Assembly (NCBI GenBank): GCA_015179125.1
Contig: WHVA01000001.1
Coordinates: 558,001-622,000 of the forward strand
DNA length: 64,000 nucleotides
Direction of reading: 5' to 3'
Source: Gautieria morchelliformis
Taxonomy: Eukaryota; Basidiomycota; Agaricomycetes; Gomphales; Gomphaceae
In this document: positions 1 through 64,000 of the stretch, piece after piece
Layout of the letters: every line of letters begins with the position of its first letter
How positions within the stretch are numbered: position 1 is the stretch's first letter
Program-made: the position numbers and the translations under genes
Notes under the pieces: generated by a model
The model's database searches: none
What the model was told of the DNA's origin: nothing
The model's input: the letters and a program-made list of their open reading frames with translations, nothing else

Positions 1-3000
1 GAAGAAGAAACAGCGGGTTTTACTTCTCATCCAGCAGGTGGTTCTTCACATGATGTTGGACAGATGGATTTTATGCTTGAAACGATGGGTTTATCGGATC
101 CAGAAAATTCTCGTATGCCTGCGCGTTCATTTGCAGCAGCGGCATTGCGTAACTTAATTCCACGTGATACGTCTGTCCCTGATCTTGTCATTGCTCATGG
201 TGATGCCATCAATGAATATAACAATCCTGCTTTATTGCCTGGAATGTTCCCTACTTTATATCCCCTTGGTCTTGGTGGTTTCGAAGATGACTCACGCGTT
301 AGTCCTGTCGGCTTTCGCCCCCAGGCAGAATATTACCTCGATTTGGATGATCGTCTGTTCCGATATCATTATTTTTTTATTTTTGTAGTGTTAAATATAT
401 ATCAAAGACGCTTGAGTCACTTGCATACATCATTCACTGTCCGGCGTGAGAACTTTGGTAAAATAGCCGAGAGGTTTTGTAGTCTAACATCTCAACAGCT
501 TGAAAGTTTGGCTACTCATTTAGAGCATGAAAAGAATTCAGAAAGTTTATCAGACAGTGATTGTGTCGGTCTGGATTTGTTATGTCATGTAAATATGATT
601 TCAGCCCATATTCCTGGTTCTGAAAGTTCAAAATTGTATGCCCGCAGTTGTATCCACAGCTATTTTGGACTGTTTGGGATGCCACATATTTATCTAACAC
701 TAAATCCTTCTGCAGCTCATAGTCCTATCTTTCAGTTAATGTATGGAGATATTAATGTTGATTTGACAGCTCAGTATCCTACTTTGGTTTCTATAGGTGA
801 ACGTGCTCTTAGATTGGCGAAAGAGCCTGTTGCTGCGTCAGATTTTTTTACTTTTTCTATGCGGACGATTTTTGAACATTTATTTGGATGGGATTATAAA
901 AGTAATACTAGTTCTACAGCGGGTGGTATTCTTGGACATTTACAAGCATGGTCTGGAACCGTAGAATTAACAGAACGTGCTAACTTTCACGGTCATTTTT
1001 TGATTTGATTATTAGGTGGTATTAATCCATCTGAGTTACACAAAAGGCTTAGAACAGATAGCAATTTCGAACATCGTTTTTTTGCTTATTTTGAATCTAT
1101 TAGTTACCATCATCTGCCAAATGTAGATTACGAGCATGATCCTTATTATGAACCTTGTATTGAACGGCCACATTTACTCCCAGCTGTGGATGCATTACCC
1201 TTTGAATGGCAAGAGTGGAATGAACATTTCGTATACGAAATAAAAGCGTGTGGTGAAATTCTGCAGAGACATACCCATCGGAAAGTATGTTATAAGTATC
1301 GAAAGAGTAATAACTGTCGTTTTTTGTTCCCACATGACATTATCGACCATTCATTTTTTGATAAAGATACAAACTCTGTTTATCTTATGTGTCGGGATCC
1401 TACTATTAACTTTTTTAATCCGTATATTCTCGTAATGAGCCGACACAATCATGATATCAAGTGTATATTGTCTGGCCGTGCAGCAAAAGCTGCCATGTTT
1501 TATATTACTGATTATATCACCAAAATGGACCTTAAAACATCTGAGATGCTATCATTGATGTCAAATGCTGTATCCTCTGTTCATAACCGACCGGTATCCT
1601 CCAATGTCGATCATGCAAAACTCCTATTACATCGTTGTCTTTCGCAATACACCCGTCAACAACAAATCCATGGACAACAGGCTGTAAGATACTTGCGGGG
1701 ATTAGATGACACTATGATGTCGCACAAAACCACAGCAATGTCATCAGGGTTATTATTAATGCATGTTCAAGACCTTTATGGTGACCGGAAAGGTAACTTA
1801 ATGTCGTCTGATATACCAGATGAACCTTTGCAGCATCCTAGTATTAGACTCAGTGTCGATTATAAAGGTTCCTTAGTTGAAAATAATCAAGTATTCAATT
1901 ACTGGTTTCGTGATGATGACCTTGGTCAGTTAAATTTTTATGACTTTGTTCGGTGTGTACGTGTCCAGAAATTAAAGGATATTGATGAAAGTCATGCCGC
2001 TAGTTATCAACGCTTTGCCTTAAAATATCCACATCGTCTCTTGCAAACACATGGATTAGTGTTACATACTGATCCAGAAATGTTTGAGTTGGCATCTAAT
2101 TTACAAGTCCCTAGAATTGTTGGCTGTTCAGTTCCTCGAAAAAGTAGTGAACATCAATATGCATTGTTTATGGTAGCACACTTCAAACCTTTTAGTCCCA
2201 CTGTTCCTCTTATTTTAGAGAATGAATCCTTTGAAGATGTGTTGCAGTGTTATGCATTTTCTGCATTTAGTTTGCGTGTAATGTCAAACTGGGAAGCTAT
2301 GTATGAATGTGAAGATGAACGTGATGCCGAACGTATACGAAAATGTGATCTGTTATTTAAGAAATCAAACGAAATGAGTATTGTCTTAGCAGGTACTGAT
2401 GAAGATGTTGACATTGATTTACATATTGACCCATCAAATTTAAAAGGAAAAGATTCCAACGTTGGCAATGTACTTGGCTTATTACAATCATCTAATTGGT
2501 TCGTGAATGAGGGTTATTCTACTCATCTTACTTTAAATAATAGTATACCTCCTCTGCCCACATTATCTCCTACTCTGATTAAATTATGGAAATCAGAAGT
2601 TGAACAGCAAGAAGCATTGATTATGCAGAACCGCCATAACACATCAGATATTGATAGCCAGCAAATGCACTCAGCACCGACTGTCACATTCACTCAGGAG
2701 GATATTAAGCATGTAGCTGTTGCTTCGTTGGCACCGCCTCATTCCACTGTATGTTCTTTGAATGACAATCCACCTGCCATATCTGCCGTTGATTTATGTT
2801 TGGGAATTTGTAAAAAATTTACTTTGAATATTAAGCAACGGATTGCTTTTGTTATTGCAACAGATGCCTGGTTCCATTTACGTTCCTTTCACGAACACTT
2901 GAAATTTCTACCATCAGAAACTAGTGTTGAACATCCTCCTCCACTTCATATGTTTTTGACAGGACCAGGGGGAACTGGTAAAACACATGGTATTGGTGCA

Positions 3001-5364
3001 TTGAATGAAGTAATGAATTATTATGGATGTGCTTTTTCAATAAGGTATCTAGCTCCTACAGGTGGAGTTGCAAAACTCATTGGAGGTATGACTGTTCATA
3101 AAGGACTAGGCATTGCTGTTAAACGTCGAAAGAATGGAAAAACTAATCGTACTCCTGGTGAGAATACTGAAGATTACATTGTACTAGTAAATTTAAATAA
3201 AGTTCATGCATCTCGTCAGGAATGGAAAGCGGTGGACATATTATTCATTGATGAAATTGGCTCTGTTGGAGCCCAATTGCTGTCTGAGTTAGACCATGCT
3301 TTACAAGTTGCTAAAGAATGTCCTGACGATTGGTTTGGAGGAATGATTGTCATTTTTGCCGGTGACTTTCATCAGCATCCACCTGTATCTGAAACAGCTT
3401 TGTATCAGCCTATATCAAAAAGTTTACACCAATCTAACAATGAAATATGTAAACGGCTTGGACGCATGGCTTGGAAATCAGTAAATACTGTTGTGGAGCT
3501 GACGGAACAAAAACGTATGGAATCCGATGCCGAGTATGCAACTGCTGTAAATAATCTGAGAATGCGTAAGTGTACCATGGATGATGTCGACTTATTTAAT
3601 TCAAGGGTTATTAAAAGTTCTACCAATCCTTTTGGGATCGATATGGGTTTACCTGAGAATATAGAGGCAGTTGCAATTGTTTCCACAAACTTGTTGCGTT
3701 CTTCTATTAATATAAAAAAAGCTGTTACGATTTCGAATTCAACAACAGGCCCTTCATTAGTAATATGTGCAGCACATGATGTCGTTAATGGTGTTACTGT
3801 TCCTGAACCACAACGGTCAACATTATTGAAAATGAATGTTTCTCACATGAATAAAGATGGTGCACTTCCAGCTTTCATACCACTGTATAATTCAATGCCT
3901 ATCCTTCTGCGTAGTCGTAATTTATCTTCAGAATTGAAAATTACAAATGGTTCGAAAGGAATCGTCAGACATATAGAAACAACACAATGTTCATGTGACT
4001 TTACATATGCTACTGCTGTAATTGTAGAGTTTCCAGACAGTATTGTACAGTGTAAAGGGTTACCACCATCCTACTTTCTTATTGAGCCTATTACATGGTC
4101 TTTTACTACCGATTTCACAGAGAATTCAGAGTTAACAATTAAAAAACGAGTTACTAGATATCAATTACCTATTGAGCCGGCATTTGCATTAACAAGCCAT
4201 GCATGTCAAGGACAGACAATTCCTAAAGTATTAGCGGATTTATCAATGTCAGGATTTGCAGCATATGTACAGGCTTCCAGAGCTCAATCGTGTACTGGTT
4301 TTTATAGTATGCGTCCTGTCACACAACAGCAGTTGAATAAACCTTTTTCATATGCATTGAAAATGGAAGATTTGCGTTTGGAATGTCTTGCACATAATAC
4401 TCTTGTAAAATATGGCTTTATCGATGGTCAGTTTAGAGATGTTCCTGATATTGAATGTGATCAAGGTCTTTCACACCCTAAAGTAAATATTTCCTTTGAG
4501 AATTTACATCAAAATACATCAAGAGTTAAAAATCAAAATTTGGTAAGTAGTAATGGTCCTTCACATACAATACATCTTCCACACACTTTTTCTGGGTGTG
4601 TCTGGGATGCCTTAAAATGGTCGTGTGCTTATGATGCAATCATCATGTGTCTCTATGTGTTATATTCTAATGGATCCCTATCTTGGAGAGCTGAATGGTC
4701 TATTCAATCTATGATAAGTAGAAAAATGTCAGATGCATTAAATTTACTTATTCAGCATAATGGGTTGAACTCAATGGGATTTAATTGTGCACGTGACAAA
4801 TTATATGCCCTGTTGGTTAATGAAAATAATGCACTCTTCCCTGCTGGTCCGCTTCCCACAGCAGCATCTGACATTTTGCAATATATTCACTCAACTGTAT
4901 TACCTACACAGTTTTTCAATACTGCATGGAATGAATATGCTCCTCACCTCAATTTGAATACAGACACATATGAGGCAAGTATACAAGACTGGGTCAATAT
5001 TCTTTTATTGTCTTGTCATGAAAGTATTCGTTGTCATTCGACTTCTATTGGTATGTGTACACCTCCATGCTGTTTATGGTTCGATTCTTCTATTGATGTA
5101 AAACCTCGTCCAATTCCCTGTATAAATTTAGATGTTCATGGCATAGTGAATACGTGTTATCAATTACAAGGTATTATTTACAAAAGTGAAAACCATTTTA
5201 CATGTCGCTTTCTATATACCAATGTTTGGTGGTCACATGATGGTAAAGCTGAAAAAGGGATATGCGTTCCATTAAATGCTAACGTGACTGATAGCGTATT
5301 TCTTAACAGCATGGACGGTGTCGATGGTCATCTATATATTTATCAACGCATATCCGACGTATAA
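1..5364 (+). pseudogene. Helitron Rep/PIF1-like helicase, 5'-cut by window edge, one in-frame stop
   Basis: The frame is open from base 1, so the true start lies outside the window. The N-terminal part resembles the Helitron_like_N domain. The HUH motif (FHGHFLI, about 985-1005) is followed at once by TGA (1006-1008), yet the same frame stays open from 1009 to the stop at 5362-5364. The Rep tyrosine motif (FYITDYITK) is at about 1499-1525. The SF1/PIF1 helicase follows: Walker A GPGGTGKT (about 2964-2987), Walker B ILFIDEIG (about 3238-3261), GDFHQHPP (about 3361-3384), TSHACQGQT (about 4192-4218). Rep nicks and joins DNA and the helicase unwinds it during rolling-circle transposition. The roughly 250 C-terminal residues resemble a papain-fold or USP-type protease. 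Apart from the one TGA the frame looks intact, so the copy may be young or the TGA may be read through. Confidence 0.9.
4597..5345 (+). other. C-terminal cysteine-protease-like domain of the Helitron protein
   Basis: Downstream of the helicase, a region starting near WDALKWSCAYDA (Cys at about 4624) ends with a His-containing ENHFTCR (about 5191-5211) and WWSHDG (about 5227-5244). The order Cys box, long helical spacer, then Y-x-L-x-G with His and WW-x-x-DG resembles ubiquitin-specific proteases. Helitron proteins of some lineages are known to carry extra OTU-like or other protease domains. The assignment here rests on a weak motif match only; catalytic competence is not shown. Confidence 0.4.
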
Positions 5365-5393
5365 CCCCTCTACATGGAAGCGACATGGAGGGG
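5365..5393 (+). other. Hairpin just after the Helitron stop codon
   Basis: CCCCTC and CATG (split by TA) pair with CATG and GAGGGG around a 7-nt loop, giving a 10-bp stem immediately after the stop. Canonical Helitrons end with a short hairpin a few bases before CTRR. No clear CTRR follows here, so this is either the 3' terminal hairpin of a variant family or an unrelated stem. Confidence 0.4.
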
Positions 5394-6634
5394 AGTGTGT
5401 TTGTTATTGAGTAGGCAATCCACCCGATGAGGGAGAATGATGAAAATCCCCGTCAAAGACTCACCATTCTCCCTGTCAGCCACGCCAGAGCATCGGAAGG
5501 TGAAAGATGAAGGTAAAGGGCCAGGTGTTTTAGCGGTCCAGATGCTATAGAGAAGAAGAATCCCACGTTGAATGCGCGTATCACGACCTTTCCTGCTAGC
5601 CCCAAAATTGGACCTACATGCCAGCATGGCACAAAGAATTCGCCAGAAGCAGCCCAGAATGTGTGCTCACTCACCACAGGAAACCCTCTGAAAGACTTGC
5701 TTTCCCCACAACCCCCTCCCATTGTAAACCTGCGTCTTCCTCACACGAGTGATAACATTATACACTCTCCATCCCTCACTCCAAGTGCCACACATTGCAA
5801 GTATCGACTCTGAATATGAGGAAGACATTGTCTAACGACGTACGTACTCCACCTGGGATGTGTCCTCGTTTGATGCTCAATAAACTCGTTCACCAGCTTT
5901 CTTCATCAAATATCCCGGGTAGACCGAATACATCCATCTGGACAGAGAAACTGCGAGATTCAGCGACGTGACACCGAGAGCGACTGAAACTCTACCTTGG
6001 CAGAACTTCCTGTCTTGTCAGGTAATTCCACTGCAGCAACGGCTTCTTAGTGTCGCGGAGCTTTCCACGCAGGATCTACCCTTATATGATGGAAAAATCA
6101 TCGAAAGGTCAAAAGATGCTAAGGCGAACAGGTTATACACGATAGCGCGACTGCCGACTGTTCCGCGCATACCACCATTCTTCCCGAGCAAGTGGGCATC
6201 TGTCCTGCGCATACCTCCATCACCTGGAACGAAAGACGTGATACACCGGGAGCAACTCAGCAGGTCCCGTATCCATTATGTGAATCAAACTCATCACCCA
6301 TGGTGATACAACTTGAACAGGTAAGCACACCTTTTACCGTGTCTGATTTTTCTCAGACAACCTTCTAAATCACTTTGACATTACCGATGCATCCACTGTG
6401 CAACATATAAGCATCTTCGCCCCATCGCTTACACAAAACGAGGTGGTCTCTGGGATAAAAGGAGGTGTGGATCAGTGTTATCCATACTAGAATAGAAATC
6501 TCTCACGATCGAAAAACACATTACTGTAACCGCTCACGAACAAAAAAGAGATTGTTGACAGCCATTTGTAACTCCCTATTTTAGACTCAACTCAGAGAGA
6601 GTCGGGGACTGAGGTGGCAGCCGCCGCCGCTACG
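5394..6634. other. No gene recognised
   Basis: Short open frames on both strands overlap each other without motifs or convincing intron structure. It may hold Helitron non-coding sequence or eroded host DNA. Confidence 0.5.
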
Positions 6635-6755
6635 ATTCTTAGTCACCTATGTGGGCCCGGATATGGGACATGCGTATACTATACTTGACATGATCGATCG
6701 CCGCACCGTGCCGATGGCGGACACTGTCCGTGGGGTGGGTCACTGTGCCGAGCGA
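6635..6755 (-). repeat. Dispersed repeat, inverted copy of 54665-54785
   Basis: About 115 bp match the reverse complement of 54665-54785 with only around half a dozen differences by eye; both copies include the palindrome-rich core GTATACTATACTTGACATG. The other copy lies next to a possible LTR, so this one may be a solo LTR remnant. The flanks to 7067 hold no recognisable gene. Confidence 0.7.
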
Positions 6756-7067
6756 CATGCAAGCACCTTGCACATCGTTGATGTCGTGTCTAAATATAGA
6801 ACACGACGTATACGACACCATTTCCGTAATTGTAAAAAAAGGCAGGATTCTTCACCAATGACCATTGCTATACTTTGAATTTATTACAAGATTAGCTCAT
6901 TTTTCACTCTTTATTATTGTGAGTTATCTTCATTGGGTAACCAGTCCCCTTTTTGATCGGCGCGGTTGGAACCGTCCGGGACATTGGCCTACGTAACTTG
7001 ACCGCGCCAGCGCTCCATGTCCCGTAGCAACTGTATCATAAGCACTTGCTAGCCATCACAAACCTCA

Positions 7068-8321
7068 ATGTATCTGCCCTTCGAGGCCTGGAGCCATGTT
7101 TTCTGTCAGTTACCCAATAACTCTCAAACACAACTTATGCGCGTTTGCCAATTCTGGCGGGACATAGCCAAAGCTACACCGCAGCTCTGGACACACCTCA
7201 ACATTGGCCATACACATCGATTTGATGATCCTACCGATCTCTGGCAATGGCTCAAAAAATAGGGCGGGTGTCCACTCAATGTGGTCCTCAAGATTCCACT
7301 CGGAGTCACCGATCTGCGGCCGACGCTGGTGCTGTTGCATAGCCATGTCAGACGATTCCGCGTCCTTAACATCGACGTACCCACGTCTGGTATCGCGGAC
7401 ACAATCCTTTCATCTATTGCACTCTCTGAAGGAAGATGCAATGGCAATACCGCACCACTTCTAGAGGAGTTGTGCATTACCATTGATGAGATGTCAGGCA
7501 GGCCCACCCAGGACTATTTTGAATACACATTTTATCCTTCCCCATGGCTTCGGAGACTAACTGTTTCTCCGCTGAGGATCCCTGCTCCATCATCTAAATT
7601 GCTTTCCACTGTCTCCGCCCTCATGATCGTGTCTGGGCCTGACGACCAAGTTACGCCTATCGAGTGGGTGCTGAACACCATTGCAGCTATTCCTCACCTT
7701 AAATACCTCAAGTACTCCGGGTACCATTTCTTCTCATTCCAACCCAGCCACAGCCTCGACTATCCTCGCCTCAAGGTACTTCCTCATCTTGAGGAAGTAG
7801 ATGTCACAGTTCCTGGCTGTGGCCTCGACATCTTGCAGTGTTTGGAAGCACCCACCCTTTGATCCATACGTCTCGATGGGTCAAGGGAGGATGGCTATGC
7901 AGAAGATTGGAATGACGAAGGCTGTACTAATGTGTCTGCATCACTCAAGCGCTTGCCTCAGCGAGCACCGCACATTCAGAGGCTCGACCTCCATCGCATT
8001 GAAGAGCTGCAAGCCGACACATGTGAGTGGCTTTTCAGCCAGACGGATTTTGCTCATCTCGAAGAACTCCGCATCGAAGGCTTACCCATGACAGACGAAG
8101 TGTTTGCTCAATTAAGTTCGCTTGGTCCGTGCCTACACCGACTCGAGCTCATAGACTGTGAAGATATAACAGGAAAAGCCTTAATCGCTTATATCGAGGC
8201 CAGACAGCTGTCAGGGCATGCGGGGGACTTCCAGTTATTGGTGAGTGGGTGTCCTGGGGTGGAAGACAAGCACCTGGCTGAAGTGTCCCATTTTGTCACT
8301 GTTGAAGAGGTTGATGATTAG
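7068..8321 (+). pseudogene. F-box/LRR-like protein pseudogene
   Basis: One frame runs from the ATG at 7068 to the stop at 8319-8321 (about 417 codons) without introns. Residues 3-45 form an F-box: LPFEAWSHVF, then VCQFWRDIAKATPQLW, the basidiomycete consensus that binds Skp1 in SCF ubiquitin ligases. The rest is leucine-rich with repeated LRRL- and HIQRLDLH-type strands, as in F-box/LRR substrate receptors. Two in-frame stops interrupt it, TAG at 7260-7262 and TGA at 7860-7862, with homology-like sequence continuing in the same frame after each. F-box genes are strongly expanded in mushrooms and many copies decay, so pseudogene is preferred over two short genes. Confidence 0.8.
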
Positions 8322-8559
8322 CATGTCAGCCTGAGCCCAGCCCAAGCCAATGTTCCGGATAGCTGGTAGTATTGTGAGCAGAATGAAATTTATTCTGTCA
8401 ATTTCAGGCAGTGGCAGAAGAACTGGAAGAAGAAGGCATGGACTTCTGGCCAGCCATATGGATGGACTTCGCATGATCTTTCCCAAATCACATTTCAAGT
8501 TCTATCTCATCACACTATCTCTAAATGATTTAAGCCTTATTTTTGTTTCTCCAGGCAAA

Positions 8560-8757
8560 GACCTGAACATGCGGCACACCAACTACCAGGTGCATCATTT
8601 CCTAAACTCATCCTTAGTGAACACACAGCATTCTTCCGTGGGGCCTCTTGACGTTCGCTATGTCTACCAGCCTTTGGAGGAGCTCTACACCCTTCTCATC
8701 ACCAACAAGGCCCCAAATATCCTCCAGGGCATTGAGATGCTTCACCTGTTGAGGTCT
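8560..8757 (+). pseudogene. Fragment resembling coatomer delta subunit (RET2/ARCN1) N-terminus
   Basis: The + frame reads NTQHSSV, then DVRYVYQPLEELYTLLITNK, then NILQGIEMLHLL. This closely resembles the longin-domain core of delta-COP (in the animal protein VRYVYQPMEKLYMVLITTK, then NILEDLETLRLF). COPI delta works in Golgi-to-ER vesicle coats. Only about 65 codons are present: no start, no downstream domains, and the reading stops at the LINE tail from about 8803. It is a captured or broken fragment, not a working gene. Bases 8322-8559 upstream contain no clear delta-COP exon. Confidence 0.75.
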
Positions 8758-8802
8758 AATGTTGTATGGGTTTGCGTGGGCGGTTGCTCCTGCGAGGTGT
8801 TT

Positions 8803-9581
8803 TATTTTTTATTTTATTTTATTTTTTATATCCAATTTATTGTCTTTTGGGGGATGGCCCTATGTAAGACATTTCATACAAAGCGCCGGTCAACACATGT
8901 TTATTCTACCTCTCCTTTCCTTCTCAATCGCTGCTTGTGCTCCATGGGTGAGGCCCAGGGCCTGTCCGTGCCTGTGTGGGCGGGGATATTGTATGACTAG
9001 CGTTAGCTTCTCTTCCCTGTTCTACCCTCTCCTCTCCATGAGCATCCCCTCTTGGTAGATATAGATCCCCGTATGTCTTCTTGAACCGCCCTGTTTTGTG
9101 TATGTACTTGAACAGCTGCTTTCGGCCTTGTCAGAAGCGTCCTCGCCGACCTTGCTCCTCTGCGCAGCTCTCTCTCCCGTTCCTCTCTCTACCTGCAGTA
9201 ACTTGGGCACCTAAAGAGGTAATGATGGACTATTTCATCTGCCGCTTTGCATGCTGGGCACATGGGCGATCCCTCCTTGCCTATCTTTGCTAAGTGCCTG
9301 TTCAGCGGCGCGTGGCCGGTTCTAAGCTGTACGAGCAGCGTCGCATGTCTGCGGGGCATATCAGCTGTGAGCTTCATGAAGGCTGTTGAAGGCATCAATG
9401 GGTCAATTTTGTGCGCTATGTTAGCCCACGGGGACTTGATCCCGCCACTGCTTTCTTCCCTTCCTCGTCTGTGCGCTCATTGCCTGCTACCCCCTCGTGG
9501 CCTGGTACCCACCTCATCATGACCTTGGGCCCTAGCTGCTGCTGGACCACCCCATCTATTTGCCTGTGCAGTGCATTCAGA
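8803..9581 (-). mobile_element. 3' end of a Tad1-like LINE (left inverted arm of LINE A)
   Basis: Read on the minus strand it encodes the end of RNase H and the post-RNase H zinc-knuckle region (SPMCPACKAADEIVHHYLFRC), then a 3' UTR with CCCCAAAAGACAATAAA and an A-rich tail (TTTTA repeats on +, 8803-8830). Bases 8957-9581 are nearly identical to 23983-24623 in inverse orientation, and both carry the same roughly 100-bp coding deletion after RNase H, so one arm was copied from the other. Confidence 0.85.
8957..9581 (-). repeat. Inverted-repeat arm, left (partner 23983-24623)
   Basis: About 625 bp that match the reverse complement of 23983-24623 nearly perfectly by eye. The right arm has a 19-bp tandem duplication near 24190-24210 that is absent here. 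The arm ends exactly where LINE A starts in plus orientation (9582). Confidence 0.85.
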
Positions 9582-10173
9582 TTGAAAAGTCAAAGCATCA
9601 GCATTGGGAAAACTTCCTAGAGGGTGTAGACCAAAAAACAATATGGACTGCCCACAAATACGCGTCAGTGGACTCATCAGATGGGGCTAAAACGCGGATC
9701 CCAACACTTAGTGCCAAATGGGACAATGGATGTAGGTGGGTCACAGAGACAAATGAACAGAAGGCAGAAATGCTGTTCAACACCTTCTTCCCAGAGGCAA
9801 GAGGAGCGAGCAATGACACCCAGCCCATGGCACAGTACCAGCTGACAGCCTTCGATTACTCACCCATCACCGACAACCAGATCGCGTGGGCTGTCGACAG
9901 ACTAAACCCTTTCAAAGCACCAGGCATCAACAGCATACCAAATGTGCTCATTAAGCAGTGTCTTCCTGTCCTACTACCATACCTAGGCCCCCTCTTCCAC
10001 ACCACCTTCGAATTAGAAACGTACCCAGCACAGTGGCATGACTCAATCACACACATCATTAGGAAGCCCGGCAAGGCAGACTACACTGTTCCTGGAGCTT
10101 ACAGGCCCATTGCTCTGCTCAACACGATGGGGAAAGTACTGTCGGCCTGCATAGCTGAGGACCTAGTCAAAAT
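9582..10173 (+). pseudogene. LINE A, part 1: start of reverse transcriptase region
   Basis: The plus-strand frame begins at a residue run matching IEKAKQEHW of LINE B and continues through VDQKTIWTAHKYASVD, LNPFKAPGINSIPNVLIKQC and YRPIALLNTMGKVLSA, the early RT motifs of Tad1-like LINEs. LINE A is 5' truncated: it has no ORF1 or endonuclease. It stops at AAAAT (10169-10173), the target duplicated by the solo LTR that follows, and resumes at 10806. Confidence 0.85.
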
Positions 10174-10800
10174 TCTGAAGAATGTTAAGTAACTATGGGA
10201 TGTGCTACTGTGAGTGGCTCAATAAAATAGACTGGCGTGACTCGGATTGGTACAGGGAGAGTTTGATGCGCTAAGAACTCAAGCGCATGGGAAGTGACCA
10301 GCAAAAAGAGGTAAATTGGTTGAGAGCATTGTTCGATCTTTTATACAAGCGTAACTACAGTATCTGATGGTAGGATAGAGGGGGCATGGGTGTGACGCAG
10401 GTGGGCTGGGGGTAGATAATGGTAGATAATGGATGTGGAACATATGGAGGGTAGATCAGGGAGTGGAGACTACCTGTGAGTACAAACGATGGATCAACAT
10501 GATATGATCAGGAAAATGGGCAGGGTCATGTCAGGTACAGAGGGGAAAGAAAATAAACGGGCCTTGATCGTCCAGCTGATCCATGTAAGAGATTGCGGTG
10601 TTGTGAGCCCATGATCTCACTTGGGCTCACATGGCCCCTCGACTCAACTCAGCTCCGCTCAGCACACGCGTGCGTGCCTCGATGGACTTGTATGACTCGT
10701 GGAATGGTGGATGCTCGTGAAAGGGAAAGGGTCGGTGAGTAGCTGATGGATCGGAGTGAGTGAGAGGGTAACAGGATATCATACAGTCCTTTTCATAACA
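10174..10800 (-). mobile_element. Solo LTR inserted in LINE A
   Basis: A 627-bp non-coding segment flanked by AAAAT (10169-10173 and 10801-10805), sitting inside LINE RT sequence. On the minus strand it begins TGTTATGAAAAGG, like the Copia LTR at 17555-18170 (TGTTATTGGAGG), and shares CTCGACTCAACTC-type motifs. It is probably a solo LTR of a related Copia family, older than the complete Copia element. Confidence 0.6.
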
Positions 10801-10805
10801 AAAAT

Positions 10806-11077
10806 GACAGAAAGTTACTGCCTGCTGCTGAAGAATCACTTTGGATGCAGACCAGGTCACACCACAATGCACGCACTCCATTACACAGTCGGAGCAGCAA
10901 AAGATGTGCGGAGGAGGGGCAAAGTGCTGGGGGTGCTTTTCCTTGACATCAAGGGAGCTTTCCCAAGCATAATCCTTGAAAGATTAGTACACGACATGCG
11001 CCTGAGAGGCGTCCCGCAGCAGTGTACTGACTGGATACAGAGAAAGGTCGAAGGCTGGTGCACAACGGTAAACTTTG
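10806..11077 (+). pseudogene. LINE A, part 2: reverse transcriptase
   Basis: The frame reads LLLKNHFGCRPGHTTMHALH and then LGVLFLDIKGAFPS, the RT palm motif with its first catalytic Asp. It ends with ACGGTAAACTTTG (11065-11077), which recurs at 16902-16914 on the far side of LINE B. Confidence 0.85.
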
Positions 11078-11085
11078 GCGGAGAA

Positions 11086-12291
11086 AGAGAAATGGGGGCC
11101 ACGTACACGGCAGCACTTCGAGGTAATGTGCCGCTGTCGCACCCTAATAACCTAGCCAGGGCAAAGGCTAGGGAGCAACAGATACTAATAGACAGCGACC
11201 TGAGAGCTGTGCAAAACACGCTTGCCACGCTCATGGAGCAGGAGTTAGTAGCAAAGGCCAATGAAGCTATAGAGCAGACTGACTGGACAGAAGAAGAGTG
11301 CGAAGTGTGTTTCATAGGGGTTAAAAAGCTGGCGAATGGGGGAATGGTATTTGAAGTAAGCACGGCTGCAGTGGCCACGTGGGTGCAGGCCCACAAAGGG
11401 AAGTTCCTGGAGAAGTTCAGTGGAACGGCGGTCATCAAAGAATGAGCAGTATCCGTTATTGTAGAATATGTGCCGCTGTCTCACTCACCAGAAGCTTTCG
11501 CAGAGCTCAGAAAGATCGAACACGACTCGAATTTGTCGGGCGGCACCCTCATATCGACAAGATGGATCAAACCAATCCACCGGAGGACAGAGGGGCAGCG
11601 CTCAGCGCACATCATCGCAAAGTTCGCGACAACTGAGGCAGCGAACCAGAGCATTCGAGATGGAATGATAATAGCGGGCAAGCGTACCTGGGCGAGAAGA
11701 ATGAAAAAGGAGCCCAGGAGATGCCTGAGATGCCAGAAGCATAATGCCAGACACATGGCCACAGATTGCACGGAGCAGGAGAGATGCAGCACGTGCGGGA
11801 AGCCGCACAGAACAGCAGAATGCGAGGAAACAGACCCCAGCAAGTTCAAGTGCGTGAACTGCGACGAATATGGGCACGCAGCGTGGGACCGAACTTGCCC
11901 TACGTTCAAGGCGGCGTGCCAAGCGATAGAGAGAGCAGACGCAGAGCACACCTACAAATACTTCCCAAGTGACACCCCCTGGACGTGGGAGCAACAGGGA
12001 GTCGCAGGGGAAGTGGAAGATGCGGGTGAGCTTTTCAAGAGGCTCAACAGGCAGAACGCAGTCAGACAGCAAAACATAGATGAATGGCAGTATAATGGGT
12101 GGAACATGGTGACCAGAGGGCAAAGACAAGGCGAAGGAAATAGGGGAGTCAACCCACCGAGAGGGCACCACGACCCTGGCTGGGTGAACAAAGGAAACCG
12201 ACAGAGGCGGCTGGACGAGTACAGCATAGGGGGGGAGAACCTCGAGGGACAACAGCAAGAAGACAACAACAACGACCTATATCAAGGATGA
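11086..12291 (+). pseudogene. LINE B ORF1 (gag-like RNA-binding protein), truncated
   Basis: The frame begins in GATYTAALRGNVPLSH, an internal point of ORF1 judged by LINE D, so roughly the first 230 residues are missing. An RRM-like region is followed by three zinc knuckles: CLRCQKHNARHMATDC, CSTCGKPHRTAEC and CVNCDEYGHAAWDRTC. ORF1 proteins bind LINE RNA and act as chaperones. A TGA at 11443-11445 lies in frame between VIKE and AVSVIVEYVPL, at the same codon as a TGA in LINE D. The stop overlaps the ORF2 start as ATGA. Confidence 0.85.
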
Positions 12292-13440
12292 GTGACAACA
12301 ACACACCCAGAAAACACTTGCGAGTCAGACAACAGAATGTAAACAAGTCGCTTACAGCGACCGCGGATCTACTGGCTAAGTGCCCTCCCAGCAAATACGA
12401 CATAGTGGCAATACAGGAACCGTATATCAATTTTCTTGGAAATGCTAGGGCCTCACCGCATTGGTACTCGATATACCCTGACACACACTAAAAAGACAAG
12501 ACCAAACGGACAAGATCCATGATACTCATCAACAAAGACACAATCATGAACGACTGGGCAGCAGTGGACGTAGGGACACCAGACGTCACAGCAGTCAAGA
12601 TAAAAACTGACACCGGTAACGTCTTAATATACAACATATACTGTGACTGTACCCATTCTGACAGCATAAGAGACCTACAGAAACACCTACAGAACAAAGC
12701 GAAAGGCGGCCAAGTGCAAGAAGAAGACACATGCGGGGAGATATGGTTGGGAGACTTCAATCGGCACCATCCAATGTGGGATGAGGGTCGGAATTCACAC
12801 CTGTTCACTCGCAGCAACCTAGACAAGGCGCAGGTCCTGCTAAACACCATAGCGGAGTACGACATGCAGATGGCACTCCCGAAAGAGATACCAATGCTAA
12901 GAGCCATGGAAACAGGAAACTACATGCAAACTGACGATGTTTTTATCTCCACAGAAATGCTGGAGCAGCTCATCAGCTGCAGAACAATTCCAGAAGACCA
13001 GCCAGCCAAAAGCGACCATTTCCCAGTGGACACAACAATCGACATCTCGCTCAGGAAGGTTGCGTATGTCCCCAAGTCCAACTTCAGACAGGTAGACTGG
13101 AAGGAGTTCAACAAGGAACTAGACGCACGCCTGAGAGAAAGGATCGCCGATCTGACACCAGGGAGCAGGGCGCAGCTCCAAAGAACCCTTGAGGTGCTCA
13201 CAATGGCTATCACGGAGACAGTGGAAGACTTGGTGCCCAAGACTAAGCCATCTCCCTATATGAAACGGTGGTGGTAGCTGGAGCTGACAAAAGCTAGGGC
13301 CGAAGCCAGGAGCAGGGGCAGAAAAGCATACGCCAGATGAGGCGATCTAGCAGACAGGGTGCACGAGGAGTACAGAGAGGCAAGGAATCAGTACGCAAGG
13401 AAGATAGAAAAGGCGAAGCAGGAGCATTGGGATGCGTTCC
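12288..13440 (+). pseudogene. LINE B ORF2, APE-type endonuclease and linker
   Basis: The ATG at 12288 overlaps the ORF1 stop by four bases. Endonuclease motifs are RQQNVNKSLTA, DIVAIQEPY (catalytic Glu), IWLGDFNRHHPMWD (Asp/Asn) and KSDHFPVD (catalytic His). The enzyme nicks target DNA to prime reverse transcription. In-frame stops lie at 12489-12491 (TAA where the relatives have Tyr), 13275-13277 and in the linker near 13340. A frameshift near 13445 passes to the RT frame. Confidence 0.85.
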
Positions 13441-15855
13441 TGGAGGAAGGAAGTAGACCAAAAGACTGTGTGGATGGCTCATAAGTACGCCTCAGTGGAC
13501 CCAACAGATGGAGCACGGACACGCATACCGACCCTCACTGCCAAAAGAGATGATGGGACCCGGTGGGTGGCAGACACCAATGAGCAGAAGGCTGACATGC
13601 TGTTCAGTTCCTTCTTCCCGGCGATGGGAGCAGACAGCGAAGGCATACAAAGCGACTACCAGTACCCAGAGCCGGCCTTCGACTACGCCCCGATCACAGA
13701 CGACCAAATAAGGAGGGCGGTGGAGAAACTCAACCCTTTCAAGGCCCCCGGAGCGAACAGCATCCCCAATGTGCTAATAAAACAGTGTGTTGACACGATG
13801 CTACCATACATAGGCCTGCTCTATCGAGCCACGTTCGACCTCGATGTCTACCCTGTGGAATGGAGGGACTCAGTCACGAGGGTGCTCCGGAAGCCCGGGA
13901 AGAGCGATTACACACTGCCGGGGTCATACCGCCCCATTGCACTACTGGACACAATAGGCAAGGTGCTATCCGCGTGCGTGGCCGAAGACATAGTCAAAAC
14001 GGTGGAGCGACATCATTTACTGCCGGAGAACCACTTTGGCTGCAGGCCGGGACGCTCCACGACAGACGTCATACATTACACAATCGCAACTGCTAAGGAT
14101 GCATGGAGGAAAGGTAGAGTGCTAGGTCTACTGTTTCTAGACATCAAGGGGGCAATTTCCAGCATACTACTAGACCGACTGATACATAACATGCGCCGCA
14201 GGGGAATACCGGAAGAATACACCAGATGGATACGCAGAAGAGTGGAAGGGAGAGCTACCATGGTCAGTTTTGACGACTTCAGCACCCCAGCCAGACTGGT
14301 CAGCAGAGGAATGGACCAGGGATGCCCGGTATCAGCCATCGCGTACCAGTTTTACAACGCAGACTTGCTCGAGATGATCAGACGGGCGAACGGGGAGGAC
14401 TGCATTGGATTCGTGGACGACACCACGTTGATGGCAGAGGGGGCGGACCTACAAGAGGCGTTCGAAAAGCTGAGAAAAGTCATGTGCAAACCAGGCGGAG
14501 CAGGTGAATGGGCAGAGCAACATCAGTGTACCTTTGCAGTGGACAAGTTTGGGCTTATGGGGCTCACCAGAAGGCGAGAACGAGAGCCTGGCAAGCCCAA
14601 GAAAACCAGGCAAATAACCAGGCCGTCCATAACGATAGGCCAACACATCATCAAGCCCACAGCTACCCACAAATTCCTAGGGGTCGTCATCGACCAGGAG
14701 CTGCGCTTCAGGGAGCACACCAATTATGTGCTTAAAAAAGGGGACATGTACATTGCACAGTATAGGAGGCTCGCAAAGCCGACGAAGGGCACAACAGCTA
14801 AGTACATGAGGAAATATTACCTAGCAGTCGCGATCCCAAGAATGCTCTACGCAGCTGACATATTTTTAATCCCAGACACAAAGCACAGCAAGGGGATGAA
14901 GGGAAACATCAATAAGCTTGCAAGGGTCCAGTGGCAGGCCGCGATATCTATCATGGGAGCGATGAGCATGGCAGCAAACGATGTCCTAGATGCCCATGCC
15001 AACTTACATCCGTTCCCCCTGCTGGTGGCAAAGATGGTCCATCGCACGCCAGCAAGGATAGCATGCTTGCCACCACTGCACCCGCTGGCACCAAAAGCAC
15101 GCAGAGCGGCGGCGAGATATGTCAAGAAACACCGGTCGCCACTACACGAAATGTTCCACGCGTACGAAGTGAAGCCAGACACGATGGAGAAGATACAGAC
15201 GGTCTGCTTTGGGCCAAAGTGGAAGCCGTCGTTCCAAATACGTATCCCCCAGGATAAACAACAGGCCATTGACGAGATTTTGACAGATCCAGCCGAAGTC
15301 AAAGTGTACACGGATGGCTCGTGCATAGAGGGAGGAGTAGGAGCGGCGGCAGTGCTGTACAGAGGTGGTATAGAGAAACAAGTGGTAAGGCTATACATGG
15401 GGGCCGAGCACGAGCATACCGTATTCGAGGCGGAACTGGTGGGAGCAGCGATGGGTGCCAAGCTGCTGAACACAGAAAGAGCGGCGAGATACGTGATAGC
15501 AGCTGACAACCAGGCGGCAATGCAAACCACCAGGAGGGAAAGGGCGATATCAGCGCAGTATATAGTCAACGTGCTGCACAGGCAGATCGAGGGAGTGCTG
15601 GAGCAGCAGCCGAGGGCTCAGGTGGTAATGAGGTGGGTGCCAGGGGATGAAGGAGTGGAGGGGAATGAAAGGGCAGACGAAGAGGCCAAGAGGGCAGCGA
15701 GAGGAGACTCCAGCGAGGAGCGCTTCATCCCAATCGAGTGCGGAGGTATAATGCCCAAGAGCAGGTCGGCAGAGCTACAGCACTTTCAAAAGAGCATACG
15801 AGAGGAGGCGAGGGCAGCCTTCACACGATCCCCGTGGGCCCGCATAGCACACAAG
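13432..15855 (+). pseudogene. LINE B ORF2, reverse transcriptase and RNase H
   Basis: A frame of about 800 codons without stops. RT motifs: LNPFKAPGANSIPN, YRPIALLDTIGKVLSA, HFGCRPGRSTTD, LLFLDIKGAISS, GMDQGCPVSAIAYQFYN, FVDDTTLMAE (catalytic Asp pair, about 14410-14436) and HKFLGVVIDQELRF. RNase H: YTDGSCIEGG, FEAELVGA, AADNQAA and NERADEEAK supply the Asp-Glu-Asp-Asp set (about 15305-15690). The protein copies LINE RNA at the nicked site and the RNase H removes template RNA. The open frame beyond 15855 belongs to the inserted LTR; the LINE frame resumes at 16242. Confidence 0.92.
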
Positions 15856-16236
15856 TGTTGGGTGCATTGATGCTCCTGCACCAAAATCAAGCATAATATA
15901 TCCAATTTGTTGTGTGCTTTCTCAATTTCTTCTCATTTTGTTCTTGTATCATGCATCCATTTCTCTGGTTATTTTCGAAATTTTCCACTCACTCCCTGTC
16001 TCTCCATTTCATCTTGTTATTCCTACTTTCACAAGCGGCTGCACCCAGCGGAGTCTGAAATGACTTCGACGCGCGAGCCCTTGGGCGCTAAAGAGCCGGG
16101 TAGTAGTACATGCGCAGTGAAACAGTTTCCCCCTCTCTCAGTGACAACTAAATTCACTGAGAGAGTGAATTGTTTTCTAGTCTATTCTTTTGAGCAAGAA
16201 GTTCATACCTACTGCCTATAATTCCTGTCCTCTACA
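15856..16236 (+). mobile_element. Solo LTR of the Copia-2 family in LINE B
   Basis: 381 bp, starts TGTTGGGTGCATTG and ends CTGTCCTCTACA, flanked by ACAAG (15851-15855 and 16237-16241). It matches the 5' LTR of the Copia element at 59757, but the other copies are about 115 bp longer and carry an extra internal direct repeat. Confidence 0.92.
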
Positions 16237-16630
16237 ACAAGATCGATCAGTCCATGCCGTCCACAGCATACGCCAGGCTCAGCCAGGAGCTACCACGCAG
16301 ACACGCCAGCATACTCATGCAACTCAGGACCGGGCATGCAGGCCTGAACAAGCACCTACACAGAATGGGAAAGGTGAACTCACCCATGTGCCCCGCATGT
16401 CAAAAGGTGGAGGAGACGGTCTAGCACTATTTGTTCAGGTGTCCGGCATACGACAAGCAGAGGCAGGAGCTACAGCGAGCACTTGGAAGAGGGGCCGCAA
16501 TGCCCACAACCATACTGGGCAGGCCGAAGGCCATGAAGCATTTGTTCAAGTATGTACAGGGCACTAGGAGGTTCACAAAGACGCACGGGGAACTGGAACT
16601 GCCACAACAGCGAGAGAATGACAGAAGGTA
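16237..16630 (+). pseudogene. LINE B ORF2 C-terminus (zinc-knuckle tail)
   Basis: The frame reads KIDQSMPSTAYARLSQ, LMQLRTGHAGLNKHLHRMGK, then the Cys-His cluster SPMCPACQKVEETV and HYLFRCPAY, with one TAG inside the cluster near 16422. It ends at LPQQRENDRR. The tail is typical of Tad1-like ORF2 and is thought to aid RNA or DNA binding. Confidence 0.85.
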
Positions 16631-16901
16631 GAAAGAAGGGGAGTGGAGAGCAAGCTGCGCAATGCGCAAAGAACAACATCCTCGCCAACACAGGCACGGA
16701 CACGCTCGGGGCTTTGCCCGCAGAGCATAAGCGGAGATAGAGGTGGACAGGTCAGGTAGAAAAAACATGTCGACGGGCGCTGTGTAGAAACTGTCTTACA
16801 TAGGGCCTTGCCCCAAAAGACATAAAATTGGATAAAAATAAAAATAAAAATAAAAATAAAAATAAAAATAAAAATAAAAATAAAAATAAAAATAAAAATA
16901 A

Positions 16902-17554
16902 ACGGTAAACTTTGATGATCACAGTACCCCAATGATAAGGATAGGCCGTGGCATGGATCAAGAATGCCCACTGTCAGCCATCACGTACCAGTTTTATAAC
17001 ACGAGTTCACTGGAGGTGGTAAGGTGCAAGAACAGGGAGGACTGTGTAGGCTTCGTGGATGACACGACTCTGATAGCAGAGGGGGACAGCCTACAGGAAG
17101 CCTTTGATAAGCTGTCAGACATCATGACGAGGCATGGGGGCGCGATGAACTGGGCTAACAGCCATGAGTGTCATTTTGCTCTGGATAAGTTTGGACTAAT
17201 GGGATTAACCAGGCAAAGAGACAAAGACCCGACTGGAAACAGGAAGACCAGGCCAATCACAAAGCCATCCATCAGAATAGGGCAACATGTGATCTATCCA
17301 ACAACCTCACACAAGTTCCTCGGAGTAGTACTAGATCAAGAATTACGCTTCAAGGAGCATGTCAACTAGGTGCTAGCAAAAGAGGATAGATTCATCAATC
17401 AATACACGAGGCTGGCAAGGACAACGAAAGGGGTAGCTGCCAAGCACATGCAGAAATACTACCTGGTAGTGGCAGTCCCAAGGCTATTATACGCAGCTGA
17501 CATTTTCCTCGTGCCAGGCACTGCACGAAACAAAGGGACAAAAGGTCACATAAA
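16902..17554 (+). pseudogene. LINE A, part 3: reverse transcriptase
   Basis: It resumes with the duplicated ACGGTAAACTTTG and reads GMDQECPLSAITYQFYN, FVDDTTLIAE (catalytic Asp pair near 17055-17065), FGLMGLTRQRDKDP and HKFLGVVLDQELRFKEH. One TAG lies in frame at 17367-17369. It ends at ATAAA (17550-17554), the Copia-1 target site. Confidence 0.88.
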
Positions 17555-18170
17555 TAATATAAATCAGAGTAAGGGGTTGGGGTCGAGTGAATAATGATGT
17601 GATAAAGATCTCAAGCAGTGTTCTAGTTGAGAGATAAGAGCAATGTTCTAGAGTTCTAGATTTAAGCAATGTTCTTGGTGCAATAAGAGTTGAGGAGGAA
17701 ACAATAATAGTCCAAAGAAGCTTATGACTCGAAGCTCTAGGGAAAAAGATTGTTAAGTCACTTCTTTATTCGTATCTAGAGTCCAAGTATTTAAGCAGTG
17801 TAGGATAGGAGGAAATAATCATGTGTGAATGTAATAATCATGTGAAATATGATGCTACTTAGGGGATGGGAGCATAATGATGTCAACAGTGATGCAACAG
17901 CTCCTATATGGCTAATCTCTTCATAAATGATGGAGATGATGCAATAAATGATGTCAGACCAGTAGAATGACGACTCGACTCGATAATAGGCATGAAAATG
18001 AACTCTTAACTCAATGGTACGCATGTCTGCGCCTCGACTCGATGTTTGACTCATGGTACGCATGTATGCGCCTCGACTCGACTTGGAATGATGGGAAAAT
18101 AAGGTGAGTGATAAGAGAAATGAGAAGTAAGATTGTCCTGATTGAAACTGTCCTTCCTCCTCCAATAACA
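17555..18170 (-). repeat. Copia-1 3' LTR
   Basis: 616 bp; minus-strand start TGTTATTGGAGGAGG; appears identical to 22698-23313. It contains two short CTCGACTCGA-bearing repeats with GGTACGCATGT near 18000-18080. Confidence 0.95.
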
Positions 18171-18177
18171 CTCCCCC

Positions 18178-21100
18178 TCAAACTCGACGTATTCCTAGAA
18201 ATTCTAGGATATGGAGATGTTTGCGTGGAGATAATGGCTTTGTGAGAATGTCCGCAGGATTGTCCATCGCAGGAATATAATGTAGTTTAATGTTTCCATT
18301 GGTGATCTGTTCCTTTGTGTAATGGAAGTGAACATCAATATGTTTTGTGCGACTGTTATTGATGTTGTCTTGGGAAAATGCGATGGAGGATTGGTTGTCG
18401 GTAAATATGGTGATGGGAGCAAGGTTATGCTGAAAATCTTTTCCCATTCTTATAAGCCATATTCCTTCTGCTGATGCAAAGGATCCTGCAACCAGTTCCG
18501 ATTCCATTGATGATCGGCTCACAAGATTCTGTTTCTTTGATGCCCAAGAGATAGGGCCACCATTGAACATAAAAACCCATCCTGTGGTAGACTTCCTATC
18601 ATCCTTGTCTCCTGCGAAGTCTGCGTCTGTGAATCCTGCAAGTCCATGAGCATATCCCTTTGTGCCATCACCATGACTTGAGAATGTGATGCCAAATTCT
18701 TTTGTGTTGATTAAGTAGCGTAGAATTCGTTTGGCAGCTTCCCAGTGAGTGATATTGGGTTTGGATGCAAATTGTGCACATTTGTTGACTGCATAGGATA
18801 TGTCTGGTCGAGTGGCCACTGCACAGTAGTTGAGACTTCCAATCAATGATGAATAGGATATATCCATAATATCATTTGGATTGGTGGAGATTCTGAATTC
18901 GATGTTTGGGTCCATGGGTGAGTTTGTAGCACGTCCAGCTGTAACATCGAATCGTTTTGAAATAGAGTTGATAAAGGATGGTTGGGAAATATGAATGGTG
19001 CCCAGTTCTTGATTCCTGATGATTCGAATTCCCAAAAGCCGGCTTGGTTCACCTAGGTCTTGGATGTCAAAGCTCCCCCTCACATCTCTGATCATTTTCT
19101 CCATTGTTTCCTTGGAATTTGCAGCCATTAATCCATCATCCACATACCAGCCCACTACAGCCACCTCTCCTTTGTCTCCAAACCTGAAAAACATTGTTTG
19201 ATCTGCTTCCCCTGCCTTGAACCCCATCTTCTCTAATTCCTTCCTCAAAGTATTGTGCCACACTCTTCCTGATTGTTTCAACCCATAGATCCCCTTGTTT
19301 AACTTGCAGACAAGATGTTCCTCTCCTGACTTGATAAAACCCTCTGGTTGGCGCATATACACAGTGTCCTCAAGTTTGCCATTGAGATATGCGCCCTTTA
19401 CATCCACATGGCGCAGTTCAAGGTTGTACTTGCAACCTAATGCAAGAATGAGTCGAATTGAGGTTAATCTGATAGTGGGGGAGAATGTTTCTTGATAATC
19501 GATGCCTGGAACTTGTGAAAAGCCTTGTGCCACTAGTCTTGATTTGAAATTGTTTATATCGCCTATATTGTCTCGTTTGACTCTGAAAACCCAACGGCAT
19601 CCTATAATATTCGTGTTCGGAGGACATTCGACCAGGGTCCAGGTATAGTAACCTGTGAGTGTGTCGTATTCCACCTCGCATGATTTCCTCCACTGTGATG
19701 CATTTTCCGAGCTCATAGCCTCCTTGTAGTTGCTTGGTTCATCCTCTGCAAGAGTCACGAATGCTGCTTCCACCTCCTCAAGTTCCTTCCTCCCATGCGC
19801 CATAGCAATCATCTCTTTCATCAGTGCTGCGTGTCTCCTTCCTCTTCCATACTCCACATTTGATGGATCCATCCATGGACCTTTGGAAAAATCCTTTGGA
19901 GCGATTTCTTCTTCAATTTCTTCTTCTTCTGCTTCTCTGTCTTCTTCCTCTGTTCTCAGCTCCACTCCTTCGATCTCTTCCTCATGCTCTATCTTCTTCT
20001 CCTCCTCTTCGACTTGTTGTAATATTCCAGTAGTATCAGTCCTGTCAACGAATGGTAATTCTTCATCATACTGCCATTCCTGTACAGGCCTCGGCTCCTC
20101 AGGCTGGAAAATAACAGGGAGTCTGGATTCACGTTGCCAGAGTGTAGGTGTGTCGTCTGCATCAGTTCCATGAATAGAGACTCGTTCTATGTGATTCAGC
20201 TCATCAAAGACAACGTCCCTGGACTTCAGCAGTGTATGTGTGCGTGGAACCCAGACCTTGTAAGCCTTGGAATTGTCGAAATATCCAACAAATATTCCTT
20301 CCACTGACTTGTAATCTCCCTTTCTCCTTGTTGCTTTAGGAATCAAGGCCCAGCACTTGGAGCCATAAGTGCGAAGCCAATTCACCTTTGGTTTTACTAG
20401 CCAGAAGGCCTCATAAGGTGATTTGTTGATCCTATGATGCAAAATTCGATTTTTGACAAAATTGACCGTGTGCACTCCAGAGACCCAAAATCGATTCGAG
20501 AGTCCAGCATCATGCTGAAGGGTCAATGCTCCTTCTTGAAGGGTCCTGTTGTATCTTTCAGCAATGGCATTATGCTCTGGAGTATAGGGAGAAGTGGTTT
20601 GATGAGCGATTCCAAGGTCTTTGCATAACTTTTGAAATTCCTTCCCCATATATTCTCCTCCATTATCTGTCCTCACTCTCCTCACATCCTCTCCTTTCTG
20701 CTTCTTCAACCATGCAATATATCCCTTGAATGAATTGGTAACAGTGGCACATTCCTTGTTCTTCAAGAAATCAATACTGACATAGCGAGTTTTGTGATCA
20801 ATCCAGGTCACAAAATATCGAAAGCCATTGATGGAGACGTCGAATGGACCACAAAGGTCAGAGGAAATGATATCTCCAATTTTCTCTGGTAATTCTTCTG
20901 TACTTTTGAAAGGTGCGCGTGTTTGCTTGCCAAAGGGACAATGTGAGCATTGGCTCATGTACTGGTCCTCCTCCACATCAGGGAGTCCATCAACTGTTTG
21001 CAACCTCGACATAGTCTCCAGTGTTGATGGCGCGGCATGTGCAAGCCTATGATGCCAAAGTGTAAGCTCACTTGGCTCACCAGAATATTCCACAGTCTCT

Positions 21101-21864
21101 ACAGGGTATTGAACTGATGTTGCCATATATGCGAATAAATTGTTGATTTTTGTTCCTTTTGCAACAATTTCCCCATTATAGAGCAGTGAAGTGTCCCCTC
21201 GACTGAAAACCACATCTACATTTGCTGTTGTCATCCTCCCAACAGAAAGTAGATTGGCATCGAGTTTTGGGACAAAAATGACATTTTGCAATGTCAACTC
21301 CAAGGGTGGTAGGTTCATAGACTCATCACTTTGAAGTGTGATGCGAATTGTCCCCTTTTGACTAGCCTCGAAGGCCTCACCACTTGCAGTCTCGACCAAT
21401 ATAGTAGGAGTCGAGTGAATTTCATCAAAGAGTTCCAATCTGCCGCATATATGACTTGATGCTGCAGAGTCCACCAACCACATATGAGACCTGTCTTGTA
21501 TGGCTGATAGAGCTGATGTTTTTGTGGATAAAACAACACTCTTGGATTGGTCTTCTTCTTGTTCAGAGATATATGCCATCATAACAATATTCTTTGTCGA
21601 TGCATTGGCAAATCTTGATGATGGCACTGAAGAATTATTTGAAGAATTGTTGGCTCCTGCAGGCACAGTTTGATGCATCTGTGAGGCAACTGTTGGAGAG
21701 TTCCAAACAGGAGCTGATCGATTGCCACTTCCTCCCGGCCAAATACCCCCTCTTCCACCTCTTGCAACACTTGCTCCTCGACCCCTGCCTCCCCATGGGT
21801 CTTGTCCTGCCAGCCCCCTCCTGGTGCGAAACATCTTGAAGCTGAATGACCCTCCTTTCCACAA
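18178..21864 (-). CDS. pol: Copia-1 pol polyprotein (protease, integrase, RT, RNase H)
   Basis: 1228 codons. Domains in order: aspartic protease with LVDSAASSHICG, GAG-pre-integrase with WHHRLAHAAPSTL and a CPFGKQ zinc motif, integrase core with DLCGPFD, RTDNGGEY and PEHNAIAERYNRTL, an acidic low-complexity linker, RT with CRWVFRVKRD, VDVKGAYLNG and GWYVDDGLMAA, and RNase H with TDADFAGDKDDRKSTTG and SRSSMESEL. The order PR-IN-RT-RH defines Ty1/Copia. Its protein matures virus-like particles, copies the RNA and inserts the cDNA. It lies in a frame overlapping gag. Confidence 0.97.
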   Translation of the reverse strand: MWKGGSFSFKMFRTRRGLAGQDPWGGRGRGASVARGGRGGIWPGGSGNRSAPVWNSPTVASQMHQTVPAGANNSSNNSSVPSSRFANASTKNIVMMAYISEQEEDQSKSVVLSTKTSALSAIQDRSHMWLVDSAASSHICGRLELFDEIHSTPTILVETASGEAFEASQKGTIRITLQSDESMNLPPLELTLQNVIFVPKLDANLLSVGRMTTANVDVVFSRGDTSLLYNGEIVAKGTKINNLFAYMATSVQYPVETVEYSGEPSELTLWHHRLAHAAPSTLETMSRLQTVDGLPDVEEDQYMSQCSHCPFGKQTRAPFKSTEELPEKIGDIISSDLCGPFDVSINGFRYFVTWIDHKTRYVSIDFLKNKECATVTNSFKGYIAWLKKQKGEDVRRVRTDNGGEYMGKEFQKLCKDLGIAHQTTSPYTPEHNAIAERYNRTLQEGALTLQHDAGLSNRFWVSGVHTVNFVKNRILHHRINKSPYEAFWLVKPKVNWLRTYGSKCWALIPKATRRKGDYKSVEGIFVGYFDNSKAYKVWVPRTHTLLKSRDVVFDELNHIERVSIHGTDADDTPTLWQRESRLPVIFQPEEPRPVQEWQYDEELPFVDRTDTTGILQQVEEEEKKIEHEEEIEGVELRTEEEDREAEEEEIEEEIAPKDFSKGPWMDPSNVEYGRGRRHAALMKEMIAMAHGRKELEEVEAAFVTLAEDEPSNYKEAMSSENASQWRKSCEVEYDTLTGYYTWTLVECPPNTNIIGCRWVFRVKRDNIGDINNFKSRLVAQGFSQVPGIDYQETFSPTIRLTSIRLILALGCKYNLELRHVDVKGAYLNGKLEDTVYMRQPEGFIKSGEEHLVCKLNKGIYGLKQSGRVWHNTLRKELEKMGFKAGEADQTMFFRFGDKGEVAVVGWYVDDGLMAANSKETMEKMIRDVRGSFDIQDLGEPSRLLGIRIIRNQELGTIHISQPSFINSISKRFDVTAGRATNSPMDPNIEFRISTNPNDIMDISYSSLIGSLNYCAVATRPDISYAVNKCAQFASKPNITHWEAAKRILRYLINTKEFGITFSSHGDGTKGYAHGLAGFTDADFAGDKDDRKSTTGWVFMFNGGPISWASKKQNLVSRSSMESELVAGSFASAEGIWLIRMGKDFQHNLAPITIFTDNQSSIAFSQDNINNSRTKHIDVHFHYTKEQITNGNIKLHYIPAMDNPADILTKPLSPRKHLHILEFLGIRRV

Positions 21865-22673
21865 TTATTGCAGTTGTAAAATGGTCTCTGATTGTTATTT
21901 GTTGGATAGGGGGTGTTCCATGGTTTTGTGGTGGGGTATGCAGAGTTATTAGGTCGTCCTGCCCCCTTTGATTGTACCACAAAAGCCGTAGCTGCTTGAT
22001 TCGATATTTCCACCGCACTTAAATCCGCCTCATGAGCCTCTAGCTTCTCCTCAATGACATCTATGTCCCCAGTGATCATCCTGATGGTTTGAGCGATAGG
22101 CCTCCAGGATTCAGGTACATTCCTGAGGACAGTGGCAGCATGGGTAGAATCAGCAATGATCTCACCCATTTTTGCCAATTGATTCCTGTACTCCTTCATT
22201 ATAGTGAGGTAGGAGGAGACAGATTGTCCTTCGGTCATGTGATAATTTTCATATCTTGTGCGAATGATGCTGATTTTGCTAGGGTCTGTAGACTCGAATT
22301 TCCTTGTCAGGATCTCCCATGCTATAGCTGAAGATTCTGTAGAGTCGATGGCTGTTTGGAGTTCAGGGGTAATACACAGGAGTATTTGGCTATAAGCCAC
22401 ATTGTTCCTGTCGTGCCACTCGTCCTGGAGCTGAGTTAATGGAATATTACCAACAGTCTCAACCCCATTGAGGATTACTACAGCCCTGTTGGTGACATCT
22501 GGATAGTCATCTGCTCCTGTGATCATTCTGTAAAGGCCTCTGTCTCGAGAAGTAGCCAACAACTCTCTCTTCCAAGACATCCAGTTATCCTTACTCAGCT
22601 TTGGTTTTATATCCCTAAACTTGTGGATATCATGTTTAGGATGAGGGAGGGCGGTCATGATCTGTTGGGCCAT
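21579..22673 (-). CDS. gag: Copia-1 gag
   Basis: 364 codons from the ATG at 22673, about 25 bp inside the 5' LTR boundary. It has a UBN2/gag-type helical region (NWMSWKRELLATSRDRGLY, AWEILTRKFES) and one CCHC zinc knuckle, CNNCGKEGHSASRC. Gag forms the particle shell and packages RNA. Its 3' part overlaps the start of pol in another frame, as in families that use frameshifting. Confidence 0.93.
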   Translation of the reverse strand: MAQQIMTALPHPKHDIHKFRDIKPKLSKDNWMSWKRELLATSRDRGLYRMITGADDYPDVTNRAVVILNGVETVGNIPLTQLQDEWHDRNNVAYSQILLCITPELQTAIDSTESSAIAWEILTRKFESTDPSKISIIRTRYENYHMTEGQSVSSYLTIMKEYRNQLAKMGEIIADSTHAATVLRNVPESWRPIAQTIRMITGDIDVIEEKLEAHEADLSAVEISNQAATAFVVQSKGAGRPNNSAYPTTKPWNTPYPTNNNQRPFYNCNNCGKEGHSASRCFAPGGGWQDKTHGEAGVEEQVLQEVEEGVFGREEVAIDQLLFGTLQQLPHRCIKLCLQEPTILQIILQCHHQDLPMHRQRILL

Positions 22674-22697
22674 GAAAAGTCTATGAGACTTTTAATC

Positions 22698-23313
22698 TAA
22701 TATAAATCAGAGTAAGGGGTTGGGGTCGAGTGAATAATGATGTGATAAAGATCTCAAGCAGTGTTCTAGTTGAGAGATAAGAGCAATGTTCTAGAGTTCT
22801 AGATTTAAGCAATGTTCTTGGTGCAATAAGAGTTGAGGAGGAAACAATAATAGTCCAAAGAAGCTTATGACTCGAAGCTCTAGGGAAAAAGATTGTTAAG
22901 TCACTTCTTTATTCGTATCTAGAGTCCAAGTATTTAAGCAGTGTAGGATAGGAGGAAATAATCATGTGTGAATGTAATAATCATGTGAAATATGATGCTA
23001 CTTAGGGGATGGGAGCATAATGATGTCAACAGTGATGCAACAGCTCCTATATGGCTAATCTCTTCATAAATGATGGAGATGATGCAATAAATGATGTCAG
23101 ACCAGTAGAATGACGACTCGACTCGATAATAGGCATGAAAATGAACTCTTAACTCAATGGTACGCATGTCTGCGCCTCGACTCGATGTTTGACTCATGGT
23201 ACGCATGTATGCGCCTCGACTCGACTTGGAATGATGGGAAAATAAGGTGAGTGATAAGAGAAATGAGAAGTAAGATTGTCCTGATTGAAACTGTCCTTCC
23301 TCCTCCAATAACA
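22698..23313 (-). repeat. Copia-1 5' LTR
   Basis: 616 bp, apparently identical to the 3' LTR. The element's promoter should lie here, transcribing leftwards. Confidence 0.95.
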
Positions 23314-24623
23314 ATAAACAAATTGGCTCGAGCCCAACAGCAGGCCGCACTCTTCATCACTGGTGCCATGAGGACCACAGCTAATGACACCCTAGACGTG
23401 CATGCTAACCTCCTCCCTCCCCTTTCCCCTCCTGGTCACCAAGATAGTCCACAGAGCGGCTGTTCGGATGGCTTGTCTACCAGACAAGCACCCACTCACT
23501 AATAGGGTCCAGAAGTCAGCAAACAGGTACATGAAGAAGCATAGAACCCCCCTCCACGAAGTGATGCACGCCTTTGGCCTGCAACCCGACCGGATGGAGA
23601 AGATACACCCAGTCGTCCACAGCCCAAAATGGGAGCCGTCCTTCAAGGTCAAAATCCTGCTCAACAAAGAGCGGGCCATAGAAGAGGTCGAGAGAGATAC
23701 GGCAGAAGTTAAGGTCTTTACGGACGGCTCATGCGTCGAGGGAGGACTGGGAGCTGCAGCAGTATTGTACCATGGAGGTGTGGAAAGACAAGCGGTGAGG
23801 CTATATCTTGGCACAGAGAGGGAGCACACTCTCTTCAAGGCAGAACTCGTTGGGGCGGCGCTGGGAGCAAAACTGCTCAATATGGAAAGAGGGAGGCGGT
23901 ACCTCATAGCAGTGGATAATCAGGCTGCGATCCAAACAACAAGAAGGGAGAAACAAATGTTGGGACAACACCTGCTGAATGCACTGCACAGGCAAATAGA
24001 TGGGGTGGTCCAGCAGCAGCTAGGGCCCAAGGTCATGATGAGGTGGGTACCAGGCCACGAGGGGGTAGCAGGTAATGAGCGCACAGACGAGGAAGGGAAG
24101 AAAGCAGTGGCGGGATCAAGTCCCCGTGGGCTAACATAGCGCACAAAATTGACCCATTGATGCCTTCAACAGCCTTCATGAAGCTCACAGCTCTTCATGA
24201 AGCTCACAGCTGATATGCCCCGCAGACATGCGACGCTGCTCGTACAGCTTAGAACCGGCCACGCGCCGCTGAACAGGCACTTAGCAAAGATAGGCAAGGA
24301 GGGATCGCCCATGTGCCCAGCGTGCAAAGCGGCAGATGAAATAGTCCATCATTACCTCTTTAGGTGCCCAAGTTACTGCAGGTAGAGAGAGGAACGGGAG
24401 AGAGAGCTGCGCAGAGGAGCAAGGTCGGCGAGGACGCTTCTGACAAGGCCGAAAGCAGCTGTTCAAGTACATACACAAAACAGGGCGGTTCAAGAAGACA
24501 TACGGGGATCTATATCTACCAAGAGGGGATGCTCATGGAGAGGAGAGGGTAGAACAGGGAAGAGAAGCTAACGCTAGTCATACAATATCCCCGCCCACAC
24601 AGGCACGGACACGCCCTGGGCCT
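23314..24623 (+). pseudogene. LINE A, part 4: end of RT, RNase H, C-terminal knuckle
   Basis: It reads INKLARAQQQAALFITGAMR, then after a frameshift near 23415 LLVTKIVHRAAVRMACLP, and RNase H with FTDGSCVEGGLGAAAV, LFKAELVGAALGAK, VDNQAAIQTTRR and NERTDEEGK (about 23720-24100). A deletion near 24117 removes part of the segment after RNase H. The zinc-knuckle tail (SPMCPACKAADEIV) follows. The copy ends near 24623 without the 3' UTR end and tail that the left arm has. Confidence 0.88.
23983..24623 (+). repeat. Inverted-repeat arm, right (partner 8957-9581)
   Basis: Nearly identical inverse copy of 8957-9581, with an extra 19-bp tandem duplication (CTTCATGAAGCTCACAG repeated, about 24176-24212). 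Confidence 0.85.
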
Positions 24624-25639
24624 TACTGGCAGTATACACCATTCTAACAACCCGATGAAGTGTCTGCCTCTGAAATCCCAGTCTCGTAAGTATTCCACTC
24701 CGTTTCAAGTGGTATTCCCATGCTTTTCTCGAACTGCGCCTTGCTGGTTTACCGTGGTCTGCACGTGCCTTAGGGTCTATCCCAGCGACATTCTTCATGA
24801 TTTTTTTGACTTTCGAGTTGGTTCTGACGCCGGCTGCTCCCTAGCTAGGATCATCTTCCCCAGTGCGGATACTTGCAGGCTAAGGCCAGCTGTAGAATTT
24901 CTCGAGCAAGGCAAGCCGGGTTCTTAGTTGACACCTTGATGTCCTGGTTGCGCCAGTGGGAGGCGATGACGCCCTATCTGGCCACAATGGCTTCAAGATC
25001 AGTCGTCGGTGCGGAGCCTACGGAAGCGGGAGCAGACGATGCTTTTCGATCTTCCACAAGAGGGACATTCCACCCGTCTGTGAACCCGAAGACGCTAGCA
25101 GACGAGCTGCTGACCTCGAGATGCGAAATTATGTTCCCGCTCATCATGGAGCATGTGGATGCCAGCTATACACAGTCACCGGTGAACAAATTGTGTAAGC
25201 CGCTCACCAAAGCTGAGTGTCATTCGTTGCGAATGCGCCAGTGATTGACCATTTGGCGGCCGTCGCTCTCTCAATCGCTCTATCAGAAGGTTTCGAGGAA
25301 CGTACGCAAAAGAAGGCAAGCACTCACGAAAGACTCTAAAGAGTACACGTCCGTATCATTTGTGAGCGGGGACATCGCCGATCTAGGAAGCGACGCTTCG
25401 AAGCTCTTTGAGATGATCTCCGCTGATACCTCGGATAATGAGGATGGTTTGTCTTGCCTTACTCGGAGGAGCCAGTTACCTACCTCTGAATATCCTAATT
25501 ATAGGGGATTGATGGATTGGGGCATGTGGTATGTCCTCAACACGTTTTGAATTCGTCTCCGATGTCTTCGCCCCCGATACAATCGTATTTGTCCCCGATA
25601 GCCAAGCGATGTATTACAGCTGAACAACCACACCGGAAT
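24624..25639. other. No gene recognised
   Basis: Two overlapping plus-strand frames (24873-25244, 25245-25550) show no known motif and no convincing intron signals. Their residue composition (for example DIADLGSDASKLFEMISADTS) is protein-like, so a decayed host gene is possible. Confidence 0.4.
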
Positions 25640-27401
25640 CCCAGACTTGACAAAAGACAGACCCCCAATAGCACAAGCTAGACCAAAGCAAACCGCAAAA
25701 CAAAACAAAAAAAAAAACAGAATAATTTACAAAATTTACAAAACACACTGCAGGGTGACATCGAATTCTCTTCGAGGAGTTTTCTGGATTTCCCATACGA
25801 GAGAAATCCGTATATCCACTCGCAGTCACAACTCGGACGTTGCAGGACTATACGCGGGTGAACTGGGTTGTCAGGATGGTTGGGATAATCCCCTACAAGA
25901 CCTATGATTGCGTGCTGCCGATTGCAGATTGCAGTTGCTGTCACTTGACAACAGTGGCGCCTCAGGTTTGAAGGCTAATTCGGCATGCTAGACATCAGAG
26001 CATGTAAGTAACCATAGACAGCGCCGACAAGCAGATCCGTCATCACGTACCTAGTCGTTCTGACCAGCCTCTCTGCCACAGGGGGCTCCGCAACTGGCGC
26101 CTCTGATTGCGCGGGCTAAACATCAAAGCACGTAAGTAACCATAGACAGCACCGACAAGCAGGTCCGTCATCCCGTGCCTAGTCGTTCTGACCAGCCTCC
26201 CACAGGGGCCTCCGCAGCTGGCGCCTCTGATTACGCGGGCTAAACATCAAAGCACGTAAGTAACCATAGACAGCGCCGACAAGGAGATCCGTCATCACGT
26301 ACCTAGTCGTTCCGACCAGCCTCCCACAGGGGCCTCCGCAGCTGGCGCCTCTGATTGCGCGGGCTAAACATCTAAGCACGTAAGTAACCATAGACAGCAC
26401 CGACAAGCAGATCCGTCATCACGCACCTGGTCGTTCTGACCAGCCTCTGCCACAGGGGCCTCCGCAACTGGCGCCTCTGATTGCGCGGGCTAAACATCAG
26501 AGCCCGTAAGTAACCATAGGCAGCGCCGACAAGGAGATCCGTCATTACGTACCTAGTCGTTCTGACCAGGCTCCCACAGGGGCCTCCGCAACTGGCGCCT
26601 CTGATTGCGCGGGCTAAACATCAAAGCACGTAAGTAACCATAGACAGCACCGACAGGCAGATCCGTCATCACGTACCTGGTCGTTCCGACCAGCCTCCCA
26701 CAGGGGCCTCTGCAACTGGCGCCTCTGATTGCGCGGGCTAAACATCAGAGCACGTAAGTAACCATAGACAGCACCGACAAGGAGATCCGTCATCACGTAC
26801 CTCGTCGTTCTGACCAGGCTCCCACAGGGGCCTCCGCAGCTGGCGCCTCTGATTGCGCGGGCTAAACATGAGAACCCGTAAGTAACCATAGGCAGCGCCG
26901 ACAAGCAGATCCGTCATCACGTACCTGGTCGTTCTGGCCAGGCTCCCACAGGGGCCTCCGCAACTGGCGCCTCTGATTGCGCGGGCTAAACATCAGAGCA
27001 CGTAAGTAACCATAGACAGCACCGACAAGGAGATCCGTCATCACGTACCTCGTCGTTCTGACCAGGCTCCCACAGGGGCCTCCGCAGCTGGCGCCTCTGA
27101 TTGCGCGGGCTAAACATGAGAACCCGTAAGTAACCATAGGCAGCGCCGACAAGCAGATCCGTCATCACGTACCTGGTCGTTCTGACCAGCCTCTGCCACA
27201 GCGGGATCTCCAACTGGCCCCTGTGTCACACAGGACAAGACACCACGTTACACACCCCCGATAGTACAACACCAAAACAAACCGCAAAACAGAACAAAAA
27301 ACGAAATTTACAAAAAACACCTGCAGGGTGCCGTCCACGGCTTTTGCTTGTGTACCGCCGATTACAGTCCCTGTCACTTGACGACAGTAGTGCGCGAGCA
27401 T
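25640..27401 (-). pseudogene. Cassette gene P2: array of near-identical mini-exons, probably decayed
   Basis: Model on the minus strand: first exon 27321-27401 (MLAHYCRQVTGTVIGG..., 27 codons), 100-bp intron, 48-bp exon 27173-27220, then nine repeated exons at 27049-27109, 26925-26985, 26801-26861, 26677-26737, 26553-26613, 26427-26489, 26303-26363, 26179-26239 and 26051-26115, and a last exon starting at 25987. All nine introns after the repeated units plus the one before them are 63 bp, mostly GTACGT...TTTAG with TTACTTACG as branch region. The 63-bp exon encodes PAQSEAPVAEAP and GQNDQ; seven 61-bp copies lack two bases and change frame. Read straight through, the frame ends at TAG closing 26303-26363. 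Function unknown; related to P1. Confidence 0.6.
26051..27172 (-). repeat. Tandem array, 124-bp unit, nine copies
   Basis: Exon-length steps are 124 bp five times and then 126, 124, 124 and 128; copies look more than 90% identical by eye. Each unit contains GTACGT (donor), TTACTTACG and TTTAG (acceptor) in the minus orientation. Confidence 0.93.
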
Positions 27402-27568
27402 TGGTCTAGTCGGGTATTTTGCTCCATCGACTCCTGTAGAGGGGGGATGGTCTCGCCTAAGCGCCGGACAGTGACAATCCAGCCTTGCGCGATTCCCGGT
27501 AAAGCCCTGAGGACTTTGAATGAAGTTAGACTCCGTCTTTCAGTGCATAAAATGATTATACCTTTTTA

Positions 27569-30136
27569 TCAACAATACGCCTGAAAAACTGTTATGCCGT
27601 TGCAAGGTCCATAACACGAGACCGTGTGGTTGGGTTGCGACTCTGGGGTCATGTCCGTCATTGGGACATCCTCGTCATCGACTTCCATGCGATCGGCGTC
27701 GTCCTCGTCGTCGTCCTCATCAGCGGAAGACAAGGAGGAATGGGAGGAACCTTCCCAGTCGACGTCCATCGGACCGCCTTCTTCACCCTGCTCAGTCGGG
27801 GGGGCGTGCAGCTCTCCTGAGACCGCCGTGGTCACGTCGTTGCCGACCACCAAAGGCTCTGCAACGGCGGTCTGGTCGTGCAGTGAGAGCTTTTCGAATA
27901 GGGCGCACAAGGCGGCAACATCGAAGTCCACGTCCATCGCATCGCCTTTATCCTGCGCAGTCAGGGGGGCGTCTAACTGTCCTGAGACCGCCGTGGCCAC
28001 GTCGTTGCTGGCCCCCAAAGGTTCTACAACGGCGGTCTGGTTGGCTTCCCAGGGGTGTTCCACTAGGGCCGACAAGGACCCGGCACCTCGAGGAGAGTGC
28101 CGCGTCGCCTCAGCTTTTGAGGCAACTTCCACGTGCTAGACATCAGAGAACGTGAGTAATGGTACACAGCGGGAACAAGCAGATCCGTAGACAGGGAGGA
28201 GCCGATGTGCTCTTTCGAGCGACTACTCCATTCCTGGCCCGTATGGGTATAGTGGGGAAAAGAATTGCCTACCTGGGCGTTCAGAAGCCCACCCTTGAAC
28301 TTTCCTTCCCCTTCCCTCTCGAGAGGGTCCAAGCCCTTGCCTTCGTCAGGCTGGGACGATGCTCCGGCTGACCTGGCGCGGTCTGTGCCTTCCGTCATGT
28401 CGGCCCCCAAGAGCTTTTTCTTGACGTCGCCATCTGTCTTGTGGCGCGGCGGGGCGGGCTAGAGAACAGAGCACGTAAGCAATCGTACCCCGCAGCCACA
28501 CGCAGATCCGTAAACAGAGAGGAGCCGATGTCCTCTTTCGAGCGACGACTGGCTCGTATGCATATAGTGGGGAAAAGCATTGCGTACCTGAGCGTTCACA
28601 GGCCCATCCTTGAACTTTCCTTGACCCCGCTTCTCGACAGGATCGAGGGCCTTGCCTTCGTCAGGCTTGGACGATGCTCCGGCTGACCTGGCGCGGTCTG
28701 TGCCTTCCGTCATGTCGCCCCCCAAGAGCTTTTTCTTGACGTCGCCATCTGTCTTGTGGCGGGTCGGGGCGGGCTAGAGAACAGAGCACGTAAGCAATCG
28801 TACCCCGCAGCCACACGCGGATCCGTAAACAGAGAGGAGCCGATGTCCTCTTTCGAGCGACGACTGGCCCATATGCATATAGTGGGGAAAAGCATTGCGT
28901 ACCTGAGCGTTCACAAGCCCATCCTTGAACTTTCCTTGACCCCGCTTCTCGACAGGATCGAGGGCCTTGCCTTCGTCAGGCTTGGACGATGCTCCGGCTG
29001 ACCTGGCGCGGTCTGTGCCTTCCGTCATGTCGCCCCCCAAGAGCTTTTTCTTGACGTCGCCATCTGTCTTGTGGCGGGGCGGCGTGGGCTAGAGAACAGA
29101 GCACGTAAGCAATCGTACCCCGCAGCCACACGCAGATCCGTAAACAGAGAGGAGCCGATGTCCTCTTTGGAGCGACGACTGGCTGGTATGCATATAGTGG
29201 GGAAAAGCATTGCGTACCTGAGCGTTCACAAGCCCATCCTTGAATGTTCCGGGACCCTCCCTCTCGAGAGGATTGACGGTCTGGCCTTCGTCAGGTTTCG
29301 GCGATGCTCCGGCTAACTTAGCGGGGTCCGTTTCCTCCGTCTCCATGTCTGAAGCGCCCGCCCAGATCTCTTTCTTGGTGTCGGTTGGCACGGTAGGGCC
29401 TGTTTGTTGGGGCGAGTCGATGTGATCGCGCGTCCTACGTGGCGCCTGATGCGAGTGTTGTGGCCTTGACGGGTGCTGACGGCTGTCATACGAACATGTG
29501 AGCTGAGGTAAATCTCCATAAAGAAACACCGTACTGGGCATGCCCCGATGAGTGCCCTATTCCCTGGGGTCCTTGACCTTTCTTAGAAGGGTTTTCACGT
29601 CTGGCCGAGGCGCTGCCTGAAATAGATGATGCTATGTTAGCTTCGACCCAACGGTCCCCCAATGACGACTTACCAGGCGGCGTTCGGGAAATCGATGCTG
29701 AAGCCTCCTTAGACACAGCCGAGACCTTCTCTGCGGATTTTGAGGACGACGCCACAGGCTGCTAATAGGGTGCCATCAGGAAAATCATTGTCTTTGACCA
29801 TCACAAGTATGCACATACCTGTCCAGTCTGATTGTCGTGATTGAGAGACTCCGGAAGTGAAGTTTGTGTGTTCTGAGAGAAAGTTCAGATGAGGTGATGT
29901 GCGGTGGCAGTGGCGGCGGGTGGCATGGACGAAGGCGATATGGAAAAGGACTGTAACTGACCGTCATCGTGTTGGGGACGTCCGAAGCTCCTGGGACAGA
30001 TGGTGTCGGGGATTGCTGAATGTGTTGATCAAGGTGAGAATGGTAAGACTGGCGTAAGTGATCGCGGGGTCCTTACAGTGGGGCTAGCTAAGAGTCGGCT
30101 GGGGATCAGACCACGTGTGCCTCCCACAGCGCGCAT
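27569..30136 (-). CDS. Cassette gene P1: ten-exon gene with repeated 186-bp exons, function unknown
   Basis: Exons (minus): 30077-30136, 29962-30015, 29819-29872, 29674-29758, 29535-29616, 29218-29482, 28903-29088, 28588-28773, 28273-28458, 27569-28135. The sum is 1725 bp, 574 residues plus stop, with phase kept at every junction. Introns 1-5 are 52-89 bp (GTAAGG, GTCAGT, GTATGT, GTAAGT and GTACGG donors; intron 4 has a perfect GCTAAC branch); introns 6-8 are 129 bp each. Three exons encode a 62-residue module (MTEGTDRARSAGASS, KPDEGKALDP, GKFKDGLVNAQ); exon 6 holds a diverged fourth copy. The C-terminus is acidic (SSADEDDDEDDADRMEVDD) with MDVDF/MDVDW motifs. Low complexity, no membrane segment seen. 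No family recognised; a nuclear scaffold-like role would be a guess. Confidence 0.75.
28273..29217 (-). repeat. Tandem exon-intron repeat, exact 315-bp unit, three copies plus a diverged fourth exon
   Basis: Donor-to-donor spacing is 28273, 28588, 28903, 29218: exactly 315 each (186-bp exon, 129-bp intron). Introns start GTACGCAATGC or GTAGGC and end CTCTAG, with TTGCTTACGTGC upstream. Confidence 0.93.
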
Positions 30137-31867
30137 GGTGTGTCTGGGGCCTTGGGTAGTATTCTTCATTTTGAGGACCGGATGGACGAGGTTGGATGTG
30201 GTGGTAGGAAAAAGAAAGGCGGGCCGCTCGGGAATCCCCGGGCTGGCTTTTATACATAGGCGTTCTACCTCATTCGAACGCTACCCATTGATTATATAAC
30301 GCGCGCTAGAGAAGGTTACGGCAATCAACTACGAAAAACGATTACACTCCGCTTTGGGGCTCCGCTTTGGGACACAATCTTTGATTCCGCGGCGATCCTT
30401 CTCTAACGCCTAATCTTCTCCTTATCACTAATGTAAGCCACACTGAATAGAATTAAACTGACCTGGCAAGATATGCACGGTCATGAGGCGCCAACTAATT
30501 GCAGCGTAACTGAGTACCAGTTGGTGCACCTGATTCGGTATATATTCCCTAATCGGACCGAGAGAAAACGGTAGCATCGAGTAGGATTGGGGCGGGACGC
30601 ACTTCTCCATAGGTACTAGTTTAGAGTATATGGTCAGCCATACTTTCAGAGGGCCGTGACAGTACTGCTGAAATCGCAAGGACGTGGACTCCGGCTGCTC
30701 TGGTCTTGGACCCAAGTGCCGAGGAAAACGGACTTACGGTACCTCGGCGACATCGATGATCGATCGTCGCTCGATAAGGCTCTCGGCGCCCATGCACAGC
30801 CCATCGCCACATAAGGACACCATTATCTCTGCCTCGAATGTCCAGGTCGTGTCTTTAGTGCAAGGATGGCATACGCGATGGCATTGAACGTATATCCCGT
30901 TGCTGCGGCTTGGCCAAGGCAATATTACATAATTCCTTGGCTCGGCTTCCAGCCGGCGTGTGGAGCCGCCGTTGAAAATTGCAAACAGGACTGTAATTGA
31001 CCATTATTTGAAGGTATCGTTTCCATATGGGGTTTGGCTGACATGTGTTGATATGGGCATGGGAGGGTACCCACGGTGGAGCGATAGTACCGGAGGCTCC
31101 TGGCAGGCCGGAGCCGAGATGTGTTGGGAGATGTACGAAGCTGTATCCATGCAGTATTGTACAGAACTAAGCGAGGTGACAAGCCAAAATGATTGTCTCA
31201 GCCTTGAAACTATCATCCCACGCGGCACCAAACTCTAATTGCATGATTGGCCCAGCACAGCGACTTGAGGCTAGGCTCCGGGCCGGGCCGTAGGTATGCA
31301 ACGCCCTAAAGGAAGCTCCGAACTTCGCTCGGCTTTCGGCAGGCGTAATACAAAGGGGTCCGAGTACCGCCGTTACTTGAAAGGGTGTCGGCTGACGCGC
31401 ATGAACTGTAAGTTAATAACGGCGTTCTCTAAGTAGCTGATCCATCTAGCGCGTCTCCAGGGTCAGCCTGAGGTGCAGCCATCGTTCAACTTCTTAATTT
31501 TCTACTACATTAGGGCAGCTACTATATCCTGTAGAATAAGTCCACCATATAGCAAGCATTCAGCGTTTCGAGCAAGTACTAATTGATCTCTGTAAGTATA
31601 CCTGAGTGCGCATAGTCTAGTGAACAGTCTGCATAACAGTAATCGGGTTTCTCGATAACCACTGTCACCGCATATGCACGTACTTAGGCGAAACGCACTG
31701 CTGATGCAAAGGAGCGGTATAGATGATTAAAGTCATGAAGCACTGCACAGCGTGTAATTTATATCGTCTAGGCCTTTCCCATATCCCACTCTCTCACCGC
31801 ACCTTTCTTTGTATATTCAATCGCAATAATTCCCTTCCCGTCCTCGGCCGACGCACTCACTATCCCT
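30137..31867. other. No gene recognised; probable P1 promoter side
   Basis: Short frames only, with no motifs. The first few hundred bases should contain the P1 promoter; no TATA or CCAAT box is convincing. Composition is mixed and not obviously transposon-derived. Confidence 0.4.
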
Positions 31868-32002
31868 TTACCTTCTTCCCCGCCCTTCTTTCGCATCGTC
31901 AGATGACAAACCTAACCGCCCCGGTCTCTTCTTCTCCATACGGTCCTCCCGTCGCAGCCGTATGAGCTCTAGCATTGCGTCCCAGCCTTCGAACTGTGCA
32001 TT
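31868..32002 (-). pseudogene. 3' part of Arg/Ser-rich host gene split by LINE D
   Basis: Minus-strand frame from the duplicated target into FEGWDAMLELIRLRRED, then RMEKKRPGRLGLSSDDAKEG, stop TAA at 31868-31870. It continues in phase from DNAQ encoded at 38089-38103, across LINE D and its 10-bp target duplication. The motif FEGWDAMLELI with RRED and a Lys/Arg run is what I recall from a conserved fungal nuclear protein family without a clear name. Confidence 0.75.
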
Positions 32003-32170
32003 TTTTTTTTTTTCCCATTTTACGTCTTTTGGGGCAGCGCCCTATGTAAGACGGTATGTACAGCTTCCTCCTTGTTTTTTCCCCTTCTCCCCTTTTGACC
32101 TCTGTTCTCTGCTTGTGCTCAAGGGGCTTGGCCCCGAGCGTGTCCGTGCCTTTGTGGGCGAGGTGTATAT

Positions 32171-33300
32171 TCAGCGTCTTCTCTCCCTGCGCTGTCTGCC
32201 GCTTTTTCTTTTCCCCTCGTCCTCTTTCACCGGTGGTAGTGCAACGCTTCCATACTGGTTTTCGAATCGCTTCGTGTCCTGTATATACCCGAATAGATGC
32301 TCTAGTGCCTTGTGCCCTCTCAATAGTGTTTTTGCGGATTTTGCGCCCCTCCTCAGCTTTTTCTCCAGTTTCTCCCTCTGCTTCTTGTACGCCTTGCACT
32401 GGAACAGAAAGTGGTGTACTGTCTCCTGTGCGCTCCTGCACGCCGGGCACAGAGGCGACTCTGCCTTTCCTATCTTATGTAGATATTTGTTCAGTGGTAC
32501 GTGTCCCGTCCTCAACTGCACGAGTAGGCTGGCTTGCTTGCGCGGCATGTTCTTCGTGATTTTCGCAAATACTGCTGATGGCATGGTTGGGTCAATCTCG
32601 TGTGCGCGCATAGCTCTGGGTGACTTAGCGAAAATTTCTCTCGCTCTCTGCTTCAGGTTGGTGTTGTGCCTCTGGATTTCCGCTGCTCTGCTTGTTGGCA
32701 TCGTGCCCCGGCACTTGATCGGTATGTCTCTTTCTTCACTGCTTTCCCCCTTTGCCGCTCTCTTCGCCTCCTCGTCCGCTCTCTCATTCCCCGCTATTCC
32801 TTCGTGTCCCGGTACCCATCTCATGACGACCTTGACCCCTGGTTGCTGTTGTACTACGCTTTGGATTTGTTTGTGGACTGCGTTGACAAGGTATTGGCCG
32901 GGGATTGCACGTTCCCTCCTGGTTGTCTGTATGGCTGCTTGGTTGTCCAGGGCTATCGTATACTTCCCTCCCGCTCTGTGCTCAGCATCTTTGCTGCCAA
33001 AGCTGCGCCCACTAACTCCGCTTCGAATACGGTATGCTCGCTCACTGTGCCCATGTGCAGTCTGGCCGTCCTGCACTCCCTTCCGTTTCTGTACATCACG
33101 GCGGCTGCCCCTACTCCGCCCTCTATGCACGACCTGTCTGTGTACACCACCACCCCTGTTCCTTCTGCCTCTATTTCTTCCTTGGCTTTCTCTTTGGTCG
33201 ACGGGATCCTCGTGCTGAACGCCGGAGCCCATTTGGGTCCGAGTACCACCGTGTGGATTTTTTCCATCGCGTCCGGGTTTATCTTGAACGCGTGCATCAT
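32171..33300 (-). pseudogene. LINE D ORF2: RNase H and C-terminal knuckle
   Basis: YTDRSCIEGGVGAAAV (Asp; Gly of the usual DGS is Arg), FEAELVGAALAAK, then after a frameshift near 32975 IALDNQAAIQTTRR and NERADEEAKRAA, and the zinc knuckle SPLCPACRSAQETVHHFLFQC. It ends in a basic tail. A single-base shift near 33300 separates it from the RT frame. Confidence 0.88.
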
Positions 33301-34961
33301 CTCATGTAGGGGGATCTATGTCTCTTGACGTACCTCTTTGCCGCTTTCCTTATTTTCCCTGCTAGCGGGTGTTCCTGAGGCAAGCACGCTAGGCGTACTG
33401 CGGCTCTGTGTATTGTCTTGGTCACTAGCAGCGGAAATGGCAAGAGGTTGGCGTGTGCGTCGAGTGTGTCGGTGGCTGTGGTCCTGAGCGCGCCTGTAAT
33501 GTCTATCGCAACTTGTCTCTGGATCCTGGCCAGCTTGTTCACGAAGCCCTTGGTGCCTTTGGTTCTGCTCGTTGCTGGTGTGAGGAATACGTCAGCGGCA
33601 TACAACATTCTCGGTATCGCGACTGCTAGGTAGTATGTTCGCATGTACTTAGCTAGTATTCCCTTTGTTGGTTTCACTAGCCTTTTGTACTGTCCAACGT
33701 ATGCTTCCCCTTTTTTTAGAGTGTAGTTGACATGCTCTTTGAACCTCAGTTCCTGGTCCATCATCACCCCCAGGAATTTGTGTGTCACCACGGGCCACAC
33801 TTCGTGTCTCCCTATCTTTATGGGTGGTCTCGTCGTCGGCCTGGTTTTTCTCGGCTTCGCTGGGTCTTTCTCTCTCCTTCTGGTGAGCCCCATTAAACCA
33901 AACTTCTCCACCGCGAATTGGCACTGGTGTTGCTCCGCCCATTCATACGCTCCCCCGGGCCTTTCCATCATGTCTGTTAACTTTCTAAAGGCCTCCGGCA
34001 AGTCTTTCCCTTCCGCTGTTAGGGTTGTGTCATCGACGAAACCCACACAGCCTTCCCCTCTCTTGATCTGCACGATGTCTATCAGGTCTGCATTGTAGAA
34101 CTGATAGGCGATCGCCGAGAGGGGACAGCCCTGGTCCATGCCTCGTTCTATGGGCCTGGTCGCTGACGTGTAGTCGTCCAGGCTGATGACTGTGAGTCGG
34201 TTCTGGACCTTCCTGCGTATCCAGTCTGTGTACTCACGTGGTACTCCTCTCCTGCGCATGTTATGGGTCAGTCTTTCCAGTACGATACTGGGGAAAGCCC
34301 CCTTTATGTCCAGGTATAGCACCCCCAGTACTCTCCCTCTCCTCCAAGCGTCCTTTGCCTGTCCTACCACGAAGTGTATGGCATCGGTCGTTGTCCTGCC
34401 TGGCCTACATCCGAAGTGATTGTCGGGTAATAATCGGTGCTTTTCTGCCATTTTCACAATGTCTTCCGCTACGCACACTGATAACACTTTGCCTATCGTG
34501 TCGAGCAAAGCAATCGGCCTGTATGCACCTGGGGCTGTGTAATCTGCTTTCCCCGGCTTTCGCAGGACTTTTGTGATGGAGTCCCTCCATACGGCTGGGT
34601 ACACTTCGAGGTCGAATGTTGCTCGGAAGAGAGGACCTATGTAGGGTAAGAGCACGTTAATGCACTGCTTTATAAGTTCGTTTGGGATACCGTTTTCCCC
34701 TGGTGCTTTGAACCTGTTGAGCCTGTCTACCGCTCTCCGTATCTGCCCATCGGTAATTGGCTGATACTCGAATGCCGGTGTCGGGTACTCGTAGTCTGTT
34801 GGGATTTGCTCTGACGCTTCATTTGCTCTGGGGAAAAATGTGTCGAAGAGCATTTCTGTCTTCTGTTCGTTCGTTTCCGCTACCTCTCTCGTGCCGTTCC
34901 CCCTTTGTGCTACCATTGTCGGCGCCCTCGCCAGCCCTCCGTCTGATGCCCGCTGATGCAT
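33297..34961 (-). pseudogene. LINE D ORF2: reverse transcriptase
   Basis: About 554 open codons: LNRFKAPGENGIPNELIKQC, YRPIALLDTIGKVLSVC, HFGCRPGRTTTDAIH, LYLDIKGAFPSIVLERL, GMDQGCPLSAIAYQFYN, FVDDTTLTAE and HKFLGVMMDQELRFKEH. All RT palm motifs are present, so this part could encode an intact RT fold although the ORF is broken on both sides. Confidence 0.92.
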
Positions 34962-36156
34962 ACCTGTGTGCCGTCCACACCGTTTTCTGGTCGATGTTCG
35001 TGAGGAAATCGGCCCAGTGCTCCTTTTTCGATTCAGCTATCGCCTCGGCGTAGCTGTTCCTGGCCTGTCTGTGCTCTATGTGTGAAGGGTGTGTTGGGTC
35101 GTTCCTTGCTGCGTAGGCTCTTCTCCCCAGTCGCCTCCTTTCCTTTCTCTTCTGTGTCAGCTGCAGCGACCACCAGTGCTTGACGTATGGCGAGGGCCTG
35201 CTCCTCGGTATCAGCTCCTCTGTGGTGTCCTGAATCGCTGTGAAGAGCGCTTCTAGGCGAGAGTGAAACTGCGTCTGATTTTTCGGGGTAGGATCTTCTA
35301 TCAGCTGTTCTAGCCTTGTTTCCAGCGCTTTGTTGTACGCTTTCCAGTCCACCTGTCTGTAGTTGTGTTTCGGGCTGTGTGTGGTGGCTTCGACTGTAAG
35401 GTCTATTCTGGTATCTATGGGATAATGATTGCTTTTCGGCGGTCATTCTTCTGGTACTGTCGTGCAAGTGATTAGCCTCTCTATCAGCAGATTTGATGCG
35501 AACACATTATCTGTTCTGGTATGATTCCCCGTGGCCATCGCTTTGAGTGTCGGTATTCCCTTGGGCAGCGCCATGTGCATATTGTGTTCCACCATGGCAT
35601 CCAAGAGTGCCTGTGCCTCGTCGAGGTTTGCCCTGGTAAACAGATGCGAATTGCGGAGCTCGTCCCACAGGGGATGGTGTCTGTTGAAGTCCCCTAGCCA
35701 CAGCATTCCCTCTGTTTCCCGTCCCTGTGTATCTCCTTCCGCCGCTTTTTCTTGTATGTGCTTATGCACCGCCCTGATGCTGTCTGATCGCGTGCAGTCT
35801 TCATATATATTGTAGATTAGAATGTTACCAGTGTCTGTCTTTATCCTTATTGCCGTGACGTCTGGTGATCCGACGTTCATTGCCCCCCATGCGCTCATTG
35901 CTATCTTTTTGTTTATTAATATCATCGACCTTGTTCTTGCCCCTCTGTTCTGGTAGTGTGTTTCCGGGTATACTGAGTACCAGCTATGCGTAGCTCTAGA
36001 GTTTCCCAGGAAGTCAACGTATGGTTCCTGTATAGCAAGAATATCATAATGATCAGGCGAGCACTTAGCTAGCATTTCCGCCGTTGCCGTGAGTGACTTG
36101 TTTACATTTTGTTGTCTGATTCTCAAATTGTAGATTCGTTGGTTGTTTCTACTCAT
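34962..36156 (-). pseudogene. LINE D ORF2: APE endonuclease and linker
   Basis: The ATG at 36156 overlaps the ORF1 stop (ATGAGTAG). Motifs: IRQQNVNKSLTATAEML, DILAIQEPYVDFLG, MLWLGDFNRHHPLWD and KSNHYPID. A TGA at about 35443 interrupts the domain between VPEE and PPKSNHYP, exactly where LINE E also has TGA. A frameshift near 34950 leads into RT. Confidence 0.88.
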
Positions 36157-38088
36157 CGTGGTGGTGGACGTTGTTATTTTCGTTGTGTTGTTCTATCTGT
36201 GTTTGTTCTCGTTGTGTTCCGATCCCGTAGTCGTCTAGTCGGCTCTGTCGTCCTTCCCCTTGTTGTCTCTCTTGCCATCCCTGGTCCATGTGTCCTACCC
36301 GCGGGTTTGCTCCTCGTCCTCTGCCCCTTCCGCTTCCTCGACTTTCCATTCGTCCCCCCCTCGCTGGGTTTTCTAGTTCTGTCTGTCGCTCTTCGCCTCT
36401 TCTTTCTTGTGTCTGCCTTCTCGTGTGGGCCTCCGCCTCGGCTGCTCTCCACCTCCTTTCTTCCTGCTCCCTGACTTGTTTCAGCAGATCTCCTGCATCT
36501 ACCGCTCTCTCCGCCTTGCCTTGTTGTTCCCAGGTCCAGGGATTTTTGTCGGGGAAAAATCGGTATGTGTGTTCCGGGTCACTTTTTTCTGCCTTCTCGC
36601 TCGCCGCTCTGAAGATTGGGGACGTTCTGTCCCATGACGCGTGACCCATCGTGTCGCAGTTTATGCATTTGAATTTGCTCGGGTTGTTCTCCTCACAGTC
36701 TGCTGTCCTATGCTCTCCTCCGCACATCCCGCATCTGTCTCGGCTTTCACAGTCGGCTGCCAGGTGTCGTGCGTTGTACTTCTGACACTTTAGACATCTT
36801 CGTGGTTCTCTCTTCATCCTTCTAGCCCATGTTCTTTTCCCTGCTATGACGAGGCCGTCCCGTATGCATTGGTTTGCGGCCTCCGTGGTGGATAGCTTTG
36901 CGATAATGTGGGCGGACCTCTGTCCGGTCGTTCTCCTGTGTGGAGGCTTTATCCAGCGGGTGGTTATCAGTGTGTTGGCGGGTAGCTTCGAGTCTCGCTC
37001 GATCTTCCTCATCTCCGACATTGCGTCAGGCAAGTGGTTCAGTGGTACATATTCGACTATTACTGAGAACGCTCAATCTTTTATGGTAGCCGATCCGCTG
37101 AATTTGCTTAGGAAGGTTCGTCTGTTTTCCTGGACCCATTTTGCTGCCCCCTCCGTTTCGAGGTCGAATATTATCCCTCCGTTGGCTAATTTCTTGGCCC
37201 TGATGAACGCTATGTCGGTGCACTCTTGGTCGTCTTCTAAATTGTTGACCGCTTCGTTTGCTTTGGCCACCAGCTCTTGTTCTGTCAAGCTGGTGAGCGT
37301 GTCTTGCTCGCCCTGTGTATCTGCGTCTATCAGTATCTGTCTAGCCTTCGCTTTCGCCTTCGCTTTTGCCTTCGCTTTTGCCTTCACTAAATTGTTAGGT
37401 GTGATAATGGTACGTTACCTCTGAGCGCAGCTGCATACGTTGCTCCCCTCGTTCCGCTTTCCCCTTCTTGCAGACTCTGCTGTCTCATGTTATTCATATG
37501 CTCGATAACGTTTCCTGCTCCTTCCGTTGCCGCCTTTGCGTTCTCTGCTGCCTCTTTCGCTTCGTCTGTTGCTCGTTCGATCTTATAGAGGGTTTGTTCG
37601 AGGTTTTTCTCGACATGTCTCATCACCGCTGCTCCCACCGTTCTCGCTGCCTCTTCCATCATCAGAACAGCCACCGCTCTCACTCCTTCTTGCAGAGTTT
37701 TGCCGCTGACGTTGTATGCTAGGGACAGCAACGTGTAGCTGAGATGCTCCGTGGATAACGGATCTTCTTTCTCGTAGTACCCGTGTTTGTCCAGATACTG
37801 TCTCGCTTGCTCTCTCGTGCGGATGGATGTGTTGGGCTCTAGTAACAGTTCTGCTCTGGTCTTTTTGCTAGCCTGCTGGGTGGTGCTCACTCTCGTTCGG
37901 CCTTGTGACGTGGCCGGCGCTTGTGGTTCGACGCTCTGGGGCATCGTTTTGGTCACTTCTTCTTTTGGAGGAAGTTGGGTGCTATCGCCGACTGTTGTCA
38001 GCGATGAGCTGGAGGCGTTCGTGTGAGCGTGTGGCTCGGAATTGGGTGTTTTGTGATTTTGGGTGTGGTGGTAGGTGTGAGAAAGCTC
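36149..38088 (-). pseudogene. LINE D ORF1
   Basis: The frame is open from the 5' end of the element (QTGRTRVST and LDKHGYYEKEDPLSTEHL-type regions, coiled-coil-like Ala-rich segment near 37540-37640), shifts frame near 37390, then reads a Lys-Ala run, ARQILIDAD, ELVAKANEAVNNL and SGSATIKD, followed by TGA near 37073. The same frame continues AFSVIVEYVPL into MRKIERDSK and three zinc knuckles (CLKCQKYNARHLAADC, CGMCGGEHRTADC, CINCDTMGHASWDR). It ends in Arg/Gly-rich sequence. Confidence 0.85.
37325..37386 (-). repeat. Short Lys-Ala codon repeat in LINE D ORF1
   Basis: About five repeats of GCGAAGGCAAAA-type 12-mers encode an alternating Lys-Ala run at the ORF1 point where LINE B has only LARAKAREQ. 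A slippage expansion. Confidence 0.85.
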
Positions 38089-38098
38089 ACTGTGCATT

Positions 38099-38777
38099 GT
38101 CAACCAGTCCTGTTGTGGGAACATCAATAGTAAGACCCGAAGATGATGACACGAGAGGAGCCAAGTCAAGTTGAGGATCATAGTCTGGCGCGAAATACTT
38201 GTCCATTTTAGAAGAAATCAGAGTCGGCGATGGGGGACGAGTTGGGATTCCCAATGTCGGCTTTGGAGACTTCGGTGACGTTTCGAGTAATGGTGAAGCT
38301 GTTCTGCTAGATATCTTGGGTTCCACCAGGTCACGACTGGGAATGTGTGAGGGGGACCTTGTACTACGACGTCGATCTGAATGTATCGAGTCGTCGCGTG
38401 ATGAACCCATGGGAGTGGATGAGTTCTCTCTTTGAGGAGAGTATGAACGATCGCGATGACCAAGACTTGAGTCGGTATCTGGAGGCCTGTGCCCAGTGTG
38501 AGAATTTGAGTTTCAATGCGAACGGCGGGTCGATTTCCCTTTTTCATGCCGAGGTGAATGTGAGGGCGACACAGTATAATGATGCCGCTGAACCCTAGAG
38601 CTGCCCTGGCGAGAATGTCAATAAAACGAGCCAATTCTGCGTCCTCATCTGTGCTTCATCCCAATACCGTTTCCTGGTGGGCGATTTCGATGTCTTCTCC
38701 TTGGACTGAGAATGATATTCTCTACGTTCCTTCTTTTTCCCTCGAGAGGTCTGGCTCTGTCTGCCCCAGGCCACCAC
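38099..38777 (-). pseudogene. 5' part of Arg/Ser-rich host gene split by LINE D
   Basis: Upstream exon candidate 38640-38777 (KKKERREYHSQSKEKTSKSP, ending at a possible GTATTG donor near 38670), then an exon reading RPPDTDSSLGHRDRSYSPQ, SDRRRSTRSPSHIPSRD, SPKSPKPTLGIPTRPPSP and MDKYFAPDYDPQLDLAPL, and TTGLVDNAQ at the LINE D junction. The RS dipeptides suggest a nuclear RNA-processing protein. Exon borders upstream of 38520 are uncertain. LINE D separates it from its conserved C-terminal motif. Confidence 0.7.
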
Positions 38778-39170
38778 CTATCTTCGATAATGTCCTGTCT
38801 TCCATCAGACATCAACCTTGTGCAGCGATGTCGTGTAGAAGACGACATGACATGCATGGTCTCCGTGCACAGTATCTCCGCCGCTAACTCCATATACAAT
38901 GGACGCAGATCCCTCGCCATTCAATTCCCATTCAGTAACTCTGCTTGCATGCCCCAACGGTGACATGCTTCCCTCCCCATCCAAACCTGTATAAGGTCTG
39001 CCCTCGCCCCCTGCAAAAACGCCATCGAGTCATCGATTCCAAACCCCCACCATCCCTACAGTCTAAATATCACAGTCTCTAACGTCTCCTGTCAACCTAT
39101 AACATATGGGTGACAGGGTAGTGCTGCTGTGAAGGTGCATGCTCACTGTCTGCGGTGATGAGTAGCGCTG
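38778..39170. other. No clear gene; between two divergent host-like genes
   Basis: It probably contains the promoter of the minus-strand RS-rich gene and the leader of the plus-strand exons after 39190. No element is identified. Confidence 0.35.
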
Positions 39171-39191
39171 GTTGCTTGTCGTTTGTCACAG

Positions 39192-40101
39192 GCTGAGCAG
39201 CAGAAGGGTATGGTGGAGCAGGCCAAGGATGCAGTGAAGGGAATGGTGGACTCGGCAGCGTCCACCGTGCAGCCCGAGGTACGTGCATATATGTGCTCAC
39301 TCGCCATCAGTCAAAGTAGTCGGCCACGGGCAACACAACTCCTGCAACACCGAAACGCAACTGTCCGCACCGCTCGGCCCTGGCGCAGGTTCGTCCGCAT
39401 ACGCACCGACGATCTCGAGTCTGTCTGTGTCGAGCGTGCCATCAAACGTGGCCCCCCATTTCGTCAGCAATGTCCCTGTTGCAAAACTCAGTATTTTAAA
39501 AAAAATTTATTATATATATGACTGCTACATAATAAATATCATTGTAAGACAAGTTCTCTAACAAAAGCAAAAGTGCGGCCCTGTCCCAACTTCGCTGCTC
39601 TCGTGCACAAACTGGAGACGCTGGATCTCAGTACTGCCAGCCAAACTTCCAAGAGCAAGAAGAAGAAGAAGTCCCCAGCGTGACCTTGAAGAAGGGGGTT
39701 CTCCGGCGTGAAGAGGCCAGTTGAGGATGACAATGGTCCTGGACCGGTGAGTCTTGCTTGAGTTATTATATTATTCTTTTTATAGGCTAGTCTAAACGCT
39801 ACAAGATGCTCGAGTCAATCCCAGTGGTGCGTGCATATTCTGGCCTAATGAATCTACATATCTAACCAAGTCCTTCCAGCTGGCCAAGGGCAAGGAAAAG
39901 GTTAGATCACGGCCATTTGTCGCATGGCCCCTCCTGGCTCGACTGCAGACCGCTAAGATAACAAAGGCTGCCAAGGTATTTTCATCATACACTCGTATAC
40001 CCATGCTCACGTGGACTTGGTCAGGGTGCCCCAAATAAAATATCATCCTCTACTGCCGCTGGAAGTTCTGGGGTGAGAAAAACAAAACGTCAGGTGTGTC
40101 T
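39192..40101 (+). pseudogene. Host-like exons, Lys-rich protein, unrecognised
   Basis: Candidate exon 39192-39278 has a CACAG acceptor before it and GTACGT after it, and reads AEQQKGMVEQAKDAVKGMVD, a stress-protein-like helical repeat. Later candidates read VRPCPNFAALVHKLETLDLS and SKSKKKKKSP (39562-39680), KRPVEDDNGPGP before GTGAGT (near 39748), LAKGKEKVRSRPFVAWPLLA before GTATTT (39881-39975), and GAPNKISSSTAAGSS before GTGTGT (near 40093). Frames between them do not join cleanly in my reading. It could be one eroded intron-rich gene or two genes. Confidence 0.4.
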
Positions 40102-40365
40102 TAAGTATCTCTGCCTTCTCTGTCTCGATCTCCCATATTCCACTTTGCAGCCTGTCCCATCTGCTAGGGTTCGCGGTGATCACCCCTAATACACAGCCAT
40201 GTTATACCCATTATCACTGCCTAGAGTATTTTCTTTTTATCTAATTGCTTACTCTCAACTGACAACACAACCCACAGAACTGTTATTTTGCTGCACTCGC
40301 TTAGTTTTTCTAGAACCCAGCTTTCCATGGTAATCCCAATCGGGTCTGCTCCATCGCTACCCCAT

Positions 40366-40446
40366 CACTGCTTCTCTCATTGCTGCTTCTCTCATTGCTG
40401 CTTCTCTCATTGCTGCTTCTCTCATTGCTGCTTCTCTCATCACTGC
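40366..40446 (+). repeat. 15-bp tandem repeat, about five copies
   Basis: CATTGCTGCTTCTCT repeated head to tail with no differences in the central copies. A minisatellite; no coding role evident. Confidence 0.95.
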
Positions 40447-41439
40447 AATTATCTCCACTGCTCTTCATGTATTCCCAGTGCTTGTCTCTTACTCGTCATG
40501 TTCGTGTCTCCCTGCATCATATTCCACGCTCGTCTGTTACTTTTACATGTATTTCTGAATGGCATTTCAGTACTATGATGCACTGATTTATCAGTATTTT
40601 ACAACTGCAAAAAAGGCTGAATTTCAGTGTGAAATGTTTCTGAAAAGACCATTCTCTCTACTAGATTTCGGGGTTGCGCAAATCTACCGGTGCACTTAAA
40701 TTCAGGTCCGCAAGCACTTAAAATCGGTACTTTCTGCACTGATATATCGGTGCATAATGTACTTAAGTTAAGTGCCCAATCTTCCTGCAGTGCAGAGTGT
40801 GGACTGCGGTAACATGCGCCAACGCAGGCATGAGGCCCCTGCGCAAACGGTCAAATAATTTTATGCCCTTTTGCTGGCTGGTTGCATGCAACCTCAGTGA
40901 ACATTACAGGATTGAACATAGAGATATCACTATTAATTTTCCGGTCACATTATGTACCAGATCAGCTAGGCCGTCCTTAAATGTTCTATGACGTAGTGTG
41001 ATTAAGAGCGTCGAGGCTATGACTGCTGATACTGCTGAGTATTACTGTAGGCATCTCTCACTTGGAGCAAATCTGATGATGCCAGCAGCACAGGTTAAGT
41101 TATATTAGGGCGCGTTCGGTAACCAGACCACGAAAATCTGATCTGGAGAAGTTACAAAATGTGCAGCTCAGACATTACCTGATCTTTTTTTTGCGTGAGA
41201 TCAGTATCGAACTGAGCCGAATGCTCTGTGGTTTTCTGCAATCTCAAAATTGTAACTTCCGCTGTGACTAAGTAACGTTATTCTGCTGAATTTACCGCGT
41301 TTGCATGGTAAATTTAGGTTCGGTGCAAGCCTTGAAGCTCCGACTTCATTTCCAGAGGAGAGGCTTGTACCAAGATGCCGCGCTAGGGGGACCGTCTCCT
41401 CACGGTGCTGCGTCGGCCACAACACCTCTCACGTCAAGG
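40447..41439. other. No gene recognised
   Basis: AT-rich sequence with scattered short frames. TTAGGGCGCGTTCGGTAACC at about 41105 resembles the terminus of a small non-autonomous DNA transposon, but no matching far end was found. Confidence 0.4.
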
Positions 41440-41820
41440 TTTCTTTAGATTATCAAAACAGAGATGTATTCTGACAACATGTCCTGTGTGAATAGCTAAG
41501 AATCAATTTACATAAGAGGGATACATGAAAGACAAGGTGGATCTGGTGAAGATCCAATGGTAAGTCTAGGCGAAACACATGTGAAGATATCTTAGCAGCA
41601 ATGGGGTATAGGCCAAGTCTTTGGTGGTCAAGCTTCTTCAATGACCTTTTTGTGCAAATATTTCATGAATTGAGCCAGACTTCATTGCCAACCTTGAATT
41701 CAGGTGTGGTGATGTGGCGACTAGCTGTAGCTGTTGTGTACTGGGTAATTAAGTTCTTGATTTGATCTCAAAGGTACTGGTGAAGGTCCCTGAGATCTAC
41801 CAACTGACCGTAAGCATCTT
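41440..41820 (-). mobile_element. Gypsy (Ty3) remnant, integrase C-terminal region
   Basis: On the minus strand KKLDHQRLG, PIAAKISSHVFRLDLPLDL and HLVFHVSLL match the conserved segment after the integrase core of chromovirus-like Gypsy elements. Only a fragment remains; it is broken and old. Confidence 0.8.
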
Positions 41821-41840
41821 CTGAAGCGACCGAAGTAAGG

Positions 41841-42843
41841 TGTCATGACCTGTCTATTTCTCTTACCCCACTGTCTCTATGCTCCCTCTCGTCACTCCCT
41901 AGCATCTTCGCCAGAGTTCGCCGCACCCACCGACCACTCCCCCTCTACGTCCACTCTACCCGCTGTTCGCCCCATTCTCCGAACCACTATTCGCTGCTCG
42001 CGCATTTTGCCAGCAGGCACACCATCAAATATGATTGATACCATTCACCCGGCATGATGGTTCATCATTAACCCCATCAGCTTCTCAATCCAACCCCATT
42101 GGGTGTTCATATGGCTAAAGTGTGTTCGCAGGACGTCCCTTCCATAGGTCGCACGGGATCAACCCAGTAAAAGAAGAGTCCGTGCAGGGTAGCATGTATG
42201 CGGGTCCCAAGACATGGTTTTGTCCATAAGTGTCTTCACCACCTTTATTTTCCGTCGTTTCATGTTCGCATTCTTCCCTCACTCTACTGTATGTTTATTC
42301 CATCTACTTGGTATCATGACTGCGCACCCCTATCCGACCCTGACTCACGACGGCCTCTTTCCTATTTGCTAAATACCTTGTGAGCATTCGATATAAGTAG
42401 TTTACATTTGCATGTATATTCTCCAGTTCAATTATCATACGTCGTCCATCTTGTGCAAACTTGACCTCGCTGTGATCATCGTCTTGAGCCTTCTCTTGGA
42501 GATTTCTATCTTCGACCAGCAGAGGACTTAGGCATCACTGGTGAGTTCTCATACTTCATCTTCGTTACCCTAGCCTTCAAAACTATTCTCTGTGCTGTTG
42601 GCGAAGGGATTGTCGAGACTTAGACAGCCCTTCCGTGAGACCTTGCACGTTACATCGTCAAGTACCATGGGCTATTTTGCTACGACTGTAGATAGGGTGA
42701 GCCCCGTTCAGGCAGCCCTCTTATCTTGTGAACATTTATTGGTTCACCTATTCGCCGAATGGCATACTTATTCGCACAAGTCATTCGGGCATTCGCTGTG
42801 TTCACTAATACACGATATTAACGCCTAAAAACCAATATTGACA
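41841..42843 (+). mobile_element. Solo LTR, family F (copy F1)
   Basis: 1003 bp beginning TGTCATGACCTGTC and ending ATTGACA, flanked by TAAGG and CAAGG (4 of 5 match). Related copies are at 49505-50367 (inverted) and 58430-59402, with a short piece at 54960-55035. Gypsy-type ends (TGTCA...TGACA). Confidence 0.75.
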
Positions 42844-43084
42844 CAAGGGATACTTCGATCTTGGGGTGGAATCCCTTGTTTGAGAAGAATGGTGTGACCT
42901 GTATCACCAAAAAAAAATATTTTTTTTTCCCATTTAATGTCTTTTGGGGCAGCGCCCTATGTAAGACGGTATGTACATTTTCTTTCTTGTGTGTTTTCCC
43001 TCTCTCCTTTAGACCTCTATCTCTGCTTAATCTCTAGGGGCATGGCCCTGAGCATGTCTGTGCCTTTGTTGGCGAGGTGTGTGG

Positions 43085-44214
43085 TTAGCGCCTCCTCTCC
43101 CTGTGCTGTCTTCTGCCTGTTTCCCTTCCCTTGTCCTCTTTCGCCGTTGGTAGTGTTACGTCCCCATACTGGTTCTCGAATCGTTTCGTGTCCTGTATAT
43201 ACCTGAATAAATGTTCTAGTGCTTTGTGTCCCCCCAGCAGCATCCTTACAGACTTTGCTCCTCTTTTCAGCTTTCTTTCCAGCCTCTTCCTCTGTTCACT
43301 GTATGCCGGACACCGGAATAGGTAGTGCTGCACTGTCTCCTGTGCATTTTTGCACACTGGGCACTGGGGCGACCCCGTCTTTCCTGTCTTGTATAGGTGT
43401 TTGTTTAATGGTACGTGTCCTGTCCTCAGCTGTACGAGTAGGCTGGCTTGTTTGTGCGGTATACTGTTCGTGATTTTCACGAAAGCTGCTGATGGCATGG
43501 TGGGGTCAATTTTGTGCGCGCGCATAGCTCTAGGGGACTTAGCGAAGATTTCCTTGGCTTTCTGCTTCAGCTGCGCGTTATGCCTCTGGATATCAGCTGC
43601 CCTGCTCACAGGTAATGTTCCCCAGCACTCGATTGGTATGTCTCTCTCTTTGCTGGTCTCTCCGCTCGCCGCTTTCTTCGCTTCCTCATCTGCCCTCTCG
43701 TTTCCCTCTATTCCTTCATGACCCAGTACCCATCTCATGATCACCTTGACTCCCATCTGCTGCTGGACTATGCCCTGGATCTGCCTGTGTACTGTGTTGA
43801 TGAGGTACTGGCCGGGGATGGCTCGCTCCCTCCTAGTGGTCTGGATTGCCGCTTGGTTATCCAGGGCTATTGTGTATCTCTTGCCCCCTCCATGTTCAGC
43901 ATTTTAGCCCTGATGGTTGCGCCTGCTAACTTGGCTTCGAACACGGTGTGTTCGCTTTCCAAGCCCATGTATAACCTTGCTGATCTGCATTCTTTCCCGT
44001 TCCTGTACAACACTGCGGCCGCCCCTACGCCGCCTTCCATGCAGGATCCGTCCGTGTACACCACTACGTCTGCTCTATCCCCATTTATCTTCTCTTTGGC
44101 TTTTTCTTTGGTTGGCGGGATCCTTGTGCTGTATGTCGGCGTCCATTTGGGCCCGAGCACCACTGTGTGGATTTTCTCCATCGTGTCTGGGTTCAACTCA
44201 AAGGCATGCATCAT
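43085..44214 (-). pseudogene. LINE E ORF2: RNase H and C-terminal knuckle
   Basis: YTDGSCMEGGVGAAAV, FEAKLAGATIRAK, then after a frameshift near 43890 a stretch with NERADEEAKKAA and the zinc knuckle SPQCPVCKNAQETVQHYLFRC. RNase H Asp and Glu residues are visible, but the domain is split between frames. Confidence 0.85.
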
Positions 44215-45784
44215 CTCGTGAAGGGGGACCTGTGACGCTTGACATACCTCCTTGCCGCTCTCCTTGTCCTCTCAGCTAGCGGATGACTCTGGGGTAGGCA
44301 CGCCAACCGCACGGCCGCCCTGTGTACCAGCTTGTTGACCAGTAGTGGGAACGGGAGGAGGTTGGCATGTGCGTTGAGAGTGTCGGAGGCCGTAGACTTG
44401 AGTGCGCCCATGATGTCTAACACGACTTGTCTCTTAATTCTTCCTAGTTTATTCACGAATCTCTTGGTGCCCTTTGTCCTATCTGTTGCTGGAGTGAGGA
44501 AGACGTCAGCGGCGTACAGCATTCTCGGTATCGCGACCGTCACGTAGTAAGTCCTCATGTACTTAGCTACTATTCCCTCGACGGCTTCGCTAGCCTTTTG
44601 TACTGTCCTATATACGCTTTGCCCTTCTTCAACATGTAGTTGACGTGGTCCTTGAACCTCAACTCCTGGTCCATGATTACTCCTAGGAACTTGTGCGTCG
44701 CCGTGGGCCGTACCACATGCTGTCCTATCCTTATCGACGGCCTCGCTGTTGGTCTGGTTCTCCTTGGTTTTGATGGGTCCTTCTCCCTGCGTCTGGTGAG
44801 CCCCATCAGTCCGAACTTGTCCACCACAAACTGGCAGTGGTGGTTCCTAGCCCAGCTGTACGCCCCTCCCGGCCTGACCATCATGTCCTTTAGCTTCCTG
44901 AATGCCTCTTCAAGGTCTTTCCCTTCCGCTATTATGGTCATGTCATCGACGAATCCCAGGCAGCCCTCCCCTCTCGTTCCTTGGACGATTTCAAGCAGGT
45001 CCGCATTGTAGAACTGGTAGGCGATTGCAGACAGGGGGCAGCCCTGATCCATGCCATATTCTATGGGTCTGGTTGCTGATCTGTAGTCGTCCAGGCTGAC
45101 GGTGGTGAGTCTGTTTCGGACTTTCCTGTCTATCCAGTCCATATACTCGTGTGGTATTCCTCTCCTGCGCATGTTGTGGGTCAGTCTCTCTAGTACGATA
45201 CTTGGGAAAGCCCCCTTGATGTCCAGATACAACACTCCCAGCACCCTCCCCCTTCTCCACGCATCCTTCGCTTGCCCTATCATGTAGTGTATGGCGTCTG
45301 TGGTCGTCCATCCCGGTCTGCAGCCGAAGTGATTGTTGGGCAGCAGGCGGTGTTTCTCTGACATCATCACCAGATCCTCTGCCACGCATGCCAATAGGAC
45401 CTTGCCTATCGTGTCGAGCAAAGCTATAGGTTGGTATGCCCCTGGGACTGTATAATCGGCTTTCCCTGGTTTTCGCAGCACTTTCGTGATGGAATCCCTC
45501 CACTCTGCCGGGTACACCTTGAGGTCAAATGTGGCTCGGAACAGGGGGTCTATGTAGGGTAGAAGAACATTAATGCACTGTTTTATCATCTCGTTTGGGA
45601 TACCGTTTTCCCCCGGAGCTTTGAATCGGTTGAGCCTGTTCACTGCTCTCTGTATCTGCTCGTCGGTTATCAGCTGGTATTCGAATGCTGGGGGGGGGGT
45701 ATTCGTAGTCTGTCGGGATCTGTTCCACCCCGGCTGTTGGTTTGGGGAAGAACGTGTCGAACAGCATGTCCGCCTTTTGCTCAT
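44211..45784 (-). pseudogene. LINE E ORF2: reverse transcriptase
   Basis: ENGIPNEMIKQC, YQPIALLDTIGKVLLAC, HFGCRPGWTTTDAIH, LYLDIKGAFPSIVLERL, GMDQGCPLSAIAYQFYN, FVDDMTIIAE, HKFLGVIMDQELRFKDH. A one-base shift near 44580 separates the thumb part (MRTYYVTVAIPRMLYAADVF). A G-run near 45690 shifts the frame between the linker and RT. Confidence 0.9.
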
Positions 45785-46557
45785 TCGTTTCCGCTACTTC
45801 TCTTGTGCCGTTCTCCTTGTGTGTCTCCATTGTTGGCGCCCTCACTAGCCCCCCGTCAGATGCTCCTGCCGATGCGTACCTATGGGCCATCCATACCGTC
45901 CTTTGGTCTATGCTCTTGAGGAATTCCTGTTTTGGAACCCGTTGAACTAAATGTAAAACTGTGGTGTTAAACACAATTCTAAAGTTCAATCAGAGATTTG
46001 ACTTTACAAGCACACGCAAGCTTCGAAACTATTTTAACGGAGAACCCAATTGAGAAATTATACTCCGGCGAACAATCAGAATCAGTATTAGTACAGGAAG
46101 TGTAGCAATAGAGATTTAACTGAACACGTGTAGTTCTTAGATTGTGCAATACTTTGTGAGGTCAAAGAATGTTATTAGGCGTCCAAGGGTCCAGATACTT
46201 TAAGGGGGAAAGCTACCTAGAGTCTTAGGACCGCGGGTCGAGTGAATTAAAGACAACAATAATCCCCAAGATGTGAAAAGATGGTTCTGCGCTTGAACTC
46301 TTCCTCAGTTCAAGTATGTCACTATTCTCGTGGCTTTTCTGGTTTTCCAACTCAACAAATGTAGGATATTAACTCACTTACCCTGAGTTAGGTTAATATC
46401 TGCAGTGCGTTGATTGATCAAGAAAGATCAATTACTCAAAAGGCTATTAACCCACTTAACTCAGAGTTAAGTTAATAATCTATTGTGTGAATTGAATAAT
46501 TAATAACCAAGTCTATTAGATCACTGCTCAGAGTGGCGTCTAATGGTACAGGATTAC

Positions 46558-47056
46558 TATTGGGTGCATTTATGCTCCTGCACCAAAATCAAGCATAATA
46601 TATTCAATTTGTTGTATGGTTTTTTCAATCTTTTCTCACATTGTTCTTGTACCATGCATCCATTTCTCTGATTATTTTCGAAGTTTTCCAGTCACTCCCT
46701 ACCTCTCCATTTCATTTTGTTATTTCTACTTTCACAAGCGGCTGCACCCAGCGGAGTCTGAAATGACTTCGACGCGCGAGCTCTTGGGTGCTAAAGAGCC
46801 GGGTAGTAGTACATGCACAGTGAGACAGATTTCCCCCTCTCTCAGTGACAACTAAATTCACTGAGAGAGGCAAGTAAATTAGTCTAGTGTTCTTTCGATT
46901 TATCGACCTAGAAATCCTCTGTAGTGAATTAATTTCTAGGTAGTGTATAATATATTTATAGTGACAACTAAATTCACTCAGAGAGTGAATTAATTTCTAG
47001 TCTATTCTTTTGAGCAACAAGTCCATACCTACTGCCTATAATTCCTGTCCTCTACA
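46558..47056 (+). mobile_element. Solo LTR of Copia-2 family inside the large solo LTR
   Basis: 499 bp matching 59757-60253, flanked by ATTAC (46553-46557 and 47057-47061). More diverged than the other three copies by eye, so probably the oldest of them. Confidence 0.92.
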
Positions 47057-47560
47057 ATTACTAATCAGTTACTCTTAGTAATGTTGCTGTTCGCAGCGCG
47101 ATTATTCAGAGCCTGCTGCAATTAAAATAGAGCACTCTTGTACTTCTCAGAGCCAATCAGAGTTGCTGCAATCTTAGACTGTAGCCAAGTCAGTGAGCCA
47201 GTACTTCGGTACAAGGCTGTGTTGAAGTCACACTTCAGTTACTCAAGGTATGAGCGGTTTGGGTGAAAGATGATTGATTGCTTCACTGCTAAAACTGCAG
47301 GCTATTTATACTGCATCTATCTAGCTTATGTAACTACTGCTAGGAACCTTGTAGAGGCTTCTACTACTGTGAAGAACCTTGTGGAAGCTTAGAGAAGCTT
47401 CAGGAAAGGTTTGGAAACTATTGGAAGGCTGTGGAAGGGTCTATTGCTATTTTGGGTTAAAGTCACAGCTCTGTGACAGTAAAGCTAAGAGTATGTAAGA
47501 AACTCCCATGCTCATGTGATTATCATGTGACGAAGGAAAGTCATGTGACTTCAAGCTGGA

Positions 47561-47740
47561 TTGAGGTCATGTGATTGTCAGGTGACTGTAGATAATCAAG
47601 TGACTTTGAGGTCAGGTGATTGTCAGGTGACTGTAGATAATCAGGTGACTTTGAGGTCAGGTGATTGTCAGGTGACTGTGGATGATCAGGTGACTTTGAG
47701 CTGTTTTTGAGGTCATGTGATAGTCATGTGATCGTGGGTG
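47561..47740 (+). repeat. 45-bp tandem repeat rich in CANNTG, within the large solo LTR
   Basis: About three full units of GAGGTCAGGTGATTGTCAGG plus 25 bp and a degenerate fourth. Each unit has several CAGGTG or CATGTG sites (E-box form). It may act as a promoter repeat of the LTR. Confidence 0.85.
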
Positions 47741-47904
47741 ATTCTTAGCTAAACCATCAAGAGATTGTTGTATCTTGTGGACCCAATGTGAGTGTAGCAT
47801 AGAAACATTAATACAACCTTTCTTGAGGACATTTGAAACTAATTAACTACCTAGTAAATGTTCATAGATAGGTAGCTACTTTGTGGATGATCCCTAACAA
47901 TTCC

Positions 47905-49050
47905 CCCAGTGCTCTCTCTTTGACCCCTCTATCGCTTCTGCATATCCGTTTCTAGCTCTTCTGTATTCCTCATGCGACGGGTGTGTTAATTCGTTCCTTT
48001 TTGCGTATGACCTCCTCCCCAGACATCTTGTTTCCGCCCTTTTCTGAGTGAGCTGTAGTGACCGCCATCGTTTCACGTATGGTGATGGCTTGCTCTTCGG
48101 CACTACCTCCTCTGTAGTGTCCAGTATTGCTGTGATCAGCGCTCCCAGGTGTATGTGGAACTGCTGCTGGTTGGTCAGCGTTGGATCTCTGATGCTCTCC
48201 TCCAGCTTTGTTCCGAGTACCTTGTTGTACTCTTTCCAATCCACTTGTCTATAGTTGTGCTTGGGGCCCTGCTCATTGGTCCCTACGGTAGCGTCTATTG
48301 TTGTGTCTATAGGGTAGTGATCGGTTTTTGGTGGTCACTCTTCCGGTACTGTCATGCATCTCATCAGTCTCTCTACCAGCGAGGGTGATGTGAAGACATT
48401 ATCTGTTTGGGTGTGATTTCCCATGGCCATCGCTTTGAGCGTGGGGATCTCCTTCGGCAGTGTCATGTGCAGGTCGTGCTCTGCCATGGCGTCCAGCAAT
48501 ACTTGTGCCTCATCGATATTAGCTCTGGTGAACAGATGCGAGTTACGTAGCTCGTCCCACATTGGGTGATGCCTATTGAAATCCCCTAGCCAGATCATCC
48601 CCTCTACTTCCCGCTTGCATGTATTTCCTTCCGCTGCTTGCTCTTGTATACATTTCCATACCGCCCTTATGCTATCAGATTGTGTGCAGTCTGTGTATAC
48701 ATTAAAAATTAGGATGTCACCCGTGTTCGTTTTGATTTTCACTGCCGTGACATCTGGCGATCCCACGTCTACTGCCCCCCCCACGCGTTTGTTGCTATTT
48801 TATTGCTTATCAGGATCATTGATCTTGTTTGCGCGCCCCTGTCATTGTAGTGGGTCTTTGGGTATACTGTGTACCAGTTGTGTGTGGCCCTGGAGTTTCC
48901 GAGAAAATCAATATATGGTTCCTGGATTGTGAGAATGTCGTATTGATCAGGTGTGCACTTAGCTAGTAAATCTGCCGTTGCTGTAAGAGACTTGTTTAGG
49001 TTCTGTTGTCTGATTCTCAATGTTTGGATACGTTGGTCGCTTCTGTTCAT
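47905..49050 (-). pseudogene. LINE E ORF2: APE endonuclease and linker
   Basis: IRQQNLNKSLTATADLL, DILTIQEPYIDFLG, MIWLGDFNRHHPMWD, SLVERLMRCMTVPEE then TGA (about 48335) and PPKTDHYPID, DWKEYNKVLG, KPSPYVKRWRSLQL. A short frame change lies near 48780 in a C-run. The linker is cut by the solo LTR at 47904. Confidence 0.88.
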
Positions 49051-49130
49051 CTTTGAGGCGGGTTGTTGTTGTTTCCATCTCGCTGTGTTGTCTGTGTTTG
49101 CTCATGGCTGGTTCCGATGCTGTAGTTGTC

Positions 49131-49497
49131 CAGTCAGCTCTGTCTGCCTTCTCCCTGTTCTCTCTCTTGCCAGCCTTGATCCATGTGGCCGACGCGTGGA
49201 TTTGCCCCTCGGCCTCTCCCTCTTGCTCTCCCTCTACTCTCCATCCGTCCCCTCTGCTGTTGGTTGTGCGTTCCCGTCTGCCCTGCCTCGTCCCTTCTGT
49301 CCTCTGTGAGTCTCGTCATGCAGGCTTCCATCTCTGCTGCCCTCCACCTCCTATCTTCTTGTTCTCTGACTTTCTTGAGCAGGTCTCCCGCATCCACTGC
49401 TTCTTCCGCTTCCCCTTGTTGCTCCCATGTCCAAGGGTTTTCATCCGGGAAAAATCTGTATGTGTGCTCAGGGTCGCTTTTCTCTGCCATTGCACAT
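49131..49497 (-). pseudogene. LINE E ORF1, C-terminal end only
   Basis: AEKSDPEHTYRFFPDENPW, TWEQQGEAEEAVDAGDLLKK and an Arg/Gly-rich tail ANPRVGHMDQGWQE match LINE D ORF1. The zinc-knuckle part is missing because the element is 5' truncated here. Confidence 0.85.
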
Positions 49498-49504
49498 GCT
49501 GCTC

Positions 49505-50367
49505 ATAGCCCATGGTACTTGACGATGTAATGTGCAAGGTCTCACGGAAGGGCTGTCTAAGTCTTGACAATCCCTTCGCCGGCGAAGGTGCTCCTTCGGA
49601 GCCCTTCGCCAACAGCACAGAGAATAGTTCGAAGGCTAAGGTAACGAAGATGAAGTATGAGAACTCACCAGTGATGCCTAAGTCCTCTGCTGGTTGAAGA
49701 TAGAAATCTCCAAGAGAAGGCTCAAGACGATGATCACAGCGAGGTCAAGTTTGCACAAGATGGACGACGTATGATAATTGAACTGGAGAATATACATGCA
49801 AATGTAAACTACTTATATCAAATGCTCGCAAGGTATTTAGTGAATAGGAAAGAGGCCGTCATGAGTCAGGGTCGGATAGGGGTGCGCAGTCATGATACCA
49901 AGTAGATGGAATAAACATACAGTAGAGTGAGGTAAGAATGCGAACATGAAACGATGGAGAATAAAGGTGGTGAAGGCACTTATGGACAAAACCATGTCTT
50001 GGGACCCGCATACATGCTACCCTGCACGGACTCTTCTTTTACTGGGTTGATCCCACGTGACCTATGGAAGGGACGTCCTGCGAAGACACTTTGGCCATCT
50101 GAACACCCAATGGGGTTGGATTAAGAAGATGATGGGGTTAATGATGAACCATCATGCCGGGTGAATGGTATCGATCGTATTTGATGGCATGCCTGCTGGC
50201 GAAATGCACGAGCAGCGAATAGTGGTTCGGAGAATGGGGTGAACAGCGGGTAGAGTGGACGTAGAGGGGAGTGGTCGGTGGGTGCAGCAAACTCTGGTGA
50301 AGATGCTAGGGAGTGATGAGAGGGAGCATAGAGACAGTGGGGTAAGAGAAATAGACAGGTCATGACA
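49505..50367 (-). mobile_element. Family F LTR copy F2, truncated
   Basis: Inverse copy of F1, ending at CAGGTCATGACA (50367), the LTR start on the minus strand. Its inner end stops at the 5' junction of LINE E. It has a small palindromic expansion (GGCGAAGGTGCTCCTTCGG) near 49580-49600 not seen in F1. Confidence 0.8.
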
Positions 50368-50640
50368 GCACCGAGCCCGCTCTGCCCGGCATGGGGGGGA
50401 TGGGCCCGTCGTCGGTGCAGCCGCTCACTAGAGGACATGGGTGTGGGAGTCCCAGGGAGAGAGGGGAAAGGCCCACCCATTTAAGTACAGACAGTGTAGC
50501 AACCATCATGGGCTCAACCCGTGGTCAAATAAAATGATTATATATATAAAAAAAAAAAAAAAAAACTTCTACCTGCAACACTGCAAAAGCAGCAGCTCCC
50601 ACTCAGCAAGTCGGCACTCAAAACAACAAACAACCAAAAA
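50368..50640. other. No gene; A-run
   Basis: Contains an A-tract at about 50550-50565 that could be the tail of a retroposed sequence ending at AAATGATTATATATATA; no source is recognised. Confidence 0.4.
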
Positions 50641-51046
50641 TTGAGGGAGGAGAATCGGCATATGTTCACTGAATCCCTGCGATACCACAGGTTTCAAGAG
50701 GTCAATCCCAAAGCACCATCAATGGACTATCGCAAGATAGCAGCCAAGTTGCCCCGAAAGCAGTCTAGCATCCTGGTGCAGTTGTGAACAGGACACAGGC
50801 AGTTGCAAGGTCACCTGTACTGCATGGGGCTTGTGGGAACACCGTTGTGCCCCAGCTGCAACCAAATAGAGGAAATGGTTCAACATTTTCTACTATCATG
50901 TACAGTGCATGCAAGACACCGGCAGCCAGTACTCATCATGCTCAGATGCAATGCACTAGATCTCTCCAAGCTCCTCTCTGACCTGACATGCATCGATTAC
51001 ATGATCAACTATGTCAGTGCTACCCAACGGTTCCACCCCACCCAGC
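50641..51046 (+). pseudogene. Divergent LINE fragment, ORF2 C-terminus
   Basis: YRKIAAKLPRKQSSILVQL, GHRQLQGHLYCMGLVGTPLC, PSCNQIEEMVQHFLLSC: the zinc-knuckle tail of a Tad1-like ORF2, clearly different from LINEs A to E (the first part is about 40% alike by eye). One TGA lies near 50787. A separate, older LINE subfamily. Confidence 0.75.
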
Positions 51047-51165
51047 CCCCCTCCCCTTCCCATTCTTCCTCCCCTTCTCCTTCTTCTCCCCCTCCCCTTC
51101 GCCCTCCTCACTTCCCCTCCCCCTCTCCCTCCCCTCCCCTCCACCTCCCCCGCCAACCCAAGATG
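51042..51165 (+). repeat. Polypyrimidine tract
   Basis: About 120 bp almost entirely C and T, mostly CCCCTTCCC-type mirror-like runs, placed directly after the LINE fragment. It may be the simple-repeat tail region or a sequence able to form a triplex. Confidence 0.9.
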
Positions 51166-51620
51166 AATAACTGACCACCTCGCACATGACAGATTGAGAA
51201 GCTAACTCACATAATTGCCCCCACAGGAATGCACCAAACAGCCAACGCCCAACACCGATTGCCAACTCCCACATCCGTGCCTGCCTGCCTACACACACCC
51301 TGCCACAGCCTTCCCTGACCTGTCAAGACGCCCTCATATGCCCATCACCCATCCCCACACTCCATCCTTTGCAGCATACCTGCCCATGCCGCTCCTGCCC
51401 ATGTCTCCCCTGCCCCATGCCATCCCTGCCCAAGCCGAAAGCACTTGAATACCCTAGGGGCCAATGTGCCCAAACACATTGTTTATGGTTTTGATCATGG
51501 CCTCTTTCATAGGTAGCCAAGGCCTGACAAAGAACTCTTTCTATCACGTTACGGGACATGCCCATGCCCTTTCTTATAAGTAAGCTATTTTATTCTACAG
51601 CGCATAATCTACATGGGGTG
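51166..51620. other. No gene recognised
   Basis: C-rich, with repeated CCCATGCC and CTGCCCATG words (51380-51440). No coding signal. Confidence 0.45.
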
Positions 51621-51630
51621 TTAGTCCGAT

Positions 51631-52293
51631 ATGGGTCCCCCCGCCCTAGGGATCATGGTCAGATATTCAGCCAATGGACTTTCAGTAGTTACATGTGATG
51701 TATTATCTGACATGAGAGACAGTCTCAATGGATACACAGGGCCCTCATCATCTCGTGTGACGGCACCCTTGCCAGCGCGTGCAACATCGGGGCTAGCATC
51801 CCGATTATCGGCTCCCACCCTGACGACGACAATGACAGAGGGGCGGAGCGCGCCATCTGACGCAGCGTACAGCGTCCCAGAGGGATGGGAGTCCAACTCC
51901 TCTGTCTGGAAGACGTATGACCTGGAAAGAGCTCAGCGGCTGGCTGAGCAGCCGAAAAAGAAGCGCAAGAAATTGCGCGGCACCCCCAACACCGTCAATG
52001 GTTTAGCCATTGTGAGGGAAAGCACGATCAGCGCATACCTGGCGGCGTCACCGTCGCACACGATCAATGACCCTGCCCTACAACGGCAGGTAGCTTTGGT
52101 CGAGGCCCAGTACATCGGGCCTCATGTGGACCTGCCACCACCAGCGGGGACAGTTCACCCTCCCTGTTGTGATAAACGCAACTATCCTATTTTAAATCAT
52201 TTATATACAAAAGAAACTAATAAAGAAAGAAACAAGAAAAAGATCAAAAAAAGAGATAGAAATGACACTTACGATAGACGTCGGCGCAGATGA
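51631..52293 (+). other. Unrecognised open frame, 220 codons
   Basis: Ser/Thr-rich N-terminal half, then a basic patch PKKKRKKLRGTPN that could be a nuclear localisation signal, then SHTINDPALQRQVALVEAQY. No family is recognised. It could be the N-terminal coding part of the same element as 53393-54424 or a host remnant. Its very basic end looks like read-through into non-coding sequence. Confidence 0.35.
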
Positions 52294-53392
52294 CGAGCAC
52301 ATGAATTTACGACTTGTTACCTTACCCACAGATCGGGTAAGGTACAGAGGTTCGGGCATCGACCACGTGCGGTCGATCAGGGATAGCGCGCCTATCGAGT
52401 GATGGCATTGGCCATGACGTCGACAGGCGCCAGGCCACAATTTTTTTTTTAAATCTCATAATAGGAAAATTTATAGTTATAGCAAAATCCTTAAAACATA
52501 ATTAATAAAAAAAAGCAACATTTTTGATATTTCTTGTTCTGATTGAGAGAGATTGTTGCGTAATTCATCGGAGACAGGCACAGGCACCGAGAGGGTGCGG
52601 GCACCAAACGCCGCAGAGAGTAATAGACTGCGCAGGAGCACAGGGTACTGTGGAGTGATTTGAGACTATCATCCACAGTACACATACTCAATTAGCTGCC
52701 CCACAGAAAAGGCACAGAGCCAGCGGCCCCATCACCAAGCCTAGCATTTATGCTAGACAGGGCAGATTTAATTCCATTTTTCTATTTGAACTCCATGACA
52801 CGACCGACTGACTACTATCCTAACATCATGTGGACAGGGGCTTTGTATGCTAGGTACAGATCTCTATTCCAAAGCCTAAACAACCCTAACACTATCTCCA
52901 TCACCCCATGACTTTATGATTATAAATCAGTCACCCCTTAGTTACAAGTAGTTTTTCGACCCATCTGTCCAATATCTTGAACACTAGTAGTTACTATTAA
53001 CATAGTATAAATAGCTAGTACAAATGTATGAACGAGATTATCCAGAATCGATTATTTTATCCCCTGAAACTACTGTAGTCTTGTTTGATAGCTACAGGGT
53101 TCAAAACTTGATAGTTTATCCCAAATCTTCGTTGAGGGTTCATTATCACTGTTTACTCTATACTACCTTAAAAGCAAACGCTTTTGATTTAGTTATCCCT
53201 TGGATAGACACCATTCTTCTGTCGACACGGTCACGTGACTCTCATCCATCAGTGCCGGACGCGCCTCGAAAGGCTTAGTCAGCACACAGAAGAGAGGCGA
53301 ACACAGTGGTCCCAACCACTGAGCAATAGATCTTATTTGTTAAAAAGCACCAATTAACATCTTGATCCAAAACTCCCTACCCAGGGGAGGGA
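52294..53392. other. No gene recognised
   Basis: Contains a T-run at 52440-52450 and AT-rich DNA with short frames only. Confidence 0.45.
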
Positions 53393-54424
53393 GTGATCAT
53401 ACCACTCAGAGACCCATCTGTCTCCGAGATGGGCCTCCTCCCACGACCAGTAGGAAAGGCTCAACAGCGTCATACTCAATGGTATGACATCTGCCCGCTC
53501 AACGACCCACGCTTCGTTGAGCTCATAGCATGTGAAAAAGAAACGCCGCAACTCGCGCGCATGCGTGAGATGATCAGCATGTTCAAGCACATCCAGCGTG
53601 AGCAACGCGCTCGCAATCCCAAAAGGGATTGTCTTGTGATAGCGAGTGGTACCCCGCACGACATCACCACCATCCTAAGGGGCTGGACACACAACCCTGA
53701 AGGAATCCCGTCTGCCATCTGTGACAACTCGGATGGAACCTTCAACCTAGACGACATGGACGTCTGGATGTGGTTGAAGGCCCTCATGCCCCATGTTAAA
53801 GGGGTCGCATCACCTCTCAAGTTGAGACTTCTCAACTTGTTCGGCTTGACTGACCAATGGTCGAGCTTCATTGATTCCAGGGAATGCCTGACACCGCAGA
53901 GCACCAGTCTGCGGCTCTCCATCACAGGCCCATATCCCATGGGGGGCCGAGCTGGCCCTGACATCCCGCTCGCCGAGGTCGCGTGATGGCTGGCCCGCTA
54001 CGCCGGGGTCACTCACAAACAAGCGACGCACATTGAACAGTACGTTCAACGCAGCATCACCGGCGCGGTGTTCAGTGCCGCCGCTCGGGAGGGCCAACAA
54101 AAGGACCTCGAGACCAGCCACATGAGGGCCGCGGTGCCGCAACTGTTCACCCACACTCAGCTCGATCAAGAGCTGGCGTGCTTCCGGCCTCCTCCCCAGG
54201 CTGAGGACCCAGCCGTTGAGGCCATGCTCCGCGAGGATACAGGCCCCATCAACCAAGCGGAAACCACCGCTAGTGGTGAGGCAGAACCGCCTCACCCAAC
54301 CACCCCCGCAGATGTGGAGGTGCCTCCAGAGGAGTCACGTGCTCCACCGGCCCCGTACAACGACAATGTCATCGTATCGGAAACACTAGAGGACTCCATC
54401 ATGGATGACCTCTATGAGTCCTAG
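53393..54424 (+). mobile_element. Unrecognised coding remnant, possibly retroelement gag-like
   Basis: The reading frame covers about 340 codons and looks broken. Segments include DICPLNDPRFVELIACEKE, KHIQREQRARNPKRDCLVIA, LNLFGLTDQWSSF and a Pro/Glu-rich tail ending MDDLYES. No zinc knuckle. A purine run (AGAGGGGGAGGG, 54447-54458) and TGTAAATACCC follow directly, the arrangement expected of a polypurine tract and LTR start, so an LTR element is suspected. Confidence 0.4.
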
Positions 54425-54458
54425 GCGGTACCCTATAGTTGTCTATAGAGGGGGAGGG

Positions 54459-54850
54459 TGTAAATACCCTATGTATCTACATGTACACTAGTTATTACAT
54501 AACCCCAGTGGGCCCCTTAGGGACCCACTATATAGTTTATCCGTGGGAACTGGTCAGCGGTTCCCATCACATCTTACCCTTACACTGTCACTACGTAGCA
54601 TTCAGAATACCACTCCTTGGTCAAGTTCTGCTGTGCCCTTGTGATACAAGGCATAAGATCGACATCTTTACAACAGTGACCCACCCCACAGACAGTGTCT
54701 GCCATCGGAACGGTGCAGCGATCGATCATGTCAAGTATAGTATACGCATGTCCCATATCTGGGCCCACATAGGTGACAAAGAATGCAGCTGGATGGAGCA
54801 TGGATACAAGGGAGGTCGACTAGCTAGAAGCTCCAAGCATGCATAGTTGA
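54459..54850 (+). repeat. Possible LTR start, contains the dispersed repeat shared with 6635-6755
   Basis: Begins TGTAAATACCCTATG after a purine run. Bases 54665-54785 match 6635-6755 in inverse orientation. The right end is not defined, and no second copy flanks the coding remnant in the window. Confidence 0.45.
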
Positions 54851-54959
54851 ATCAAAGGAGAACCAAAACCAGGCTCCAAAAGGTGAGCAGTTTAAACTAG
54901 TTTCATCAAGTACACTCAATGGCAATGCAGTATATGGTACAATAAGGCTGAGGCACAAG

Positions 54960-55035
54960 GCCCGCACAGGAGAGAGGAGGACTTAAGCACCACTGGTGAG
55001 TTTTCGTACTTCACCTTCACTACTTTAGTCTTCAT
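54960..55035 (+). repeat. Short family F piece (copy F4)
   Basis: GAGGACTTAAGCACCACTGG followed by TGAGTT and TTCACTACTTTAGTCTTC matches the region around 42523-42580 of F1. The flanks to 55371 hold no recognisable gene. Confidence 0.65.
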
Positions 55036-55371
55036 ACCATTGTAAGCAGGCTGGCACGACATGTGGGAGTGCCGCAGTTGAAGAGTAAAAAGGTCTGTGG
55101 ACTTCTTCCTGGTCTTGCTTTGACAAGTCAGTACAGGTTGCTGTGCGAGCTGATGTTAAATGGTGGAGGTTGTTTTGGTGGTTTTATAGACAATGCAATG
55201 GTCTGGTGTTGTTGTTGGTCACTTTGTACTCTAGTGTTGCTGTCAATCTAGTTATTCTGTGCTTTTAAGAGGGCGGTGCAGAATCATCACCGAATGTCTC
55301 TTTCAGTCTGCCAGTTGCTGGTAAATAGCTCAGCAGCACTACCATGGAGCTCTTCACGCCCAGCGGCTCCT

Positions 55372-55413
55372 TTTTATTTTATTTTATTTTATTTTATTTT
55401 ATTTTATTTTTTA
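55372..55413 (+). repeat. TTTTA microsatellite
   Basis: About eight TTTTA units. On the minus strand it follows the end of the extra Gypsy-linked frame; it also resembles LINE tails seen elsewhere in the window. Confidence 0.95.
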
Positions 55414-55997
55414 ACTGGGTCTGTGGCTGGGTCATGGCGTGGCCTGTTTGAGGCTGCATGGGCGAACTTGAGCTGGAGCTGGGCTGCGCTCAGGTGCTCC
55501 TCAAGCTCTTTTATTTTGGTGCGCTTGGCTTCGAGCGCGTCGTCGCGGTCTTCGACCACGCGTTCCAAGTCCTTGACCTCCTTGAGGTCATGGATGTCCC
55601 TGAGGGGCTCCTCCCGCGCGTCACGCATGATGCCCCTCAGGAGCCATCCCCAGGCCACGTCGACGGCATCACCGATGTCTTCATCCCACAGTTTGACCTT
55701 GCGGGTGCCTGTCATGGCCAGTAGGTGCGCGGCGTAGTCTGGGCAGGTGGCGCAATTGTCCGGGTGAATGATTGCCAAAGTGTCTTCCCATCCTATGATC
55801 ATCCAGTTTTCTTGGTCGACTGGAGCTCGTAGGATGTCTGCGGCCCCCTGTCTCGGGGCCATTGCGCGCATTATGGACATTGATGGATCAACGTCCATCC
55901 CATCTTTGGGGGGCCTCATCTTCGTGGATAGATGATGGTGGTTTGCTTCCAAGAAGCGATGCGCCCTCAGAAAGATCCGAAGTGAAAATTTAACCAC
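55404..55997 (-). mobile_element. Extra open frame downstream of Gypsy pol
   Basis: 197 codons without known domain: QENWMIIGWEDTLAIIHPDN, CATCPDYAAHLLAMTGTRK, AWGWLLRGIMRDAREE, then a heptad-like charged segment (KEVKDLERVVEDRDDALEAK, KIKELEEHLSAAQ) that should form a coiled coil. No signal peptide or membrane segment. It lies downstream of the chromodomain part on the same strand and may be an accessory frame of the element or a captured host frame. Confidence 0.5.
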
Positions 55998-56040
55998 ACC
56001 GTGCCCGGCACGTCACGTGGTATGCACGTGACAGACACGT

Positions 56041-58186
56041 CTAGCAGCATCTGGGGAGGTCGCGTGGTTTGCTCACCCCCCGAAGTTCTAGATAGCGATC
56101 TAGGGCTTCAAGGTCCTTGCATGACGACATGGGTTCCCATGTCATGTTGCCTAGGGTCCAGCGGACCTGGAACTCCAGGTCCGTCGAGTTTATCCATCGG
56201 TGTGCGATATCTCGTTGATGAGCCACTCCTCATCTGTTGGGTGCATTGATGCTCCTGCACCCAACATCAAGCATAATATATCCAATTTGTTGTGTGCTTT
56301 CTCAATTTCTTCTCATTTTGTTCTTGTATCATGCATCCATTTCTCTGGTTATTTTCGAAATTTTCCACTCACTCCCTGTCTCTCCATTTCATCTTGTTAT
56401 TCCTACTTTCACAAGCGGCTGCACCCAGCGGAGTCTGAAATGACTTCGACGCGCAAGCCCTTGGGCGCTAAAGAGCCGGGTAGTAGTACATGCGCAGTGA
56501 AACAGTTTCCCCCTCTCTCAGTGACAACTAAATTCACTGAGAGAGGCAAGTAAATTAGTCTAGCATTCTTTCGATTTATTAACCTAGAAATCCTCTGTAG
56601 TGAATTGTTTTCTAGGTAGTGTATAATATATTTAAAGTGACAACTAAATTCACTGAGAGAGTGAATTGTTTTCTAGTCTATCCTTTTGAGCAAGAAGTTC
56701 ATACCTACTGCCTATAATTCCTGTCCTCTACATCATCATCATTTGCTCCAAAGTCATAAAATGACTTGGCCTCACGACGAGGGAATAACTTGTCATTGTT
56801 AGCCTCGTATTGTTGTACGAGGCTTGAATGAAATGCCGGTGATATGTGACGGCTTTTCAGCTCGTCGGGAAGCTCAAGGGTCACTGTCGAGGCGTCGTTA
56901 TGCACCTCGACGACACAGTATGGTCCGATGTACCGCAGAGCTAGTTTTCTGGCTCTTCCTTTCGGGAGAGTTAGGTTTTGGGTCGACAGGTAGATGCGGT
57001 CATTTGCCACGTACCTGTCGCTCACCATACGTTTCTTGTTTGCATGAAACGTTTGCATCACCCAATGCTCAATGATTGCATCGTGTGCCGCCAGCAGGTT
57101 CCATCTTGCCTGATGTGCGAACCGGGCTACCCTTTTGAACAGGGTGTCCACGGCTATGGGGAGATCTATCCGTGGCATATAGCCGTGGTTCAGCTCGAAG
57201 GGTGCGAACCCTGTGGTGGCACTGACGTTGCTGTTGAGGGTGACCTCAACCATCAGGCATTTCAATGCCCAATCCTTCTGATCATCTCTGACGACCGCAT
57301 GCAATATCTGTCCTATCGAGCGGTTTGCCTGGTCGGTCACTCCATCTGTTTGGGGATGGAAGGCAGTTGACATGAGGAGCTTAGTCCCCATGAGTCGCTG
57401 TAGTTCACGCCAAAGGATCGATGTGAACTTCAAGTCTCTATACGAGACAATGGAGTTGGGAACCCCATGGAGTCAAATGATCTCTTTCAGAAACAGCCAG
57501 GCTACTCCCTTGGCTGACACGCTCGTTGTTGTTAGGACGAGGTGGACATGCGATGTTAGTCGATCGATGACTACCATCAGGTAGTCACAGTCATTAGACT
57601 TGGGCAGGGGCCCCATGAAGTCGATGCCAATCGACTGCCATGGCCTATCCGGAATGGGTAAGCTGTGTAGTAGGCCTTTGGGCCGTTGTGGCGCGGTTTT
57701 CATCATCTGGCACTTCGTGCACGATGTGCAGAATGACTCAATGTCCGGGCTCATGCCCGGCCACCAATATGACCTTCGAATGTAATTCGAAGTCTTCAGA
57801 TGGCCGTAGTGACCGACTATCTGGTGTGCTCGATCGATGATGATTTTGACCAGCCTCCTTCCCCCCTGAAGAACAGAACGGGGGATGGCGATGACGTCTC
57901 TCTTGAGCTGATTCTTTGTCCAGATCAGCCTGTCCCAGATTCCGAATCTTGGGTGCGCGTCCGGGTGCTCCATGATCTTTGAGAACATGGCGTCCCTATG
58001 GTATGCGTCTCGTAAGACCTTGGACAGGTCTACGCGTTGTTCAATGATTCGGCACAGGGGCGCACCGTCGTTACCTGCGGCGATGACTCTGACATCATCG
58101 TCTTCGCATGATGTGGCGATGCTCGTGGGCTTTTGTGAGCCCTCGTTTAATGCGGCGGATTCCATTATCCTCGCCTCTGTCTTCGT
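56041..58186 (-). mobile_element. Gypsy (Ty3) chromovirus-like pol remnant
   Basis: Minus strand: H2C2 zinc finger (HQIVGHYGHLKTS, CTSCTKCQ), integrase core with GIDFMGPLPKS, DRLTSHVHL and the FHPQTDGVTDQANRSIGQ region, C-terminal ELNHGYMPRIDLP and LALRYIGPYCVVE, and, beyond a solo LTR, a chromodomain (RWTLGNMTWEPMSSCKDLEALDRYLE, 56041-56226). RT and protease are not present; the right end meets family F sequence. A broken fragment. Confidence 0.85.
56235..56732 (+). mobile_element. Solo LTR of Copia-2 family in Gypsy pol
   Basis: 498 bp matching the 5' LTR at 59757-60253 almost base for base, flanked by TCATC (56230-56234 and 56733-56737). It separates the chromodomain part from the integrase part. 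Confidence 0.95.
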
Positions 58187-59402
58187 TTTTAGGCATTAAT
58201 ATCGTGTATTAGTGAACACAGCGAATGCCCGAATACCTTGTGCGAATAAGTATGCCGTTCGACGAATAGGTGAACCAATAAATGTTCACAAGATAAGAGG
58301 GTTGCCCAAACGGAGCTCGCCCTATCTACAGTCATAGCGAAATAGTTCGCACCAATTACCATAGCCACGCCGCCAAACGCACGATCAACATCTTTGGACC
58401 GACTTGGCAGTCATCACTGGGTCTACCACCTCCTCTGCTTGACCCTCTTCCGATGGTGTTCTGTGTTCGCTCAGCTTTGCCCCCCACCTCGACCTCTCCT
58501 CCTCTAAGTCACCTCTGTTCGCCCTTTCTCGCATTTCACCGAACAACCATCCGCTGCTCGCATCATTCGCCAACAGGCACACCATCAAATCATGATCGAC
58601 ATCCCTACCTGGCATGATGGCTCGTCAGTAACTCCATCAGCTTCTCGATCCAACCTCCTTTTGGTGTTCATATGAGCAGGGTGCGTTCGCGGGACATCCT
58701 ACCCATAGGTTGTGCAGGATCAACCCAGTAGATGAAGAACCCGTGCAGGGCAGTGTATATGCGGGCTCCAAGACATGATTTCATACACAGGGGCCTTCGC
58801 CACCTTCCCTCTCCGTCGTTTCATGTTCTCCCTCTTCTCTCATTCTATTGTATGTTTATTCCATCTATGTTGTATCATGACTGCACACCCCTATCCAACC
58901 CTGACTCATGACGGCCTCTTTCCTATTCGCTGATACCTTACAAGCATTCGATATAAGTAGTTTACATTCGCATGTATATTCTCCAGTTCAATTATCATAC
59001 GTCGTTCATCTTGTGCAACTTCGACCTCGCTGTGGTCATCGTCTTAAGCCTTCTCTTGGAGATTTCCATCTTCGACTAGCAGAGGACTTAGGCGCCACTG
59101 GTGAGTTCTCATACTTCATCTTCATTACCTTAGCCTTCGAACCATTTTCTGTGCTGTTGGCGAAGGGATTGTCGAGACTTAGACAGCCCTTCCGTGAGAC
59201 CTTGCACGTCACATCATCAAGGGCCACAGGCTATTTCGCTACGACTGTAGATAGGGTGAGCCCCGTTCGGGCAACTCCCTTACCTTGTGAACATTCATTG
59301 GTTCACCTATTCGCCGAACGGCATACTTATTCACACAAGTTATTCGGGCATTCGCTGTGTTCACTAATACACGATATTAACGCCTAAAAACCAATCTTGA
59401 CA
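58187..59402 (+). mobile_element. Family F LTR copy F3 with an inverted head
   Basis: Bases from about 58540 to 59402 match F1 up to the terminal TTGACA. Bases 58187-58345 are the reverse complement of 59229-59389, making a stem of about 155 bp around the body. The arrangement probably reflects inversion or two copies joined head to head. Confidence 0.7.
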
Positions 59403-59479
59403 CATACATCTATCTTGTGCAAAACTTGACCTCACTGTGACTATCATCTTGAGCCCTCTTCTATAGACTAGTCCGACTC

Positions 59480-59722
59480 CACGGAGTCCCAGACTCCATT
59501 GTCTCTGATAGAGACTCGAAGTTCACGTCTATCTTCTGGCGTGAACTGCAGTGACTCATGGGGACTAAACTCCTCATGTTGACTGCCTTCCATCCCCAAA
59601 CGGATGGAGCGACTCAGTGTGCAAACCACTCGATTGGTCAGATACTACGTGCTGTAGTCAGAGACAACAAAAAGGACTGGGCAGTGAAATGCCCAATGAT
59701 CAAGGTCGCCCTATTAGATTGA
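59480..59722 (+). mobile_element. Gypsy integrase remnant
   Basis: The plus strand resembles the same integrase region as 57200-57450 on the minus strand ([15 protein letters not shown] and TAFHPQTDG). A short, broken, old fragment between F3 and Copia-2. Confidence 0.75.
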
Positions 59723-59756
59723 TGAATTATGTATCATACATATTCTGGAGTGTTTG

Positions 59757-60253
59757 TGTTGGGTGCATTGATGCTCCTGCACCAAAATCAAGCATAATAT
59801 ATCCAATTTGTTGTGTGCTTTCTCAATTTCTTCTCATTTTGTTCTTGTATCATGCATCCATTTCTCTGGTTATTTTCGAAATTTTCCACTCACTCCCTGT
59901 CTCTCCATTTCATCTTGTTATTCCTACTTTCACAAGCGGCTGCACCCAGCGGAGTCTGAAATGACTTCGACGCGCGAGCCCTTGGGCGCTAAAGAGCCGG
60001 GTAGTAGTACATGCGCAGTGAAACAGTTTCCCCCTCTCTCAGTGACAACTAAATTCACTGAGAGAGGCAAGTAAATTAGTCTAGCATTCTTTCGATTTAT
60101 TAACCTAGAAATCCTCTGTAGTGAATTGTTTTCTAGGTAGTGTATAATATATTTAAAGTGACAACTAAATTCACTGAGAGAGTGAATTGTTTTCTAGTCT
60201 ATTCTTTTGAGCAAGAAGTCCATTCCTACTGCCTATAATTCCTGTCCTCTACA
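59757..60253 (+). repeat. Copia-2 5' LTR
   Basis: 497 bp, TGTTGGGTGCATTG to CTGTCCTCTACA. Contains two copies of GTGACAACTAAATTCACTGA about 115 bp apart. Confidence 0.95.
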
Positions 60254-60258
60254 GGGTT

Positions 60259-63200
60259 ATGGGCCCCGGAGACACTTCTGAGAAGCTATTGGGTGTTGAG
60301 AAGCTTGCTACTGATGGAAGTAATTGGCCATTGTGGCGAGCCACTCTCATCAGCTATTTCGAGTCCAAAAATCTACTCAAGCATGTAGAAGGGAGAGTCA
60401 CTCGACCTCCTGATCCTCCAGTTATGCCCCCAGGCCATATTCTCACAGAAGCTGAGGAAACTCAGATGGATAAGGCTGAGGAGAAGCTGGAGAGATACCT
60501 TGCTAGAGAAGGACAAGCCAAGACCCAAATCATCGTCTCAGTGTCAGAGTCATTAGCCCTGATGCTACAGAAGCAGAAGACAGCAAAAGAGACTTGGGAT
60601 GCACTGGTCAATGAGATGACCAAAAAGCCCAAGATGGTCCTCACCAGCCTGCAGAGACAACTCCGCAGTATGAGATGTCCTGAGGATGGAGACTTGAGAG
60701 ATCATTTGGACAAGGCCCAAGACCTAAATGCTCGTCTTAATGAGATGGGAGCCAGAGTTTCCGAAGAAGAATTCATGGACATCATCCTTGCGTCACTTAC
60801 ACCATCCTATGAGGCAGTCATGAACGCCCTTACCACTTCGCTTGAAGAATGCGGGATGCCATTGGTCCCTGATAATATTATTAGGGTACTAAAGGCTCAG
60901 TATGACAGGAAGAAAACACTCCCGCAAGAAGAGCAGGTGTTTATTGGTTCATCTACTAGAAAGGACCAGAAGGGGCAGAAGGCGCATATATGCACCAACT
61001 GCAAAAAGCCTGGACATTCTATCGAAAATTGCTGGGCTAAAGGAGGTGGTAAAGAAAGTCAAGGACCACGTCAGAAGAAAAAAACCAAAGCCAAGAAGAA
61101 GAAGAAGGGTAACGCAAAAGCGAATGTTGCCGAAGAAGAGTCCTCTTCTGAGGAAAGTGGTGATGGGCATCTTGCCTTCACCAATTTTGACGAGTGCTCT
61201 AATTTCAATTTGAGCACATCCTCAGGAGTTATAGTTATACTCGACACCGGAACGACATCGCATATGACTCCTCACAAAAATTTATTGAGGAACTACTGTC
61301 AATTCTCACAGCCGAGGACTATCCGAGCAGCCAACAAAGGCACTTTTGATGCCTTCGGTTCAGGACTGCTTGTATTATCCAACAAGGTTGGAGATAAAAC
61401 AGTAGAAGTCACGTTGCAAGATACGTATTATGCTCCAAAAATTGCTGCTACCCTCGTCTCGATCGGTCGGTGCGATGATGCTGGCTACGACATTCGACTC
61501 GGTGGCCAGAAATGCACAATATCTAACGCTACTGGAAAGGTATTGATGCAAGCACCGAAGGTCAATGGTTTATATCGACTAGACCTCCAGTCACCAAGTG
61601 CTCAAGCCCATATGTGTTTGTCTGCCATGGAAATTCATCAAAAAATGGGGCACATCTCACAGAAGTCCCTACAACATCTATTAAATCATGGCATGATATT
61701 GGGCATTGAACTGAGCTCCACAGGCGATAGAATTGTCTGTGATGCGTGTATTCAGGCCAAGATTGCACGCAAACCTCTTCCTCGAGAACCCAGAGACCGA
61801 ACGTCAAAATTTGGTGACAGAATTTATTCTGATGTCTGGGGACCTGCAAGACACCTCACAATCGATAAGAAGTCATATTATGTCTCCTTTATCGATGACT
61901 ACTCAAGAGAATCGGTGATCTATCTCATGGCGAACAAATCAGAAGCATTCTCAAAGTACAAACTCTATGAGGCTTTAATGCTTCGACAGAGAAATGTGCA
62001 CATCAAGGCACTTGTTTCTGATCGAGGGGGCGAGTATACGAGCTCTGAATTCGAACAGCATCTAGCCAAACAAGGCACGAAGCATCAGTTGACGGTACAC
62101 GACACACCAGAGTCTAATGGTGTTGCCGAACGTCTGAACCGAACTCTCACTGAGAGAACTCGTGCCATGCTGTTAGAATCAGGCCTTCCTAAGATATTAT
62201 GGGGCTATGCGATACAGCATGCCAATTATCTTAGGAATAGGACACATACAAGAGCTCTACCGGATAAAACGCCCTACGAGATGATTCACCATGAAAAACC
62301 GAATCTCAAAGACATTCACGCGTGGGGAACTGAAATCTATGTTAAAGTCACTCAGGGAGATAAATTGGCAGCTCGTGCCAAGAGAGCTCGGTGGATAGGA
62401 ATTTCTGCGCAGAGCCATGGTCATTATGTTTATTGGCCTGACTCGCACAAAGTTTCTGTCGAGCGGAATATTGTGTTTGATTCAGAGATGAAGAAGGGAA
62501 AGGTCCCAATCATTTCTATTGAGGAATCCAAGTTACCTACGTCTAGAGAAGAGAAGAAGGCCATTCAGGCATCAATGCCTGTGCCCGGTCGCTTAGTCAG
62601 CGAAGAGGCAAAGATCGAAGAAATTGATGAAAATGCACCAGAGGAATATCTTGAAAAGCTGCAACCTATTCAGGGAGTTGATGACAGACCTAGAGAAGCC
62701 GAACCGATAAGGAGAAGCGAAAGGATCCGTCAACAACAAGTGCAGCCGGCCCCATCAGGTCCCGTAACAAGATCTCAAACCCAGAGACAAGCTGGCGCAC
62801 ATATGACTACGCTAGCTTACGAGGACGTTGAGGACCATAAAGAAGTTTTATTCGACCAAGAATTATCCTCCGAGATTGATGGCATCAGTAGCTATGAGTG
62901 TGCCATCAGTGCGTTTCTAACCGACGGTCAAAACAATAACAAGGCGCTGGATTTGAGTCAAATTGAACCTAGCAATGCAGACGAAGCTCTGAATAATCCT
63001 ATATGGAAGAAATCAATGGACAAAGAATATGAGGCCCTAATCGACAAGGGAGTGTGGGAACGAGCCAAACCACCTCCTGGAGCCAATATTGTCGGTAATA
63101 AATGGGTCTACCTTTGGAAGCGTAATCCAGAAGGGAAACCAATAATGCCTAAATCAAGAATGGTCGCCCAAGGCTTCACACAGAAGTTTGGAGTCGACTA

Positions 63201-64000
63201 TGATGAGACATATTCACCTGTTGCTCGGTTATCCTCCCTACGGATCATATGCGCCATTGCTGCTAGGAATGACTGGCCTATCCATCAAATGGACGTGGAC
63301 TATGCATACCTCAATGCTACACTACCTGAACCTATTTACATGAAGCAGCCGTATGGATATGAGTCTGGAGACAAAGACGAAGTGCTACTTTTGAAGAAAG
63401 CACTCTATGGCCTCAAACAATCTGGAAGGGAATGGTACAAACGTCTAAGTGGTGAATTCCACCAATTAGGATTCACTACGTCAGCCACAGATGGGGCTGT
63501 ATTTTATAGACGCGGCGGAAAGGGGCATGTGATCATTGCAACAGCTGTGGATGATCTCACCATCACAGCTGAGAATCAGTCAGTCCTGGACGAAGTCAAA
63601 CGAGATCTTGCTCAGGTCTTCAGTATGAAAGATCTAGGCGAGATTCATTGGCTATTGAATCTCAAAATCGAAAGAGACTGGCAGAAGAAAACTATTGCAA
63701 TTTCACAACCTGCATACATCGAGAAGATCATCAAGAAATTCAATCTCGAAGATGCAAAGACTTATGCTACGCCCCTTGATCCAGCTGTTAAATTATCAAA
63801 AGACCAGTGTCCTTCTACAGAAAGAGGCAAGAAAGCCATGTCGAAGTTTCCATACAGGCAAGCCATAGGATCACTGATGTGGGCAGCTGTAGCCACTCGA
63901 CCTGACATTGCATTTGCGGTGTCATTGCTTTCGCAATTCCTCGAAAATCCAGGTGGCACACATTGGAATGCAGTCAAACGTGTCTTCAAATATTTGAAAG
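60259..64000 (+). CDS. Copia-2 gag-pol polyprotein, 3' end outside the window
   Basis: The ATG at 60259 opens a single frame with no stop through 64000 (about 1247 codons). Gag with NWPLWRATLISYFESK, zinc knuckle CTNCKKPGHSIENC (about 60990-61032), Lys-rich linker, protease ILDTGTTSHMT (about 61237-61270), pre-integrase HQKMGHISQKSL with CDACIQAK, integrase SDVWGPAR, SDRGGEYTS and ESNGVAERLNRTL, then RT NKWVYLWKRNPEGKP, MDVDYAYLNATLP and AVDDLTITAE (YVDD box reads AVDD), and ATRPDIAFAVSLL before the edge. Ty1/Copia order; gag and pol are fused in one frame, unlike Copia-1. Confidence 0.95.
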   Translation, partial: MGPGDTSEKLLGVEKLATDGSNWPLWRATLISYFESKNLLKHVEGRVTRPPDPPVMPPGHILTEAEETQMDKAEEKLERYLAREGQAKTQIIVSVSESLALMLQKQKTAKETWDALVNEMTKKPKMVLTSLQRQLRSMRCPEDGDLRDHLDKAQDLNARLNEMGARVSEEEFMDIILASLTPSYEAVMNALTTSLEECGMPLVPDNIIRVLKAQYDRKKTLPQEEQVFIGSSTRKDQKGQKAHICTNCKKPGHSIENCWAKGGGKESQGPRQKKKTKAKKKKKGNAKANVAEEESSSEESGDGHLAFTNFDECSNFNLSTSSGVIVILDTGTTSHMTPHKNLLRNYCQFSQPRTIRAANKGTFDAFGSGLLVLSNKVGDKTVEVTLQDTYYAPKIAATLVSIGRCDDAGYDIRLGGQKCTISNATGKVLMQAPKVNGLYRLDLQSPSAQAHMCLSAMEIHQKMGHISQKSLQHLLNHGMILGIELSSTGDRIVCDACIQAKIARKPLPREPRDRTSKFGDRIYSDVWGPARHLTIDKKSYYVSFIDDYSRESVIYLMANKSEAFSKYKLYEALMLRQRNVHIKALVSDRGGEYTSSEFEQHLAKQGTKHQLTVHDTPESNGVAERLNRTLTERTRAMLLESGLPKILWGYAIQHANYLRNRTHTRALPDKTPYEMIHHEKPNLKDIHAWGTEIYVKVTQGDKLAARAKRARWIGISAQSHGHYVYWPDSHKVSVERNIVFDSEMKKGKVPIISIEESKLPTSREEKKAIQASMPVPGRLVSEEAKIEEIDENAPEEYLEKLQPIQGVDDRPREAEPIRRSERIRQQQVQPAPSGPVTRSQTQRQAGAHMTTLAYEDVEDHKEVLFDQELSSEIDGISSYECAISAFLTDGQNNNKALDLSQIEPSNADEALNNPIWKKSMDKEYEALIDKGVWERAKPPPGANIVGNKWVYLWKRNPEGKPIMPKSRMVAQGFTQKFGVDYDETYSPVARLSSLRIICAIAARNDWPIHQMDVDYAYLNATLPEPIYMKQPYGYESGDKDEVLLLKKALYGLKQSGREWYKRLSGEFHQLGFTTSATDGAVFYRRGGKGHVIIATAVDDLTITAENQSVLDEVKRDLAQVFSMKDLGEIHWLLNLKIERDWQKKTIAISQPAYIEKIIKKFNLEDAKTYATPLDPAVKLSKDQCPSTERGKKAMSKFPYRQAIGSLMWAAVATRPDIAFAVSLLSQFLENPGGTHWNAVKRVFKYLK

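Follow-up and report, generated by a model that had tools for sequence, protein, structure and literature searches.

The array described here (array 2) is probably a 5'-truncated duplicate of a neighboring repeated-exon gene (gene 1), in which a unit consisting of exon and intron has turned into a minisatellite. Judged from the nucleotide sequence, the 124-bp unit carries one complete small predicted exon and one complete 63-bp intron of the spliceosomal type. The duplicate is probably decaying, and we most likely see a decaying, truncated copy located beside a better-kept sister gene, whose own repeated exons are called array 1 in the following. All positions refer to the window, which is the whole stretch of 64,000 bp from Gautieria morchelliformis that was analyzed. 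The features are compiled in Table 1.

Table 1. Features of the two arrays, their flanks and the surrounding mobile elements (positions within the window)
Feature	Position	Strand	Description
Gene 1 model	27569..30169	minus	10 exons, 586 codons plus stop; ATG 30169, stop 27569; holds array 1
Array 1	28136..29217	minus	Three exons of 186 bp (62 codons, in frame) and introns of 129, 129, 129 and 137 bp
Array 2	25988..27220	minus	Partial exon E0 (27220-27173), ten 63-bp introns, nine exons of 61-65 bp
Two-unit block	26925..27172	minus	Near-identical copy next to it at 26924-26677
Full-length unit exon	26427..26489	minus	Sole 63-bp (21-codon) unit exon of array 2; encodes PAQSEAPVAEAPVAEAGQNDQ
Intron with deviating donor	26116..26178	minus	63 bp; donor GCACGG (at 26178) in place of GTACGT
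Tail exon of array 2	25874..25987	minus	HAELAFKPEAPLLSSDSNC..., 38 codons, then stop; start homologous to the array 1 tail exon
Left flank	27250..27393	minus	Diverged copy of the 3' region found behind array 2
Right flank	25657..25960	minus	Other copy of that 3' region
Mobile-element ORFs: a Helitron-like N-terminal domain, two reverse transcriptases of the RVT_1 type (one with RNase H), two Copia-type polyproteins (RVT_2)	1-1008; 13408-15870; 18178-21864; 33297-35036; 60211-63999		

Ten donors and ten acceptors on the minus strand delimit the introns of array 2, and every one of these introns is 63 bp long. The nine internal exons have, in their order, lengths of 61, 61, 61, 61, 61, 63, 61, 61 and 65 bp (seven times 61 bp). 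An independent analysis using Tandem Repeats Finder revealed a period of 124 with 9.7 copies, 91% matches and a score of 1996 at 25987-27193; for the same region the overlapping periods 374 and 498 reached slightly higher scores (2077 and 2080). Both results agree with a preliminary description of this DNA, which had reported mini-exons of 61-65 bp separated by introns of exactly 63 bp on the minus strand. The nine units counted there correspond to the nine internal exons, but ten introns and the further partial exon E0 have to be added; likewise, the interval 25987-27401 assigned to the array is filled by the array up to 27220, but the part from about 27401 to 27221 is mostly duplicated flank. 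Alignment of the exons confirmed that a single one has the in-frame length of 63 bp and that the same 2 bp are absent from seven of the nine (GTGG--GAG versus GTGGCAGAG), while the 65-bp exon, the ninth, has 2 bp extra. The length is not divisible by three in eight of the nine exons and divisible in one. The repeat unit includes an exon flanked by an acceptor and a donor of its own, as expected for a tandem exon duplication, with GC at one of the donors. Minisatellites consist of short, highly alike units arranged head to tail with recent turnover, and array 2 shows these properties as well.

All ten introns of array 2 contain the motif CTTAC at position 43 and end with TAG, and nine of the ten start with a donor of the type GTRNGT. 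The earlier statement that donor, branch region and acceptor are present in every unit is thus correct for CTTAC and TAG, but one donor deviates (GCACGG). The preservation of these signals (9/10 and 10/10) counts against decay, as a long-dead array need not keep them. In 2000 dinucleotide shuffles of one unit the strict intron pattern GTACGT...CTNAY...TAG appeared in 0.4% of the cases and a looser pattern in 9.4%; on the opposite strand the real doubled unit was compared with the looser pattern, which matched once. The frequency of the loose matches would be in line with a plain minisatellite without gene ancestry, in which the splice-like signals are accidental, and the high homogeneity and the amplification of two units at a time are typical of minisatellites. 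We regard this explanation as very unlikely, because the strict pattern is rare in the shuffles and because the homology disfavors it: the boundaries match those of array 1, which has open reading frames.

Array 1 is a repeat on the minus strand with a period of 315 and 3.8 copies (28135-29328) and is located about 0.9 kb upstream of array 2. All three 186-bp exons are divisible by three and each of them is open in a single frame; the four array introns of the gene 1 model are all in phase 0. The 5' part of the modeled gene is one of 350 open paths, so the details of its 5' end are uncertain; the array and the tail of 188 codons are independent of the path that was chosen. Comparison of the three pairs of 186-bp exons yielded dN/dS values of about 0.95, 0.5 and 0.7, which is weak constraint on the exons of array 1. 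Both this weak constraint and the many open 5' paths count against the favored reading. Three pieces of gene 1 were scanned with Pfam (the tail, one of the 186-bp exons, and the exon preceding the array together with part of the sequence upstream of it), and none of them matched a family at an E-value of 0.01. The tail exon of gene 1 contains an internal duplication (27757-27876 and 27925-28041, 83%) and acidic stretches of the MDVD type. The length of all 63-bp introns (10/10, 25988-27172) and of all 129-bp introns (3/3, 28459-29217) is divisible by three, and the in-phase reading of these introns has the terminal TAG as its sole stop. The length of the 137-bp intron of array 1 is not divisible by three.

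Several alignments connect the two arrays. Over the last intron and the beginning of the tail exon, 28106-28188 and 25958-26040 are 78% identical (E 5e-13), and the starts of the tail exons can be aligned column by column (HVEVASKAEA versus HAELAFKPEA). The 3' halves of the introns of array 1 and array 2 share 76-78% identity over 57-60 bp in several matches. According to the alignment of a 63-bp intron with the 137-bp intron, about 74 bp following the donor are absent from the shorter one. The exon-intron boundaries of array 2 recur in array 1, its coding paralogue, and this is again the pattern of a tandem exon duplication. The preliminary description, which in large part agrees with our data on the units themselves, did not mention the neighboring 315-bp array, the paralogy or the duplicated flanks.

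These flanks are direct repeats of one 3' region with array 2 between them, and two pairs of segments match, 25657-25757 with 27250-27330 (72%, E 3e-9) and 25924-25960 with 27357-27393 (81%). The duplication junction is located between 27250, where the flank homology ends, and 27225, where the homology of E0 begins; locally, the flank homology stops 24 bp before the homology of E0 to the unit. E0 aligns from position 11 of the unit onwards (87% over 53 bp; E 8e-15, with four short sequences searched), and its apparent acceptor CACAG therefore sits on the former exon sequence CAGAG. The true acceptor and the first 10 bp of this exon are lost at the junction. Since E0 is truncated at this point, array 2 represents a duplicate without a 5' end of its own. 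The array begins 348 bp past the modeled stop of gene 1 on the same strand (27569 to E0 at 27220). Transcription past 27569 could in principle turn array 2 into distal alternative 3' exons or a spliced 3' UTR of gene 1, and besides the common strand and this distance the 3' region repeated on both sides of array 2 is consistent with such an arrangement. We consider it unlikely, as the apparent acceptor of E0 is former exon sequence and the copied 3' region in between would be expected to hold the 3' end of gene 1 itself.

The reading frames of array 2 were analyzed with and without splicing. The unspliced array has many stops in all three frames. Within the exons the stops observed were a TAA in exon 8 and terminal TAGs in exons 5, 7, 8 and 9; the frames are otherwise open, in agreement with the earlier claim that the three frames of a unit are mostly open. 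In the spliced reading that begins with E0, every 61-bp exon rotates the frame, and the reading ends after 158 aa at a stop that forms the final codon of exon 7. The first stops for the three entry frames are located in exons 7, 8 and 5; each entry frame is about equally open, so the expected one does not stand out. The nine exons comprise 555 nt in total, which is divisible by three, and the tail exon is therefore back in frame, but for the stops. Among the 512 combinations of included and skipped exons the tail exon is in frame in 172 and additionally free of stops in 10. Selection for a frame-divisible array of 555 nt was considered and rejected, because the chance of divisibility is about one in three; selection for openness of all frames was rejected because of the similar openness of the entry frames.

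A working mini-exon gene would make use of this rotation: array 2 would be transcribed and spliced fully or partly, and the number of copies or the skipping of exons would set the C-terminus. The open frame from E0 to exon 7 fits this idea, as does the sum of three units, which is 183 nt or 61 codons, and the splice signals are kept apart from one donor. The similar openness of the three entry frames may, however, reflect base composition, few combinations lead to a stop-free in-frame tail, and E0 is without its original acceptor. Transcripts with a stop codon upstream of introns are likely targets of NMD, and the stop in exon 7 is followed by further introns. A functional gene of this kind is improbable in our view; a reading of the mini-exon array of the preliminary description as a working gene is not supported in view of the GC donor, the truncated E0, the stop in exon 7 and the position past the stop of gene 1.

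To follow the turnover of the units we compared them with each other. Whole units are pairwise 89-100% alike, and two of them, units 1 and 3 (each exon taken with the intron after it), are identical. An exact run of 225 bp, starting at 27184-26960, is repeated at an offset of 248 bp, corresponding to two units. The identity of units 1 and 3 and this run indicate that blocks of two units were copied recently. Variable positions amounted to 8 of 61 exon columns (four indel columns excluded) and 16 of 63 intron columns (Fisher p 0.11); the mean pairwise difference of 0.051 in the exons versus 0.078 in the introns shows that the exons are somewhat less variable, which counts against a decaying duplicate. 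Within the introns 3 of 14 splice-critical and 13 of 49 other columns were variable (p 1.0). In these column-variability tests no constraint on exons or splice sites beyond that on the remaining sequence was detected, and their power is low because array 2 is young. The identical units, the 225-bp run and both p values support the earlier conclusion that the shifted unit was amplified without visible selection on the protein. Its assignment to unequal crossing over rather than selection stands insofar as selection was not seen, but crossing over, gene conversion and replication slippage are inseparable in array 2. Short reads assemble near-identical 124-bp units poorly, and the copy number could accordingly be an artefact of a collapsed or inflated repeat. 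The 24 aligned columns that differ among the units (8 exon, 16 intron) and the regular order of introns and exons argue against this explanation, which is extremely unlikely.

Taken together, we favor the truncated duplicate, and the preservation of the frame in array 1 (3/3 exons) compared with its loss in array 2 (8/9) was counted in support of it. The 3' half of gene 1 would have been duplicated in tandem without the 5' end, and array 2 would have arisen inside this duplicate. The in-frame 63-bp exon of one unit may have lost 2 bp, and the shifted unit may have spread by recombination between the copies, one or two units at a time. This spread was presumably free because nothing ties a duplicate lacking its 5' end to a reading frame. 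According to the predicted signals, splicing of the units of array 2 is possible. If there is any read-through transcription from gene 1, most of the introns could still be spliced out; with each spliced copy the product would gain one exon of 61 nt and the frame would shift by one, and the product starting from E0 would stop in exon 7. In a functional form of such a spliced minisatellite one DNA unit would be read successively in all three frames within one protein, and the gain or loss of a unit would switch the downstream frame, comparable to a phase switch by copy number that acts via splicing. This role is very unlikely.

Under the truncated-duplicate reading the locus apparently displays the same process at two stages in adjacent sequences, a gene with frame-kept 186-bp exons and its truncated sister, freed from the frame and expanded. 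It would furthermore represent a tenfold multiplication of an intron by ordinary minisatellite turnover, without intron transposition. The locus also provides a test case for the question whether a spliceosome processes ten near-identical introns in series.

The surrounding DNA contains mobile elements, as all five of the retroelement or Helitron-like ORFs scanned matched Pfam families. Retroelements and a Helitron-like protein around the array fit a fast-changing, transposon-rich region. The transposons, together with the donor type and the short introns, point to a fungal genome, probably that of a basidiomycete. An inverted copy (24000-24626 versus 8948-9555, 96% identity) is probably a retroelement fragment according to the neighboring frames, and Tandem Repeats Finder detected further repeats at 47561-47700 (45 bp x 3.1), 40366-40462 (15/45 bp) and 16832-16902 ((ATAAAA)n). 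A scan of 24-32 kb with Rfam gave nothing at the gathering threshold. Relatives were searched in viral contigs and prokaryote genomes, and negative results from these collections say little for eukaryotes. In the viral contigs the intron pattern had 0 matches and one 62-aa exon of array 1 had 8 pattern matches, none of them confirmed; in the prokaryote genomes none of 593 pattern matches to the 188-aa tail of gene 1 was confirmed.

Alternative exon copies of the Dscam type are diverged. Adjacent exon copies with introns are common to the Dscam-type exclusive choice of exons (PMC1397879, PMC9013439) and array 2, but those exons are alternatively chosen, whereas the units of array 2 are 89-100% alike and selection was not seen. 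The gain of introns by tandem genomic duplication resembles array 2 in that tandem duplication multiplies introns; in the process described there, however, a duplicated AGGT makes a new intron from exon sequence, whereas array 2 copies an existing intron together with its exon (PMC3443670). Effector genes of the SP7 type were rejected as a match: a conserved intron precedes the first repeat, and in the available part of the source an intron per repeat is not described (PMC11333574). Among the matches listed from the open-licence literature there was no fungal array of this kind, although one may well have been published elsewhere.

The closest precedents found are the repeated-exon genes of schistosomes. 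The polymorphic mucin genes SmPoMuc of Schistosoma mansoni share with array 2 the tandem repetition of exon plus intron, and their family includes a truncated gene and probable pseudogenes; unequal crossing-over is discussed there, and the authors favor gene conversion for homogenisation (PMC2576457). In SmPoMuc a 27-bp exon lies in a unit of about 1 kb and transcripts are known (PMC2576457), whereas the unit of array 2 is fungal and is 124 bp long, with an exon of mostly 61 bp, a length not divisible by three. The micro-exon genes (MEGs) of schistosomes also have many very short exons in series, some of them repeated, and a 1988 report had tandemly repeated 81-base exons in its title (as cited in PMC10526429). 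As presented in this source, MEGs carry an N-terminal signal peptide, and their exons are mostly multiples of three and lie among long introns, whereas eight of nine exons in array 2 are not multiples of three and the introns have 63 bp (PMC10526429). The intact 5' end of a schistosome-type micro-exon or SmPoMuc gene is missing in array 2, where E0 is cut at the duplication junction. Exons in multiples of three, as in MEGs and SmPoMuc, are the exception in array 2 (1/9) and the rule in array 1 (3/3). The structure is real and unusual, and it is kin to the known tandem repeats of exon plus intron.
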